Origin: Olsenella profusa F0195
GTDB lineage: Bacteria > Actinomycetota > Coriobacteriia > Coriobacteriales > Atopobiaceae
Length of the DNA stretch: 50,281 bases
Assembly (NCBI RefSeq): GCF_000468755.1
Contig: NZ_AWEZ01000004.1
Location: 1 to 50,281 of the forward strand
Reading direction: 5' to 3'
Both the position numbers and the translations under genes were made by a program. Within the stretch, counting starts at the first letter, position 1. Every line of letters begins with the position of its first letter. Of this stretch, positions 1 to 50,281 are shown piece by piece. The notes under the pieces were generated by a model. It did not search any database, had not been told where the DNA came from, and saw only the letters and a list, made by a program, of their open reading frames with translations.

Positions 1-5
1 GCGCA

Positions 6-495
6 TTACGTACCCATCTGAGATCCACCATTCCCTTTGTGCCAGGCATGCTTCTGTTCAGGAATAGCCGTACGCTCCTCGGGTGCCTGCGCTCTCCGCT
101 TGAGAACTGTGAGCCTGTCGTTTACATCGCGCATATCCTTGTCGCGTCTCTGCTGCTGTTGCCGAACCTTCTTCTGGGCCTCGGTCGGCCCATACGGCTA
201 CGGAGATGTTTTTTCGCGAGCTCTCGGACATTGGATACGACATGCTTCGCCCAGATACGCTGGAAGCTATCAGCTTTGTAGGACTGCGCATGATCCACAA
301 TGAAGTCTGCGATGACATTGCCTGTGCGGCGTAGCACCATACTCAGCATCGTCGCATACGCCTAAGGCCGCAATGCACAGTCTTGACGTTCTCGCACAGC
401 TTCCTCTCATCCTTGCTGACCTTGTTGGCGTCGGCCAATGCCTCCTCGGCTTTGTCAGCGGTCACGTTGTAGTTCTCGACAGCCCGCTGCTGCAT
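6..495 (-). pseudogene. Decayed coiled-coil protein gene, possible mobile-element remnant
   Basis: Three stretches of protein-like sequence lie in different minus-strand frames and line up as one broken gene. The first (about 495-365) is rich in Ala, Glu, Lys and Asp and looks like coiled coil (for example ADKAEEALADANKVSKDE). The second (about 352-205) contains GNVIADFIVDHAQSY. The third (about 200-6) contains VRQQQQRRDKDMRDVNDRL and ends at the TAA at 6-8. At least two frameshifts (near 360 and 200) separate them, and no good ribosome site precedes the first. The remnant begins right after the terminator of tRNA-Pro, on the side where tRNA-targeting elements insert. I do not recognise the family; a mobilisation or phage protein is possible but unproven. 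Confidence 0.45.
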
Positions 496-524
496 TGGAG
501 TTGGAATTCATAGTGGAACAATAC

Positions 525-559
525 AAAAAACAGGACAAACGAAAATAACGTTCGCCCTG
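525..559 (-). terminator. Intrinsic terminator of tRNA-Pro
   Basis: On the minus strand an 11-bp stem (arms 549-559 and 531-541, two G-U pairs) with a 7-nt loop is followed by six U residues (525-530). It lies 14 nt beyond the 3' end of tRNA-Pro. Confidence 0.85.
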
Positions 560-572
560 CTCAGAGTTCTGG

Positions 573-646
<74 letters not shown>

Positions 647-676
647 TTCGCTCACCTTGCCGGTGCGCGAGTACGT

Positions 677-705
677 AATGTAACACTCCCCTCACCCCAA
701 GGCAA
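677..705 (-). promoter_or_regulatory. Sigma70-type promoter of tRNA-Pro
   Basis: The -35 box TTGCCT (700-705) and -10 box TACATT (677-682) are 17 bp apart and lie about 30 bp before the tRNA 5' end. A 12-bp tandem direct repeat (703-714 and 715-726) overlaps the -35 edge. Confidence 0.6.
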
Positions 706-736
706 GCATGAAACCAAGCATGAAACGCGATTGGCC

Positions 737-904
737 CTACGTGCCCTTGGAGACCACCGTATACTCGCCTGAATGCGGGTTGATAACGAACGAGACGAAC
801 TCGCCTGCGAAGGGATCCCCCAAAAAGCCGGGGTCGCTCTCTCCCAGCGCGCCGTTCAGATAGTCCTTGAGACTCTCGGGCCTCACCCATACCACGCCAT
901 ACAT
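737..904 (-). CDS. Small protein of unknown function (55 aa)
   Basis: A 55-codon frame starts at ATG 904, preceded by AGAGGAG five bases upstream, a strong ribosome site. The product begins MYGVVWVRPESL, is acidic in the middle, and ends FVSFVINPHSGEYTVVSKGT. It has no signal peptide, membrane segment or cysteine. I do not recognise a family. It is divergent from the MGMT-like gene at 1124, with a 14-bp inverted repeat between them, which suggests shared control. The same frame stays open far upstream, but that part reads as the antisense of the MGMT-like gene, so the start at 904 is preferred. That it is a real gene is inferred from the ribosome site and natural-looking composition. Confidence 0.55.
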   Translation of the reverse strand: MYGVVWVRPESLKDYLNGALGESDPGFLGDPFAGEFVSFVINPHSGEYTVVSKGT

Positions 905-1010
905 ACGCACTCCTCTGTTTCGGAACCAAGACCTGGCTATCCTATGGTTGAAGGGTTGCCACCCACGTCGTATTTGCGACGAACAGGAAACTGATATGCT
1001 GAGACTCGAT

Positions 1011-1090
1011 TCAAAGTGTACATTCGATGCGCCTGGCCCTGCAAAAGCCCAGTTGATATTTTTCTCATGTGCTTTAAATGTACACTTTGA
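1011..1090. promoter_or_regulatory. Paired 14-bp inverted repeat over divergent promoters
   Basis: TCAAAGTGTACATT (1011-1024) is the exact reverse complement of AATGTACACTTTGA (1077-1090), with 52 bp between. Each arm is centred on the palindrome TGTACA. Plus-strand elements TTGATA (1053-1058) and TAAATG (1075-1080, 16-bp spacer) could drive the gene at 1124; minus-strand TTGCAG (1039-1044) and TGTACA (1017-1022, 16-bp spacer) could drive the gene at 904. Each arm would overlap a -10 box, as expected for repressor sites. The alternative is the terminal repeats of an 80-bp miniature element. Confidence 0.55.
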
Positions 1091-1123
1091 CGAGAGAACG
1101 CTCCCACGGCAAAGGAGGCCGTC

Positions 1124-1450
1124 ATGTCCGTGAGCACGCGCACGGGCTTTTTCCAGAGGGCCTATGGCATCGTTCGCCAGATCCCTGCAGGGCGCGTCGC
1201 CACGTACGGGCAGATCGCTGCCATGCTGGGAGAGCCCCGCAAGGCACGCTTCGTGGGCTTCGCCATGCACTCCAGTCCTGGCGTGGCCGGGGGCGTCCCC
1301 TGCCACCGCGTGGTCTTCAAGGACGGTGCGCTGGCGCCGGGCTTTGCCTTTGGCGGACCCGAGGCGCAGCGCGCGCTCCTTGAGGACGAGGGCGTGGGCT
1401 TCCTTCCCGATGGCCGTGTCGACATGCACGCCTTCCAGTGGGAGGCGTAG
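1124..1450 (+). CDS. MGMT-family (alkyltransferase-like) protein
   Basis: The 108-aa product matches the DNA-binding C-terminal domain of O6-alkylguanine-DNA alkyltransferases. It has an N-terminal FFQRAYGIVRQIPAGRVATYGQIA segment and a PCHRV motif near residue 65, so the alkyl-accepting Cys is kept; ATL proteins usually have Trp there. The N-terminal domain of Ogt/Ada is absent, as in the short YbaZ/ATL group. The expected role is recognition, and perhaps direct repair, of O6-alkylguanine. AAAGGAGG stands seven bases before the ATG. It is divergent from the 55-aa gene at 904, behind a 14-bp inverted repeat that may be its operator. Family is well supported; activity as a true methyltransferase is inferred from the Cys. 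Confidence 0.9.
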   Translation: MSVSTRTGFFQRAYGIVRQIPAGRVATYGQIAAMLGEPRKARFVGFAMHSSPGVAGGVPCHRVVFKDGALAPGFAFGGPEAQRALLEDEGVGFLPDGRVDMHAFQWEA

Positions 1451-1477
1451 CCGGGGCGCGCGCGTAGGGACAGGACG

Positions 1478-3328
1478 CTACCGGGCGAACTGGCTCTCGT
1501 AGAGGTCGGCATAGAAGCCACCCCTAGCCAGCAGCTCATCGTGCGTGCCCGTCTCGATCACCCGACCGTCGCGCATGACCACGATGCAGTCCGCCCCCTT
1601 GATGGTCGAGAGGCGGTGCGCCACCACGAGCGAGGTGCGCCCCTCCATCATGCGGTCGAAGGCATCCTGCACCTGCAGTTCCGTGCGCGTGTCGATGGAG
1701 CTCGTCGCCTCGTCGAGCAGCAGCACCGTGGGATCCTGCAGCATCACGCGGGCGATGCACAGCAGCTGCCGCTGACCTGCGGAGAGCAGGGCGCCCGACT
1801 CCCCCACCACGGTGTCATAGCCCTGGGGAAGCTGCTCTATGAACTTGTGGGCATGCGCGCGCTTGGCAGCGGCGACCACCATCCCATCCGTGGCATCCAG
1901 CATGCCATAGGCGATGTTCTCGCGGATGGTGCCCTCAAAGAGCCAGGTGTCCTGCAGCACCATGCCAAAGGACTTCCTGAGCGCCCTGCGCGTGTAGCCA
2001 CGCACGTCCGTGCCGTCCAGGCTCACGTCTCCCCTGTCCACGTCATAGAAGCGCAGCAACAGGTTGATGAGGGTCGTCTTGCCACAGCCCGTGGGACCCA
2101 CGAGGGCGAAGCGCCTGCCGGGGGCGATGTGGACGTCGATGTCGCGCAGGAGCTCGCGCCCCTTGTCGTAGGAGAACCACACGTGGTCGAGGTCGAGCCT
2201 GCCCGAGGTCGCCGGAACCGTCAGCGCGTCTGGAGCATCGGGCCCCTCCACCTCGGCGTCGATGAGGGCAAAGAGGCGTCGTGCGGAGGCAAAGGCCGCC
2301 TGCACCTGCGTGACCACGGTCGATATCTCGTTGAAGGGCCTCATGTACTGGGTGGTGTACGAGAGGAAGCTCTGCACCTGCCCCACGGTGAGCACGGAGG
2401 GACGCCCGGTGATGACACAGAGGCAGCCCACGACGGCCACGGTGGCATAGGTGATGTTGTTGACCACACGGGTGGAGGGATTCGTGAGCGAGCTAATGAA
2501 CTGCGCCCGCTCCCCTGCCACGTAGAGGCGCTCGTTGATCCGTTGGAACTCGTCCGTCGCCTGCGCGCCGTGTGCGAAGGCCGAGACGAGCGACTGGTTG
2601 GCCATCATCTCCTCGGTGAGACCGGTCAGCTCGCCCTGGATGGCCTGCTGTTCCATAAAACTCCTGGAGGAATGCCGGGCGATCTGGCCTGCGACCACGA
2701 TGGAGAGCGGCGTGAGCACCAGGACCACCACGGCCACGCTCGCCGAGAGCGAGAGCATGAAACAGATGGTGACGACGATGGTCATGATGCCGTTGAAGAG
2801 CTGGTTGAAGCCCTGGAGCATGCCCTGGCCCACGGCATCCACGTCGTTGATCACGCGTGAGAGCACGTCGCCATGCGAGTGGGAGTCCACGAACGAGAGC
2901 GGGAGCGCACCCAGGCGCTCGTAGGCATCGTTGCGCAGGTCACGCGAGGCCTCATAGGCCAGGCGGTTCGTGCAGGAGAGCGAGACCCACTGCGTCACCG
3001 CGGCGAGGATGACGATCACGGCAAGGCGCCGCAGCAGGGGTGCGAGCCCCACGAGGTCGACCGATCCGGTGCCCAGCATGAGGTCGATGCCCTGGCCGAC
3101 GAGGATGGGCACGTAGAGCTGCAGAATGACCGAGGTCGCCGCCATGACGAAGGACATGACGAGGGACGCCAGGTGTGGCCTCACGTACCGCATGAGACGT
3201 ATGATGACGCCCCCCGAGGAGAGGTCGCTGGGCTCGAGGATCCGGTTGGTGGTGCCGGCACCATCCTCGCCCTTGACGGTCGCGAGCACGGAGGTGGGCG
3301 CGCCACCCCCCGCATACGGATTGGCCAT
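1478..3328 (-). CDS. ABC exporter half-transporter, catalytically intact subunit
   Basis: A 616-aa type IV ABC exporter: an N-terminal region of about 45 residues, six membrane segments (about 45-345), then a nucleotide-binding domain. Motifs are Walker A GPTGCGKTT, Walker B VLLLDEA with the catalytic Glu, and H-loop VAHRLSTI. The signature reads LSAGQ instead of LSGGQ. Its start overlaps the stop of the upstream partner (3328-5064) as TGATG, so the two are co-translated. The partner has a degenerate Walker B and H-loop, so the pair should form a heterodimer of the TM287/288 or LmrCD type. Substrate is unknown; multidrug or lipid-like export is usual for the family. Confidence 0.93.
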   Translation of the reverse strand: MANPYAGGGAPTSVLATVKGEDGAGTTNRILEPSDLSSGGVIIRLMRYVRPHLASLVMSFVMAATSVILQLYVPILVGQGIDLMLGTGSVDLVGLAPLLRRLAVIVILAAVTQWVSLSCTNRLAYEASRDLRNDAYERLGALPLSFVDSHSHGDVLSRVINDVDAVGQGMLQGFNQLFNGIMTIVVTICFMLSLSASVAVVVLVLTPLSIVVAGQIARHSSRSFMEQQAIQGELTGLTEEMMANQSLVSAFAHGAQATDEFQRINERLYVAGERAQFISSLTNPSTRVVNNITYATVAVVGCLCVITGRPSVLTVGQVQSFLSYTTQYMRPFNEISTVVTQVQAAFASARRLFALIDAEVEGPDAPDALTVPATSGRLDLDHVWFSYDKGRELLRDIDVHIAPGRRFALVGPTGCGKTTLINLLLRFYDVDRGDVSLDGTDVRGYTRRALRKSFGMVLQDTWLFEGTIRENIAYGMLDATDGMVVAAAKRAHAHKFIEQLPQGYDTVVGESGALLSAGQRQLLCIARVMLQDPTVLLLDEATSSIDTRTELQVQDAFDRMMEGRTSLVVAHRLSTIKGADCIVVMRDGRVIETGTHDELLARGGFYADLYESQFAR

Positions 3329-5064
3329 CAGCCCCCCACCTCCTCTTTCGAGAGCTGCGAGAGGCAGATCTCGCGATAGAGCCCACAGCCCCCCAGGAGC
3401 GCACGGTGCGTGCCCAGGCCAGCGACGTGGCCGTGGTCCAGCACGAGGATCTGGTCGGCCCGCATGACCGCGGAGACGCGCTGCGAGACGATGACCGACG
3501 TCACGCCACCCGCGAGGTCGTGCAGGGCATGGCGCAGACGTGCATCGGTCTTGAAGTCGAGGGCGGAGGCGGAGTCGTCCAACACCACGATCGAGGGAGC
3601 GCCCACAAGCGCGCGGGCGATGGTGAGGCGCTGGCGCTGGCCGCCGGAGAAGTTCTTGCCTCCCGCCTCGACGCGCCCGTCGAGGCCTTGGGGCATCTGG
3701 CGCACGAAGTCGGACGCCTGGGCCGCCTCGAGGACCTGCCAGAGCTCGTCGTCCGTGGCATCCGCCTTGCGCCAGGTGAGGTTCGAGCGGATGGTGCCCG
3801 AGACGAGCGAGGCCCTCTGAGGCACCACGGAGACGAGGTGGCGCAGCTGCGCAAGCGGATAGGAGCGCACGTCGTGGCCCAGCACACCCACGGAGCCGTG
3901 GGTTGCATCGTACAGGCGTGGCAGCAGGTTGACCAGCGTGGACTTGCCGGAACCAGTGCCCCCAATGACGCCCAGGGTCTCCCCGCGCCTCAGCGTGAGG
4001 GTGACCTCCGAGAGCGAGGGGAGAGGGGCTCCCGCATAGGAGAAGCTGACGTGCCGCAGGGCAAGCGCCGGTGCGTCTGCCGCGACCGTCCGCTCGCTCG
4101 TGCCAGCGTCCGTGACGGAGATGGCGACGTCGAGCACCTCCATGACGCGCTGGGCACTGGCCGACCCACGGTTGAAGAGCACGACCAGGTTAGCCACGTA
4201 GATGATGGCGATGAGCGTCTGGCCCATGTAGTTGACGAAGGCCATGACCTGCCCCTGCGTCAGCGCGCCCACCTGGATCTGCAGGGCCCCCGTCCACAGT
4301 ATCGCCACGACGCCCAGGTTCATCACGAGGAGCGTGGACGGGCTCAGGACGGCCGAGAGCCTGCCCACGGCGATGGCCACCTGCGTCTGTTCCTCGGAGG
4401 CGGCGCGAAAGCGCCTGGTCTCGTGCTCCTCCTGGCCAAAGGCCCGGATGACGCGCACGCCGGAGAGGGCCTCGCGCGTGATGCGCGAGATCTGGTCGAG
4501 CCTCTCCTGCATGAGGCGGAAGAACGGCACCGACTTGGCCATGACCAGCGCAAAGACGACGGAGATGGCGGGCACGCACAGCAGGAAGACGAGGCCGAGC
4601 CTGAGGTCGATGAGCAGCGCCGCGACAACGGAGCCCATGCCCAGGATGGGAAAGCGCATGAGTTGGCGGATGCCCATGGCCACGGCCAGCTGCACCTGGT
4701 TGACGTCATTGATGGTACGCGTCACCAGGGAGTTCGACCCAAAGCGGTCCACCTCCGCCTGCGAGAGTCCCATGGACTTCTCCATGAGGTCGTGCCTCAG
4801 GTCCGTGCCCATGCCCTGTGCGACGAGGGCGGCCATCTTCTGGCAGACGAGGGTCGACCCATAGCCCACGAGGGCGAAGCAGGCCAGCAGCGCCCCATAG
4901 CGTAGGACGACACCCACGTCATGGGCGCCAACACCCTCATCGACCATGCGGGCGATGACCAGGGGCGTGATGAGGTCGAAGACGACCTCGATCACCTTGG
5001 CGAGCATACCCGTGATGGCACGGGCGCGATAGGGCCCGAGGTACCGTCTCAACAGCTCGAACAT
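3328..5064 (-). CDS. ABC exporter half-transporter, degenerate ATP-site subunit
   Basis: A 578-aa transmembrane plus nucleotide-binding half transporter that begins MFELLRRYLGPYR. The ATG at 5064 is chosen because GGAGGG precedes it and because the frame further upstream has no membrane character. Walker A is GGTGSGKSTL and the signature FSGGQRQRL is canonical. Walker B reads VVLDDSA, with Asp replacing the catalytic Glu, and the switch His is Gln (VSQRVSAV). These are the changes expected in the degenerate site of heterodimeric exporters. It is translationally coupled to the intact subunit and follows the ABC-F gene by 7 nt. Substrate cannot be inferred. Confidence 0.92.
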   Translation of the reverse strand: MFELLRRYLGPYRARAITGMLAKVIEVVFDLITPLVIARMVDEGVGAHDVGVVLRYGALLACFALVGYGSTLVCQKMAALVAQGMGTDLRHDLMEKSMGLSQAEVDRFGSNSLVTRTINDVNQVQLAVAMGIRQLMRFPILGMGSVVAALLIDLRLGLVFLLCVPAISVVFALVMAKSVPFFRLMQERLDQISRITREALSGVRVIRAFGQEEHETRRFRAASEEQTQVAIAVGRLSAVLSPSTLLVMNLGVVAILWTGALQIQVGALTQGQVMAFVNYMGQTLIAIIYVANLVVLFNRGSASAQRVMEVLDVAISVTDAGTSERTVAADAPALALRHVSFSYAGAPLPSLSEVTLTLRRGETLGVIGGTGSGKSTLVNLLPRLYDATHGSVGVLGHDVRSYPLAQLRHLVSVVPQRASLVSGTIRSNLTWRKADATDDELWQVLEAAQASDFVRQMPQGLDGRVEAGGKNFSGGQRQRLTIARALVGAPSIVVLDDSASALDFKTDARLRHALHDLAGGVTSVIVSQRVSAVMRADQILVLDHGHVAGLGTHRALLGGCGLYREICLSQLSKEEVGG

Positions 5065-5071
5065 GGCCTTG

Positions 5072-6889
5072 CTATCCCTCCAGACGTTCCGAGAGCCCCA
5101 GCCACTCGTCCTCAAGGCCGGCGATCTCGCGCTCCACGGACCCAAGCTCCGCCTGCTTGTCCATGAGCGCCTGGTAGTTGGCGGGGTCGACCTCCATCAG
5201 CTCGCTCCGCAGACGACCGGGCTCCTCACGGAGCTTGGCCAGGCGGCGCTCCACGGCATCGAGGCGCCGCTTGAGCTCACGCCGCTCCCTGTTGGGGAGG
5301 GTAGGTGCCCGGTGCGTCCGCGCGACGTCCAGGCCGCCGTCAGCGGCGACGTCGCCACGGGCGGGAACCGAGCGACCCCCCTGCATGGACTCCTTCAGGA
5401 GGGAGAGGTACTCGTCCACGCCGCCCGGCACGTGCCTGACGGTGCCATCCAGGATGGCAAACTGGTCGTCCGTCACGCGCTCCATGAGATAGCGGTCGTG
5501 CGTGACGAGGATGAGGGTGCCCGGCCAGCCATCCAACAGGTCCTCCAGCACGGCGAGCATGTCGGTGTCGAGGTCGTTGCCGGGCTCGTCGAGCACGAGC
5601 ACGTTGGGCTCGTCCAAAAGCACGCACATGATGGCGAGGCGGCGCAGCTGGCCACCCGAGAGGTCGCGTACGAGGGTGGGCCACTCGCGCCGCTCGAAGC
5701 CCAGACGCTCCAGCAGCTGCTCACAGCTCACCTCCTTGCCATCGATGACCACATAGTGCCGGTAGCCGGCCACGACCTCGCTCATGCGCCAGTCGTCCTT
5801 GGCGTGCAGCGCGTCCAGATTCTGCGAGAGGATGCCAAAGCGCACCGTCCTGCCGATCTTGACGAGGCCGGTGAGGGGCAGGAGCCGACCAGTCATGAGC
5901 GAGAGGAGCGTCGACTTGCCCGCACCGTTCTCGCCGAGGATGCCGATGCGATCCCCGGGGCCGATGAGCCAGTCGACGTCGTGCAGGACCACGTCGTCCC
6001 CATAGCCGGCGCTCACGTTCCTCATCTCGATTACCTGCTTGCCCAAGCGGCTGACGGCCAAGTGCCTGAGCTCTATCTCGTTGCGCAGCGGTGGGTCGTC
6101 CGCAAGGAGCGCACGGGCCGCCTCCACGCGAAAGCGCGGCTTGGAGCTGCGGGCACGGGCGCCGTGCGCAAGCCAGTTGAGCTCCTTGCGCAGCACGTTC
6201 TGGCGGCGCTCCTCCATGGCGGCCGCCTGGCGGGCGCGCTCCACGCGCTGTTGGATGTAGGCGGAGTAGCCGCCCTCGAAGGGGTCTATGGCGCCATCGT
6301 GCACCTCCCACATGTGCTCGCAGACCTCATCGAGGAACCAGCGGTCGTGCGTGACCACCAGGAGCGCTCCCTCACCCGCGCGCCAGCGGCCCTTGAGGTG
6401 GGCGGCCAGCCAGGCGATGACCCGCACGTCCAGATGATTCGTGGGCTCGTCCATGAGGATGACGTCCCAGGTGCCCACGAGCACGCGTGCGAGGTCGCAG
6501 CGGCGACGCTGCCCACCGGAGAGCCTGCCTATGCGGGCGTCCAGGTCAAGATCGCCCACGAGCTCGTCCATGACGGAGCGGATCCGGGCATCCGATGCCC
6601 ACTCGTAGGCGGGAGCGTCGCCCACGATGGCGTGGCGTACGGTCTCGCCATCCGAGAGGGCATCCGTCTGGCCCAGGAAGCCCACGTGGATGCCGTTGCG
6701 ATAGGTGACGGTGCCGCCATCCGGCTCGACGGTGCGGGCGATGATGTCCAGGAGCGTCGACTTGCCGTCGCCATTGCGCCCCACGACGCCGATGCGCTCG
6801 CCCTCGTTGACGGCGATCGTCTGGTCCTTGAGAACCTGTTTGCCTGGCCACTCATGCGAGACGTGCTCGCAGCCGATGAGAATGCCCAT
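5072..6889 (-). CDS. Uup-like ABC-F ATPase
   Basis: A 605-aa soluble protein with two ABC domains and no membrane segment. Domain 1 has Walker A GRNGDGKST, signature LSGGQRRR and Walker [10 protein letters not shown]. Domain 2 has Walker A GENGAGKST, signature LSGGQLRR and Walker B LDEPGNDLD. The PGND form and the charged C-terminal coiled coil (about 520-600) are typical of Uup. The inter-domain linker (about 235-285) is Arg-rich. ABC-F proteins act on the ribosome; Uup is linked to resolving ribosome or replication problems. It lies in a minus-strand run between endonuclease IV (3 nt upstream) and the ABC exporter. Confidence 0.88.
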   Translation of the reverse strand: MGILIGCEHVSHEWPGKQVLKDQTIAVNEGERIGVVGRNGDGKSTLLDIIARTVEPDGGTVTYRNGIHVGFLGQTDALSDGETVRHAIVGDAPAYEWASDARIRSVMDELVGDLDLDARIGRLSGGQRRRCDLARVLVGTWDVILMDEPTNHLDVRVIAWLAAHLKGRWRAGEGALLVVTHDRWFLDEVCEHMWEVHDGAIDPFEGGYSAYIQQRVERARQAAAMEERRQNVLRKELNWLAHGARARSSKPRFRVEAARALLADDPPLRNEIELRHLAVSRLGKQVIEMRNVSAGYGDDVVLHDVDWLIGPGDRIGILGENGAGKSTLLSLMTGRLLPLTGLVKIGRTVRFGILSQNLDALHAKDDWRMSEVVAGYRHYVVIDGKEVSCEQLLERLGFERREWPTLVRDLSGGQLRRLAIMCVLLDEPNVLVLDEPGNDLDTDMLAVLEDLLDGWPGTLILVTHDRYLMERVTDDQFAILDGTVRHVPGGVDEYLSLLKESMQGGRSVPARGDVAADGGLDVARTHRAPTLPNRERRELKRRLDAVERRLAKLREEPGRLRSELMEVDPANYQALMDKQAELGSVEREIAGLEDEWLGLSERLEG

Positions 6890-6892
6890 GCG

Positions 6893-7738
6893 CTAGCCCC
6901 TCTCATCCGCAAGGCCTCTGAGCAGCGCGATCTCTCGCGCATAGCCCGAAGGCTCGTTGGGGGTCTCCAGAATCATGGGAAGGTTGCGGAGCCGCTCATC
7001 CGTGACGATGCGCTCGAAGCACGCGACACCCAGGTGCCCCTCCCCTATCCTCTCGTGTCGGTCCTTGCGGGCACCGACGGGATGCTTGGAGTCGTTGAGG
7101 TGAAGGGCCTTGAGGCGCCCGAGGCCGAGCACGCGGTCGAACTGTGCGAGCACGCCATCGAGGTCGCCCGCGATGTCATACCCGGCATCGCTCACGTGGC
7201 AGGTATCCAGGCAGATGCCCAAAAGCTCATCGTGGCGCACCCCATCGACGATGCGTGCGAGCTCCTCGAAGCTGCGACCAACCTCGCTGCCCTTGCCGGC
7301 CATGGTCTCAAGCAGCACCATCGTACGCTGACCGGGCTCGAGCAGCTCGTTCAGCCCCTCCACGATGAGCTCGATGCCACGGTCCGCCCCCTGCCCCACG
7401 TGGCTGCCCGGATGGAGGTTATAGAGGTTGCCGGGCAGGGCCTCCATACGCTCGAGGTCCTCGGCCATGGAGCGACGGGCAAAGGCCCGGACGTCCTCCT
7501 TGGCGGAGCAGAGGTTGTACGTGTAGGGCGCATGCGCCACGAGGGGCCCAAAGGCATGCTCGGCCATGATGTCACGCAGGGTGGCGACATCCGACTCCAC
7601 GAGCTTCCTGACGGTGCCCCCACGGGGATTGCGCGTGAAGAACGCAAAGGTCGTAGCGTCGAGTGCAATGGCGGTTCGCCCCATGGCGGCATACCCCTTG
7701 GCCATGGAGAGGTGACAGCCCACGCAGAGCCTAGGCAC
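6893..7738 (-). CDS. nfo: Deoxyribonuclease IV (endonuclease IV)
   Basis: The product matches the Nfo AP-endonuclease TIM barrel, which cuts DNA 5' of abasic sites with a trinuclear zinc centre. Visible family motifs are VGCHLSMAKG at the N terminus, FFTRNPRGG, NLHPGSHVG, LLETMAGKG, CLDTCHVSDAGYD, HLNDSK and DRHERIGEGHLG, covering the His, Glu and Asp metal ligands. The start is taken as GTG 7738, giving 281 aa, the usual length. It overlaps the coaBC stop by 8 nt. A GTG at 7726 would begin just ahead of GCHLS and is less likely. The frame remains open upstream only as a shadow of coaBC. Confidence 0.93.
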   Translation of the reverse strand: MPRLCVGCHLSMAKGYAAMGRTAIALDATTFAFFTRNPRGGTVRKLVESDVATLRDIMAEHAFGPLVAHAPYTYNLCSAKEDVRAFARRSMAEDLERMEALPGNLYNLHPGSHVGQGADRGIELIVEGLNELLEPGQRTMVLLETMAGKGSEVGRSFEELARIVDGVRHDELLGICLDTCHVSDAGYDIAGDLDGVLAQFDRVLGLGRLKALHLNDSKHPVGARKDRHERIGEGHLGVACFERIVTDERLRNLPMILETPNEPSGYAREIALLRGLADERG

Positions 7739-8957
7739 GAGGCGCGCCCCCATCCCGAGGGGCAAGGCGGCAGGCCAGCTCGTCCACGATGGCACAGGCG
7801 ACCTCGGGCAGGGGCAGCGTCTCCAGCTGCCGCACGCCCGTGGCGTCCACGAGGGCGATGCGGCTCGTGTCCGCCCCAAAGGTGGAGTCCGCCCGCGAGA
7901 CGTCGTTGGCCACGATGAGGTCGGCGTGCTTGCGGGCAAGCTTCGCCTGTGCGTTGGCGATGAGGTCGTCCGTCTCGGCGGCAAAGCCCACCACCGTGCG
8001 CCCGTGCTTGGTGCGTCCGAGCTCGGCCAGGATGTCGGCGGTCTCCACAAGCTCGATGGCGTCCAGGTGCTCATGGGACTTCTTGAGCTTGTGGTCGGCC
8101 GGGTGCGCGGGCGTGTAGTCCGCGACGGCGGCCGTGCAGACGACTGCATCCGCACCTTCGAACGCGGCGAGGGTGGCATCGTGCATCTGGGCGGCGGAGA
8201 CGACGTCCACACGACGAACGCCCCGTGGCGTGGCCAACGCGCAGGGGCCCGAGACGAGCGTGACGAGGGCGCCACGGGCGGCCAGCTCCCCCGCGATGGC
8301 ATAGCCCATCTTGCCCGTGGAGGCATTGGCAAGGTAGCGCACGGCATCGATGGCCTCGTGCGTGGGACCGGCCGTGACCACGACCTCCCTGCCGGCGAGC
8401 TCCTGGGCTCTTGCAGCAGCCTGTCCAAGCACCTCGAGGGCGGCGGCGGCGATGCCATCTACGGAGGCAAGCTTGCCCTCGCCCACGTCCCCGCACGCGA
8501 GAGGTCCGCTCACCGGATCCACGAACAGCACGCCGCGCGAGCGTAGCGTTCGGATGTTGGCCTGCGTGGCGGGATGCCGCCACATGTGCACGTTCATGGC
8601 GGGTGCCACGAGCACGGGGCAGTGCAGGGCGAGCAACGTGGTGGAGAGGGCGTCATCCGCGATGCCGCAGGCCATCTTGGCCATGATGTCAGCCGTCGCC
8701 GGCACGACCACGCAGAGCTCGGCACCATCCGCAAGGCTTATGTGCGGGATGGGGTCCCCCTCGTTGCCGTAGAGGCTCGTGATGACGGGATGGCCGCTCA
8801 GTGCCTCGAAGGTGGGGGTCCCCACAAAGCGCGTCGCGTCCTCGCTCATGACGACGCGCACGTCGCAGCCTGCCCTCTGCAGGCCCCGCAGGACCTCCAC
8901 GGCCTTGTAGACGGCGATGCCGCCCGTGACGGCAAGCAGTACCCTCCGCCCGCCCAC
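7731..8957 (-). CDS. coaBC: Bifunctional phosphopantothenoylcysteine decarboxylase/synthase
   Basis: A 408-aa Dfp/CoaBC protein for the second and third steps of coenzyme A synthesis from 4'-phosphopantothenate. The N-terminal flavoprotein half (CoaC) shows LLAVTGGIAVYKA, the active-site region PHISLADGAELCVVVPATA and the PAMNVHMW motif. The C-terminal half (CoaB, from about residue 190) shows VTAGPTHEAIDAVRYL, STGKMGYAIA and VGFAAETDD. The start is GTG 8957, preceded by GAGGAGG, and shares one base with the upstream stop (TAGTG). It sits between the zinc-ribbon-like protein gene and nfo. Confidence 0.95.
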   Translation of the reverse strand: MGGRRVLLAVTGGIAVYKAVEVLRGLQRAGCDVRVVMSEDATRFVGTPTFEALSGHPVITSLYGNEGDPIPHISLADGAELCVVVPATADIMAKMACGIADDALSTTLLALHCPVLVAPAMNVHMWRHPATQANIRTLRSRGVLFVDPVSGPLACGDVGEGKLASVDGIAAAALEVLGQAAARAQELAGREVVVTAGPTHEAIDAVRYLANASTGKMGYAIAGELAARGALVTLVSGPCALATPRGVRRVDVVSAAQMHDATLAAFEGADAVVCTAAVADYTPAHPADHKLKKSHEHLDAIELVETADILAELGRTKHGRTVVGFAAETDDLIANAQAKLARKHADLIVANDVSRADSTFGADTSRIALVDATGVRQLETLPLPEVACAIVDELACRLAPRDGGAPRA

Positions 8958-9673
8958 TAGTCTGCAACCTCCTCGGTCACGAGCATGCGATGACAGTAGG
9001 GGCACTCGTGGATGGGGCCCCGCCGATGGAGGTCCGCATACTGGCGAGGCTGCAGGGCCACGCGGCAGACGCTGGGCACGTTGCCCTGGAGACGCTCGAC
9101 GGCGAGGCCCCCAAAGCGCTTGAACGAGCGCTCATAGGTTGCCTTGGTCTCAGCCGTGAGGTTGGCGAGCACGTCCTTGCGCTCGCCCGCCAGCGTGCGC
9201 ACGCGCGCCATGAGGTCGCCCGAGCCCCTCTCGAGCGCCTCCTGCTCCTGGGCAAGCTGTCCGTCCAACCTCCCCTGCATGGCCTGTGCGTTGCCCTCCG
9301 CCTTCTGGAGCTTGTCGAGGCACTCGACAAGCCCCCCATACCGGTACTCGTTCTTCTCGAGCTTCTTGGCGAGGGAGGTGAGCTGCGCCTCGAAGTCGGT
9401 AAGCTCGCGATGGTTGGTGGTCTGGGCGGCGCGCTGACGCACCTCGGCCTGCACGGCCAGCAGATGGTCCCGCTCGGCCTCGCTGTCGTCGACGTCCATC
9501 TGGGCGTCCTTGCGCTGGCCCATGACCTTGGACGTCTCGGATGCCAGCTTGCTCTTGGCCCTCTCGATGGCAGCGATCCTCTTCCGCTGCGGCATGTCCC
9601 GAAGGGCCCTCTTGAGCCGGATGAGCTCCAGGTCGATGTCCTGGAGCCTGAGAAGCGCCTCGTACTCGTTCAT
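8957..9673 (-). CDS. Coiled-coil protein with degenerate C4 zinc-ribbon domain
   Basis: The 238-aa product begins MNEYEALLRLQDIDLELIRL, is almost entirely coiled coil to about residue 185, then has a C-terminal domain like the CT398/YP_001 zinc-ribbon group often found beside dfp or Nif3-like genes. The usual domain has two CxxC knuckles. Here the second, CPYC, is intact, but the first is reduced to one Cys (SVCRVALQ), so zinc binding may be weakened or altered. AAGGGGG precedes the ATG. It is immediately upstream of coaBC, sharing a base. Molecular function of the family is unknown. Confidence 0.8.
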   Translation of the reverse strand: MNEYEALLRLQDIDLELIRLKRALRDMPQRKRIAAIERAKSKLASETSKVMGQRKDAQMDVDDSEAERDHLLAVQAEVRQRAAQTTNHRELTDFEAQLTSLAKKLEKNEYRYGGLVECLDKLQKAEGNAQAMQGRLDGQLAQEQEALERGSGDLMARVRTLAGERKDVLANLTAETKATYERSFKRFGGLAVERLQGNVPSVCRVALQPRQYADLHRRGPIHECPYCHRMLVTEEVAD

Positions 9674-9705
9674 GAATCCCCCTTGGGGTGACAGCCGTAT
9701 GCGGT

Positions 9706-10875
9706 TCAGCGGGCGGAACGCACGACGCCCACCAGGGCATCGGCAAACCGGACGAGGTCATCCTCGCTCACACGCTCATCAAAGGATACCCTGAGCGAGC
9801 CGAGCGCAACGTCGCGGGGGATGCCCATCGCCAAGAGCACATGGCTCGCATCGAGCGAGGTCGATGAGCAGGCCGACGCCGCCGACACCTCAAAGCCCGC
9901 CTGATCGAGCTTGAGGACGAGCGTCTCGGAGTCGATTCGACGCGTCATGACGGAGACGATGCCAGGGAGGCGATCGTCCCCCATCGCACCATCCGTGGTG
10001 GGCTCTATGCCGCAGTCCGCCTCGGCCAGACGCTGGTGGAGCGCGCGTGCGCGCCCCGAGACGAGCGCGCGAAACTCCTCGAGGTGCTCCGTGCAGTAGC
10101 GGGCCGCCGCGGCAAAGGCGAGGGCGGCCCGCACGTCCTGGGTACCCGGGCGCCTCCCCTGCTCCTGCCCGCCGCCAAAGGCCTGGGGGCGGAAGGGGCA
10201 CCGACCGCGTAGGGCAAGGGCGCCGATGCCCACGGGCCCACCGATCTTGTGGGCGGCGAGGCTCACGGCATCGACGTCAGCGAGGTCGAGCGGGATGCGT
10301 CCGAAGGCCTGGGCGGCGTCGGTGTGCACGAGTGCGCCCACCCCGTGAGCCATCCGGGCGGCCTGCCCCAGCGGCTGCACGACGCCCGTCTCGTTGTTGG
10401 CGCTCATGAGCGAGACGAGCGCACAGGAGTCGTCCAGGTGCTCCCCGAGCCAGTCGAGGCGCGCCTTGCCGTCACGCCCCACGGGGACGAACCCGACCTC
10501 GAAGCCACGCTCGCGCAGGGAGGGAACGACATCCACCTCGGAATCATGCTCGATGGAGAGGACGAGGATGCGCCTCCGCCCGCGCTCGCGCAGGCGGAGG
10601 GCCTCCGCCATGCCATGCAGGGCGATGTTGTTGGACTCGGTCCCACCCGAGGTGAAGACGATGTCGGCGGGGCGAAAGCCACCCCCCAGGCACCGCGCGA
10701 TGTCTGTACGCGCGCCATCCAGCGCCCGGGCGGCACGCCGCCCCAGGGTATGCAGGGAGTTAGGGTTGGCGCCTGCGATCTCGGATGCCTCATAGGCACG
10801 CTCCGCCTCGAGCGCGGCGGCGCGCATCGGGGCAGAGGCCGCATAGTCCAGATAGGTGAAGCGCGTACCGCCCAT
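9706..10875 (-). CDS. Cysteine desulfurase (NifS/IscS family)
   Basis: A 389-aa PLP-dependent class V aminotransferase-fold enzyme, which takes sulfur from cysteine for Fe-S clusters or thiolated tRNA. It shows LDYAASAPM at the N terminus, TSGGTESNN, the PLP His in SIEHDSE, the Schiff-base Lys in SLAAHKIGGP and the catalytic Cys in SAASACSSTSLD. The short loop before that Cys fits the IscS/NifS type. Its ATG directly follows the rpe stop (TAGATG), with GAGGAG inside rpe as ribosome site. No iscU or mnmA gene is adjacent, so the sulfur acceptor is unclear. Confidence 0.93.
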   Translation of the reverse strand: MGGTRFTYLDYAASAPMRAAALEAERAYEASEIAGANPNSLHTLGRRAARALDGARTDIARCLGGGFRPADIVFTSGGTESNNIALHGMAEALRLRERGRRRILVLSIEHDSEVDVVPSLRERGFEVGFVPVGRDGKARLDWLGEHLDDSCALVSLMSANNETGVVQPLGQAARMAHGVGALVHTDAAQAFGRIPLDLADVDAVSLAAHKIGGPVGIGALALRGRCPFRPQAFGGGQEQGRRPGTQDVRAALAFAAAARYCTEHLEEFRALVSGRARALHQRLAEADCGIEPTTDGAMGDDRLPGIVSVMTRRIDSETLVLKLDQAGFEVSAASACSSTSLDASHVLLAMGIPRDVALGSLRVSFDERVSEDDLVRFADALVGVVRSAR

Positions 10876-11553
10876 CTACACGCTCCTCGCCAGGCCGCAC
10901 TGGCCGGCGGCCCGTATGGCCTCGACATTGGCGGCATGGTCCCCAGAGAAGATGGCGGAGCCCGCCACGAGCATCGTGGCACCGGCCCTCACGACATCCT
11001 CGGCAGTGCGCACGCCGATGCCGCCGTCGACCTCGATGAGGGGACACACGCCATGGCTCGTGCAGAGCGCCCGGGCCTGACGGACCTTCCGCAGCGAGGA
11101 CGAGATGAATCCCTGCCCGCCGAGGCCGGGGTTCACGGTCATGATGAGCACGAGGTCGATGTCATCGATGATGGACTCCAGCACGCTCACGGGCGTTGCC
11201 GGGTTGAGCGCGATGCCCGCCTTGGCACCCGTCGCATGAATGAGCTGCACGATACGATGGGCGTGGCGCTGCGCCTCCCAATGGAAGGTCACGATGTCGG
11301 CTCCCGCCTCAAGGTACCACGGGGCACTCTGCTCGGGACCCTCCACCATGAGGTGCACGTCCACGGGCAGGCTGGTGGCATCCTTGACCTGCCTCAGGAT
11401 GCCTGGCCCAAAGGAGAGGTTGGGCACGAAGTGTCCATCCATCACGTCGTAGTGGACGTAGTCCGCGGTGCTGATGCTCGAGAGGTCCTCTCCAAGCTTC
11501 GTGAAGTCCGCCGAAAGCACGGAGGGGGCGACGAGGATGTCATGCGCACGCAT
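10876..11553 (-). CDS. rpe: Ribulose-phosphate 3-epimerase
   Basis: The 225-aa TIM-barrel enzyme interconverts ribulose-5-phosphate and xylulose-5-phosphate in the pentose phosphate pathway. Visible are APSVLSADFTKLGEDL at the N terminus, the metal and catalytic motif HYDVMDGHFVPNLSFGP, VDVHLMVEGP, TVNPGLGGQGF and IEVDGGIG. The ATG at 11553 is preceded by GGGAGGAGG and overlaps the gpsA stop by 14 nt. The frame open further upstream is a shadow of gpsA. It is followed with no gap by the cysteine desulfurase gene. Confidence 0.95.
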   Translation of the reverse strand: MRAHDILVAPSVLSADFTKLGEDLSSISTADYVHYDVMDGHFVPNLSFGPGILRQVKDATSLPVDVHLMVEGPEQSAPWYLEAGADIVTFHWEAQRHAHRIVQLIHATGAKAGIALNPATPVSVLESIIDDIDLVLIMTVNPGLGGQGFISSSLRKVRQARALCTSHGVCPLIEVDGGIGVRTAEDVVRAGATMLVAGSAIFSGDHAANVEAIRAAGQCGLARSV

Positions 11554-12598
11554 CGGTGGCAGCACCTCCTCCCTGGGGACGGATGCCATAGAACTCCTCG
11601 TTGGGCACGCGCTCGAGCAGCATCTGGGCAGCACGACCGATATCCGTGCCCTCGTAGAGCATGGCATGGACGCATGAGGTGATGGGCATCTCTATGTGAC
11701 GCTCCTGGGCCACCTCATGAAGGCTCCGCGCCGCGCGCGCACCCTCGACCACCATGCCCGTCGCGCGCTCATAGCCCTCGAGCGTGGCGCCGTGTGCCAG
11801 GGCCTCGCCAAAGCTGCGGTTGCGTGAGTGATGCGACGTGCAGGTTGCCACGAGGTCACCCATGCCGGCGAGTCCCATGCAGGTGAGCGAGTCGCCCCCA
11901 CAGGCCACGACGACGCGGCTCATCTCGGCAAGGCCACGCGTCATGAGGACGGCCTGGGCGTTGTCGCCCATGTTCCATCCCGCACAGACGCCACAGGAGA
12001 TGGCGATCACGTTCTTGCCGGCGGCGCAGACCTCCACGCCCCTGAGGTCGCTCGTGCGGTACGCGCGAAACTCGGGACAGACGAACAGGCCCTGAAACAC
12101 GCGGGCAAGCTGCCCGTTTGGGGCGGCAACCACGGCCGCGGACACCATGCCGAGACAGATCTCCTCCGCATGGTTGGGGCCCGAGAGGGCAGCGATGCGA
12201 TCGGTGTGGCCCCACACGTCCGCGACGACCTCCGTCATGAGGAGGTGGGACGTGGGCTCGATGCCCTTGGTGAGCACCAGGACCGGCGTCGTGGACGGCA
12301 CCCATGCGGCGAAGGCGTCCAACACGCCGCGCAGGTGATTGGAGGGGACGGCCACGACGATGGCGCCGGCACCCTCAAGCGCCCCCGCGGGATCCGTGGT
12401 GGAGCAGACGTTGGCGGGGAGGCGATACTCGCGCAGGTGCCGGGGGTTCCGATGGCACTCGTTGATCGAGGTGGCGACCTCCTCGCAGCGCGCCCAGAGC
12501 ACGACCTGGCGCTCCGAACCGTTGCGGGCGACGAGACCCGCGGCGGCGGTGCCCCAAGAGCCTGAGCCTATGACGCAGACGCGTGACGCCATCGCCAT
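11540..12598 (-). CDS. gpsA: NAD(P)-dependent glycerol-3-phosphate dehydrogenase
   Basis: The 352-aa product reduces dihydroxyacetone phosphate to sn-glycerol-3-phosphate for phospholipid synthesis. It shows VCVIGSGSWGTA (dinucleotide fold), TKGIEP, LSGPNHAEEI, AAGKNVIAISCG with the catalytic Lys, and GLAGMGDLVATC plus SRNRSFG in the C-terminal domain. It shares one base with the plsY stop (TGATG); a second in-frame ATG lies six bases on. The neighbouring PlsY uses its product, so the pair makes a coherent lipid module. Confidence 0.95.
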   Translation of the reverse strand: MAMASRVCVIGSGSWGTAAAGLVARNGSERQVVLWARCEEVATSINECHRNPRHLREYRLPANVCSTTDPAGALEGAGAIVVAVPSNHLRGVLDAFAAWVPSTTPVLVLTKGIEPTSHLLMTEVVADVWGHTDRIAALSGPNHAEEICLGMVSAAVVAAPNGQLARVFQGLFVCPEFRAYRTSDLRGVEVCAAGKNVIAISCGVCAGWNMGDNAQAVLMTRGLAEMSRVVVACGGDSLTCMGLAGMGDLVATCTSHHSRNRSFGEALAHGATLEGYERATGMVVEGARAARSLHEVAQERHIEMPITSCVHAMLYEGTDIGRAAQMLLERVPNEEFYGIRPQGGGAATDACA

Positions 12599-13266
12599 CA
12601 CCGGTCCCTGTCCGTGTGGTGGATGACAAACGCGCTCTCGGTGCCCTTGCGCAAACGGGCGATGTTACCGCGATGCTTGAGGATGACCGCCAGGCACACG
12701 GCCACGACCGGAAGGGAGCGCGCAACCCCAAGGCCCATGGCCAGGGAGCATATGACAAGCGCCACGGCAGCGGCGATGGAGCCCAGCGAGACGTAGCGTG
12801 AGGGAAGGGCGAAGAGCAGGAACACCGCAAGGATGGCAAGGCCGGCCGGCCACCACAGGAGCAGCACCGCACCGAAGCCCACCGAGATGCCCTTGCCGCC
12901 CCTGAGGCCCAGGTAGGGAGAGAACATGTGGCCGAAGACGCAGGCTGCGAAGAGCAGCGAGGCGGAGAGGCCCAGCTGGCCCATTGCGCTCGTCTCCGAC
13001 CAGGGAACACGCGCCACCAGCGAGAGCACGAGGCGCCCAAGCACCATGGCAACGGCGCCCTTGCCCACGTCGAGGCCGAAGGTGATGGCCGCAGCCCTGC
13101 CGCCGGCGGCGCGCGCCACGTTGGTCATGCCGATGTTGCCCGACCCCACGGTGCGCACGTCCACGCCCGCGAGCCTCTTGGCCACAAGCAGGCCGCACGG
13201 GATGCCACACAGCAGGAATGCGACGATCATGCAGATGATGGTGCAGACGAGCACGGTTGGTGTCAC
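12598..13266 (-). CDS. plsY: Acyl-phosphate:glycerol-3-phosphate acyltransferase
   Basis: A 222-aa integral membrane protein with about five hydrophobic segments. It shows the PlsY motifs GSGNIGMTNVAR (phosphate-binding) and GLRGGKGISVGFG. It transfers the acyl chain from acyl-phosphate to glycerol-3-phosphate, the first step in phosphatidic acid formation. The start is GTG 13266, overlapping the der stop by 4 nt (GTGA). It is coupled to gpsA downstream, and plsC, the next enzyme of the pathway, is nearby at 15578. Confidence 0.95.
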   Translation of the reverse strand: MTPTVLVCTIICMIVAFLLCGIPCGLLVAKRLAGVDVRTVGSGNIGMTNVARAAGGRAAAITFGLDVGKGAVAMVLGRLVLSLVARVPWSETSAMGQLGLSASLLFAACVFGHMFSPYLGLRGGKGISVGFGAVLLLWWPAGLAILAVFLLFALPSRYVSLGSIAAAVALVICSLAMGLGVARSLPVVAVCLAVILKHRGNIARLRKGTESAFVIHHTDRDR

Positions 13267-14585
13267 TTGGGGTCGTCCCTTCTCCTGAAGCGCAGGTGGA
13301 TGGGCGTGCCCTCGAGGTCAAAGGTCTCGCGCAGACGACGCTCGAGGAAGCGCTCATAGTTGTCGTCAACGAGGTCGGGGGCGTTGCACCAGAGCGTGAA
13401 CGCCGGTGGCTTCGTGGCCGTCTGGGTCCCGTAGCGCACCTTGAGGCGACGGTTCTTGCGCGTGACGGTGTATCCGCTCTCGCGGATCCTCGTGATGAGG
13501 GCATTGAGCTGACTCGTCTTGACGCGGGAGCCATGTGCGGCGGCCGCCTTGGTCGCGGCGGTCAGCACGCGATCGATCGAGCGACCCGTGAGGGCCGACG
13601 TGGTGACGACAGGGGCCCACGCTGCGAAGCCCATGCGCTGGTCGAGGCTCTGGGTCACCTTGTCGCGCTTCTCGGCGGAGTCGACGAGGTCCCACTTGTT
13701 GAGCACGGTGACGAGGCCACAGCCACGATCGACGGCCATGCCCACGAGCTTCTGGTCCTGCTCGGTCACGCCCACGGTGGCGTCCACCACCAGGAGGCAG
13801 ACGTCCGCGCGGTCCATGGCCTCAAGGCCGCGCACGAGGCTGTAGTACTCGACATCCTCGTGCACCTGCGCCTTCTTGCGCATGCCCGCCGTGTCCACGA
13901 GACGGAGCCGCTGGCCCTTCCAGCTGATCATGGTGTCCACGGCGTCGCGCGTGGTGCCCGAGAGGTCGGCCACGATGAAGCGGTTGCTCTTGGCCAGACG
14001 GTTGGCAAGCGATGACTTGCCCACGTTGGGCCTGCCGATGATGGCCAGCCTGAGCGCGTCGTCCTGCTCGGCGGGGCCCTCGTCCTCGCGCAGCGCGGTC
14101 ACGACGTCATCGAGGAGGTCTCCCGTGCCATGGCCATGACCGGCGGAGATGGCGCGAGGCTCCCCGACGCCCAGCGAGTAGTAGTTCCACGACTCGAGCT
14201 CGGCCTCGGGATCGTCTATCTTGTTGACCACCAGGAAGACGGGCTTCTTGGCCGTGCGCACCACACGGGCCACCTCCTCATCCTCGTCCGTGACGCCCAC
14301 GGTGCCGTCCACGACGAAGATGATCACGTCTGCCTCGTTGCAGGCCATGACGGCCTGATCGCGGATGCGTGGCGCAAAGGCGTCCTTGCTCTTGGCGGAC
14401 TCGATGCCACCCGTGTCGACGAGCGTGAACGTGCGGCCGTTCCAGTCGCAGTCGTGGTAGGAACGGTCACGCGTGACGCCCCGAGATTCGTGAACGATGG
14501 CCTCGCGGGTCACGGCAAGGCGATTGACCAGCGTGGACTTGCCCACGTTGGGCCTGCCGACAACCGCGACGATTGGCTTGGGCAT
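13263..14585 (-). CDS. der: Ribosome biogenesis GTPase Der (EngA)
   Basis: The 440-aa double-GTPase matures the 50S subunit. The first G domain begins VAVVGRPNVGKSTLVNRL with DTGG and NKID; the second has AIIGRPNVGKSSLANRL, DTAGM and NKWD. A C-terminal KH-like domain follows (about 355-440). The ATG at 14585 sits seven bases after AAGGAG; the longer upstream frame lacks G-domain sequence. About 130 bp separate it from the ispH stop, a plausible site for a new promoter. Confidence 0.96.
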   Translation of the reverse strand: MPKPIVAVVGRPNVGKSTLVNRLAVTREAIVHESRGVTRDRSYHDCDWNGRTFTLVDTGGIESAKSKDAFAPRIRDQAVMACNEADVIIFVVDGTVGVTDEDEEVARVVRTAKKPVFLVVNKIDDPEAELESWNYYSLGVGEPRAISAGHGHGTGDLLDDVVTALREDEGPAEQDDALRLAIIGRPNVGKSSLANRLAKSNRFIVADLSGTTRDAVDTMISWKGQRLRLVDTAGMRKKAQVHEDVEYYSLVRGLEAMDRADVCLLVVDATVGVTEQDQKLVGMAVDRGCGLVTVLNKWDLVDSAEKRDKVTQSLDQRMGFAAWAPVVTTSALTGRSIDRVLTAATKAAAAHGSRVKTSQLNALITRIRESGYTVTRKNRRLKVRYGTQTATKPPAFTLWCNAPDLVDDNYERFLERRLRETFDLEGTPIHLRFRRRDDPK

Positions 14586-14718
14586 ATCACTCCTTGCTAC
14601 GGTGCCCCGACAGGAGCAGTCTAGCATGCCCGGCCTGGCGACACCGCAGACGCCGGCCAGGGGATGGGACCTGAACGTGAGTCCGTGCCGCCGCAACGGG
14701 ACATGAGCCCAGCGCGCG

Positions 14719-15573
14719 CTATCCGACCCCCACCATATGCCCGATTGCCGAGACGACCTCGTCTATCTGCTCCTGCGGTGTGGAGGCGCCCGCCGTGACG
14801 CCGATGTGCTCGGTTGCGGCAAACCAGGAGGCATCAAGCTCCGAGGAGAGCTCGATGTGGTGCGTCTGGGGACAGAAGCCCTCGCAGATGGAGGCGAGCC
14901 TGCCCGTGTTGGCGGAGTTGCGCCCCCCTATGACCACCATGACGTCGGAGTCGCGCGCCAGGCGTGCCGCAGCGGCCTGGCGCAGCGTCGTGGCCTCGCA
15001 GATGGTGTCGATGATGCGCAGCTCCTCCACCCTTCCGATGAGGGCGGAGGCAAGCTCCCTGAGCGCCGCGCGCGCCTGCGTGGTCTGCACCACCACGCCA
15101 ACGCGCCTGGCCACCCCCACGCCCTCGAGGTCGGCGGGACTCGAGATGGTGAGGGCCCCGGGGGCGTGGCCGAGCGTGCCCTCGACCTCGGGATGCCCCG
15201 CCTCGCCAAAGACGATGACCTGATAGCCCTCCTCGGTCAAGCGCTCGGCCGCCTTGTGCGCGCGCACGACGAAGGGGCAGGTGGCATCGAGCACCACGTC
15301 GTGGGCCCTCCGCGCGACCTGCTCCTCTGCGGGCGTCACGCCATGCGTGCGCAGGAGCAGCGTCCCACCAGGCTCATCCGCCGGATCCTCGATGACGCCC
15401 ACGCCCGATGCCTCCAGCTGCGAGACGACCGTGGGGTTGTGGATGAGGGGCCCCAGCGTGTGGATGGGTTTCACGGAGTCGCGCGCGGCCTCGCGCACCA
15501 TCCTCAGCGCACGATCCACGCCGTAGCAGGCGCCCGCCTCATCGGCGACGGTGATGGTGGGGATGGTGGCCAT
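14719..15573 (-). CDS. ispH: 4-hydroxy-3-methylbut-2-enyl diphosphate reductase
   Basis: The 284-aa product is the last enzyme of the MEP isoprenoid pathway, making IPP and DMAPP with a [4Fe-4S] cluster. The three cluster Cys are in GACYGVDRAL, DATCPFV and IDTICEATTLRQ. Also present are RTHGVTP and the GGRNSANTGRL substrate loop. The ATG at 15573 lies 4 nt after the plsC stop. With ispG (43427) and dxr (45902) in the same window, at least three MEP genes are present but in separate operons. Confidence 0.95.
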   Translation of the reverse strand: MATIPTITVADEAGACYGVDRALRMVREAARDSVKPIHTLGPLIHNPTVVSQLEASGVGVIEDPADEPGGTLLLRTHGVTPAEEQVARRAHDVVLDATCPFVVRAHKAAERLTEEGYQVIVFGEAGHPEVEGTLGHAPGALTISSPADLEGVGVARRVGVVVQTTQARAALRELASALIGRVEELRIIDTICEATTLRQAAAARLARDSDVMVVIGGRNSANTGRLASICEGFCPQTHHIELSSELDASWFAATEHIGVTAGASTPQEQIDEVVSAIGHMVGVG

Positions 15574-15577
15574 GCCC

Positions 15578-16363
15578 TCACATCTTTCCCGGATGCTCGC
15601 GGCGCAGCTCGTCCCTGAGGCCGTACACGCGCTCCATGACGGCCTTCTCCATGGCGTTTGCCTGCTCCTTGCGCCCCTTGACGCCCAGCTCGTCAAAGCT
15701 GATGCAGGCGCCCGCCTTGCAGTGCACCTTCACGAAGCGCTTGAAATGGGTGCCCTGGGGCGTAATGTCCCGTGCACCGACGATGGCCACGGGCTGCACG
15801 GGCGCCTTGGCGAGGCGCGCGACCAGGGCGAAGCCCTTGTGGAACTCGATGGGCTGGTCATCCGAGCGCACGCGCGTCCCCTCAGGGAAGATGAGGATGC
15901 ACTCGCCACGCCTGAGGGCCGCCTCGGAGCGGCGCACGAACTGCATGTCGGCCGCGGAACGCTTGACGGGAATGCCGCCGACATGCGAGAAGAACCAGGT
16001 GACGATCCGTGTCTTGCCAAACTCGCTCTTGTAGATGGGGCGCACGGTGATGCCGTGCAGGTAGAGTGAGCAGATCACCACGACGGGATCGAGCATGGAC
16101 TCGTGGTTCATGACGAGCACGCGGCCACGACGGTCCTTCCACAGAAGCTCGCCATCCTCGAAGTGCCAGCGCCAGAGCAGCTTGGAGACACCCGTGACGA
16201 TGAGCACCACGATGCAGAACGCGATGCGCTGAGGCAGCGGGAAGTCCCTGACGGCATGCGTGAAGTAGTCATCGGGCGTGTTGCGGTGGAAGGCGCGCAG
16301 CTTGCCTGCGTCCCGCGCCGTGCCCGCCTGCTTTCCGCCTGCGCCGGCGGTCGTCTCTGCCAT
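15578..16363 (-). CDS. plsC: 1-acyl-sn-glycerol-3-phosphate acyltransferase
   Basis: The 261-aa product makes phosphatidic acid from lysophosphatidic acid. Motif I is NHESMLD (His and Asp of HX4D), motif III is FPEGTR, and a hydrophobic segment (about residues 45-65) anchors it to the membrane. The first 30 residues are Ala/Gly-rich and probably disordered. The ATG at 16363 follows GGGAGAGGG; an earlier in-frame start (16402) has no such site. It stands between cmk and ispH and complements plsY. Confidence 0.92.
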   Translation of the reverse strand: MAETTAGAGGKQAGTARDAGKLRAFHRNTPDDYFTHAVRDFPLPQRIAFCIVVLIVTGVSKLLWRWHFEDGELLWKDRRGRVLVMNHESMLDPVVVICSLYLHGITVRPIYKSEFGKTRIVTWFFSHVGGIPVKRSAADMQFVRRSEAALRRGECILIFPEGTRVRSDDQPIEFHKGFALVARLAKAPVQPVAIVGARDITPQGTHFKRFVKVHCKAGACISFDELGVKGRKEQANAMEKAVMERVYGLRDELRREHPGKM

Positions 16364-16413
16364 GTCGAACCCTCTCCCGTCGCCAACCATGGCGACAGAC
16401 ACGTCTGCCTACG

Positions 16414-17091
16414 CTAGCCCATGTAGCCTATCACGGTTTCGACGACCTCGTCGAAGCTGAGCCCGGAGGAATCGAGCACGTGCGCGTCGGCCGCCGCCTT
16501 GAGCGGGGACTCCGTGCGTGTGACGTCAAGCTCGTCACGACGTCTGAGATCATCGAGGATCTGCCGCTCCTCGGCCACGCTGACCGAGGCGTCGGCCTTG
16601 GCGGTGTCGCCACCCTCGCGTTGCACGGCGCGACGGTGGGCTCGGGCCTCGGCATCGGCCGTGAGGAACACCTTGACGTCGGCATGGGGAAAAACGACGG
16701 TTCCCACATCGCGCCCCTCGGCGATGACGTCTCCCTGAGCCCCCATCTCGCGCTGCAGCGCCACCATGCGCTCGCGCACACGAGGCTGCGCCGCCACGAT
16801 GGAGACGCTCTGGTCGATGCGGGCCGTGCGGATGTCCTCCGTCACGTCAGCACCGTCGAGGCGCACGGTCTGGGAGCCGTCAGCCGCCATGCCGAAGGTG
16901 ATGGCGATGCCGTGGGCGAGGCGTGCCACGGCATCCTCGTCACGCAGGTTGACGCCGCGATCCAGGCAGGCGAGCGTGACGCAGCGGTACATGGCGCCCG
17001 TGTCCAAGAACGTGAGGCCACGCCTCCGGGCGACCTCCTTCGAGACGCTCGACTTGCCGGAGCCTGCGGGCCCATCGATGGCAACTATCAT
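16414..17091 (-). CDS. cmk: Cytidylate kinase
   Basis: The 225-aa kinase phosphorylates CMP and dCMP. It begins MIVAIDGPAGSGKSSVSKEVA (P-loop). Further family features are FLDTGAMYRCVT, GRDVGTVVFPHADVKVFLTA and the lid-region Arg motif ARAHRRAVQ. Length is normal. It lies 4 nt after the histidine phosphatase stop and 50 nt before plsC. Confidence 0.96.
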   Translation of the reverse strand: MIVAIDGPAGSGKSSVSKEVARRRGLTFLDTGAMYRCVTLACLDRGVNLRDEDAVARLAHGIAITFGMAADGSQTVRLDGADVTEDIRTARIDQSVSIVAAQPRVRERMVALQREMGAQGDVIAEGRDVGTVVFPHADVKVFLTADAEARAHRRAVQREGGDTAKADASVSVAEERQILDDLRRRDELDVTRTESPLKAAADAHVLDSSGLSFDEVVETVIGYMG

Positions 17092-17095
17092 CAGA

Positions 17096-17770
17096 TCACT
17101 CGCCCCTCTCCATAGTGACGGTCGTATCCATGCCCAACAGCTCGGGGTGCTCGGCCCTGAGCTTCACCTCCTCGGGCGAGAGCCCCAGCGCCGCCAGCGT
17201 ATAGCGCCCGCCGTCCCAGGAAAGCACCTGGGAGCTCACGTTGGGTAGCCTGAGGTTCCAGAAGGTCTCCAAGGGAATGTGGAGCGCGGCTCCCACGAGC
17301 GCTCGCGTGAAGCCTCCGTGCGTGAGGCACGCCGTACGCCCCGAGAGCTGCGAGAGCTCCCCCAGCACGCCCGTCGCGCGACCCATGAGGTCCTCGAACG
17401 ACTCTGCGCCCGGTGCGGGCAGGGAGTGCCCCTCCTCGTCACGGGACCAGGGGAAGTCATAGCCCTGCGTACGGAGCTGTGCCACGGTCAGGCCCTGGGC
17501 GGAGCCAAACTCGATCTCCGCCAGATCATCCATGATGACGCAGGAGATGCCCAGGCGGTCGGCCGCCTCCTCGCCGATGGCCTTGCAGCGCGCAAGGGGC
17601 GACGTCAGGATGCGGTCGGGCCGCCATGCCTCGATGGCATCGATGGCCCGGAACATCTGCCGCTCGCCCTCGGGCGTGAGGTCGACGTTCTTCCTGCCCG
17701 AGAGAAAGTGCTGGACATTGGCGACGGTCTGCGGATGACGCATGAAGAGGATGCGATTAACCTCTGCCAT
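17096..17770 (-). CDS. Histidine phosphatase superfamily protein
   Basis: A 224-aa protein of the phosphoglycerate mutase/acid phosphatase fold. The usual N-terminal RHG motif is RHP (LFMRHPQTVANV); the phospho-accepting His is kept. The second catalytic His is in CLTHGGFTRAL, and SPLARCKAI carries the conserved Arg. The ATG at 17770 has GGGGAGGAG upstream and overlaps the pseudouridine synthase stop by 14 nt. Substrate cannot be read from sequence; CobC-like or broad phosphatase activity is possible. It interrupts the common rluB-cmk pairing. Confidence 0.85.
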   Translation of the reverse strand: MAEVNRILFMRHPQTVANVQHFLSGRKNVDLTPEGERQMFRAIDAIEAWRPDRILTSPLARCKAIGEEAADRLGISCVIMDDLAEIEFGSAQGLTVAQLRTQGYDFPWSRDEEGHSLPAPGAESFEDLMGRATGVLGELSQLSGRTACLTHGGFTRALVGAALHIPLETFWNLRLPNVSSQVLSWDGGRYTLAALGLSPEEVKLRAEHPELLGMDTTVTMERGE

Positions 17771-18569
17771 GGTCTCCTCCCCCTTCAAGAAGTGCCTCGA
17801 GACTCGCCTGCTCTGCGAATGAGAGCCTGCGCAGCTGACCAGGAAGCATCCTGCCGAGCTTGAGCGGACCGAACTCGTCCCGGTGCAGGCGGATGACCTC
17901 GTGGCCCACGGCCTTGAGCATACGCTTCACCTGATGCTTCTTGCCCTCATGAATGGTAAGCCCCACCACGGAGCAGCCGTACGGCACCCCCTCGCCCACC
18001 ACGGGAAGGGCACGCCCGTCGTGTGGGCCGATCCTCTCCACCTGGGCGGGACGTGCCTTGTCCGTGCGCATGGACACGCCTTGCTCGAGCCGACGAACGT
18101 CCCCTGCGCCCAGCGTGCCACGCACGAGGGCCACGTAGTGCTTCTCCACATGGTTCGAGGGATGCAGCATCCTATTGGCCACCTCGCCATTAGTGGTGAA
18201 GAGCAGGAGGCCCGTCGTGTCCGCATCGAGGCGTCCCACGGGGAAGAGGCCGGGATATGTGTGGGTGGGCACGAGCTCGGCCACGCAGCGCCTGCCCTGG
18301 GGGTCGCTCATGGTGGTCAGACAGCCTGCGGGCTTGAAGAGCATGAGGTACACATGATCGTCGGTCAGCGTGCAGGGGACGCCATCCACCGTGACCGCGT
18401 CCACGGCGAGATCCACCTTGCTGCCGAGCTCGCTCACGACCTCGCCATTCACCCGCACACGTCCGGCGGTCATGAGGTCCTCGGAACCGCGCCTGCTCGC
18501 CACGCCCGCACGGGCGAGGAATCGCTGCAGGCGCATGGTGCGCGGGTGCCCTGACGCAGGCTCACTCAT
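17757..18569 (-). CDS. rluB: rRNA pseudouridine synthase, RsuA/RluB family
   Basis: The product (270 aa from ATG 18569) has an N-terminal S4 RNA-binding domain (MRLQRFLARAGVASRRGSED) and a catalytic domain with GRLDADTTGLLLFT, where the Asp is the catalytic residue. It isomerises uridine in rRNA, probably 23S as with RluB. Two starts are possible: 18569 (8-nt overlap with scpB, GGGGATG ahead) or the internal ATG at 18536 beginning MRLQ. Its place after scpA-scpB is the usual one for rluB. A Gly-rich tail ends the protein. Confidence 0.9.
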   Translation of the reverse strand: MSEPASGHPRTMRLQRFLARAGVASRRGSEDLMTAGRVRVNGEVVSELGSKVDLAVDAVTVDGVPCTLTDDHVYLMLFKPAGCLTTMSDPQGRRCVAELVPTHTYPGLFPVGRLDADTTGLLLFTTNGEVANRMLHPSNHVEKHYVALVRGTLGAGDVRRLEQGVSMRTDKARPAQVERIGPHDGRALPVVGEGVPYGCSVVGLTIHEGKKHQVKRMLKAVGHEVIRLHRDEFGPLKLGRMLPGQLRRLSFAEQASLEALLEGGGDHGRG

Positions 18570-19278
18570 CGCTGGCATCCCCACCATCCCACGCGAAGGC
18601 GGACTCGTCCTCGTCATCGGAGACACCGCCATCGTCATCCAGAAGGTCACGCTCGTCATCGATGTCCTCGGACGTCTCCTCGAGCGTACTCGAGAGGGTG
18701 CGTCCCGAAAGGCGCTCGCGGATGAAGCGCCTGGACTCCTCGTCGGGGGCAAAGTCCTCGAGCCTGGGCAGCTCGGAGAGGGATCTCAGGCCAAACTGCT
18801 CGAGGAAGCGCTGGGTGGTGCCAAAGAGCGTCGCCCCGTTGCGCGCCCCCTCGTGACCCGCCACGCGCACGAGGCCCTTCTCCCTGAGCGAGGCGATGAC
18901 GCCATCGGAGTTGACGCCGCGCACGCCGCGCACGCCCTCGCGCGAGACGGGCTGATGGTAGGCGATGACGGCGAGCGTCTCGAGCGCCGCCTGGCTCAGC
19001 TGGCGGGTGTCCCAGCTCAGGACATAGGACTCCACCTCGTCGTGGAAGGCGGGATGCGTGAAGAGCCGCCATCCCCCCGCCACCTCACGCAGCTGGAAAC
19101 CGCGGTTGGCATCGGCGTACTCTGCCGCGAGCACGGCCAGGGCCTCGGACACCTCACCGGGTGCGGCCCCCAGGGCCCTCGCAAGGTCCACGGCCGGCAC
19201 GGCATCGCTTGAGACCAGCAGCAGCGCCTCGAGGCGGGACCGCAGGTCACCATCGTCCAGATGCTCAAGATCCTCCAT
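18562..19278 (-). CDS. scpB: Segregation and condensation protein B
   Basis: The 238-aa kleisin-interacting subunit of the SMC condensin complex. Two winged-helix domains cover about 10-180: LEALLLVSSDAVPAVDLARAL, then AALETLAVIAYHQPVSRE and GVNSDGVIASLREKGLV, the typical ScpB signature. The last 50 residues are extremely acidic (many Asp, Glu and Ser) and probably disordered. It overlaps scpA by one base (TGATG), so the two subunits are co-translated. Confidence 0.94.
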   Translation of the reverse strand: MEDLEHLDDGDLRSRLEALLLVSSDAVPAVDLARALGAAPGEVSEALAVLAAEYADANRGFQLREVAGGWRLFTHPAFHDEVESYVLSWDTRQLSQAALETLAVIAYHQPVSREGVRGVRGVNSDGVIASLREKGLVRVAGHEGARNGATLFGTTQRFLEQFGLRSLSELPRLEDFAPDEESRRFIRERLSGRTLSSTLEETSEDIDDERDLLDDDGGVSDDEDESAFAWDGGDASDE

Positions 19279-20096
19279 CAGAGGTCCTCCTCACTGCTCG
19301 TGAGCTCGGAGTCGTCCAGCTCGAAGGTGGGGGCACCCTCCATGCGACTGACGCCGATCTCACCAAAGGCGTCCGATTGGGAGAGTGTCACCACCCCGCG
19401 CTTGGAGAGCTCGAGGATGGCCAGGAAGGTTGCCACCACGGTCTGCGCGCGCAGGTCGCCATCGAGCAACTCGGAGAAGGTCAGGCGCGGCCTGGCGCGC
19501 GTCATGCGGTCGACCGAGGCGACCGTGAGGGCGATGGGAAGTCGCTTGGGGGCCACATGCTCCGCCTCCAGCAGGAACCCCTCACGGCGGCTGTCAAGGT
19601 CCGCGCAGATGACGGCAAGCGAGCGCAGGGAGATGCCCTCGAGGTAGTCAGGCATGAGCCCCAGGAACTCGGGGTCGGGGCCAGCCGTACGGGGCAGCAT
19701 GCGGCCCTCCGCCTCCCTGCGCGCACCCAGTGCGGCGGCGGCATTCCTAAACTGCTTATAGGCGATGAGTCGCTGGACGAGCACCTCGCGCGCCGCCTCG
19801 GGCGAGAGGCTGGCGAGCCCCTCGTCCTCGGGGTCGCCCTCGTCCTCCTGGGGACGTGAGGCATCGTGCTCGGGCACGAGTGCCTGGGCCTTGATGTCCA
19901 GCAGCGTGGAGGCGACCAGAACGAAGTCGCTCGCCACGTCGAGATCGAGGGTTCCCATGCGCTCCACCTCGGTGAGGTACTGGTCGGTGACCTCGGCGAT
20001 GGAGATGGAGCCGATGGCCACCTTCTGGCGCCCCACCAACTGAAGAAGCAGGTCGAAGGGTCCGCTGAACACCTTTGTCCGCACGGCAAACGACAC
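19278..20096 (-). CDS. scpA: Segregation and condensation protein A
   Basis: The 272-aa kleisin of SMC-ScpAB. It begins with the family N terminus VFSGPFDLLLQLV, followed by ISIAEVTDQYLTEV and DFVLVASTLLDIKAQALVP. The centre (about 90-130) is acidic and variable, and the C-terminal winged helix ends near ELSKRGVVTLSQSDAFGEI. The start is GTG 20096, one base beyond the stop of the upstream M50 protease gene. Confidence 0.94.
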   Translation of the reverse strand: MSFAVRTKVFSGPFDLLLQLVGRQKVAIGSISIAEVTDQYLTEVERMGTLDLDVASDFVLVASTLLDIKAQALVPEHDASRPQEDEGDPEDEGLASLSPEAAREVLVQRLIAYKQFRNAAAALGARREAEGRMLPRTAGPDPEFLGLMPDYLEGISLRSLAVICADLDSRREGFLLEAEHVAPKRLPIALTVASVDRMTRARPRLTFSELLDGDLRAQTVVATFLAILELSKRGVVTLSQSDAFGEIGVSRMEGAPTFELDDSELTSSEEDL

Positions 20097-20097
20097 G

Positions 20098-20790
20098 CTA
20101 TCCCGTCATCCCCAAGAGCAGATCCGTGAGGTTGCCCGCCGTCGCGTCGAGATAGAGACCAAGGATGTCGACGTCGAGCACCATGGGCACGACATACAGC
20201 ACGACGAGGAGGACGACCATGGAGTAGCGCTGCATCCGATAGTACCTGGCGAGGGCGCGATCCGAGAGAAAGAGCGAGATGACCTTGGAGCCATCGAGCG
20301 GTGGCAACGGAATGAGGTTGAAGAAGGCGAGCACAAGATTCACCTGGACGAACACGATCAGGAACCACGCCACCCAAGCGAGGACGGACGAGGGCGTCCC
20401 CATGAGGGCGATGGGCGCACCTCGCAGCACGAGCGCATAGAGCAGCGCCCCCACCAGGGCCTGCAGTATGTTGCAGCAGGGCCCGGCAAGGGCGACGAGC
20501 ACCTCCCCCACGCGGTGGTTCCTGAGATTGTAGGGGTTATAGGGAACGGGCTTGGCATAGGCAAAGATGGGGCCGCCCATGAAGGCCATGAGGAGCGGCA
20601 GGATGATCGAGCCGAAGGGGTCGAGATGCGCCGCAGGGTTGAGCGTGAGACGTCCGGCGTTCTTGGCCGTGGGGTCGCCCAGCCGATAGGCGACGTACCC
20701 ATGGGCGCACTCGTGCAGGATGGACGAGAAGATGACGACGACCACGGACATGACCATCAGGACAAGGCGGTAGGTGGACAGAGAGCTCAT
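20098..20790 (-). CDS. Site-2 protease family (M50) membrane metalloprotease
   Basis: A 230-aa membrane protein with about five hydrophobic segments. The zinc motif HECAH (residues 26-30) lies in the first, and NLIPLPPLDGSKV in a later one supplies the third ligand Asp. No PDZ domain is present, so it belongs to the short rhomboid-like M50 group (YwhC/SpoIVFB type) that is common next to scpA. GGGAGGATCCCC precedes the ATG. Substrate is unknown. Confidence 0.9.
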   Translation of the reverse strand: MSSLSTYRLVLMVMSVVVVIFSSILHECAHGYVAYRLGDPTAKNAGRLTLNPAAHLDPFGSIILPLLMAFMGGPIFAYAKPVPYNPYNLRNHRVGEVLVALAGPCCNILQALVGALLYALVLRGAPIALMGTPSSVLAWVAWFLIVFVQVNLVLAFFNLIPLPPLDGSKVISLFLSDRALARYYRMQRYSMVVLLVVLYVVPMVLDVDILGLYLDATAGNLTDLLLGMTG

Positions 20791-20805
20791 GGGGATCCTC
20801 CCTAG

Positions 20806-21342
20806 CTAGCGCATGCGCCAGCGACGTGCCAGACGGCAGAGCATCCAGTCGATGACGAACAGTATGATAGCGGTAAGGGCGAAGTCTCCCCGGAAGGCGC
20901 CGCCCAGGGGCGTCTCCACCACGAGCACGCCCAGAAGCGGTCGGGGAATCCACCGACCCACGACGTTCATGAGACCGACCAGATAGAGGCGCATCGACCC
21001 CGAGAGGCACGCCGCGGCTATCACCAGCACCGAGAGCACGATGGCACAGATGCGGCAGATGACGGCAACGACGTGGGCGACGGTCCCGAGCGCGGATGCA
21101 CCCGCCCTCGAGGAGGGGTGTGGTGGCCGCGCCCGCCGCTCGTCCTCGTAGGAGTAGTCATACCCCGTGCGCGAGGGGCTGGGAACCGCCTGCCTGGTGA
21201 GTGGGGGTTGCTGCTGGTGGGAGGCCGTGCGGGGCATAGGCGCCGTCGCGTGCGGCCGCGCCCCCACACGCGTGGCGTCACCGGCCCGCTGTGGCGTGCC
21301 GGCGGTGTCGCCGGGACGGTCGCTCCTGAGGTGGCTAGGCAT
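20806..21342 (-). CDS. Membrane protein of unknown function with basic, disordered N terminus
   Basis: A 178-aa protein. The first 75 residues are rich in Arg, Pro, Ala, Gln and Thr, and likely cytoplasmic and disordered. Three hydrophobic segments follow, near 83-110 ([20 protein letters not shown]), 115-145 and 153-172. GAGGAGGG precedes ATG 21342, which overlaps the ABC-F stop by 8 nt, and the M50 protease follows 15 nt later, so all three are probably one transcript. I do not recognise a family; a YggT-like arrangement was considered but no motif supports it. Confidence 0.7.
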
Positions 21343-23326
21343 TGAGTCCCTCCTCGATCCTCTCGGTCAGTTCGAGCCACTCCTCCTCGAGCGGGGGAAT
21401 CTTCCTCGAGAGGTCGTTGTACTCCTTCAGGGCCCTGTCGAACGCAGCGGCATCGTTGTAGAGGCCCTCGGAGGCCATGAGGTCCATGAGCTCCTTGTAG
21501 CGCTTCTGCGCAGGCCTGAGGGCGGCCTCCACCTGCCTGAGGCGGCGGCGCTCCCCCCGCACGGCCCTGCTCGCGGCATTGCGGCGCTCGGCTTCGGCAC
21601 GGCGCTGCTCGCGCGTCTTCACCTTGCGCCCCGTCGACCTCTCCCCCTCCATGGGTGTGGGCCGAGCGGACGGCGGTGCCGGCGCCGGCACGGGCCCCGG
21701 CACCGCCACATCCGCAAGCTCGGCGCGCTTGAAGAGGTAGTAGTCGTAGTCGCCGTCGTAGAGCGTCACCGTGTGGTCGCGCACGTCCACGACCTTGTTG
21801 GCAACGGCACGCACGAGATGCTCGTCGTGGCTGATGAGCACGATGGTGCCCGGGAAGCTTCTCAGGGCCTCCTCAAGCACGTCCACGGAGTCGATGTCCA
21901 GATGGTTCGTGGGCTCGTCCAGGCAGATGAGCGGATCGGGTGCCACGAGCATGCGTGCGAGCGCCAGGCGCGCCTTCTCGCCACCGGAGAGCACGCCCAC
22001 CCGCTTGTCCACGTCGTCCCCATGGAAGAGGAAGGCCCCCAGCAGGCGGCGCTCCTCGGAGGTAGTCCAGCCAGGGGCAGCCGCGTCCATCTCCTGCAGC
22101 ACGGTGTTGCCCTCGGTGAGGGTCTCGAGCTGATGCTGCGCGTAGTAGGACTGCGTCACGTTCTGGCCCAGCTCGATGGTGCCCGCCGTGGGTGGCTCGT
22201 GGTTGTTGATGAGCTTCATGAGCGTGGACTTGCCCGCACCGTTGGGACCCACGAGCGCCACGTGGTCGCCCCGATAGAGCTTGAGGTTGACCCCCTCGTA
22301 TACGAAGGTGTCACCATAGCTTTTCGCGACGTTCTCGAGCGAGACCACCAGGTCGCCCGTGCGCGGCGGGTCCGGGAAGCGGAAGTGCACCCTCTTGGAG
22401 GACTCCGGCAGCACCACCAGCTCGTCCTCGATCTTCTCGATGCGGCGTATGCGCTCCTGCACCTGCTTGGCCTTGGTGGGCTTGTAGCGGAACTTCTCCA
22501 CGAAGACCCTCATGTGGTTGATGTCACGCTCCTGCGCGGCACGCTTGGCGCGCAGCTGCTCGAGGTTGTCCTCGCGCTGACGCAGGTAGCTCGAATAGTT
22601 GCCCACATAGGTGGTGAGGCGCTTGTTCTCGAGCGCAGCCACATGGCTCACGCAGGAGTCCATGAACGAGCGGTCGTGACTCACGAGCAGCACGGCGCCG
22701 TCATAGCCGGAGAGGAACGACTCCAGCCAGCTCACGCTCTCGAGGTCGAGATGGTTGGTGGGCTCGTCGAGCAGCAGCAGGTCGGGATGGCGGAGCAGCA
22801 GCTTGGAGAGGGCGATGCGCATCTGCCAGCCACCGGAGAACTCCGAGGCGGGCTTGTCGAAGTCCTCCACGGGAAAGCCGAGACCACCCAGGATCTGGCG
22901 GGCATGTGCCTCGAGCTCGTAGCCACCCAGTCGCTCGAAGCGGTCCTGGGCGGTACCATACTCCTCCAACAGCGCATATTGCTCGTCCCCCTCGGGCATG
23001 GTGGAAATCTGGCGCTCCATGTCCTTGATGCGCGTCTCGAGCTGCCGTATCTCCCGGGCAGATTCGACGACCTCGGCCAGGGCGCTCCTGTCGCCGCCGA
23101 TGTGGGTCTCCTGCTCGAGGTAGCCCACCGTGGCGCCCTTGGCAAGGCTCACCGTGCCCTCGTCGGCAGACTCCTGTCCCATGAGGATCCTGAGCAGCGT
23201 GGTCTTGCCGGCACCGTTGGGGCCGACGAGCCCCCACCGCTCGCCGGCGTTGAGCTGCAAGGTAGCGGCCGAGTACAGAACCCGGCCGCCAAAGGACTTT
23301 GATAGCTTGTCCGCAAGAACGATCAA
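21335..23326 (-). CDS. ABC-F ATPase (YheS/YdiF-like)
   Basis: Two ABC domains without membrane segments (663 aa). Domain 1: Walker [12 protein letters not shown], signature FSGGWQMRI, Walker [11 protein letters not shown]. Domain 2: Walker [12 protein letters not shown], signature LSGGEKARL, Walker [11 protein letters not shown]. The linker (about 240-310) is Arg/Lys-rich, and a C-terminal coiled coil (about 560-655) is preceded by a Pro/Ala-rich stretch. I place the start at TTG 23326 (encoded [14 protein letters not shown]), with GGAG nine bases upstream, because the longer frame has no family sequence. A TATACT hexamer at 23366-23371 may be its -10 box. Expected role: ribosome-associated translation factor. 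Confidence 0.88.
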
Positions 23327-23431
23327 ACGGCACTCACTCCCTGGTTCGAGCGACAGGTCTGCTCCAGTATATGCGACAGCGCAGCCGCGTTTGGCCATCC
23401 CCCGCCAACATACAGAAACCCACCAGCCGCG

Positions 23432-23812
23432 CTACCGATCGCAGGTGAGGTGGATGGCAAAGCCCGCAATCTGTCGCTTGAAGTAGATGAGGTGAATGGA
23501 GCCATCGGGGTTGAGGGACATCGTCTCGGGGTTCACCTCGAAGCCACGCTGCGCAAACCACTCGATGGCAGCGGGAATGTCGTTGACGTAGAAGCCGATG
23601 TGGCCCTTCTCGCCACGTGCGGCCTCGGGCAGCATGACCTCCACGAGCGTGCCGGCAAAGACGGAGACGGGTGCCGTCACGCTGCGTCTGAGCCCTATGA
23701 GCACAGAGAGGAGGGCCACGATCTCCTCGGCCTCCTCCTTGCTCGCGGCGTTGATGCCCACATGTGAGATATGCATATCGAACAGCTCCACGGGACCGTC
23801 CTGCTGCTCCAT
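23432..23812 (-). CDS. VOC superfamily (glyoxalase-like) protein
   Basis: A 126-aa protein with one pair of beta-alpha-beta-beta-beta modules of the vicinal-oxygen-chelate fold. It shows MHISHVGINAASKEEAEEIVALL near the N terminus, GHIGFYVNDIPAAIEWFAQRGFEV in the middle, and HLIYFKRQIAGFAIHL at the end. His and Glu residues in these strands could bind a metal. GGGAGGGAACC precedes ATG 23812. Enzymatic role is unknown; members include glyoxalases, dioxygenases and resistance proteins. Confidence 0.82.
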   Translation of the reverse strand: MEQQDGPVELFDMHISHVGINAASKEEAEEIVALLSVLIGLRRSVTAPVSVFAGTLVEVMLPEAARGEKGHIGFYVNDIPAAIEWFAQRGFEVNPETMSLNPDGSIHLIYFKRQIAGFAIHLTCDR

Positions 23813-23850
23813 GGTTCCCTCCCTGAGTCTGGGGACTTCCAAAAAAGTCC

Positions 23851-23878
23851 TTGACCGGCACCCTGCGTTTGGTAATAT
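23851..23878 (+). promoter_or_regulatory. Sigma70-type promoter of tRNA-Ala
   Basis: TTGACC (23851-23856) and TAATAT (23873-23878) with a 16-bp spacer, ending 17 bp before the tRNA 5' end. It is among the best consensus matches in the window. Confidence 0.75.
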
Positions 23879-23895
23879 ACCTCTTGCACCAGCGC

Positions 23896-23971
23896 GGGGA
23901 ATTAGCTCAGTTGGGAGAGCGCATGACTGGCAGTCATGAGGTCAGGGGTTCAAATCCCCTATTCTCCACCA
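23896..23971 (+). tRNA. tRNA-Ala(GGC)
   Basis: Cloverleaf with acceptor stem GGGGAAT/ATTCTCC (one G-U pair), anticodon loop CTGGCAG giving anticodon GGC, and T arm GGGGTTCAAATCCCC. Discriminator A at 23968 is followed by an encoded CCA. Confidence 0.95.
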
Positions 23972-23981
23972 TGCCATCGAG

Positions 23982-24009
23982 GGCGGCGGCTTAGGTCGTC
24001 GCCTTTTTC
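23982..24009 (+). terminator. Hairpin with U tract between two tRNA genes
   Basis: A 9-bp stem (23982-23990 with 23995-24003, two G-U pairs) and 4-nt loop are followed by five U residues. It ends 6 nt before the next tRNA. No clear promoter fits between it and that tRNA, so it may be a leaky terminator or a processing signal in a two-tRNA transcript. Confidence 0.6.
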
Positions 24010-24014
24010 TATCC

Positions 24015-24090
24015 GGGCCTATGGCGCAACGGTTAGCGCAGGGGACTCATAATCCCTGGGTTGGGGGTTCGAATCCCTCTGGGCCCACCA
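24015..24090 (+). tRNA. tRNA-Ile2(CAT), lysidine-modified type
   Basis: Cloverleaf with acceptor GGGCCTA/TGGGCCC, anticodon loop CTCATAA, and encoded CCA (24088-24090). CAT could mean Met or Ile2. The C4-G69 and C5-G68 acceptor pairs are TilS recognition features shared with E. coli and B. subtilis tRNA-Ile2 and absent from E. coli elongator tRNA-Met, so Ile2 is preferred. Confidence 0.8.
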
Positions 24091-24097
24091 CATGACC

Positions 24098-24129
24098 AGC
24101 CCGCCGCCACAACGTTGGCGGCGGGCTTT
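24098..24129 (+). terminator. Intrinsic terminator after tRNA-Ile2
   Basis: A perfect 12-bp stem (24098-24109 with 24116-24127), a 6-nt loop and a short TTT tail, starting 8 nt after the CCA end. Confidence 0.8.
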
Positions 24130-24299
24130 CCTCGGCCCGACGGGCGCGCCAGCCGCCACTCGCGGAACAGGATCGCCTCAAGCGCATCGCGAACGCATAT
24201 AGTAGTATGCATGGTTGCGAAGGGGCCTGGCTGGCTCCCAGTCCTCATCAGGAATCATAGTTCACCACGGTGCGCCTTCGCATAGAGGAGGCGACTGTC

Positions 24300-25253
24300 A
24301 TGAGCATAGGGTTTCCCATTCCGTCAAAGGAGCATGAGTCGAGGCGGGCGCTCCTCCCCTCCGACCTTGCCGTCATCGAACGCCCCCAGGACCTTGTGTT
24401 CGAGCGGGGCTATGGCGACATCCTGGGAATCACCGACGAACGGTACACGCGTACGGGAGCACGGACGGGCTCGCGCACCGAAGTGTTGGCGTGTGCGAGC
24501 ATCGTCGACCCCAAGGTGGGCGACGCTGACTACCTTGGCAGCCTGGCACCGGGAACCACCATCTTCGGTTGGGTGCATGCGGCCGAGAACCCCGAGGTCG
24601 CCGATGCGCTCACGAAGGGCGGCCTCACGGCCTATGCATGGGAGCACCTGTACGAGGACGGACGGCACGTCTTCTGGCGCAACAATCAGCTTGCGGGAGA
24701 GGCGGCCGTGCTGCATGCGTTCCTCTGCCAGGGACGGATGCCCCAGGGGCAACGGGTTGCCGTCATCGGCCGAGGAGACACGGCCTTGGGCGCCATCGGG
24801 GTGCTGGAGGGGCTCAGTGCCAACGTCACCGTCTATCAGCGCAGGACCGAGGCGCTGCTGCGCAAGGAGCTCCCCTCGTTCGATGTCGTGGTCAACTGCG
24901 TCATGTGGGATCTCACGCGCACGGACCACATCCTGTCGCGCGATGACGTGGCGCGCATGAGGCCTGGCTCCCTCATCATCGACGTGAGCTGCGACGAGGC
25001 CGGTGCCATAGAGACGAGCCACCCCACCACCATAGATCACCCCACCTACACGGTCGAGGGGATCCTGCACTACGCGGTCGACCACACGCCCTCGCTCGTG
25101 TACGGGACCGCCTCGGAGGCCATCTCGGCAGCCGTGGCACGCTACGTCAACGAACTGAGCCGTGGGAGGCATTCCAAGGCGCTTGAGGGTGGTCTCATCG
25201 TCCGCGATGGCGTGCCCGTCCGCCGCCGGACGCCACGGAGCGCGGGCAACTGA
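24300..25253 (+). CDS. N5-(carboxyethyl)ornithine synthase-like dehydrogenase
   Basis: A 317-aa protein of the alanine dehydrogenase/transhydrogenase-related family. The N terminus MSIGFPIPSKEHESRRALLPSDL resembles N5-(carboxyethyl)ornithine synthase of lactic acid bacteria, which condenses pyruvate with ornithine or lysine using NADPH. A Rossmann-like segment VAVIGRGDTALGAIGVLEGL (about 155-175) would bind the nucleotide. GAGGAGGCG precedes ATG 24300. It appears to be a single-gene unit between tRNA genes. A related opine-type or amino-acid dehydrogenase role is the main alternative. Confidence 0.75.
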   Translation: MSIGFPIPSKEHESRRALLPSDLAVIERPQDLVFERGYGDILGITDERYTRTGARTGSRTEVLACASIVDPKVGDADYLGSLAPGTTIFGWVHAAENPEVADALTKGGLTAYAWEHLYEDGRHVFWRNNQLAGEAAVLHAFLCQGRMPQGQRVAVIGRGDTALGAIGVLEGLSANVTVYQRRTEALLRKELPSFDVVVNCVMWDLTRTDHILSRDDVARMRPGSLIIDVSCDEAGAIETSHPTTIDHPTYTVEGILHYAVDHTPSLVYGTASEAISAAVARYVNELSRGRHSKALEGGLIVRDGVPVRRRTPRSAGN

Positions 25254-25290
25254 TGCGGCTCGTGCGTGCGCGGCAGAGGGCAGCGCGACA

Positions 25291-25321
25291 GAAAGGGCCA
25301 GGGCCCGCAGGGACCCTGGCC
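25291..25321 (-). terminator. Terminator of tRNA-Val, possibly bidirectional
   Basis: An 8-bp stem (25296-25303 with 25314-25321) with a 10-nt loop lies 12 nt beyond the tRNA-Val 3' end. Minus-strand RNA continues as CUUUCUG. It also lies downstream of the plus-strand gene ending at 25253 and could serve both. Confidence 0.6.
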
Positions 25322-25333
25322 TTGTGCACGCCA

Positions 25334-25408
25334 TGGTGGGCGATGCTGGATTCGAACCAGCGACCCCTTCCGTGTGAAGGAAGTGCTCTACCCCTGAGCC
25401 AATCGCCC
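25334..25408 (-). tRNA. tRNA-Val(CAC)
   Basis: Cloverleaf with acceptor GGGCGAT/ATCGCCC, anticodon stem CTTCC/GGAAG and loop TTCACAC (anticodon CAC), T arm GCTGGTTCGAATCCAGC, discriminator A and encoded CCA (25334-25336). Confidence 0.95.
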
Positions 25409-25419
25409 GTGCGGAAGAG

Positions 25420-25448
25420 ATACTACCAGAACATTTCCCCACAGCCAA
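25420..25448 (-). promoter_or_regulatory. Sigma70-type promoter of tRNA-Val
   Basis: TTGGCT (25443-25448) and TAGTAT (25420-25425) with a 17-bp spacer, 11 bp before the tRNA 5' end. Confidence 0.65.
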
Positions 25449-25597
25449 CGGGAATTTGGCATTGTGGGCAAGGGGGATGTCTGAGCTGGACGTCACCACC
25501 CCACAGCCTCGCGGAACGGACGCCCCGCACACGATCCGCGATTCGCTACACTAGGTACATGTGAGATGACATACCGACGCAAGAAGAGGGATGCCCC

Positions 25598-25975
25598 ATG
25601 ACGCCGGAGAGCAAACGACTCAAGGTTGGCTGTCTGATTGCCATGACCATAGGCCTTGCCGCCATCATCGTTGGCATTGGGCTCTTGCTCACTGGCTCGC
25701 GGGGCGTTCCCCTGGTGCTTGCCACCATCTTTGGCGTGCTCTGCCTCTTTGCGGCCGCCCGTGGATCCATGCTGGCCAATGTGCCCGCGAATGCGGGAAG
25801 GGTGTTCGTGCTCTCCCTCGTCATCGCCCTGGCCTGCATCCTCATGGGAGTCGCCATGGCCGTCCTCTTTGCCGCAGAGATGGTCGCCAACGTACTGTTT
25901 GCGGCGATGACGCTCATCATGCTCGTCGTTGCTGGCCTCGCGCGCGTCATCGTCAACAAGCTGTCTCGCGTGTAG
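25598..25975 (+). CDS. Small four-helix membrane protein of unknown function
   Basis: A 125-aa protein made almost wholly of four hydrophobic segments, near residues 10-32, 37-56, 68-92 and 95-117, with a short basic N terminus (MTPESKRLK). AGAGGGATGCCCC precedes the ATG. There are no conserved polar motifs and I recognise no family. It is a single-gene unit, followed by a hairpin at 26003-26030. Confidence 0.7.
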   Translation: MTPESKRLKVGCLIAMTIGLAAIIVGIGLLLTGSRGVPLVLATIFGVLCLFAAARGSMLANVPANAGRVFVLSLVIALACILMGVAMAVLFAAEMVANVLFAAMTLIMLVVAGLARVIVNKLSRV

Positions 25976-26002
25976 GGCACATGCACGCAAGAGTGGTGCC
26001 TC

Positions 26003-26030
26003 GGGGCATTCGACAAGGGCCGAGTGCCCC
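26003..26030 (+). terminator. Hairpin after the small membrane protein gene
   Basis: A 10-bp stem (26003-26012 with 26021-26030, one G-U pair) and 8-nt loop. There is no U tract after it, so termination is only probable. Confidence 0.45.
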
Positions 26031-26058
26031 GTCTCATGTCGAACGGTGCGCATGGTTG

Positions 26059-26078
26059 CCTGATATTGCTATATCAGG
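26059..26078. promoter_or_regulatory. Palindromic site upstream of the Nramp gene
   Basis: CCTGATAT (26059-26066) and ATATCAGG (26071-26078) form an exact 8+4+8 palindrome 45 bp before the chosen start. Position and symmetry fit a metal-sensing repressor operator (DtxR/MntR type), but the sequence is not a known consensus. Confidence 0.5.
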
Positions 26079-26123
26079 GGTAACGGCATCTGCATGAGGG
26101 ATAGGGACGGCAGGGAGTGGCCT

Positions 26124-27377
26124 ATGGTTGCAGCGCTTAAGAGGCTCTTTGGCTCCGTGCACACGGGGCAGCGGGGCGGTCTCGACATACTCAAGTTCAT
26201 AGGTCCCGGCCTGCTCGTCACCGTGGGCTTCATCGACCCAGGCAACTGGGCAAGCAACATGGCCGCAGGCTCGACCTTTGGCTACGCGCTACTCTGGGTG
26301 GTCACACTCTCCACCATCATGCTCATCGTTCTGCAGCACAACGCCGCACACCTGGGCATCGTGAGCGGCCTCTGCATCTCGGAGGCCACGACCAAGTACC
26401 TGCCCGGCTGGCTTGGCCGGGGGCTGCTGACAACGGCACTCGCCGCCGTGGTGGCAACGACGATGGCCGAGGTGCTGGGTGGGGCTATCGCCCTCCAGAT
26501 GCTCTTCGGGCTCGACCTGCGCCTAGGCAGCGTACTGGTGGCCGGCGTCTCCCTCACGCTGCTGCTCACCAACTCCTACCGGCACATCGAGCGCTGGATC
26601 ATCGGCTTCGTCTCGCTCATCGGACTCTCCTTCCTGGTGGAGGTCCTCATGGTGCATGTGGAGTGGCCCGCGGCCACCCTAGGCTGGGTCTCTCCCAGCT
26701 TCCCTGCGGGTTCGATGCCCGTCGTCATGTCCGTGCTCGGTGCCGTCGTGATGCCGCACAACCTCTTCCTTCACTCCGAGATCATCCAGAGCAGGCGCTT
26801 CGATGCACAGGGTGATGACGTCATCCGCGAGCGGCTGGACTACGAGTTCGTCGACACGCTCCTCTCCATGGTCATAGGCTGGGCCATCAATTCCGCCATG
26901 GTCATCCTGGCGGCGGCCACCTTCTTCCGGCATGGCATCGCCATCGACGACCTCGCTCAGGCCGCAAGCGTCCTCTCCCCCCTCGTGGGGCCGGCCGCAA
27001 GCCTCATCTTCGCGGTGGCGCTCCTGCTTGCGGGTCTCAGCTCCTCGGTGACGGCAGGCATGGCCGCAGGCACCATCACGGCAGGCATGGCGGGCGAGCC
27101 ATACGACATCCACGACCGCCACTCCTCGCTGGGCATCGTGGCCACGTTCGTGCTGGCCGTGGCGACCGTCTTCTTCGTGGGCGACGCCTTCCAGGGGCTC
27201 GTGTGGTCACAGGCGCTGCTCTCGCTCCAGCTGCCCTTCACGATATTCCTGCAGATCTACCTCACGTCGTCCAGGCGCGTCATGGGCGCGTATGCCAACG
27301 GCCCGGGCCTCAAGGCACTGCTCGTCCTCATCGGCCTCGTCGTGACGGCACTCAACCTGGCGCTGCTGTTCGGCTAG
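26124..27377 (+). CDS. Nramp-family divalent metal transporter
   Basis: A 417-aa membrane protein with about eleven hydrophobic segments. The two metal-site motifs are present: DPGNW in TM1 and AVVMPHNLFLHS in TM6, with the Met-Pro-His of Mn2+/Fe2+ transporters. It should import Mn2+ or Fe2+ with protons. I choose ATG 26124, with GGGAG six bases upstream; ATG 26094 would add ten residues but lacks a well-placed site. The palindrome at 26059-26078 suggests metal-dependent control. It converges on the aldo/keto reductase gene. Confidence 0.92.
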   Translation: MVAALKRLFGSVHTGQRGGLDILKFIGPGLLVTVGFIDPGNWASNMAAGSTFGYALLWVVTLSTIMLIVLQHNAAHLGIVSGLCISEATTKYLPGWLGRGLLTTALAAVVATTMAEVLGGAIALQMLFGLDLRLGSVLVAGVSLTLLLTNSYRHIERWIIGFVSLIGLSFLVEVLMVHVEWPAATLGWVSPSFPAGSMPVVMSVLGAVVMPHNLFLHSEIIQSRRFDAQGDDVIRERLDYEFVDTLLSMVIGWAINSAMVILAAATFFRHGIAIDDLAQAASVLSPLVGPAASLIFAVALLLAGLSSSVTAGMAAGTITAGMAGEPYDIHDRHSSLGIVATFVLAVATVFFVGDAFQGLVWSQALLSLQLPFTIFLQIYLTSSRRVMGAYANGPGLKALLVLIGLVVTALNLALLFG

Positions 27378-27380
27378 ATG

Positions 27381-28241
27381 TCACTCCATATCCAAAGGGA
27401 CCTTATGCGTCGGCGGCGGAAAGGCGTCGTCGAGCAGGGCAAGGTCATCGGAAGTCAGCTCAATCGTGCGGCTCTCCCAGTTTGCCAAGATGTGCCTGAC
27501 GCTCGAGCTGCGTGGAATGGCAATGACATGCTCGTCATGGAGCGCGAAGGCAAGCAGCACCTGCAGGGGCGTAATGCCATGGTGCGCCGCAACCTGCCTC
27601 ACGGCCTCGTCCTCGACAAGCCCTTGGCGGAGTCTTCCCGCCTGTGCCAAGGGACAGTATGCCATGAGGGGAACGCCATTCCCGTTCATCCAGGGCAGTA
27701 GGTCATATTCAATGCCGCGCGAGCCCAGGTGGTAGAGATCCTGGTTTATAAGACAGTGCTCTCCCCCTTCGACATCCATGAGCTCCTCCATGTCATCGAG
27801 GTCGAAGTTAGAGACGCCCCAGCCAAGGACCTTGCCGCTCTCGACGAGCTCCTCCATGCATGATACCGTCTCTTCAAGAGGAATCTGGCCGCGCCAATGG
27901 AGCAGGTAGAGGTCGAGGTACTCCGTTCCCAAACGGCTCAGCGTGCCGTCAAGCGCGCGAGACATGCTACGTCGACCCGCATGGCATGGATAGACTTTGG
28001 AGACGATGAAGAGGCTCTCGCGGTCGCGTCGGCGGATGGCATCGCCCACCAACTCCTCCGTGGCGCCATCTCCGTACATCTCCGCCGTATCGATAAGCCT
28101 GACGCCCGCATCGAGCCCAGCCCGCAGTGCCGATAGCTCCATGGGACGTGGGTGCAGCCCCTCCGCCAGATGCCATGTCCCCATACCAAGACGGGGCATC
28201 TCCCGACCATCCTTGAGCATGACCGTTTCCCTGTATGTCAT
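27381..28241 (-). CDS. Aldo/keto reductase
   Basis: A 286-aa NADPH-dependent reductase with the full AKR tetrad: Asp51 and Tyr56 in DTAEMYGDG, Lys82 in FIVSKVYP, His115 in YLLHWRG. Further family motifs are GWGVSNFDLDDMEEL and IPRSSSVRHILAN near the cofactor site. It starts at ATG 28241, 4 nt after the stop of a broken frame, and is the last gene of the minus-strand aldarate cluster. Its substrate may be a sugar aldehyde or ketone linked to that pathway, but that rests only on position. Confidence 0.9.
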   Translation of the reverse strand: MTYRETVMLKDGREMPRLGMGTWHLAEGLHPRPMELSALRAGLDAGVRLIDTAEMYGDGATEELVGDAIRRRDRESLFIVSKVYPCHAGRRSMSRALDGTLSRLGTEYLDLYLLHWRGQIPLEETVSCMEELVESGKVLGWGVSNFDLDDMEELMDVEGGEHCLINQDLYHLGSRGIEYDLLPWMNGNGVPLMAYCPLAQAGRLRQGLVEDEAVRQVAAHHGITPLQVLLAFALHDEHVIAIPRSSSVRHILANWESRTIELTSDDLALLDDAFPPPTHKVPLDME

Positions 28242-28245
28242 GGCC

Positions 28246-28532
28246 TCACACGCCTCCCTTCGGTCTCTCTGCTACCACGGCATCCTCCAGGCGGATGCCC
28301 ATGAAGCGCGCCATGCCTTTGACGGCACGACCTGTGAGACACAGATGATGACCGTATCGCACTCGATTCGTTCACACCCATCGGAACGTGCCGTGACAAT
28401 GCCCTCGCCATCGAGGATGGACGTACGGAAGATGGGTCCACGCTCATTGATGGACTCGATGGGCTTGCCATACCCGCTCTGGGCGCCATCAAGCTGGGGA
28501 AGGTCCGCCTCCTCGATGGTGTGAGGTGCCAC
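28246..28532 (-). pseudogene. Frameshifted remnant, possibly a flavin/NAD oxidoreductase C terminus
   Basis: From GTG 28532, which has GGGGGAGG upstream, a frame runs with natural composition (GPIFRTSILDGEGIVTARSD, then IECDTVIICVSQ). The latter resembles the strand before the C-terminal FAD motif in glutamate-synthase-beta-like or enoate-reductase-like proteins. Near 28318, in a TCAAAGG context, the sense switches frame: the original frame becomes unnatural and stops at 28272, while the next frame reads KGMARFMGIRLEDAVVAERP and stops at 28246, 4 nt before the aldo/keto reductase. One lost base explains this. The N-terminal part of any such enzyme is missing. Family assignment is tentative. 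Confidence 0.45.
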
Positions 28533-28556
28533 CTGCGTCCTCCCCCACGGAACGGC

Positions 28557-28590
28557 CCAAGGACAAGGGAGCGCAGCCCCTTGTCCTTGG
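28557..28590. terminator. Perfect 13-bp hairpin after garR
   Basis: Arms 28557-28569 and 28578-28590 are exact reverse complements around an 8-nt loop, 38 nt beyond the garR stop. No U tract follows on either strand, so it may be an RNA-stabilising or weak terminating structure. Confidence 0.45.
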
Positions 28591-28627
28591 CACGCGACAT
28601 CCGGTGCACTGCAAAGGTGTTCTCAGG

Positions 28628-29512
28628 CTATCCCTGCAGCTTGAGGTCGTTGACCATCTCGTACCATTCGGCGATGCCGGAATGGTCGTCCTTCTCGTGG
28701 CCGTGTGCCTTGAGCGACTGCATGATCTCCATGGCCAGCGAGGTGAAGGGCGCGACGATGTTGACACCATGGGAGGTGTCGAGCGCGTTCTGGAGGTCCT
28801 TGATATGCAGCTCGATGCGGAAGCCCGGATCGAAGTTGCCGTCAAAGATCTTCTGGGACTTCTGGTCCATGACCACCGAGCCCGCAAGGCCGCTACGGAT
28901 GGCCTCGTAGACGCGGGCGGGGTCGACGCCCGCCTTCTTGGCGAGCGAGTAGGCCTCGGAGATGCCCGCGATGTTGATGGCGACGATCATCTGGTTGGCA
29001 AGCTTGGTGATGTTGCCGGCACCCACGCCACCCACAAGGGTGACCGTCGAGGCCATGGTCTTGAGCAGGCCCTCGTACTTGTCAAAGACGCTCTGCTCAC
29101 CGCCAACCATGACGGCGATGGTTCCGTCGATGGCCTTGGGTTCACCACCGGAGACGGGTGCGTCGAGGAAGTCGACGCCCTTCTCGGCGAGATGAGCGGC
29201 GAACTCGCGGGACTTGATGGGGTTGATGGAGCTCATGTCGATGACGGCCTTGCCGACGGAGAGACCCTCGAAGACGCCGCCCCCATCGAAGAGCGCGCTC
29301 TCGACGTTGGGTGAGTTCTGCATCATCGTGATGACGACGTCAGACTGCTCGCCGACCTCCCTGCCGCTCGCGGCCGACATGCCACCCGCCGCGACGATGG
29401 CATCTATGCGGTCCTGGTGATGGTCGTAGGCGACGACGGTATGGCCTGCCTTCTGGACGTTGAGCGCCATAGGCTTGCCCATGATGCCGAGACCGATGAA
29501 TCCTACCTTCAT
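28628..29512 (-). CDS. garR: 2-hydroxy-3-oxopropionate (tartronate semialdehyde) reductase
   Basis: The 294-aa member of the 3-hydroxyisobutyrate dehydrogenase family reduces tartronate semialdehyde to D-glycerate. It shows VGFIGLGIMGKPMALN (dinucleotide fold), the substrate-site motif DAPVSGGEPKAIDGT, and the catalytic Lys in GNITKLANQM. The ATG at 29512 has AAAGGAACGGC upstream. It lies 70 nt after garK, in the order dehydratase, aldolase, kinase, reductase, which supports tartronate semialdehyde as substrate rather than another hydroxy acid. Confidence 0.92.
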   Translation of the reverse strand: MKVGFIGLGIMGKPMALNVQKAGHTVVAYDHHQDRIDAIVAAGGMSAASGREVGEQSDVVITMMQNSPNVESALFDGGGVFEGLSVGKAVIDMSSINPIKSREFAAHLAEKGVDFLDAPVSGGEPKAIDGTIAVMVGGEQSVFDKYEGLLKTMASTVTLVGGVGAGNITKLANQMIVAINIAGISEAYSLAKKAGVDPARVYEAIRSGLAGSVVMDQKSQKIFDGNFDPGFRIELHIKDLQNALDTSHGVNIVAPFTSLAMEIMQSLKAHGHEKDDHSGIAEWYEMVNDLKLQG

Positions 29513-29567
29513 GCCGTTCCTTTCTCGAACGCTTGCATATTCGCCCTCCTCAAAGGGCATGAAACCC

Positions 29568-29601
29568 ACCCATCCCCGATGCCTACGGCACTGGGATGGG
29601 T
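29568..29601 (-). promoter_or_regulatory. Hairpin at the garK/garR junction
   Basis: A 9-bp stem (29568-29576 with 29593-29601) encloses the garK stop codon, followed on the minus strand by GGGUUUC. It could weaken read-through into garR or protect an mRNA end after processing. Confidence 0.4.
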
Positions 29602-30743
29602 GTCCTTCCCAAGAGAAATGCCCGCATGGCACTCTCACCTGCCAGGGGTATGCTCACGGCGACCCGTGCCAGACACTCCTCGAGTGTAGCGGGTTCCGTC
29701 GTTGTCGGAATGACAAGGCCGATGCCTTCGCGATAGATAGCGCCAAGGTCATCGGCCCTGCTCCCGACGATGGCCACCACAGGGACGCCATGCTGTCTTG
29801 CGATGCGTGCCACACCCACCGGTGCCTTACCGTTAGCGGACTGCGAGTCCATACGACCTTCGCCCGTGACGACAAGGTCGCAGTCTCTCATGTCCTCCTC
29901 GATCCCAATGGCATCCAGCACGAAGTCGATACCCGAAACCACACGCGCCTCGCAGAGGGCAATGAGAGCAGCCCCGAGGCCTCCTGCGGCACCGGAGCCA
30001 GCCACATCGGCGGCATCGGAGCGGACGTCGCGCTTGAGCAGATAGCCATAGTTCTCCATCCATGCATCCACAATCGGAAGATCATCCTTGGCGATGCCCT
30101 TTTGCGGACCATAGACATAGACCGCGCCACGCCTGCCTGCCAACGGATTGAACACATCGGTTAGGGCGATGAACTCCGCCTGGCGCACGCGATCATCCAC
30201 TCCCGTGATGTCGATGGCATGGAGCTCAGAAAGACCGGCCAAACCATCCGTCACCTCACCGCCATCGGCCGCCAGGAAGCGGACGCCCAAGGCCTTGGCC
30301 ATGCCCATGCCCCCGTCACTTGTGGCACTGCCCCCCAGGCCCACATACATGTGCTCCGCCCCCCTGTCGAGGGCATCGAGTATCACCTCGCCCACGCCGC
30401 GCGTCGATGCGCAGAGGGCATTGATGGCGGTCTGCTCGATGAGAGTTATTCCACTGGCCTCCGCCATCTCAATGACCGCAGTCCGTTCCTCCTCAATGAA
30501 GCCGTAATGGGCCGTGACATCAGCGCCCAAGGGTCCTGTCACGCGCACCGAGCACACCCGTCCCCCACGTGCCGAGATGAGTGCATCCATGGTACCCTCC
30601 CCGCCATCGGCTATGGGGCACCTCGTAACCCGCGCATCTGGAGTGACGCGCAGGATGCCCTCGGCAATGTAGTCGTTGACACGCCTACTGCTCGCCGACC
30701 CCTTGAACGAGTCCGAGGCTACGATCACGTTGAGCGAAGCCAT
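29583..30743 (-). CDS. garK: Glycerate kinase
   Basis: The 386-aa GarK/GlxK-type kinase phosphorylates D-glycerate, in this family to 2-phosphoglycerate, feeding lower glycolysis. It begins VIVASDSFKGSASS and shows PIADGGEGT, GLGGSATSDGGMGMAKALG, GSGAAGGLGAALIA and VVTGEGRMDSQSANGK, all family signatures. GGGAGG precedes ATG 30743. It lies between the DapA-family lyase gene and garR. Confidence 0.94.
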   Translation of the reverse strand: MASLNVIVASDSFKGSASSRRVNDYIAEGILRVTPDARVTRCPIADGGEGTMDALISARGGRVCSVRVTGPLGADVTAHYGFIEEERTAVIEMAEASGITLIEQTAINALCASTRGVGEVILDALDRGAEHMYVGLGGSATSDGGMGMAKALGVRFLAADGGEVTDGLAGLSELHAIDITGVDDRVRQAEFIALTDVFNPLAGRRGAVYVYGPQKGIAKDDLPIVDAWMENYGYLLKRDVRSDAADVAGSGAAGGLGAALIALCEARVVSGIDFVLDAIGIEEDMRDCDLVVTGEGRMDSQSANGKAPVGVARIARQHGVPVVAIVGSRADDLGAIYREGIGLVIPTTTEPATLEECLARVAVSIPLAGESAMRAFLLGRTPIPVP

Positions 30744-30788
30744 GAGCCACCTCCCTTCAGAGCCTCTGGTATCACACTGCCCACCCGG

Positions 30789-31697
30789 CTACAGGTATCC
30801 GCCATCCCTCATGGCCCTCTTCATGCCCTCGAGCGCGGCACCGGCTGTGGGCTCTGTCGGCAGCACGGAAGGCCCGACGTCCATGCCCATGAGGTTGGCC
30901 ATGTCCTTGGTTGCCGCCGGGAAGCTTGCGACATCCTGGGAGAGACGGATGGGGTTGAGCCTGAACTGGCATGCCCTTGACCCCTCGTAGTCTCCGGCAA
31001 CATACTTGTCATAGATGCCACACACAAGCTCGGGGAACATGTTGGCGGTCGAGCACACGGCACCATCGGCGCCACAGCACAGGCCAGGGAACACGATGGT
31101 GTCCTTGCCTGAGAACACGGTAAAGGTGACATCGGCAGTCTGGCGTATGAGCTCCTGCAGATCGGTGATGTTGCCCGTGGAATCCTTGATACCCCTGACG
31201 TTCCTCAGTCTGTGGGCAAGGGACACGATGGTGGCGATGGGAATCGGATAGCCCGCACGGCCGGGGTTGTTGTAGACGAACATCGCCGTATCAGGGACGG
31301 CCTGCGCAATGGCCGCATAGTGGTTGTAGAGGGCTTGATCCGTAGGCCTGATGAACATGGGCTGCAAGACGGAGATGGCGTCTATGTCCAACTCGGCAGC
31401 ACGCTTCGCGAGCGTGATACATGCGCTCGTGCGGATATGGCCTATGCCAAACATCACCGGCACCCTGTCGGAGGTCTCGTCGAGGATCTCACGGGTGGCA
31501 TCGATCATCTCGTCATCATCGAACATATAGAACTCTGAGTTCGATCCGAAGGCCAAGATGCCGTCCACCCCATGTTCGATGACATAGTCGACCTGCTTGC
31601 GAAGCTTCGCCGAATCGATCCTCCCCTCCTCATCCACGGGTGTGAGGATGGGGACGAAAATACCCTTGAAGCGTTCGTCTTTGATAGGTTTGGACAT
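30789..31697 (-). CDS. DapA-family class I lyase, candidate 5-dehydro-4-deoxyglucarate aldolase
   Basis: A 302-aa TIM-barrel protein of the dihydrodipicolinate synthase/N-acetylneuraminate lyase family. The Schiff-base Lys is 171 (GIKDSTGN), the catalytic Tyr is 142 (VYNNPGR), and the pyruvate-carboxylate loop is GSNSE (51-55). It lies between gudD and garK-garR. 5-dehydro-4-deoxyglucarate must be split into pyruvate and tartronate semialdehyde for GarR to act, and no GarL/HpcH-type aldolase is present. The alternative, dehydration to 2-oxoglutarate semialdehyde (KdgD/YcbC), would need a semialdehyde dehydrogenase, which is not seen here. Family is certain; reaction is inferred from context. 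CGAGGAG precedes the ATG. Confidence 0.85.
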   Translation of the reverse strand: MSKPIKDERFKGIFVPILTPVDEEGRIDSAKLRKQVDYVIEHGVDGILAFGSNSEFYMFDDDEMIDATREILDETSDRVPVMFGIGHIRTSACITLAKRAAELDIDAISVLQPMFIRPTDQALYNHYAAIAQAVPDTAMFVYNNPGRAGYPIPIATIVSLAHRLRNVRGIKDSTGNITDLQELIRQTADVTFTVFSGKDTIVFPGLCCGADGAVCSTANMFPELVCGIYDKYVAGDYEGSRACQFRLNPIRLSQDVASFPAATKDMANLMGMDVGPSVLPTEPTAGAALEGMKRAMRDGGYL

Positions 31698-31723
31698 TGT
31701 GTGTGCTCCTCGGATGCGTTGGA

Positions 31724-33049
31724 CTAGCGAACCATCGACGGGCGCTTGGGGTCGAACTTCCAGCCCGGGATGAGATACTGCATGCCAATGGCATCATTTC
31801 GCGTTCCCAGGTCGTTCTCAAGGAAGAGCCTATTGGCCCTCATGACGGCGTCACGATCGATCTCGAGACCCAAGCCGGGGACGTCGCGTGGAACGGCCAC
31901 GCGTCCATCTTCGATCCTGGGCGGCCTCTTGGTGAGTGCCTGGCCGTCCTGCCAGATGTAGTGCGTGTCGCAGGCGTTGTAGAAGCCGGGGGCGGCAGCT
32001 GCGGTCTGGGCCACCATCGCCAGCGAGATGTCGAAGTGGTTGTTGGAGTGGACGCCCCAGGTGAGGTCGAGGTCATGGCAGAGCTGGGCCACGCGCGTTG
32101 CACCCTCCATCGTCCAGAAGTGCGGGTCGGCCAGGGGGATCGTCACGGAGTCGAGCCTGATGGCGGCCTTCATCTCGCGCCAGTCGGTTGCGATCATGTT
32201 GGTGGCCGTGGGAAGGCCCGTGAGCCTGTGGAACTCCGCCATGACCTCACGGCCGGAGAATCGGCCCTCGGCACCGCAGGGGTCCTCGACGTAGGTGAGC
32301 GTACCAACCATGTCCTTACATAGGTCGACCGCCTCGGCGAGCGACCAGCAGCCATTGGGGTCGAGGTCGATGCGGGCATGGGGATATGCCTGCTTGAGTG
32401 CCCTGATGGCCTTGATCTCCTCCTTGCCCGCGAAGACGCCTCCCTTGAGCTTGTAGTCGACGAAGCCGTAGCGCTCCGTTGCAGCCTTGGCCTGCTCGAC
32501 GATGGCCTCGGGCGTGAGCGCGGGCTCACGGCGGATGCGGCCCCACGCGTCGGAGTCGTCGTCACCATGGATGTAGGGAAGGTCGGTCTTGCGATAGTCG
32601 GCAACGTAGAAGAGATAGCAGAGGAAGCGCACGGAATCGCGCTGCTGGCCCTCGCCCAGAAGGGCGGCAACGGGAACCTCGAGATGCTTGCCCAGGATGT
32701 CGAGCATGGCGGCCTCGATGGCCGTCTGCACGTGAACGGTGGTGCGCAGGTCGAACGTCTGGGCACCGCGTCCGCCCTGGTCAAGGCTCGCATACTTGTC
32801 ATGGATGGAGCGCACGACATTCTTCCACTTAAAGACAGGCTTATCAACAACCAGGTCATCAATCTCGTTCAGGACTTCGGTGATCTTGGTCGATCCTGGC
32901 ACCTCGCTGATCCCTTCGACGCCCTCCGAATCCGTAAGGATCACAATGTTGCGTGTGAAGTACGGGCCATGCGCGCCCGACAGGTTGAGCAGCATGCTGT
33001 CATAGCCTGCGACAGGGTAGACTTCCATCTTCTCGATCTTCGGTACCAT
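31724..33049 (-). CDS. gudD: Glucarate dehydratase, copy 1
   Basis: A 441-aa enolase-superfamily enzyme dehydrating D-glucarate to 5-dehydro-4-deoxy-D-glucarate. Active-site motifs are intact: the KxK pair in DYKLKGGVF, metal ligands in DLDPNGCW and YVEDPCG, TNMI, and the general-base His in [18 protein letters not shown] precedes the ATG. The DapA-family lyase follows 26 nt later. A second copy lies just upstream at 33185-34531. The two genes differ through the N-terminal third but share a long identical DNA block (32007-32096 here). Confidence 0.94.
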
Positions 33050-33184
33050 GCGATCTCCATTCTCTTGAACGTTCCGCCCATCGCCTGTCTTGTACCTTAC
33101 GAAGCCAGTGGAACCATTTCTATGGCTTCAATAATGAAAAGGGAAACCTAGAGTAAGGACGTGAGATAGTACATGTAACATACG

Positions 33185-34531
33185 CTATGGACGCACCATC
33201 GCTGGGAGGCTGGCATCATACGACCAGCCCGGAATGTAGAACCTCATGCCTCGCGCGTCGTCGCGCGTGCCACAGCCATTGTCCACATAGAGCCTATGCG
33301 CGGCGGCAAGCTTGTCGTGGTCGAGATCGATGCCCAGACCAGCACCATCGCGCGGCACCTGGAGACATCCATCCTCGAAATGGGGGGCCACCCTACCCAG
33401 GTGCTGGCCATCCTGCCAGATGTAGTGCGTGTCGCAGGCATTGATGACGCCGGGGGCCGCCGCGGCGGCTTGGGCCACCATCGCCAGCGAGATGTCGAAG
33501 TGGTTGTTGGAGTGGACGCCCCAGGTGAGGTCGAGGTCATGGCAGAGCTGGGCCACGCGCACGGACCCCTCCATCGTCCAGAAGTGCGGGTCGGCCAGGG
33601 GGATCGTCACGGAGTCCAGGCGGATGGCCGCCTTCATCTCGCGCCAGTCCGTGTCAATCATGTTGGTGGCCGTGGGGAGTCCTGTCAATCGATGGAACTC
33701 CGCCATGACCTCGCGCCCGGAGAAGCGGCCCTCGGCGCCGCAGGGGTCCTCGACGTAGGTGAGCGTGCCGACCATGTCACGACAAAGCTCGAGCGATTCC
33801 CGCAAGGTCCAACAACCGTTGGGGTCGATGGTTATGCGTGCGTCGGGAAAGCGCGCCTTAAGGGCGCGCACGGCCTCCATCTCCTCACTGCCCGCGAAGA
33901 CGCCGCCCTTGAGCTTGAAATCGTGGAAGCCAAAGCGCTTCTGGGCAGCTTCGGCCTCATGGACGATGGCGTCTGGCGTGAGGGCGGGCTCACGGCGCAC
34001 GCGCCCCCACTCGTCTGAGGTGTCGTCATCGTGTAGATAAGGCATGTCTGTCTTGCGATAGTCACCGATGTAGAAGAGATAGCCTAGAAAGCGTACGGAA
34101 TCGCGTACCTGGCCCTCACCGAGCAGCGCCGCGACGGGAACCTCAAGGTGCTTGCCCAGGATGTCGAGCATGGGCGTCTCCACGCCCGTCAGAACGTTGG
34201 TCACCTTCTTGAAGATCTGCGCATGGGCCGTTTCCTGCCCACCTGACCCAGACGCCCCCCTCATCTGGTTCTCAAGCATCTTTCGGCAGCTCAGGACGAC
34301 GTTCTTCCACTGCGCAATGGAGGCGCCCTCCACCAGGGGAATGCAGGACTCAAGCCTCTTGGTGATGACCTCACCGCCCGGGACCTCCCCCACTCCCTCG
34401 ACTCCCTCGGAATCATGCATGACCACGATGTTGCGTGTGAAGAACGGCTCGTGCGCACCCGCCTGATTGAGCAGCATGCTGTCATAGCCTGCGACGGGAA
34501 TGACCGCCATCTTCTCTATGGTGGCAACCAT
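33185..34531 (-). CDS. Glucarate dehydratase, copy 2
   Basis: A 448-aa paralog of the downstream gudD. All active-site motifs are kept ([35 protein letters not shown]), unlike a decayed GudX-type relative. It carries a few extra residues around 95-110 (GASGSGGQETAH) where the first copy reads [10 protein letters not shown], in the loop region near the substrate cap. AGGAGGG lies before ATG 34531. It may act on another aldarate stereoisomer or be expressed differently. It is the first gene of the minus-strand arm, divergent from the CdaR-type regulator. Confidence 0.9.
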   Translation of the reverse strand: MVATIEKMAVIPVAGYDSMLLNQAGAHEPFFTRNIVVMHDSEGVEGVGEVPGGEVITKRLESCIPLVEGASIAQWKNVVLSCRKMLENQMRGASGSGGQETAHAQIFKKVTNVLTGVETPMLDILGKHLEVPVAALLGEGQVRDSVRFLGYLFYIGDYRKTDMPYLHDDDTSDEWGRVRREPALTPDAIVHEAEAAQKRFGFHDFKLKGGVFAGSEEMEAVRALKARFPDARITIDPNGCWTLRESLELCRDMVGTLTYVEDPCGAEGRFSGREVMAEFHRLTGLPTATNMIDTDWREMKAAIRLDSVTIPLADPHFWTMEGSVRVAQLCHDLDLTWGVHSNNHFDISLAMVAQAAAAAPGVINACDTHYIWQDGQHLGRVAPHFEDGCLQVPRDGAGLGIDLDHDKLAAAHRLYVDNGCGTRDDARGMRFYIPGWSYDASLPAMVRP

Positions 34532-34632
34532 ATCAACACCCTCCTGATATCTGCCTTGGCAATGCCTGATGGGCACCCTATGGCGTGTGTCCTTGTGACG
34601 AGGATAGACCCATCAGATCCTGACAGACATAT

Positions 34633-34673
34633 TCCGTGAAACCGATAACCTGCATCCAGACATCGTTCACGGA
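34633..34673. promoter_or_regulatory. Inverted repeat in the gudD/cdaR divergent region
   Basis: TCCGTGAA (34633-34640) and TTCACGGA (34666-34673) are exact inverted copies with 25 bp between, in the 211-bp gap between the second gudD copy (start 34531) and the regulator (start 34743). It is a candidate binding site for the neighbouring CdaR-type protein. A weak TAGAAT hexamer lies near 34705. No other element was recognised in the gap. Confidence 0.45.
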
Positions 34674-34742
34674 TGTCCTCTGTAACACTAATGCGCATGT
34701 ACATAGAATGAGGACGATTCATCGTTAGGGAGAGAGACGCAC

Positions 34743-35870
34743 ATGGACCTGGACCCAAAGATCGCCCACAGCATCGTCACGAGCCTCAAGGACGTCATTA
34801 ACCACGAGATCAACCTCTTCGACACCATGGGCTACGTCATTGCAAGCACGGACGAAAGCCGCGTGGGCACGCGCCATGAGGCGGCTCGCATCGCCGCCAT
34901 GACGCAGAAGACGGTTCCTGTTGACAACAGCGAGCAGTTCAGGGGCGCGCGGCACGGCATCAACGTACCCGTCCTCTTCAATGAGGCCGTTGTGGCGGTC
35001 GTTGGCATAACGGGAAACCGAGAGGATGTGGAATCGTTTGGCACCATCATCGGCAAGATGACCGAAATCCTCATTCGCGAGAACCATGATCAGGTCGTGA
35101 GGTTTGACGAGCTCGAACGCTACGCCAACCTCATGAACCTGCTCGTACTCAAACGACATGACCACGGACTCGTCGATTACCTTGCCTCGGTGCTGGGCAT
35201 CGACCTCACGGTCCCTCGCCGTGCCCTTGTTGGCAGGCGTACGGACAACGGGGCCCTCAATAAGTCGGGAGACGTCTATCCCATCCTGTATGCTCATTTT
35301 GCACAGGAGCCGCTGAGCTTCTTTTCGACGAGCGAGAATGAGGTAAGGATATTTACCGAAAAGTCTGGGAACCGACTCTCGAACTTCGCACGTGACATTC
35401 AAAGGGACCTGGAAGAACGGTTGAGGACGGACGTCTGCTTTGGTATTGGCAGCGAGGCGCACGGCGAGAACGAATACTGGCGTAGCTATGACCATGCGCG
35501 CAGAGCGCTGGATTGGACGATGTTCACCCACGACGGATCCATGCGGCACTTCCAGAGTCTTGATGCGGGCATCGTCTTCACGGCCATTCCAGACGATGAG
35601 TCAACGAATCTCGTGCGTCACGTGTTTGGAGACCTTCCCGACAAGGAGATAGATGACTATCAGCTCGTGTTCGATGCCTATACGCGTCATAACGGCAGCA
35701 TCAAGCACTGCTCTGAGGAGCTCTTCCTGCATAAGAACACCCTCCAGAACCGCCTCAACAAGATCGCGCGTGTCACAGGGTACAATCCGCGCGAACTTGC
35801 CGACTATACGGTGCTCTCCATTGCCTTCACCCTGAGGAGCTACCTACGCTCCAAGACAACGAGACCTTAA
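34743..35870 (+). CDS. cdaR: CdaR-family sugar diacid regulator
   Basis: A 375-aa transcription factor with an N-terminal sugar-diacid recognition domain (about 1-130: DPKIAHSIVTSLKDVINHEI, then GYVIASTDESRVGTRHEAA), a middle GGDEF-like region (about 140-275), and a C-terminal PucR-type helix-turn-helix (about 310-368: SEELFLHKNTLQNRLNKI). CdaR activates glucarate, galactarate and glycerate genes in E. coli. It is divergent from the gudD arm, and the transporter gene converges on it from the right. GGGAGAG precedes the ATG. It likely senses glucarate, galactarate or glycerate. Confidence 0.93.
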   Translation: MDLDPKIAHSIVTSLKDVINHEINLFDTMGYVIASTDESRVGTRHEAARIAAMTQKTVPVDNSEQFRGARHGINVPVLFNEAVVAVVGITGNREDVESFGTIIGKMTEILIRENHDQVVRFDELERYANLMNLLVLKRHDHGLVDYLASVLGIDLTVPRRALVGRRTDNGALNKSGDVYPILYAHFAQEPLSFFSTSENEVRIFTEKSGNRLSNFARDIQRDLEERLRTDVCFGIGSEAHGENEYWRSYDHARRALDWTMFTHDGSMRHFQSLDAGIVFTAIPDDESTNLVRHVFGDLPDKEIDDYQLVFDAYTRHNGSIKHCSEELFLHKNTLQNRLNKIARVTGYNPRELADYTVLSIAFTLRSYLRSKTTRP

Positions 35871-35900
35871 CGCTGGGATTCACACGAACGGGTGCGCCAA

Positions 35901-35935
35901 TGCCCGGTGGCTCCGCCTTGCGGAGCCACCGGGCA
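35901..35935. terminator. Perfect 16-bp hairpin between convergent genes
   Basis: Arms 35901-35916 and 35920-35935 pair perfectly around a 3-nt loop, between the convergent cdaR (ends 35870) and transporter gene (ends 35969). It is well placed as a bidirectional terminator although U tracts are poor on both strands. Confidence 0.65.
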
Positions 35936-35968
35936 AAACATCGCAAGACGTCCGATGTCGTACCTGCG

Positions 35969-37312
35969 TTATGGCATGAACACGCCCGTCACGATCCCAA
36001 AGAGCACGACGATGACGTTGAGCGCCCACAGCTTAAGGAATGAAAACTTGATATGCCCGTCGATCGTGATGCCGGTCAGGTCGGTAGCAATGTAGAGCTG
36101 AGGCTGTGCGACAACGGAGATCATGGAGCCGAAGTTCATGTAGAGGGCAACGATAACGACCTCCGCGGGCACGCCATACTGAGCCGAAAACGCGATGACC
36201 AATGGCATGAGCGCATAGAACCAGGTGTCATTCGTGAAAAGCAGCATAAGGGGCGTACTGAAGAGTGCAATGACGAGGTAGAGATAGGGGCCAAGCGCAG
36301 AAGGTACGATGGCCATGAGCAGTTGAACCATGGCATCCAGCATACCGCTATCCTGCATGACACCCACGACGACGCCAGAGAGAAGCACGGCCGGCAGCAC
36401 GGGAAAAAGCGATCCCGCATACTTCTTGAGAAGCTTGTTCTGCTGTTTGAGATCGGGATAGTTCACTTGCAGGGCAATAACAAGGCCGAAGGCAAAGACA
36501 TAGTACTGGGGAATGTCACCAAAGGCGATGAGACAGAAGATCAGAAAGGCGGTGAACATGAGGTTGAATGCAAAGCGATTGTGGCGAGAAAGCTCGGTGT
36601 CCTTGAACTGGGCTAGCAGCTCGGCATGAGAGACCTCTCCCGCCTCCTTGCGATTCCTACGCTCCCTGATGCCGAAGAAGATGGCAACACCAACCAGCAT
36701 CACGAACATGAACACCTGAATGGGAACCAGCTTAAGGAAGAGGGCGGTTCCCGTGATACCTTGATCGCTCACAAGCGAGGCAGCGCGGAGGATCTTCGGG
36801 TTCCACGGCGTGTTGCACATGAGAAGGATGGCGACGCAGATGAGGAAAGGCAGAATCTTCTTATCAACCCCAAACTTCTCATACAAGGGAAGCATGAGCG
36901 GCACCGTAATAAGGAAGACGGAGGTGATGGAGCCATCAAGCTCGCAGATGCAGGCCACTATCACGGTCAGGATGCAGATGGCGGGTGCTGACACCCTGAC
37001 ATGTTTCATAATCGCCTTGACGATGTCATCGAACATGCCCGTATCCGCAATCATCATGAAATACGGAAGCGAGAAGAGCATCATCAGCGAAATGGATGTG
37101 GTCTTGCTAAAGCCATCCTTGAGCCACGTCCCAAAGGTGCCGGGAATGCTCGTGGCGTCTATGGGACCACCGGCCGCAACGAACAGGGCAATGAAGCCGG
37201 CGATCAAGGGGAACACCGTAAAGGCGAGCAGCGTGCTCACCTTGTTCTTGAGCAACACGACCGTAATGACAATCATGGTCGCAAAGCCCAGCAATGCCAA
37301 TCCGAGATTCAC
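35969..37312 (-). CDS. CitMHS-family carboxylate transporter
   Basis: A 447-aa membrane protein with about twelve hydrophobic segments, of the CitMHS/ion-transporter group (N terminus NLGLALLGFATMIVITVVLL; DTGMFDDIVKAIM; LDGSITSVFLITVPLMLPLY). CitMHS members carry metal-citrate complexes with H+. Here it stands beside cdaR and opposite garD, so an aldarate such as glucarate or galactarate is the likely substrate. I set the start at GTG 37312, which has GGAGG six bases upstream and gives the family N terminus; in-frame starts further up (37357-37390) lack a good site. Base composition is somewhat more A+T-rich than in the housekeeping operons. Confidence 0.85.
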   Translation of the reverse strand: MNLGLALLGFATMIVITVVLLKNKVSTLLAFTVFPLIAGFIALFVAAGGPIDATSIPGTFGTWLKDGFSKTTSISLMMLFSLPYFMMIADTGMFDDIVKAIMKHVRVSAPAICILTVIVACICELDGSITSVFLITVPLMLPLYEKFGVDKKILPFLICVAILLMCNTPWNPKILRAASLVSDQGITGTALFLKLVPIQVFMFVMLVGVAIFFGIRERRNRKEAGEVSHAELLAQFKDTELSRHNRFAFNLMFTAFLIFCLIAFGDIPQYYVFAFGLVIALQVNYPDLKQQNKLLKKYAGSLFPVLPAVLLSGVVVGVMQDSGMLDAMVQLLMAIVPSALGPYLYLVIALFSTPLMLLFTNDTWFYALMPLVIAFSAQYGVPAEVVIVALYMNFGSMISVVAQPQLYIATDLTGITIDGHIKFSFLKLWALNVIVVLFGIVTGVFMP

Positions 37313-37642
37313 TCCGATCCTCCAATCCCATAACGTCACATGTCCGAAGAGACACATGACAGCTGCCCACATGGATGCGGATACGACCACATCTCACAGA
37401 GGAATGGTACGTGTGAGACAAACCGATCAAAAGCACCCCGAGGACAGAAGTCAAAAGGATGGGTTCAACCAAAAGTAGTCTCCATACCAACTTGCCACAA
37501 AGATAACAGCAGGAAATAGCTTTTAGAACGTCATGCTTCCGCATGCATTACAGAATTTATGTTCCATAGACCCTTACCGCCCTATGACACGCCGCATAAG
37601 CTCAAAGGCGTGCGTTCGCCCAAAGGACTCGAAGGAGGATCC
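37313..37642. promoter_or_regulatory. Divergent control region between transporter and MBL-garD operon
   Basis: This 330-bp gene-free stretch is A+T-rich around 37480-37560. An exact 7-bp inverted repeat TCTCACA/TGTGAGA (37392-37398 and 37412-37418) could be a regulator site. TTGCCA near 37490 and TACAGA near 37550 are weak promoter-like boxes for the plus strand. No RNA gene or riboswitch fold was recognised. Confidence 0.4.
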
Positions 37643-38506
37643 GTGAACAAGCCCATCTACTATGCTCCGGTTTCCCATCCTCGCCTGGGGGACGAGCTTG
37701 ATTGCCCCCGCCGCCATGCCATAGACGTCTATCGGGTTGCTCCCCATGTTTGGAATGTAGGGGGCAACGATGATGTGTGCTGCTACCTGATCGACTCGGG
37801 AGATGGCCTCGTCCTCCTCGATACGGGCTATCGTGCCTCTGTCTACCTGCTGATTGACCACATCTGGCAAGCAGGGTTCGATCCCAGAGGCATTAGGAAG
37901 GTGTTGCTTTCGCACTGGCATTGGGACCACGTGAATGGCGCCTCATATATTCAAGGACTTTCGGGATGCGAGATCTGGCTCTCCTCCGTGGATGAGAAGC
38001 TTCACCAGAAGTGGAAGGACGACGTGAGCGAACTGCCTATGGCCCCCTATGAGATCACCGACACCTATGAGTTCTCAAGGCCCCTGGAGATTGGCCGCCT
38101 TTCTATTGAGACAAGGCTTGTTCCAGGGCACACACCAGGAGCCGTCGCCTTTCTCTTCAGCGACACGGACGAGAGCACAGGCAGGACATATCGATGCGCC
38201 ATGCATGGCGGCTTGGGTGTGCCCATGATGAGGCCCGAGACCAGAGACAAATGGGACATCACCGAGGCTATGGTCAGGCAATTCGTCTCGAACTGTGAGG
38301 AGTTGTCCCGATGGCACGTGGATATCATGCTTCCCAGTCACGTGAATATGGGCAATGTCATTCCCAACATCCCAGCGGACAGGAACGACTATCGAACGTG
38401 GATCGCCCCCTATGCGTGGGGTGACGTGCTGAGGGATCGTAAGAATGTCGTCTTGGGATATTATCCCAAGGAATTCTTTGAGAGGGGGAGAGCGCATGAG
38501 CGGTAA
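37643..38506 (+). CDS. Metallo-beta-lactamase-fold hydrolase in the galactarate operon
   Basis: A 287-aa MBL-fold protein. The main metal motif HWHWDH is at 91-96, after the usual LLDTGY strand (59-63). Further His ligands lie in VPGHTPGAV and near the C terminus in LPSHVNM. The position that normally supplies the bridging Asp reads CAMHGGLG, so that ligand may differ. The start is GTG 37643, with AAGGAGG five bases upstream. Its stop overlaps garD by 11 nt, so the two are co-translated. Many MBL proteins open lactones; hydrolysis of glucaro- or galactarolactones is one idea. No known aldarate pathway needs an MBL enzyme, so function is open. Confidence 0.8.
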   Translation: MNKPIYYAPVSHPRLGDELDCPRRHAIDVYRVAPHVWNVGGNDDVCCYLIDSGDGLVLLDTGYRASVYLLIDHIWQAGFDPRGIRKVLLSHWHWDHVNGASYIQGLSGCEIWLSSVDEKLHQKWKDDVSELPMAPYEITDTYEFSRPLEIGRLSIETRLVPGHTPGAVAFLFSDTDESTGRTYRCAMHGGLGVPMMRPETRDKWDITEAMVRQFVSNCEELSRWHVDIMLPSHVNMGNVIPNIPADRNDYRTWIAPYAWGDVLRDRKNVVLGYYPKEFFERGRAHER

Positions 38507-40019
38507 GTTGGTCGTCAGGGTTGACGAGCGCGATAATGTGGCAATTGCTATTCGCGACTTAGCTGCAGGCGAGGAGGTAGCCCCTGGGATCCGCACACGT
38601 GAGGCAATACCGCAGGCGCACAAGGTGACCCTTGTCGATATCCCCAAGGGGGGTGAGGTCATTCGCTACGGCATCGTGCTTGGACATGCGCTTGAGGACA
38701 AGCCTGCAGGCTCATGGATCAATGAGCATTCGCTGCAGCTACCCGTTCCACCCCCACTCGAGCAGATGGAATGGGGTGTCGAGATCGGCTGGAATCCTCC
38801 TGTCCCTCCCATCACAACGTGGGAGGGCTACCGTAGTCCAGATGGGTTCTATGCGGGAACGCGTAACATTCTGGGTATTCAGACGACCGTCCAGTGCGTG
38901 ACTGGTGTCGTCAACAAGGCAGTCCAGAAGATCAAGCAGGAGATCCTCCCACGGTACCCCCACGTTGATGATGTTGTCGCGATTAATCATGCGTATGGCT
39001 GCGGCGTGGCCATCAAAGCGACCGAAGCATACATTCCACAGAGAATCCTGCGCAATATCGCACGACATCCCAATTTTGGCGGGGAATTCATGCTCGTGAG
39101 CCTGGGGTGCGAGAAGTTCTCTCCAGAGCTCTTCTGCCAGGACAGGCCAGGGGACAATACCTCCGACAACGTCATCATCCTCCAAAAGTGCCATGGCTAT
39201 GAGGATCAGATACGACGGATCTGCGAAATGGCCGAGCGCAAACTCGCCAGGCTCAATGAACGTCACCGCGAGGCATTGCCCCTCTCCGATCTCCTACTGG
39301 GTGTTCAATGTGGAGGGTCTGACGCCTTCTCCGGTGTTGCCTCCAATCCAGCCATTGGCTATTGTGTCGACCTGCTCGTGGCAGGCGGCGGCACGGCGAT
39401 GTTCTCCGAGGTCACCGAGGTGCGCGACGGGGTCTATCTCATCGCCCGACGTTGCGTAGACGAGGCTACCGAGAAGAAGCTTGCACATGAGATGCGTTGG
39501 TACGACGAGTATCTCGCCAAGGGCGGAGCTGACCGCAGCGCCAACCCAACGCCTGGTAACAAGCGGGGTGGTCTTTCCAACATCGTTGAGAAGGCCATGG
39601 GTTCCATCGCAAAGAGCGGTACCTCCCCCATCGTCGAGGTACTCTCTCCTGGCGAACGCCCGACCAAGCATGGCCTCATCTATGCGGCCACACCGGCAAG
39701 CGATATCGTATGTGGTCCCTGTCAGCTCGCCAGCGGCATTGGTGCACAGCTCTTCACCACGGGACGTGGCACCCCCTATGGTCTAGCACAGATTCCCGTC
39801 CTCAAGATTTGCTCCCGCAGCGAGGTCAAGCGTATGTGGCCGGACCTCATCGACATAGACGCAGGGCCCATCTCGAGCGGAGAGCGCTCCATCCAGGCCA
39901 TTGGTAGCGAACTCTTCACGCTACTCATCGATGTCGTCAGCGGTAGGAGACGGTCATATGCCGAGGAACACGGACTCGTCAATGATTTGTGCGTCTTCAA
40001 TCCGGCACCTATCACGTAA
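38496..40019 (+). CDS. garD: Galactarate dehydratase
   Basis: A 507-aa UxaA/GarD-family dehydratase converting galactarate (meso) to 5-dehydro-4-deoxy-D-glucarate. An N-terminal SAF-like domain (about 1-90: VRVDERDNVAIAI, KVTLVDIPKGGEVIRYG) is followed by the catalytic region with NHAYGCGV, LGCEKFSPE, GVQCGGSDAFSG and TSGERSI-like loops near the end. The ATG at 38496 lies inside the MBL gene end with GAGAGGGGGAG upstream. Its product is the same as that of the GudD enzymes, so both arms feed one lower pathway. Confidence 0.92.
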   Translation: MSGKLVVRVDERDNVAIAIRDLAAGEEVAPGIRTREAIPQAHKVTLVDIPKGGEVIRYGIVLGHALEDKPAGSWINEHSLQLPVPPPLEQMEWGVEIGWNPPVPPITTWEGYRSPDGFYAGTRNILGIQTTVQCVTGVVNKAVQKIKQEILPRYPHVDDVVAINHAYGCGVAIKATEAYIPQRILRNIARHPNFGGEFMLVSLGCEKFSPELFCQDRPGDNTSDNVIILQKCHGYEDQIRRICEMAERKLARLNERHREALPLSDLLLGVQCGGSDAFSGVASNPAIGYCVDLLVAGGGTAMFSEVTEVRDGVYLIARRCVDEATEKKLAHEMRWYDEYLAKGGADRSANPTPGNKRGGLSNIVEKAMGSIAKSGTSPIVEVLSPGERPTKHGLIYAATPASDIVCGPCQLASGIGAQLFTTGRGTPYGLAQIPVLKICSRSEVKRMWPDLIDIDAGPISSGERSIQAIGSELFTLLIDVVSGRRRSYAEEHGLVNDLCVFNPAPIT

Positions 40020-40060
40020 GAGTCACGTATGCCAAGTAACCGCAACAGATAGGAGAACTT

Positions 40061-40492
40061 ATGGTACGTTACGCCACCCTCTCTGATCTCACCGTCTCAT
40101 ACGAGCTCATTGGAACGACCATCGCAGGTGGAGACACGCTCAACAAGGGCATGTTTGCGCGAACCTTTGTTGATCAGCTCAACGAGGAGCGTCACAAGCT
40201 GGGTGTCTTCGAGACGGAGGATGGGGAGGTCGTCGGCTTCGTCGGCATCAACTGCACCTGGCAACTCCACGATGGCGTGCGTGTAGCTGAAGTCACAGAG
40301 CTTACCGTGGCGGAAGGCTATCGTGATGGTGACATTCGCTTCCAGCTCCTCGAATGGGCAACGGAGGTCGCTTGCGAGGCGGGTTGCGAACGGATGATTC
40401 TCTCGAGCCGGCTTGGTCACGATGAGAGTCATGGATTCTATGAGACCTATGGGTTCACCAAGACACACTATCGCTTCGACAAGGACATCTGA
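40061..40492 (+). CDS. GNAT-family N-acetyltransferase with atypical CoA loop
   Basis: A 143-aa protein with the GNAT order of elements: GVFETEDGEVVGFVGI (strands 2-3), AEVTELTVAEGYR (strand 4), an acetyl-CoA loop and helix RDGDIRFQLLEWATEVA, then ILSSRLGHDESHGFYETYGF (strand 5 to the C-terminal Tyr). The loop does not fit the usual Q/RxxGxG/A pattern, so CoA binding is uncertain. AGGAG precedes ATG 40061. It is 41 nt after garD and probably in the same operon; its substrate is unknown. Confidence 0.78.
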   Translation: MVRYATLSDLTVSYELIGTTIAGGDTLNKGMFARTFVDQLNEERHKLGVFETEDGEVVGFVGINCTWQLHDGVRVAEVTELTVAEGYRDGDIRFQLLEWATEVACEAGCERMILSSRLGHDESHGFYETYGFTKTHYRFDKDI

Positions 40493-40573
40493 TCATACGC
40501 GACGCCCTTTCCTGAGCCAGACGTCCCATCCCGTATTGAGGTGAGCATCCGTGGTCTGACATCAGGAGGGCGG

Positions 40574-41596
40574 CTACAGGACCATGTCCCGGCACACCTC
40601 GGCGACGCCGAGCGCGCCGCACATGCGCATGGCGTCCTCGAGTTCGTCCCTGAGCTGTGTGAGATAGGCCATGACGCCCGCGGCGCCCGCACCATACACG
40701 CAGACCACGAACGGGCGGCACACCAACGTGGCACTGGCACCGAGCGCGAGGGCACGGAACACGTCGATACCCGTGCGAATGCCACCATCCACCAGCACGT
40801 CGCACGCCCCGCCCACGGCGTCCACCACCGCAGGGAGCACCTCTGCCGTCGCGGGCACGCCATCGAGGACCCGGCCGCCATGGTTGGAGACCACGATCGC
40901 ATCGGCACCGGCCTCGAGGGCCTTCTCCGCGCCACGGGAGCTCAGGATGCCCTTGAGCACGAACGGCACGCGTGCCTCATGGCATTGGGCGGCAACCTCT
41001 TTGAGCTCGGCCACGCTCTTGGGGCCCGCAGGCGGCTCGAAGTCCCTCAGGAAGGGAAGTCCGGCACCGTCGATGTCCATGGCGATCGCACGGGGGTGCG
41101 ACGAGAGCGAGAGGGCCACCTTCTCGTGGAGCATGCCCATCGGCCACGGCTTGATGGTGATGATGCCCGCACCACCCAGGGAGCCGATGATCTCGGTGGC
41201 CTTCTCCACTATCTGGGGGCGTATGCCATCCCCCGTCCAGGCAACGGTGCCCGCCTGGGCCGCCGCCTCGAGCACGCAGGTGTTGTACTCGACATCGGTG
41301 AGCTTGTCCCCGTAGTGGCGCTGCACGTCGCCGACCGGGGCGATCATGACGGGAAGGGTCAGCGTGCGTCCGAAGAGCGAGGTCTCTGTGGAGGGTTGGC
41401 CGCCCTCGTAGATGGTGTCCATGAGCAGCCGATGGCCTTCCCACGCGACGCGATTGCGCACGGCGACGGTCCCAGAGCCCTTGGCCCCGGGACCCGGCAC
41501 ATGGGCGCCACAGGCCCTGCCATCGCAATCTGGGCAGGCCTTGCACCAAGGCCCCATCGAACCCCGTGCCTCGGCAGCGATATCCGCGTAGCTCAT
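40574..41596 (-). CDS. FMN-dependent alpha-hydroxy-acid dehydrogenase with Cys-rich N terminus
   Basis: A 340-aa TIM-barrel flavoenzyme of the lactate oxidase/glycolate oxidase family. The catalytic His is in SNHGGRVLDG, the FMN-binding Lys in FVLKGILSS, and the phosphate loop in VDGGIRTG. Residues 17-29 carry CKACPDCDGRACG, a CxxCxxxxxC pattern not found in classical members and suited to a metal or Fe-S site. GGGGAGAGG precedes ATG 41596. It converges on the GNAT gene and lies 48 nt after proS. Lactate or a related 2-hydroxy acid is the likely substrate. Confidence 0.85.
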   Translation of the reverse strand: MSYADIAAEARGSMGPWCKACPDCDGRACGAHVPGPGAKGSGTVAVRNRVAWEGHRLLMDTIYEGGQPSTETSLFGRTLTLPVMIAPVGDVQRHYGDKLTDVEYNTCVLEAAAQAGTVAWTGDGIRPQIVEKATEIIGSLGGAGIITIKPWPMGMLHEKVALSLSSHPRAIAMDIDGAGLPFLRDFEPPAGPKSVAELKEVAAQCHEARVPFVLKGILSSRGAEKALEAGADAIVVSNHGGRVLDGVPATAEVLPAVVDAVGGACDVLVDGGIRTGIDVFRALALGASATLVCRPFVVCVYGAGAAGVMAYLTQLRDELEDAMRMCGALGVAEVCRDMVL

Positions 41597-41644
41597 GACC
41601 TCTCCCCAACCTGAATCCCGTGCCATGCCCCCTGGCACGATGGC

Positions 41645-43366
41645 CTACGCGCGCTCCGAGAGCACCCGTGACGTCAGTAGCTTGCAGACGTCCTCGACGG
41701 CAACCTCGCTGCGCTCGCCCGTCGCACGCACCTTGAGTTCCACCTTGCCGTCCCGGGCGGAGCGCTTGCCGCATATAACCTGGTATGGGAAGCCCATGAG
41801 GTCGGCATCGTTGAACTTGACGCCTGGGCGCTCCTTGCGGTCGTCCAGGACGACCTCGACGCCGGCCTGGGCAAGACCGTCGGCCACGCGCCGGGCAAGG
41901 GGCCACACCAGGTCGTCCCTGGTGTCCAGGGGAATGACCTCCACCTCGTAGGGCGCGACGCAGACGGGCCAGGCGATACCCTGCTCGTCATGATGCTGCT
42001 CGACGACGGCCGCGAGCGTGCGCGAGACGCCGATGCCATAGCATCCCATGAGGAGGGGGACCTCCTTGCCGCTCTCGTCGGCGAAGGTGGCACCCATGGC
42101 CTGTGAGTACTTGGTACCCAGCTGGAACACCTGCCCGCACTCGATGCCGCGGGCGCCCTCGAGCGGCGTGCCGCAGACGGGACAGAGGTCACCCGGCTGG
42201 GCGGCAATCACATCGACCCAGGCGTCGTCCGCGATGGAGAAGTCCCGCCCGAGCTTGGCATGAGCGAAGTGGAAGTCCCGCTCGTTGGCACCGACGAGCC
42301 ACCACTGCGACCGCTGGAGCGAACGGTCGGCGCAGGCGCGCACCCCCTCGGGCAGGCCCACCGGACCCATGAACCCCTTGACGAGACCGTGCTCCTCGAG
42401 CTCCTCCCCACTCATCAGGTGATATGCCCCAAAGGCATGCTCCGCCTTGACGTCGTTCATCTCGTGGTCACCAGGGATGAAGGCAACCGTGGGCCTACCA
42501 TCGCCATCGATGAGGGCCAGCGCCTTGCGCGTGCCGCTCTCGGGGACACCCAGCAGGCGCGACACGTCGGCGATGCTGCCCGCACCGGGCGTGGGAACCT
42601 TCTCGAGCGTGCCCTCCTCCCCCTCAAAGAGGGGTGCCACCACCGTCGCGGCCTCCGTGTCCGCCGCAAAGCCGCAGTCGTCGCAGTAGACGAGCTCGGC
42701 CTCGCCCTCCTTGGCGAGCGCCATGAACTCGACGGACGTGTCACCGCCAATCTGGCCGGAGTCGGCCACCACCTGCAGGCAGCACAGGGCGCAGCGCTCG
42801 AAGATGCGCGCGTAGGCGGCCTTCTCTGCATCGTAGCACTGCTGCAGGCTCTCCTTGGTCGCGCTGAAGGAGTAGGCGTCCTTCATGATGAACTCGCGGC
42901 CGCGCATGAGGCCAAAGCGGGGGCGCAACTCGTCGCGGAACTTGTCCTGGATGTGGTAGAGCGTCACGGGCAGCTGCTTGTAGGAGCGCAGCTCTCCCCG
43001 CACGAGGTCGGTGTAGGTCTCCTCGTGGGTGGGACCAAGGGCATACTCGTGCCCGTGGCGGTCCCGGATACGCATGAGCTCGGGACCATAGGCATCCCAG
43101 CGGCCACTCTGGTGCCACAGCTCGGCGTCCGTGAGGATGGGCGTGAGCATCTCCTGGGCGCCGATGCCCTCCATCTCGTCACGGATGATGGCCTCGATCT
43201 TCAGGAGCGAACGCCATGCGAGCGGGAGGTAGCTGTAGAGGCCGGACGCCTCCTTGCGGATCATGCCCGCACGTAGCAGCAGCCTGTGGCTGGCCACCTC
43301 CGCGTCGGCGGGATCCTCCTTGAGCGTGGGGGCATAGAGCTTGGACATCCTCATACAGCTTCTCAC
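41645..43366 (-). CDS. proS: Prolyl-tRNA synthetase
   Basis: A 573-aa bacterial-type class II synthetase with the YbaK-like editing insertion (about 225-400). Motif 2 region RDELRPRFGLMRGREFIMKD, motif 3 region MGCYGIGVSRTLAAV and the C-terminal anticodon-binding domain are visible. GTG 43366 has GAGGAG six bases ahead; ATG 43354 (MRMSKLYAPTLKE) also fits the family start. It charges tRNA-Pro, one gene for which is at 573-646. It is the last gene of the pyrH-to-proS run or has its own start in the 60-nt gap after ispG. Confidence 0.95.
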   Translation of the reverse strand: MRSCMRMSKLYAPTLKEDPADAEVASHRLLLRAGMIRKEASGLYSYLPLAWRSLLKIEAIIRDEMEGIGAQEMLTPILTDAELWHQSGRWDAYGPELMRIRDRHGHEYALGPTHEETYTDLVRGELRSYKQLPVTLYHIQDKFRDELRPRFGLMRGREFIMKDAYSFSATKESLQQCYDAEKAAYARIFERCALCCLQVVADSGQIGGDTSVEFMALAKEGEAELVYCDDCGFAADTEAATVVAPLFEGEEGTLEKVPTPGAGSIADVSRLLGVPESGTRKALALIDGDGRPTVAFIPGDHEMNDVKAEHAFGAYHLMSGEELEEHGLVKGFMGPVGLPEGVRACADRSLQRSQWWLVGANERDFHFAHAKLGRDFSIADDAWVDVIAAQPGDLCPVCGTPLEGARGIECGQVFQLGTKYSQAMGATFADESGKEVPLLMGCYGIGVSRTLAAVVEQHHDEQGIAWPVCVAPYEVEVIPLDTRDDLVWPLARRVADGLAQAGVEVVLDDRKERPGVKFNDADLMGFPYQVICGKRSARDGKVELKVRATGERSEVAVEDVCKLLTSRVLSERA

Positions 43367-43426
43367 GAATGGCTCCTCGTGTCGTCGTTCCTGGTTCCGG
43401 TGGGGATGGTACACCCCCAGGGCACG

Positions 43427-44506
43427 TCACACCCGCCTGGCGACCTCCTCCATGAGCGCATCCACAATGCGGTCCTCGGGCACGTTCCGTATCCTGCGGC
43501 CGTTCTCGAACAGCACGCCCTGGCCCCTGCCGCACGCGATGCCCAGGTCGGCGTCGCGTGCCTCGCCCGGCCCGTTGACCACACAGCCCATGACCGCCAC
43601 CGAGAGCGGGGCATCCACCTCGGACAGGCGCCGCTGAACCTCCTGGGCAATGCCTATGAGATCCACCTGGCACCTACCGCAGGTGGGACAGCTCACGAGC
43701 TCCGGATGCAGGCGACGCATGCCCAGGGCGCCCAGGAGATCCCAGGCGACGCGCACCTCCTCCACCGGATCCGCCGTGAGCGAGAGCCGCATGGTGTCGC
43801 CGATGCCCTCCTCGAGCAGGATGCCCACAGCGGTGGCATTCTTGACCGTCCCCTGGCGGAGGGTCCCCGCCTCGGTGACGCCCACGTGCAGGGGTACCTG
43901 CGGGAGCTCGCACGCGAGGCGCCGGTAGGTCTCGAGCGTCACCGGCACGGAGTGCGCCTTGGCGGAGAGCACCACGTCATCGAAGCCGCGCACGTCGAAG
44001 TGGGCAACGAACGAGAGCGCCGAGGCGACGAGCTTCTCGGGAAGGGTGAGGTCCTCGCGATCGGCAACCGCGGGATCGAGCGAGCCGGCGTTCACGCCGA
44101 TGCGAATGGGGATGCCGACCTCCCCGGCCGCCTCGATGATGGCATCCACGCGCTCGAAGGAGCCGACATTACCGGGGTTGATGCGCAGCGCCGCGGCACC
44201 ACGCCTGGACGCCTCGATGGCAAGCTTGTAATCGAAGTGAATGTCCGCAACCACGGGCAGGGGGCTCTCGGCACAGATGGCCTCGAAGCCGTCCAGCTCG
44301 TGGAAGCTGGGGATGGCCACCCGTATGATCTCGCAGCCCTCGCTGGCCAGGCCACGAATCTGCTTGAGCGTCGTTGCCGGATCCGACGTCTTCGTGGTGC
44401 ACATGGACTGCACCGAGACGGGGGCGCCGCCCCCCACGGGCACCGTCCCCACCTGCAGTCGATGCGTACGGTCGCGCGCCGGCCGCTGCCGTTCACCTGC
44501 CTGCAT
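43427..44506 (-). CDS. ispG: 4-hydroxy-3-methylbut-2-en-1-yl diphosphate synthase
   Basis: The 359-aa GcpE enzyme of the MEP pathway. It shows PVSVQSMCTTKTSD, VADIHFDYKLAIEA, LRINPGNVG, and the [4Fe-4S] ligands in SCPTCGRC and MGCVVNGPGEA. GATAGGAG precedes ATG 44506, 10 nt beyond the rseP stop. It provides the substrate of IspH (gene at 14719). Confidence 0.95.
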   Translation of the reverse strand: MQAGERQRPARDRTHRLQVGTVPVGGGAPVSVQSMCTTKTSDPATTLKQIRGLASEGCEIIRVAIPSFHELDGFEAICAESPLPVVADIHFDYKLAIEASRRGAAALRINPGNVGSFERVDAIIEAAGEVGIPIRIGVNAGSLDPAVADREDLTLPEKLVASALSFVAHFDVRGFDDVVLSAKAHSVPVTLETYRRLACELPQVPLHVGVTEAGTLRQGTVKNATAVGILLEEGIGDTMRLSLTADPVEEVRVAWDLLGALGMRRLHPELVSCPTCGRCQVDLIGIAQEVQRRLSEVDAPLSVAVMGCVVNGPGEARDADLGIACGRGQGVLFENGRRIRNVPEDRIVDALMEEVARRV

Positions 44507-44516
44507 GGCACCGCTC

Positions 44517-45905
44517 CTATCTGGCAAGCATCCCCAGGATGTCGTTCCTGAGGGCATAGACGAAGATGACCACAAAGAAGGCGAGGCCCACGTAGCTCAC
44601 ATACCGTTGGGCGCGCACGGAGAGGGGTCGCCTGATGACGGCCTGGACGACCTCGATGAGGACCTTCCCACCATCGAGGGGGGGAATGGGCAGGAGGTTC
44701 ATGAATCCGAGCGACATGGAGACGGCCGCCACGAAGAGGAGCAGCGTGTTGATGCCCTCGGAGGCGGCCTCGCTTGCCATGGCCGAGATGCCTATGACGG
44801 ACGAGGCGCCCTGCAGTGTCTCCATGGTGTGCTGGGGCATGATGAGACGCACGGCAAAGTCCGCGACCATCTGGCCATACCGGACGGCATAGCCAGCCGA
44901 TTCCACCAGGCCCAGCTGCCGATGGCCCACGCTGGCGTCGATGCCCAGCTTGTCCCACACCCCATCGGCGGGAACGTCGATGGTGAGGGTCCTCTCGACG
45001 CCATCCTGTCCCACGGCCACGACCTCGAAGTCGCGCCCCTGCGACCGTACCGCACCGAGGGCCTCCGTCAGGCTGCTCCAGCTATCGACATCCGTGCCAT
45101 CAATGCGCCTGATGGTGTCCCCCGCCTTGAGGCCCGCGGCATCGGCGAGGCTCCCGGCCTCCACGCCGCCAAGCGTGTTGGTGTCCAGAATCGTGTCGAC
45201 GCCCACGGTGGAGAGGCTGACCGTCACGATGAGGAAGGCCACCACGATGTTGACGAGCGGTCCGGCAAGCAGGGTGATCACACGCCTGAGAAAGCCCTTG
45301 CCCAGATAGGTCTGGCTGCGCTCATGGGCGAGGAAGGCCTCGGCATCGCCCTCGATGGGGCGCGGCTCCCCCGCCGCCGTGCTGCCCGGACGCGAGAAGT
45401 CATGGCCGCGGTCATACTCCGTGAGCAGGCGGTCGTCACGTGCGAGCGTCTCGAAGGCCTCGGGATAGGTCGCCTGCCCCTCGTACTCCCCCTTATCGGG
45501 ATTATAGTAGGGCCTGATGGACGCCCAATCGGACAGCGTGGCCAGAAGGTCGAGCGCGTCGTCCACGCTCACGTCCAGGGTGGCGGCCACATCGGATGCG
45601 CCCACGCGACCACGGCGTTGCACCAGGGCCAGGCAGGCCGCCAGCTTGTCGGACCGTGTGCCCTCCATGCCGCAGATGCGGGTATAGCCGCCCAGGAGGA
45701 TGGGTGTGACGCCAAAGCGCGTGCCCCTGCCCTTGGACTTCCAGGACACGTTGTGCCTGAAGGGCATGCCCAGAAAGAACTCGGTCACACGCATGCCGCA
45801 GGCGCGGGCAGAGAGGTAGTGGCCACCCTCATGCACGAACACGAGCACCGAGAGAACCACGATGCCCCAGAACAAGGCAGCAAGGACGGGGGCGAGCGCA
45901 CTCAT
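44517..45905 (-). CDS. rseP: RseP-like M50 zinc metalloprotease with insertion
   Basis: A 462-aa membrane protease. HEGGH is at 25-29 in the first membrane segment, LLPIPPLDGGK at 404-414 near the end, and a PDZ domain at about 235-312 (GSLADAAGLKAGDTIRRIDG). Between the GGYTRICGME strand (72-81) and the next membrane segment there is a 110-residue hydrophilic stretch (about 82-200) absent in typical RseP; its first half (LALVQRRGRVGASDVAATL) looks like a winged-helix fold. It overlaps dxr by ATGA. RseP enzymes cut membrane anchors of anti-sigma factors or signal peptide remnants. Confidence 0.92.
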   Translation of the reverse strand: MSALAPVLAALFWGIVVLSVLVFVHEGGHYLSARACGMRVTEFFLGMPFRHNVSWKSKGRGTRFGVTPILLGGYTRICGMEGTRSDKLAACLALVQRRGRVGASDVAATLDVSVDDALDLLATLSDWASIRPYYNPDKGEYEGQATYPEAFETLARDDRLLTEYDRGHDFSRPGSTAAGEPRPIEGDAEAFLAHERSQTYLGKGFLRRVITLLAGPLVNIVVAFLIVTVSLSTVGVDTILDTNTLGGVEAGSLADAAGLKAGDTIRRIDGTDVDSWSSLTEALGAVRSQGRDFEVVAVGQDGVERTLTIDVPADGVWDKLGIDASVGHRQLGLVESAGYAVRYGQMVADFAVRLIMPQHTMETLQGASSVIGISAMASEAASEGINTLLLFVAAVSMSLGFMNLLPIPPLDGGKVLIEVVQAVIRRPLSVRAQRYVSYVGLAFFVVIFVYALRNDILGMLAR

Positions 45906-47101
45906 CGCACACACCTCGAGAGGAAGCGGCCTGCCAGCTCACGACTGCGCATATCGATGTCGACGAGCTGGCCGAGGGACTCGACCGGCACGACCTCGCT
46001 GCGCTCCATGACGTGGGCGACGCAGGCCTCGATGTCGAGAAAGCCGCAGCGGTTCTCACGGAACGCCCTGTTGGCGACCTCGTTGGCCGCGCTCATCGCA
46101 CACGGTAGCGTGCCGCCCCTCCTGCCTGCCTCCCGGGCGAGGGCCAGACATCCGAACGTCTCCTCATCCGGCGCCTCGAAGACGAGGTCGGAGACCGTAC
46201 GCCAGTCCACACGGGGGGCGGGCGGCTCCCAGCGTTCGGGATAGCTGAACGCGTACTGGATGGGCAGGCGCATGTCGGAGGGACCAAGCTGGGCCTTCAC
46301 GGAACCGTCGGCGAACTCGACCATGGAGTGGATGTGGCTCTGGGGGTGCACGAGCACGGTGACGTCATCGATGCCCACGTCAAAGAGCTGGGAGGCCTCA
46401 AGGACCTCGAGCCCCTTGTTCATGAGCGTCGCGGAGTCGATGGTGATCTTGGGACCCATCCGCCAGGTGGGGTGCCGGAGCGCGTCGGCCGCCGTCACCC
46501 TGGCGAGCTGCTCGCGCGTCATACCCCTGAACGGACCACCCGAGCAGGTGAGCCAGATGGCATGGGGCGCACGGCGCTGTTCCCCCACCAGACACTGGTA
46601 GATGGCACTGTGCTCGGAGTCAACGGGGATGAGGCGCCCCGGCCGCGCCAAGGGCATGAGCAGGTCGCCGCCCACGACGATGGATTCCTTGTTGGCATAG
46701 GTCACCACCTTGTCCGCCCTGAGGGCGGCAAAGCCCGCCTCGATGCCGGCAAAGCCCACCACGGCATTGAGCACGCAGTCCACGTCATCCAGACGCACGA
46801 GATCCGTGAGCGCCTCATGCCCAAAGCTGCAGCTGCACCCTGTGGGGAGCTCGGAGAGGATGGGGTCGTCCCGATGTGCCCCGTCCGTGACGGCCACATG
46901 GGCCACGCCAAACTCGCGGGCCGCCCTCACGAGCATGTCCGTCGAGGCGTGCACCGAGAGCGCCACGACGCTCAGCCTGTCCGCATGCTGGCGGCAGACG
47001 TCCAGCGCCTGCGTGCCGATGGACCCCGAGGCGCCCAGCAGGGCCATGCGCAGTGGCCTCCTCCGTTCGGCACGAGGTGCCGTGTCTTCGAAGATCGTCA
47101 A
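45902..47101 (-). CDS. dxr: 1-deoxy-D-xylulose 5-phosphate reductoisomerase
   Basis: The 399-aa NADPH-dependent enzyme for the second MEP step. It shows LLGASGSIGTQALDV, YANKESIVVGG, the catalytic-metal motif PVDSEHSAIYQCL, and SGGPFRG. I take TTG 47101 as start: it overlaps the cdsA stop as TTGA and has GGAGG six bases upstream. A start higher up (47143) would run 46 nt into cdsA. It is coupled to rseP downstream by ATGA. Confidence 0.93.
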   Translation of the reverse strand: MTIFEDTAPRAERRRPLRMALLGASGSIGTQALDVCRQHADRLSVVALSVHASTDMLVRAAREFGVAHVAVTDGAHRDDPILSELPTGCSCSFGHEALTDLVRLDDVDCVLNAVVGFAGIEAGFAALRADKVVTYANKESIVVGGDLLMPLARPGRLIPVDSEHSAIYQCLVGEQRRAPHAIWLTCSGGPFRGMTREQLARVTAADALRHPTWRMGPKITIDSATLMNKGLEVLEASQLFDVGIDDVTVLVHPQSHIHSMVEFADGSVKAQLGPSDMRLPIQYAFSYPERWEPPAPRVDWRTVSDLVFEAPDEETFGCLALAREAGRRGGTLPCAMSAANEVANRAFRENRCGFLDIEACVAHVMERSEVVPVESLGQLVDIDMRSRELAGRFLSRCVR

Positions 47102-48072
47102 AGAATTCCTCCCAGATGGAGCATGAAGAATGCAACGGTACACCCAAAGAGCAGGGAGTCGGAACGGTCGAGCATGCCACCGTGCCCCGGCATGAAGTCA
47201 CCGGAGTCCTTAAGCCCCACACCGCGTTTGATGCGCGACTCGAACAGGTCTCCCACCACGCCAAACAGGCCAACGGCGAAGCCCGAGGCCACGGCGAGGG
47301 GAAGCGACAGCGCAAAGGCGCCTGACGCCCACAGCACCACCCAGATGAGCATGCAGGCGGCCATACCGCCCACAAGACCCTCGATGCTCTTGTTGGGGGA
47401 GATCTTGGGGGCAAGCTTGTGCCTGCCGATGCGTGAGCCCACAAAGAATGCCATCGCATCGTTTGCCCAGATGGAGACTATGACGCCGAAGGCAAGCAGC
47501 GCGCCCATGATGCTGCCCTTGTCATACATCCTGATGAGGACGATGGGCGAGAACATGAGCGAGGTGTAGAGCGGACCGAACACCGTGGTGCTCACGTCCC
47601 CGATGTTCGCGCGCGGCGTGACCACATACCACCCGGCAGCCGCTACCAACAGGAGCAGCACGAGCACGAGCATGGCGAACAGCGACCTCGTGAGAGGCGC
47701 CAGGGCAAACAGCGCCGCCATGGACAGGCCCAAAGGCTCGTTTGCCATACGACCGGCGATGCGCGTCATGTGAAAGAACTCGGAACAGCACTGCCAGGCC
47801 ATCGCCGTCACGAGCAGGGCCGTGGCCCAGCGCCCCAGGAAGAGGCAGGCAATGACCACGAGGGCGTAGATGGCACCAGATGCCACGCGCGTTATGAGCT
47901 TCTCCGTCCAGCCGCGCACGCGCTGCCCACGGAGACTGCCCTCACGGCGCGACTGCTCCTTGGCATCGCGCGCACGTTCGAGGCGGGCGATGCCCGCATC
48001 AAGACCACGAGGCCTCGCGGATGGCGAAGTCTCGTGGCCGTCCCCCGTCCCCTTGTCGCCATGGGGTCTCAC
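47098..48072 (-). CDS. cdsA: Phosphatidate cytidylyltransferase
   Basis: The 324-aa CDP-diacylglycerol synthase has about eight hydrophobic segments after a charged 55-residue N-terminal extension. Its C-terminal signature is complete: SPNKSIEG, DLFESRIKRGVGLKDSG, then PGHGGMLDRSDS. It activates phosphatidic acid, the product of PlsC, for phospholipid synthesis. The start is GTG 48072, overlapping uppS by GTGA. Confidence 0.95.
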   Translation of the reverse strand: MRPHGDKGTGDGHETSPSARPRGLDAGIARLERARDAKEQSRREGSLRGQRVRGWTEKLITRVASGAIYALVVIACLFLGRWATALLVTAMAWQCCSEFFHMTRIAGRMANEPLGLSMAALFALAPLTRSLFAMLVLVLLLLVAAAGWYVVTPRANIGDVSTTVFGPLYTSLMFSPIVLIRMYDKGSIMGALLAFGVIVSIWANDAMAFFVGSRIGRHKLAPKISPNKSIEGLVGGMAACMLIWVVLWASGAFALSLPLAVASGFAVGLFGVVGDLFESRIKRGVGLKDSGDFMPGHGGMLDRSDSLLFGCTVAFFMLHLGGIL

Positions 48073-48854
48073 CGAGCCGCGACACCACCAAAGCGACGGC
48101 TTCTACCCTGGTAGGAATGGATGGCACGCAGCAGATCCCAGCGGTCGAAGTCCGGCCAGAGGGTATCGGTGACGTAGAGTTCCGTGTAGGCGAGCTGCCA
48201 CAGTAGGTAGTTGGAGAGCCGCAGCTCACCTGACGTGCGAATGAGCAGGTCGGGATCGGGCAGGCCATGGGTATAGAGGCAGCGGGGCATGAGCTCGGGC
48301 GTGATGTCGTCCACCGCAAGCTTGCCGTCGCGCACCCGTTCGGCGATGATGCGTGCGGCGCGGGCGATCTCGGCACGCGCGCCATAGTTGACGGCCAGGG
48401 CAAAGGTCATGCCCGTGTTGTCCTTCGTCTCGTCGAGCCCCCGCTGGAACACCTCGAAGGTCTCCCTGGGGAGCGCCGTGAGGTCACCAAAGAAACGCAG
48501 CCGCACGTTCTCCTGGTGGAAGAGGGGCAGCTCCTCGATGAGCGTGGTGGCAAACAGGTGCATGAGCAGGTCGACCTCGTGTTGGGGACGCTTCCAGTTC
48601 TCCGTGGAGAAGGCATAGGCCGAGAGCACGTCGATGCCCAGGCGCACGCTGGCCGTGACCGTCTCTTTGAGGGAGTCGACGCCTGCGACGTGGCCGCTCG
48701 AACGGTCGAGCCCCCGTGCCTGTGCCCAGCGCCCGTTGCCATCCATGATGATGGACACGTGCGCGGGCATGCGCGCAGCGTCAATGGCCCCCAAGCTCAC
48801 GTCGCCGGGTGCGTCCGCAAAGTACGCGCGTTGTCGTGTGATGTCCGTCTGCAC
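48069..48854 (-). CDS. uppS: Isoprenyl transferase (undecaprenyl diphosphate synthase)
   Basis: The 261-aa cis-prenyltransferase makes the lipid carrier for cell-wall synthesis. It shows MDGNGRWAQARG (catalytic Asp and diphosphate-binding Arg), SAYAFSTENWKRP, VNYGARAEIARAA and PDPDLLIRTSGELRLSNYLLWQ. GTG 48854 has GGAG six bases upstream and directly follows the frr stop. It consumes IPP from the MEP pathway, two enzymes of which (Dxr, IspG) are in the same operon. Confidence 0.95.
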   Translation of the reverse strand: MQTDITRQRAYFADAPGDVSLGAIDAARMPAHVSIIMDGNGRWAQARGLDRSSGHVAGVDSLKETVTASVRLGIDVLSAYAFSTENWKRPQHEVDLLMHLFATTLIEELPLFHQENVRLRFFGDLTALPRETFEVFQRGLDETKDNTGMTFALAVNYGARAEIARAARIIAERVRDGKLAVDDITPELMPRCLYTHGLPDPDLLIRTSGELRLSNYLLWQLAYTELYVTDTLWPDFDRWDLLRAIHSYQGRSRRFGGVAAR

Positions 48855-49409
48855 CTAAATCTCCATGACCTCGGCGGTCTTGGTCTTGAGCATGTCATCG
48901 ATCCTGGCGACATAGGAATCCGTGAGCTTCTGGATGGCCTTCTTCTCCCGCGCGACGTCATCCTCGGAGAGGTCGGCATCCTTCTGGGCGCGCTCGGCCG
49001 CATTGTTGGCATCGCGGCGAGCGTTGCGTACGGCCACCTTGGCCTCCTCGGCATACTTGCCGCACTCCTTGACCAGCTCGCGGCGGCGCTCCTCGGTGGG
49101 CTTGGGGAAGGGCAGGCGGATGCAGCTGCCATCGTTACCAGGAGTGATGCCCAGGTCGGACATCTCGATGGCCTTCTCGATGGCCCTGAGGGAGCTCTTG
49201 TCCCATGGCTCGACGACCAGCATGGAGGCCTCGGGGACCTTGACGGCCGCCAGCTGCGTGATGGGCGTGGGCTGACCATAGTAGTCCACCTTGATGTCCG
49301 CAAGCACCTGGGCACTTGCCCTGCCGGTGCGCACCTTGGCAAAGTTGTGTCTGAGGCCCTCGACGCACCTTTCCATGTGCCGCTTGGCGGAATCGGTGTA
49401 TTGGCTCAT
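48855..49409 (-). CDS. frr: Ribosome recycling factor
   Basis: The 184-aa RRF has the usual three-helix-bundle pattern: VRTGRASAQVLADIKVDYYG near 27-46, LPFPKPTEERRRELVK, and a Lys/Glu-rich C-terminal helix. It splits post-termination ribosomes with EF-G. It lies 8 nt after pyrH, the universal order. Confidence 0.96.
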   Translation of the reverse strand: MSQYTDSAKRHMERCVEGLRHNFAKVRTGRASAQVLADIKVDYYGQPTPITQLAAVKVPEASMLVVEPWDKSSLRAIEKAIEMSDLGITPGNDGSCIRLPFPKPTEERRRELVKECGKYAEEAKVAVRNARRDANNAAERAQKDADLSEDDVAREKKAIQKLTDSYVARIDDMLKTKTAEVMEI

Positions 49410-49417
49410 GATTGCTC

Positions 49418-50137
49418 CTATCCTTCCACGACGGTCGTGCCGACCGCCTCTCCCCTGAGGGCACGTTCGAAGACGTTGTCCCCATCGAGGTCGAAGACCA
49501 TGATGGGCATGTGGTTGTCGTGGCAGAGGGCCGCCGCCGTGGCATCCATCACCTTGAGCCCCTGGGCGAGCACGTCATGATAGGTGATGGTGTCGAAGCG
49601 CTGGGCATCGGGATGCGTCACGGGGTCGGCGTCGTAGATGCCGTCCACCTTGGTGGCCTTCATGAGCACCTCGGCCCCGATCTCGCAGGCGCGCAGGGCC
49701 GCCGCGGTGTCCGTAGTGAAGTAGGGGTTGCCCGTGCCGGCTGCGAAGATGGTGATGCGCCCCTTCTCCAGGTGGCGTATGGCACGACGACGGATGTAGG
49801 TCTCGGACACCTGGTGCATCTCGATGGCGCTCATGACGCGGCACTGCATGCCATTGTGCTCGAAGGTGTCCTGCAGAGCCAGACTGTTGATGACCGTGGC
49901 CAGCATGCCCATGTTGTCGCCCTGGGCGCGATCCATGCCAGCCGCCGCCCCGGAGAGGCCACGGAAGATGTTGCCGCCGCCCACGACCACGGCGATCTGG
50001 ACGCCCCCCTCATAGGCGGGCTTGAGCTTGTCCGCAATCCGCTGGGGGACATCCGGGTCGATGCCAAACTCCTTGGATCCCATGAGCGCCTCGCCCGAAA
50101 GCTTGAGCAACACGCGATGATACCTGTATCCAGACAC
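49418..50137 (-). CDS. pyrH: Uridylate kinase
   Basis: The 239-aa UMP kinase begins with a GTG (50137), with GGAGG seven bases ahead. It shows [41 protein letters not shown] and [13 protein letters not shown], all amino-acid-kinase-family motifs of PyrH. The frame open upstream is not conserved. It heads the operon pyrH-frr-uppS-cdsA-dxr-rseP-ispG. Confidence 0.95.
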
Positions 50138-50191
50138 TACCCACCTCCGATGCGCGCAGGGACGTTGCATACGCCCGAACCAATCGCATTG

Positions 50192-50197
50192 ATTCTA
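50192..50197 (-). promoter_or_regulatory. Possible -10 box of the pyrH operon
   Basis: TAGAAT on the minus strand lies 54 bp before the pyrH start. A matching -35 box was not clear. A short inverted repeat GTAGGC/GCCTAC is at 50235-50249. Confidence 0.35.
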
Positions 50198-50255
50198 CCA
50201 GAGGTGTCCTATGTGCCCTGCTCCGTTTTACCGGTAGGCAGAGCCTACAAGAACG

Positions 50256-50281
50256 AGGGGGCCGACATCCGTCGGCCCCCT
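50256..50281 (-). terminator. Intrinsic terminator of the gene upstream of pyrH
   Basis: An 11-bp stem (50256-50266 with 50271-50281) with a 4-nt loop sits at the window edge. Minus-strand RNA continues as CGUUCUUGU, mildly U-rich. Upstream genes are often rpsB-tsf, but these lie outside the window. Confidence 0.7.

Follow-up and report, generated by a model that had tools for sequence, protein, structure and literature searches.

The question raised by this locus is which enzyme cleaves 5-keto-4-deoxyglucarate (5-KDG) when the dehydratases that would make it, and the reductase and kinase that would act after it, are encoded together and GarL is missing. For the window (the whole stretch of DNA analysed here, 50,281 nucleotides from Olsenella profusa F0195), the original prediction was a non-orthologous replacement, with a DapA-family lyase in the place of GarL. 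This is supported by the GudL signature, the relatives and the neighbours of the corresponding gene, hereafter gudL, and by the lack of GarL and of any KGSADH over cut-off. Its product is thus very probably a DapA-superfamily class I aldolase cleaving 5-KDG in GarL's stead. Since Levy et al. (2025; PMC11775122) have already described this substitution in other bacteria, the window does not represent a new replacement.

A predicted aldarate gene cluster

In order of transcription, the reverse-strand run reads gudD2, gudD1, gudL, garK and garR (Table 1). A CdaR-like regulator gene is divergent upstream of this run and is followed by genes for a CitMHS-type transporter (reverse strand), a metallo-β-lactamase-fold protein and GarD (both forward). 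Model scores bear out the predicted joint presence of GudD, GarD, GarR and GarK, with GarD and both GudD-like proteins (699 and 636 bits, cut-off 829) falling below their equivalog cut-offs. GudD1 and GudD2 each keep 11 of the 11 E. coli GudD positions inspected, and E. coli GudX keeps the same 11, so that their retention is no proof of GudD activity. GarR exceeds two tartronate semialdehyde reductase equivalog cut-offs, which fits tartronate semialdehyde as the product of the preceding step, and the CdaR-like product scores 108.8 bits with the NCBIfam CdaR model (cut-off 612). Some starts need adjusting: homology begins at residue 43 in GarR and near residue 18-23 in GarD, so that the true starts are probably near 29512 and about 38496, respectively, and the start of the gudD2 ORF is probably internal.

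Table 1. Features of the gudL cluster and its immediate surroundings (window coordinates)
Feature	Position	Strand	Remarks
aldo-keto reductase adjoining cluster	27381..28241	-	relatives near several related clusters
garR, tartronate semialdehyde reductase	28628..29638	-	408.6 bits (cut-off 397); 57% identity to E. coli GarR
garK, glycerate kinase	29583..30743	-	413.6 bits (cut-off 168); 43% identity to E. coli GarK
gudL, DapA-superfamily putative 5-keto-4-deoxyglucarate aldolase	30789..31697	-	Met114, Tyr142, Lys171, Lys198
gudD1, glucarate dehydratase-like	31724..33049	-	61.4% identity to E. coli GudD
gudD2, second glucarate dehydratase-like paralogue	33185..34576	-	69.9% identity to gudD1; orthologues in related clusters
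cdaR-like sugar-diacid regulator	34743..35870	+	Pfam Diacid_rec and HTH_30 over cut-off
CitMHS-type transporter, candidate glucarate/galactarate importer	35969..37390	-	PF03600 over cut-off; citMHS model below cut-off
metallo-β-lactamase-fold protein	37559..38506	+	Pfam
garD, galactarate dehydratase-like	38445..40019	+	713.5 bits, slightly under 730.9 cut-off

In the pathway proposed here, GudD and GarD would dehydrate glucarate and galactarate to 5-KDG, which GudL, as predicted for the window protein, would split by retro-aldol cleavage into pyruvate and tartronate semialdehyde. GarR would then reduce the latter to glycerate and GarK would phosphorylate the glycerate. In GudL, Lys198 and perhaps Arg147 would hold the far carboxylate of the substrate.

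The CitMHS-type gene is a transporter candidate for aldarate uptake. Its product does not match GarP or GudP significantly, it shares with gudL the same 3 of 121 genomes of the family, and its relatives adjoin gud genes in loci of Bifidobacterium, Lacticaseibacillus and Coriobacteriia. In the openly licensed PMC literature, glucarate and CitMHS were found together only in a Pectobacterium PhoPQ paper. Clusters from Collinsella (L013, L014), Enterococcus (L017) and Streptococcus (L019) have a different permease-like ORF nearby, weakly classified or unclassified. A UxuA-domain protein, possibly another sugar-diacid dehydratase, and a CitMHS transporter precede gudL-garK-garR in L027 (5468-7753), where no gudD is seen. 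Relatives of the metallo-β-lactamase-fold protein occur in four other gud clusters (L013, L020, L070 and L082). Nramp-domain proteins are encoded near the cluster in the window (26094-27377) and within that of L012 (1511-2794), and these are not close, no match to the window protein above 50 bits being found in L012.

Identity of the DapA-like protein

The gudL ORF starts with ATG and encodes 302 residues, whose sole Pfam match is PF00701 (DHDPS, 193 bits), the GarL-type HpcH/HpaI domain PF03328 being absent from the product. Tyr142 and Lys171 align with the tyrosine and the Schiff-base lysine of DapA, and the earlier description of a DapA-family ORF with these two residues is confirmed by the domain match, by a recount of the residues and by the alignment. 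The product remains below every NCBIfam cut-off, the best model by score being DapA (TIGR00674, 168.3 bits, cut-off 206.15), and scores 109.7 bits with NanA (TIGR00683, cut-off 382), 73.9 bits with KdgD (TIGR03249, cut-off 373.95) and 86 bits with PRK03620 (cut-off 278). The predicted structure (mean pLDDT 87.2, with low values beginning at about residue 251) does not separate the candidate functions, and neither does a fold search, whose 50 listed matches are mostly DHDPS structures, the top ones included, with YagE and sialic acid lyases as well.

The protein can be compared with GudL of Enterocloster clostridioformis, which Levy et al. (Nat Commun 2025; PMC11775122) describe, on the basis of genetic complementation, as DapA-like and as a ‘putative’ 5-KDG aldolase. 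According to the passages of that paper considered here, a garL knockout in E. coli abolishes fermentation of glucarate and galactarate, which the gudL genes of Enterocloster and Fusobacterium restore. The key residues (E. clostridioformis numbering) are Met110, the Schiff-base Lys167 and Lys194, rescue being abolished in the Lys167Ala and Met110Ala mutants and reduced, not abolished, in Lys194Ala. Met114, Lys171 and Lys198 of the window protein correspond to these three residues with a constant offset of 4, and gudD, garD and garR lie in the neighbourhood, as in the published GudL context. When the window residues are mapped onto the structure 3pb2, their partners are Tyr, Lys and Asn, of which Tyr and Asn match the ancestral Tyr110 and Asn194 given by these authors (PMC11775122). 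Assignment of the window protein to GudL, which draws on signature, synteny and the text of PMC11775122, is a prediction from sequence.

The phylogenetic placement by which the original prediction proposed to be checked was carried out on 45 rows: the window protein, 30 relatives in other genomes, two paralogues from its own genome, four E. coli proteins and eight rows retrieved with the KdgD model (four of the eight over its cut-off). Five further rows had been dropped before counting, namely a partial gudL (L028), a gudL in two pieces (L029), the window itself (L030) and two rows with the same genes as L020 and L026 (L032 and L040). The window protein lies inside a clade of 21 rows with 100/100 support, made up of itself and 20 relatives, Enterococcus included, none of which was identified as a sequence used in PMC11775122. 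Met114, Lys171 and Lys198 occur together in exactly these 21 of the 45 rows. A long-branch warning from the tree program (NanA, DapA, the KdgD stem and others) makes the deep order unsure, the GudL clade itself being recovered at 100/100.

Other routes from 5-keto-4-deoxyglucarate

KdgD-type enzymes would offer a different fate for the same substrate. The window protein would then be a decarboxylating dehydratase whose product, 2-oxoglutarate semialdehyde, would pass to an aldehyde dehydrogenase (ALDH) encoded elsewhere, a reading for which the superfamily, the substrate and the lysine and tyrosine in common speak. In the tree, however, the window protein does not cluster with the KdgD rows, which occupy a branch of their own (length 3.12) and, while keeping the Lys and the Tyr, differ at their motifs (GTGE, PPYL, no NNPGR stretch and GAE for GKD), and its scores with KdgD and PRK03620 are far below the cut-offs. 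The second enzyme of such a route is not apparent either. There is no PF00171 match on C4, the contig of the window, and the six matching stretches genome-wide lie in five proteins (ExaC-like, MMSDH, acetylating acetaldehyde dehydrogenase, AdhE and ProA), none of which is over the KGSADH or 2,5-dioxovalerate dehydrogenase cut-offs (NF042993, NF052305). Two ALDHs that could be invoked, the ExaC-like protein on C17 and the MMSDH on C6, score 353 and 303 with the KGSADH model against a cut-off of 770. The claim that no semialdehyde dehydrogenase is seen for this route therefore holds genome-wide at the level of models, and a KGSADH that no model describes is conceivable. Finally, with a KdgD activity the neighbouring GarR and GarK would have nothing to act on. 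The KdgD route is rejected as highly improbable: the model scores, the motifs and the tree speak against it, and the genome has no recognised KGSADH.

A second possibility is that 5-KDG is cleaved by another aldolase and that the DapA-like protein uses a different 2-keto acid. GarL itself can be set aside, since in this genome (99.4% complete) no PF03328 match is over cut-off, as the original prediction had it, and the lone weak one (22.2 bits) is pyruvate kinase. The KDPG-aldolase family offers more, PF01081 being over cut-off on contigs C61 and C29, but none of its matches is on C4, and gudL accompanies gudD, garK and garR in more than one phylum. The gene eda is still present when garL is knocked out in E. 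coli. The loss of glucarate and galactarate fermentation in that knockout (PMC11775122) argues against such a substitute, and this reading, too, appears very unlikely. As an aside, one KDPG-aldolase-family match on C61 (105581-106071) is split into two parts, of which one has an in-frame TGA; the same contig has two intact matches.

A third reading, in which the protein would be a DapA or NanA paralogue of the usual kind with no aldarate role, as its best NCBIfam model and top fold matches could suggest, is barely credible given its failure to reach any NCBIfam cut-off, its operon context, its signature residues and the presence of another gene in the same genome (L002) that groups with E. coli DapA instead (100/98, on long branches). 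A putative GudL-type aldolase is thus the reading retained here: clustering with KdgD, a semialdehyde dehydrogenase and a GarL homologue elsewhere in the genome, which had been named in advance as evidence against it, were all looked for, and neither the clustering, nor a KGSADH over its cut-off, nor a GarL homologue was found.

Distribution and comparison with known systems

Around gudL, gene order is widely kept, gudD-gudL-garK-garR being found in 15 of the 19 loci of a named-genome scan, in Bifidobacterium, Collinsella, an uncultured actinobacterium, Lacticaseibacillus/Lactobacillus, Enterococcus and Streptococcus. Among the other four, L026 reads garD, garR, gudL, garK; L027 has gudL-garK-garR with gudD missing within its 16.9 kb; and L029, a 5.6-kb contig, has gudL in two pieces and no other matched gene. 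In Collinsella tanakaei An368 (L028, 3374-5036), only residues 22-172 of gudL are found, between a cdaR fragment, which they abut, and an aldo-keto reductase gene; this is either another loss or an assembly fault. With the window's own genome counted, gudL is present in 3 of 121 sampled genomes of its family (at 1e-80) and 8 of 396 of its class (at 1e-70). On plasmids there is no close GudL (at least 60% identity), the 60 matches listed of 1,496 matching plasmid records being 29-35% identical. In the tree, the nine Actinomycetota rows group together (100/98), and their clade is joined to the three Lacticaseibacillus/Lactobacillus rows (96/89) inside the Bacillota sequences, a topology suggesting that gudL may have reached the Actinomycetota by transfer from Bacillota.

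A genome of the same species (G006) illustrates how the cluster can be absent. It matches the window over 19233-27786 (99.6%) and 39647-49648 (99.8%), and the 11,860 bases in between (27787-39646) are replaced by 1,345 bases (L069, 8555-9899) holding an element that encodes an rve-domain transposase and has inverted ends of 28 bases, which match at 23 positions. From its make-up we take this element to be IS30-like. Truncated pieces of the aldo-keto reductase gene and garD persist at its edges, so that an element-associated deletion is the simplest reading. No copy of the element was found in the window's own genome among the 40 of 55 first-look candidates scored. Variation of this trait between strains is described in PMC11775122, and a same-species genome with the element instead of the cluster agrees with it.

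How far GudL extends beyond its signature was considered in 391 genomes from the class of G122, a Christensenella MAG genome (probably Clostridia), at a threshold of 1e-60. Thirteen match, three with the Lys198 form and ten in sister clades in which position 198 is Ser, Thr, Gln or Arg and Met114 is kept in nine; these clades would probably escape the 1e-100 search described in PMC11775122. A garR match is near nine of the ten sister-clade genes (one about 7 kb off; some stretches end at contig ends), and eight (L085, L087, L089, L090, L091, L092, L093 and L095) have garR plus gudD or garD nearby, gudD being in two pieces in two of them; near L094 there is none of garR, gudD and garD. Because the operon context is shared by sister clades that lack Lys198, this residue may not be the one that discriminates, and a position proposed to mark the limits of GudL may not mark those of the function: either Lys198 can be dispensed with, or the sister-clade proteins have a related substrate. 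Arg147 does not discriminate, since Arg is also aligned there in the eight KdgD rows and in DapA, Lys being found there in the sister clades. The chances seem about even that the GudL solution is wider than the Met110/Lys194 clade, with Actinomycetota using a third, CitMHS-type aldarate importer and the sister clades, probably of Clostridia, cleaving the same substrate from operons of garR with gudD or garD.

The main text of PMC11775122, in which passages itemise 831 of 887 surveyed species by phylum, mentions none of Collinsella, Olsenella, Bifidobacter, Eggerthella, actinobacter, coriobacter and Actinomycetota (its supplement may hold some). Relative to that text, GudL clusters in Coriobacteriia and Bifidobacterium may be new, as may the CitMHS transporter candidate and the sister clades, and surveys of oxidised-sugar use should include Actinomycetota. 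Among openly licensed PMC papers, gudL is named alongside glucarate in PMC11775122 only, and no other DapA-type 5-KDG aldolase appears in titles or abstract openings among the matches listed.

Compared with known systems, the window protein shares with E. coli GarL (HpcH/HpaI family) its predicted reaction and pathway position but belongs to another family, without significant sequence match (best E 0.62). With KdgD it shares superfamily, substrate, Schiff-base lysine and tyrosine (see also PMC13398020, a paper on KdgD/KdaD whose consulted parts do not mention GudL), and differs in predicted product, motifs and clade. E. coli YagE and YjhH, annotated as 2-dehydro-3-deoxy sugar acid aldolases, are likewise of the DapA superfamily, but fall in another clade and have Tyr at both 114 and 198. 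Their reaction is an aldol cleavage yielding pyruvate. The closest parallel is GudL itself, with the same superfamily, Met/Lys/Lys spacing, gudD, garR, garK and cdaR context and role as a GarL stand-in. As far as GudL is described in the parts of PMC11775122 consulted, the window differs from it in its actinobacterial host, in two GudD paralogues within the cluster and in a CitMHS-type transporter in the place of the ABC transporter GarABC.
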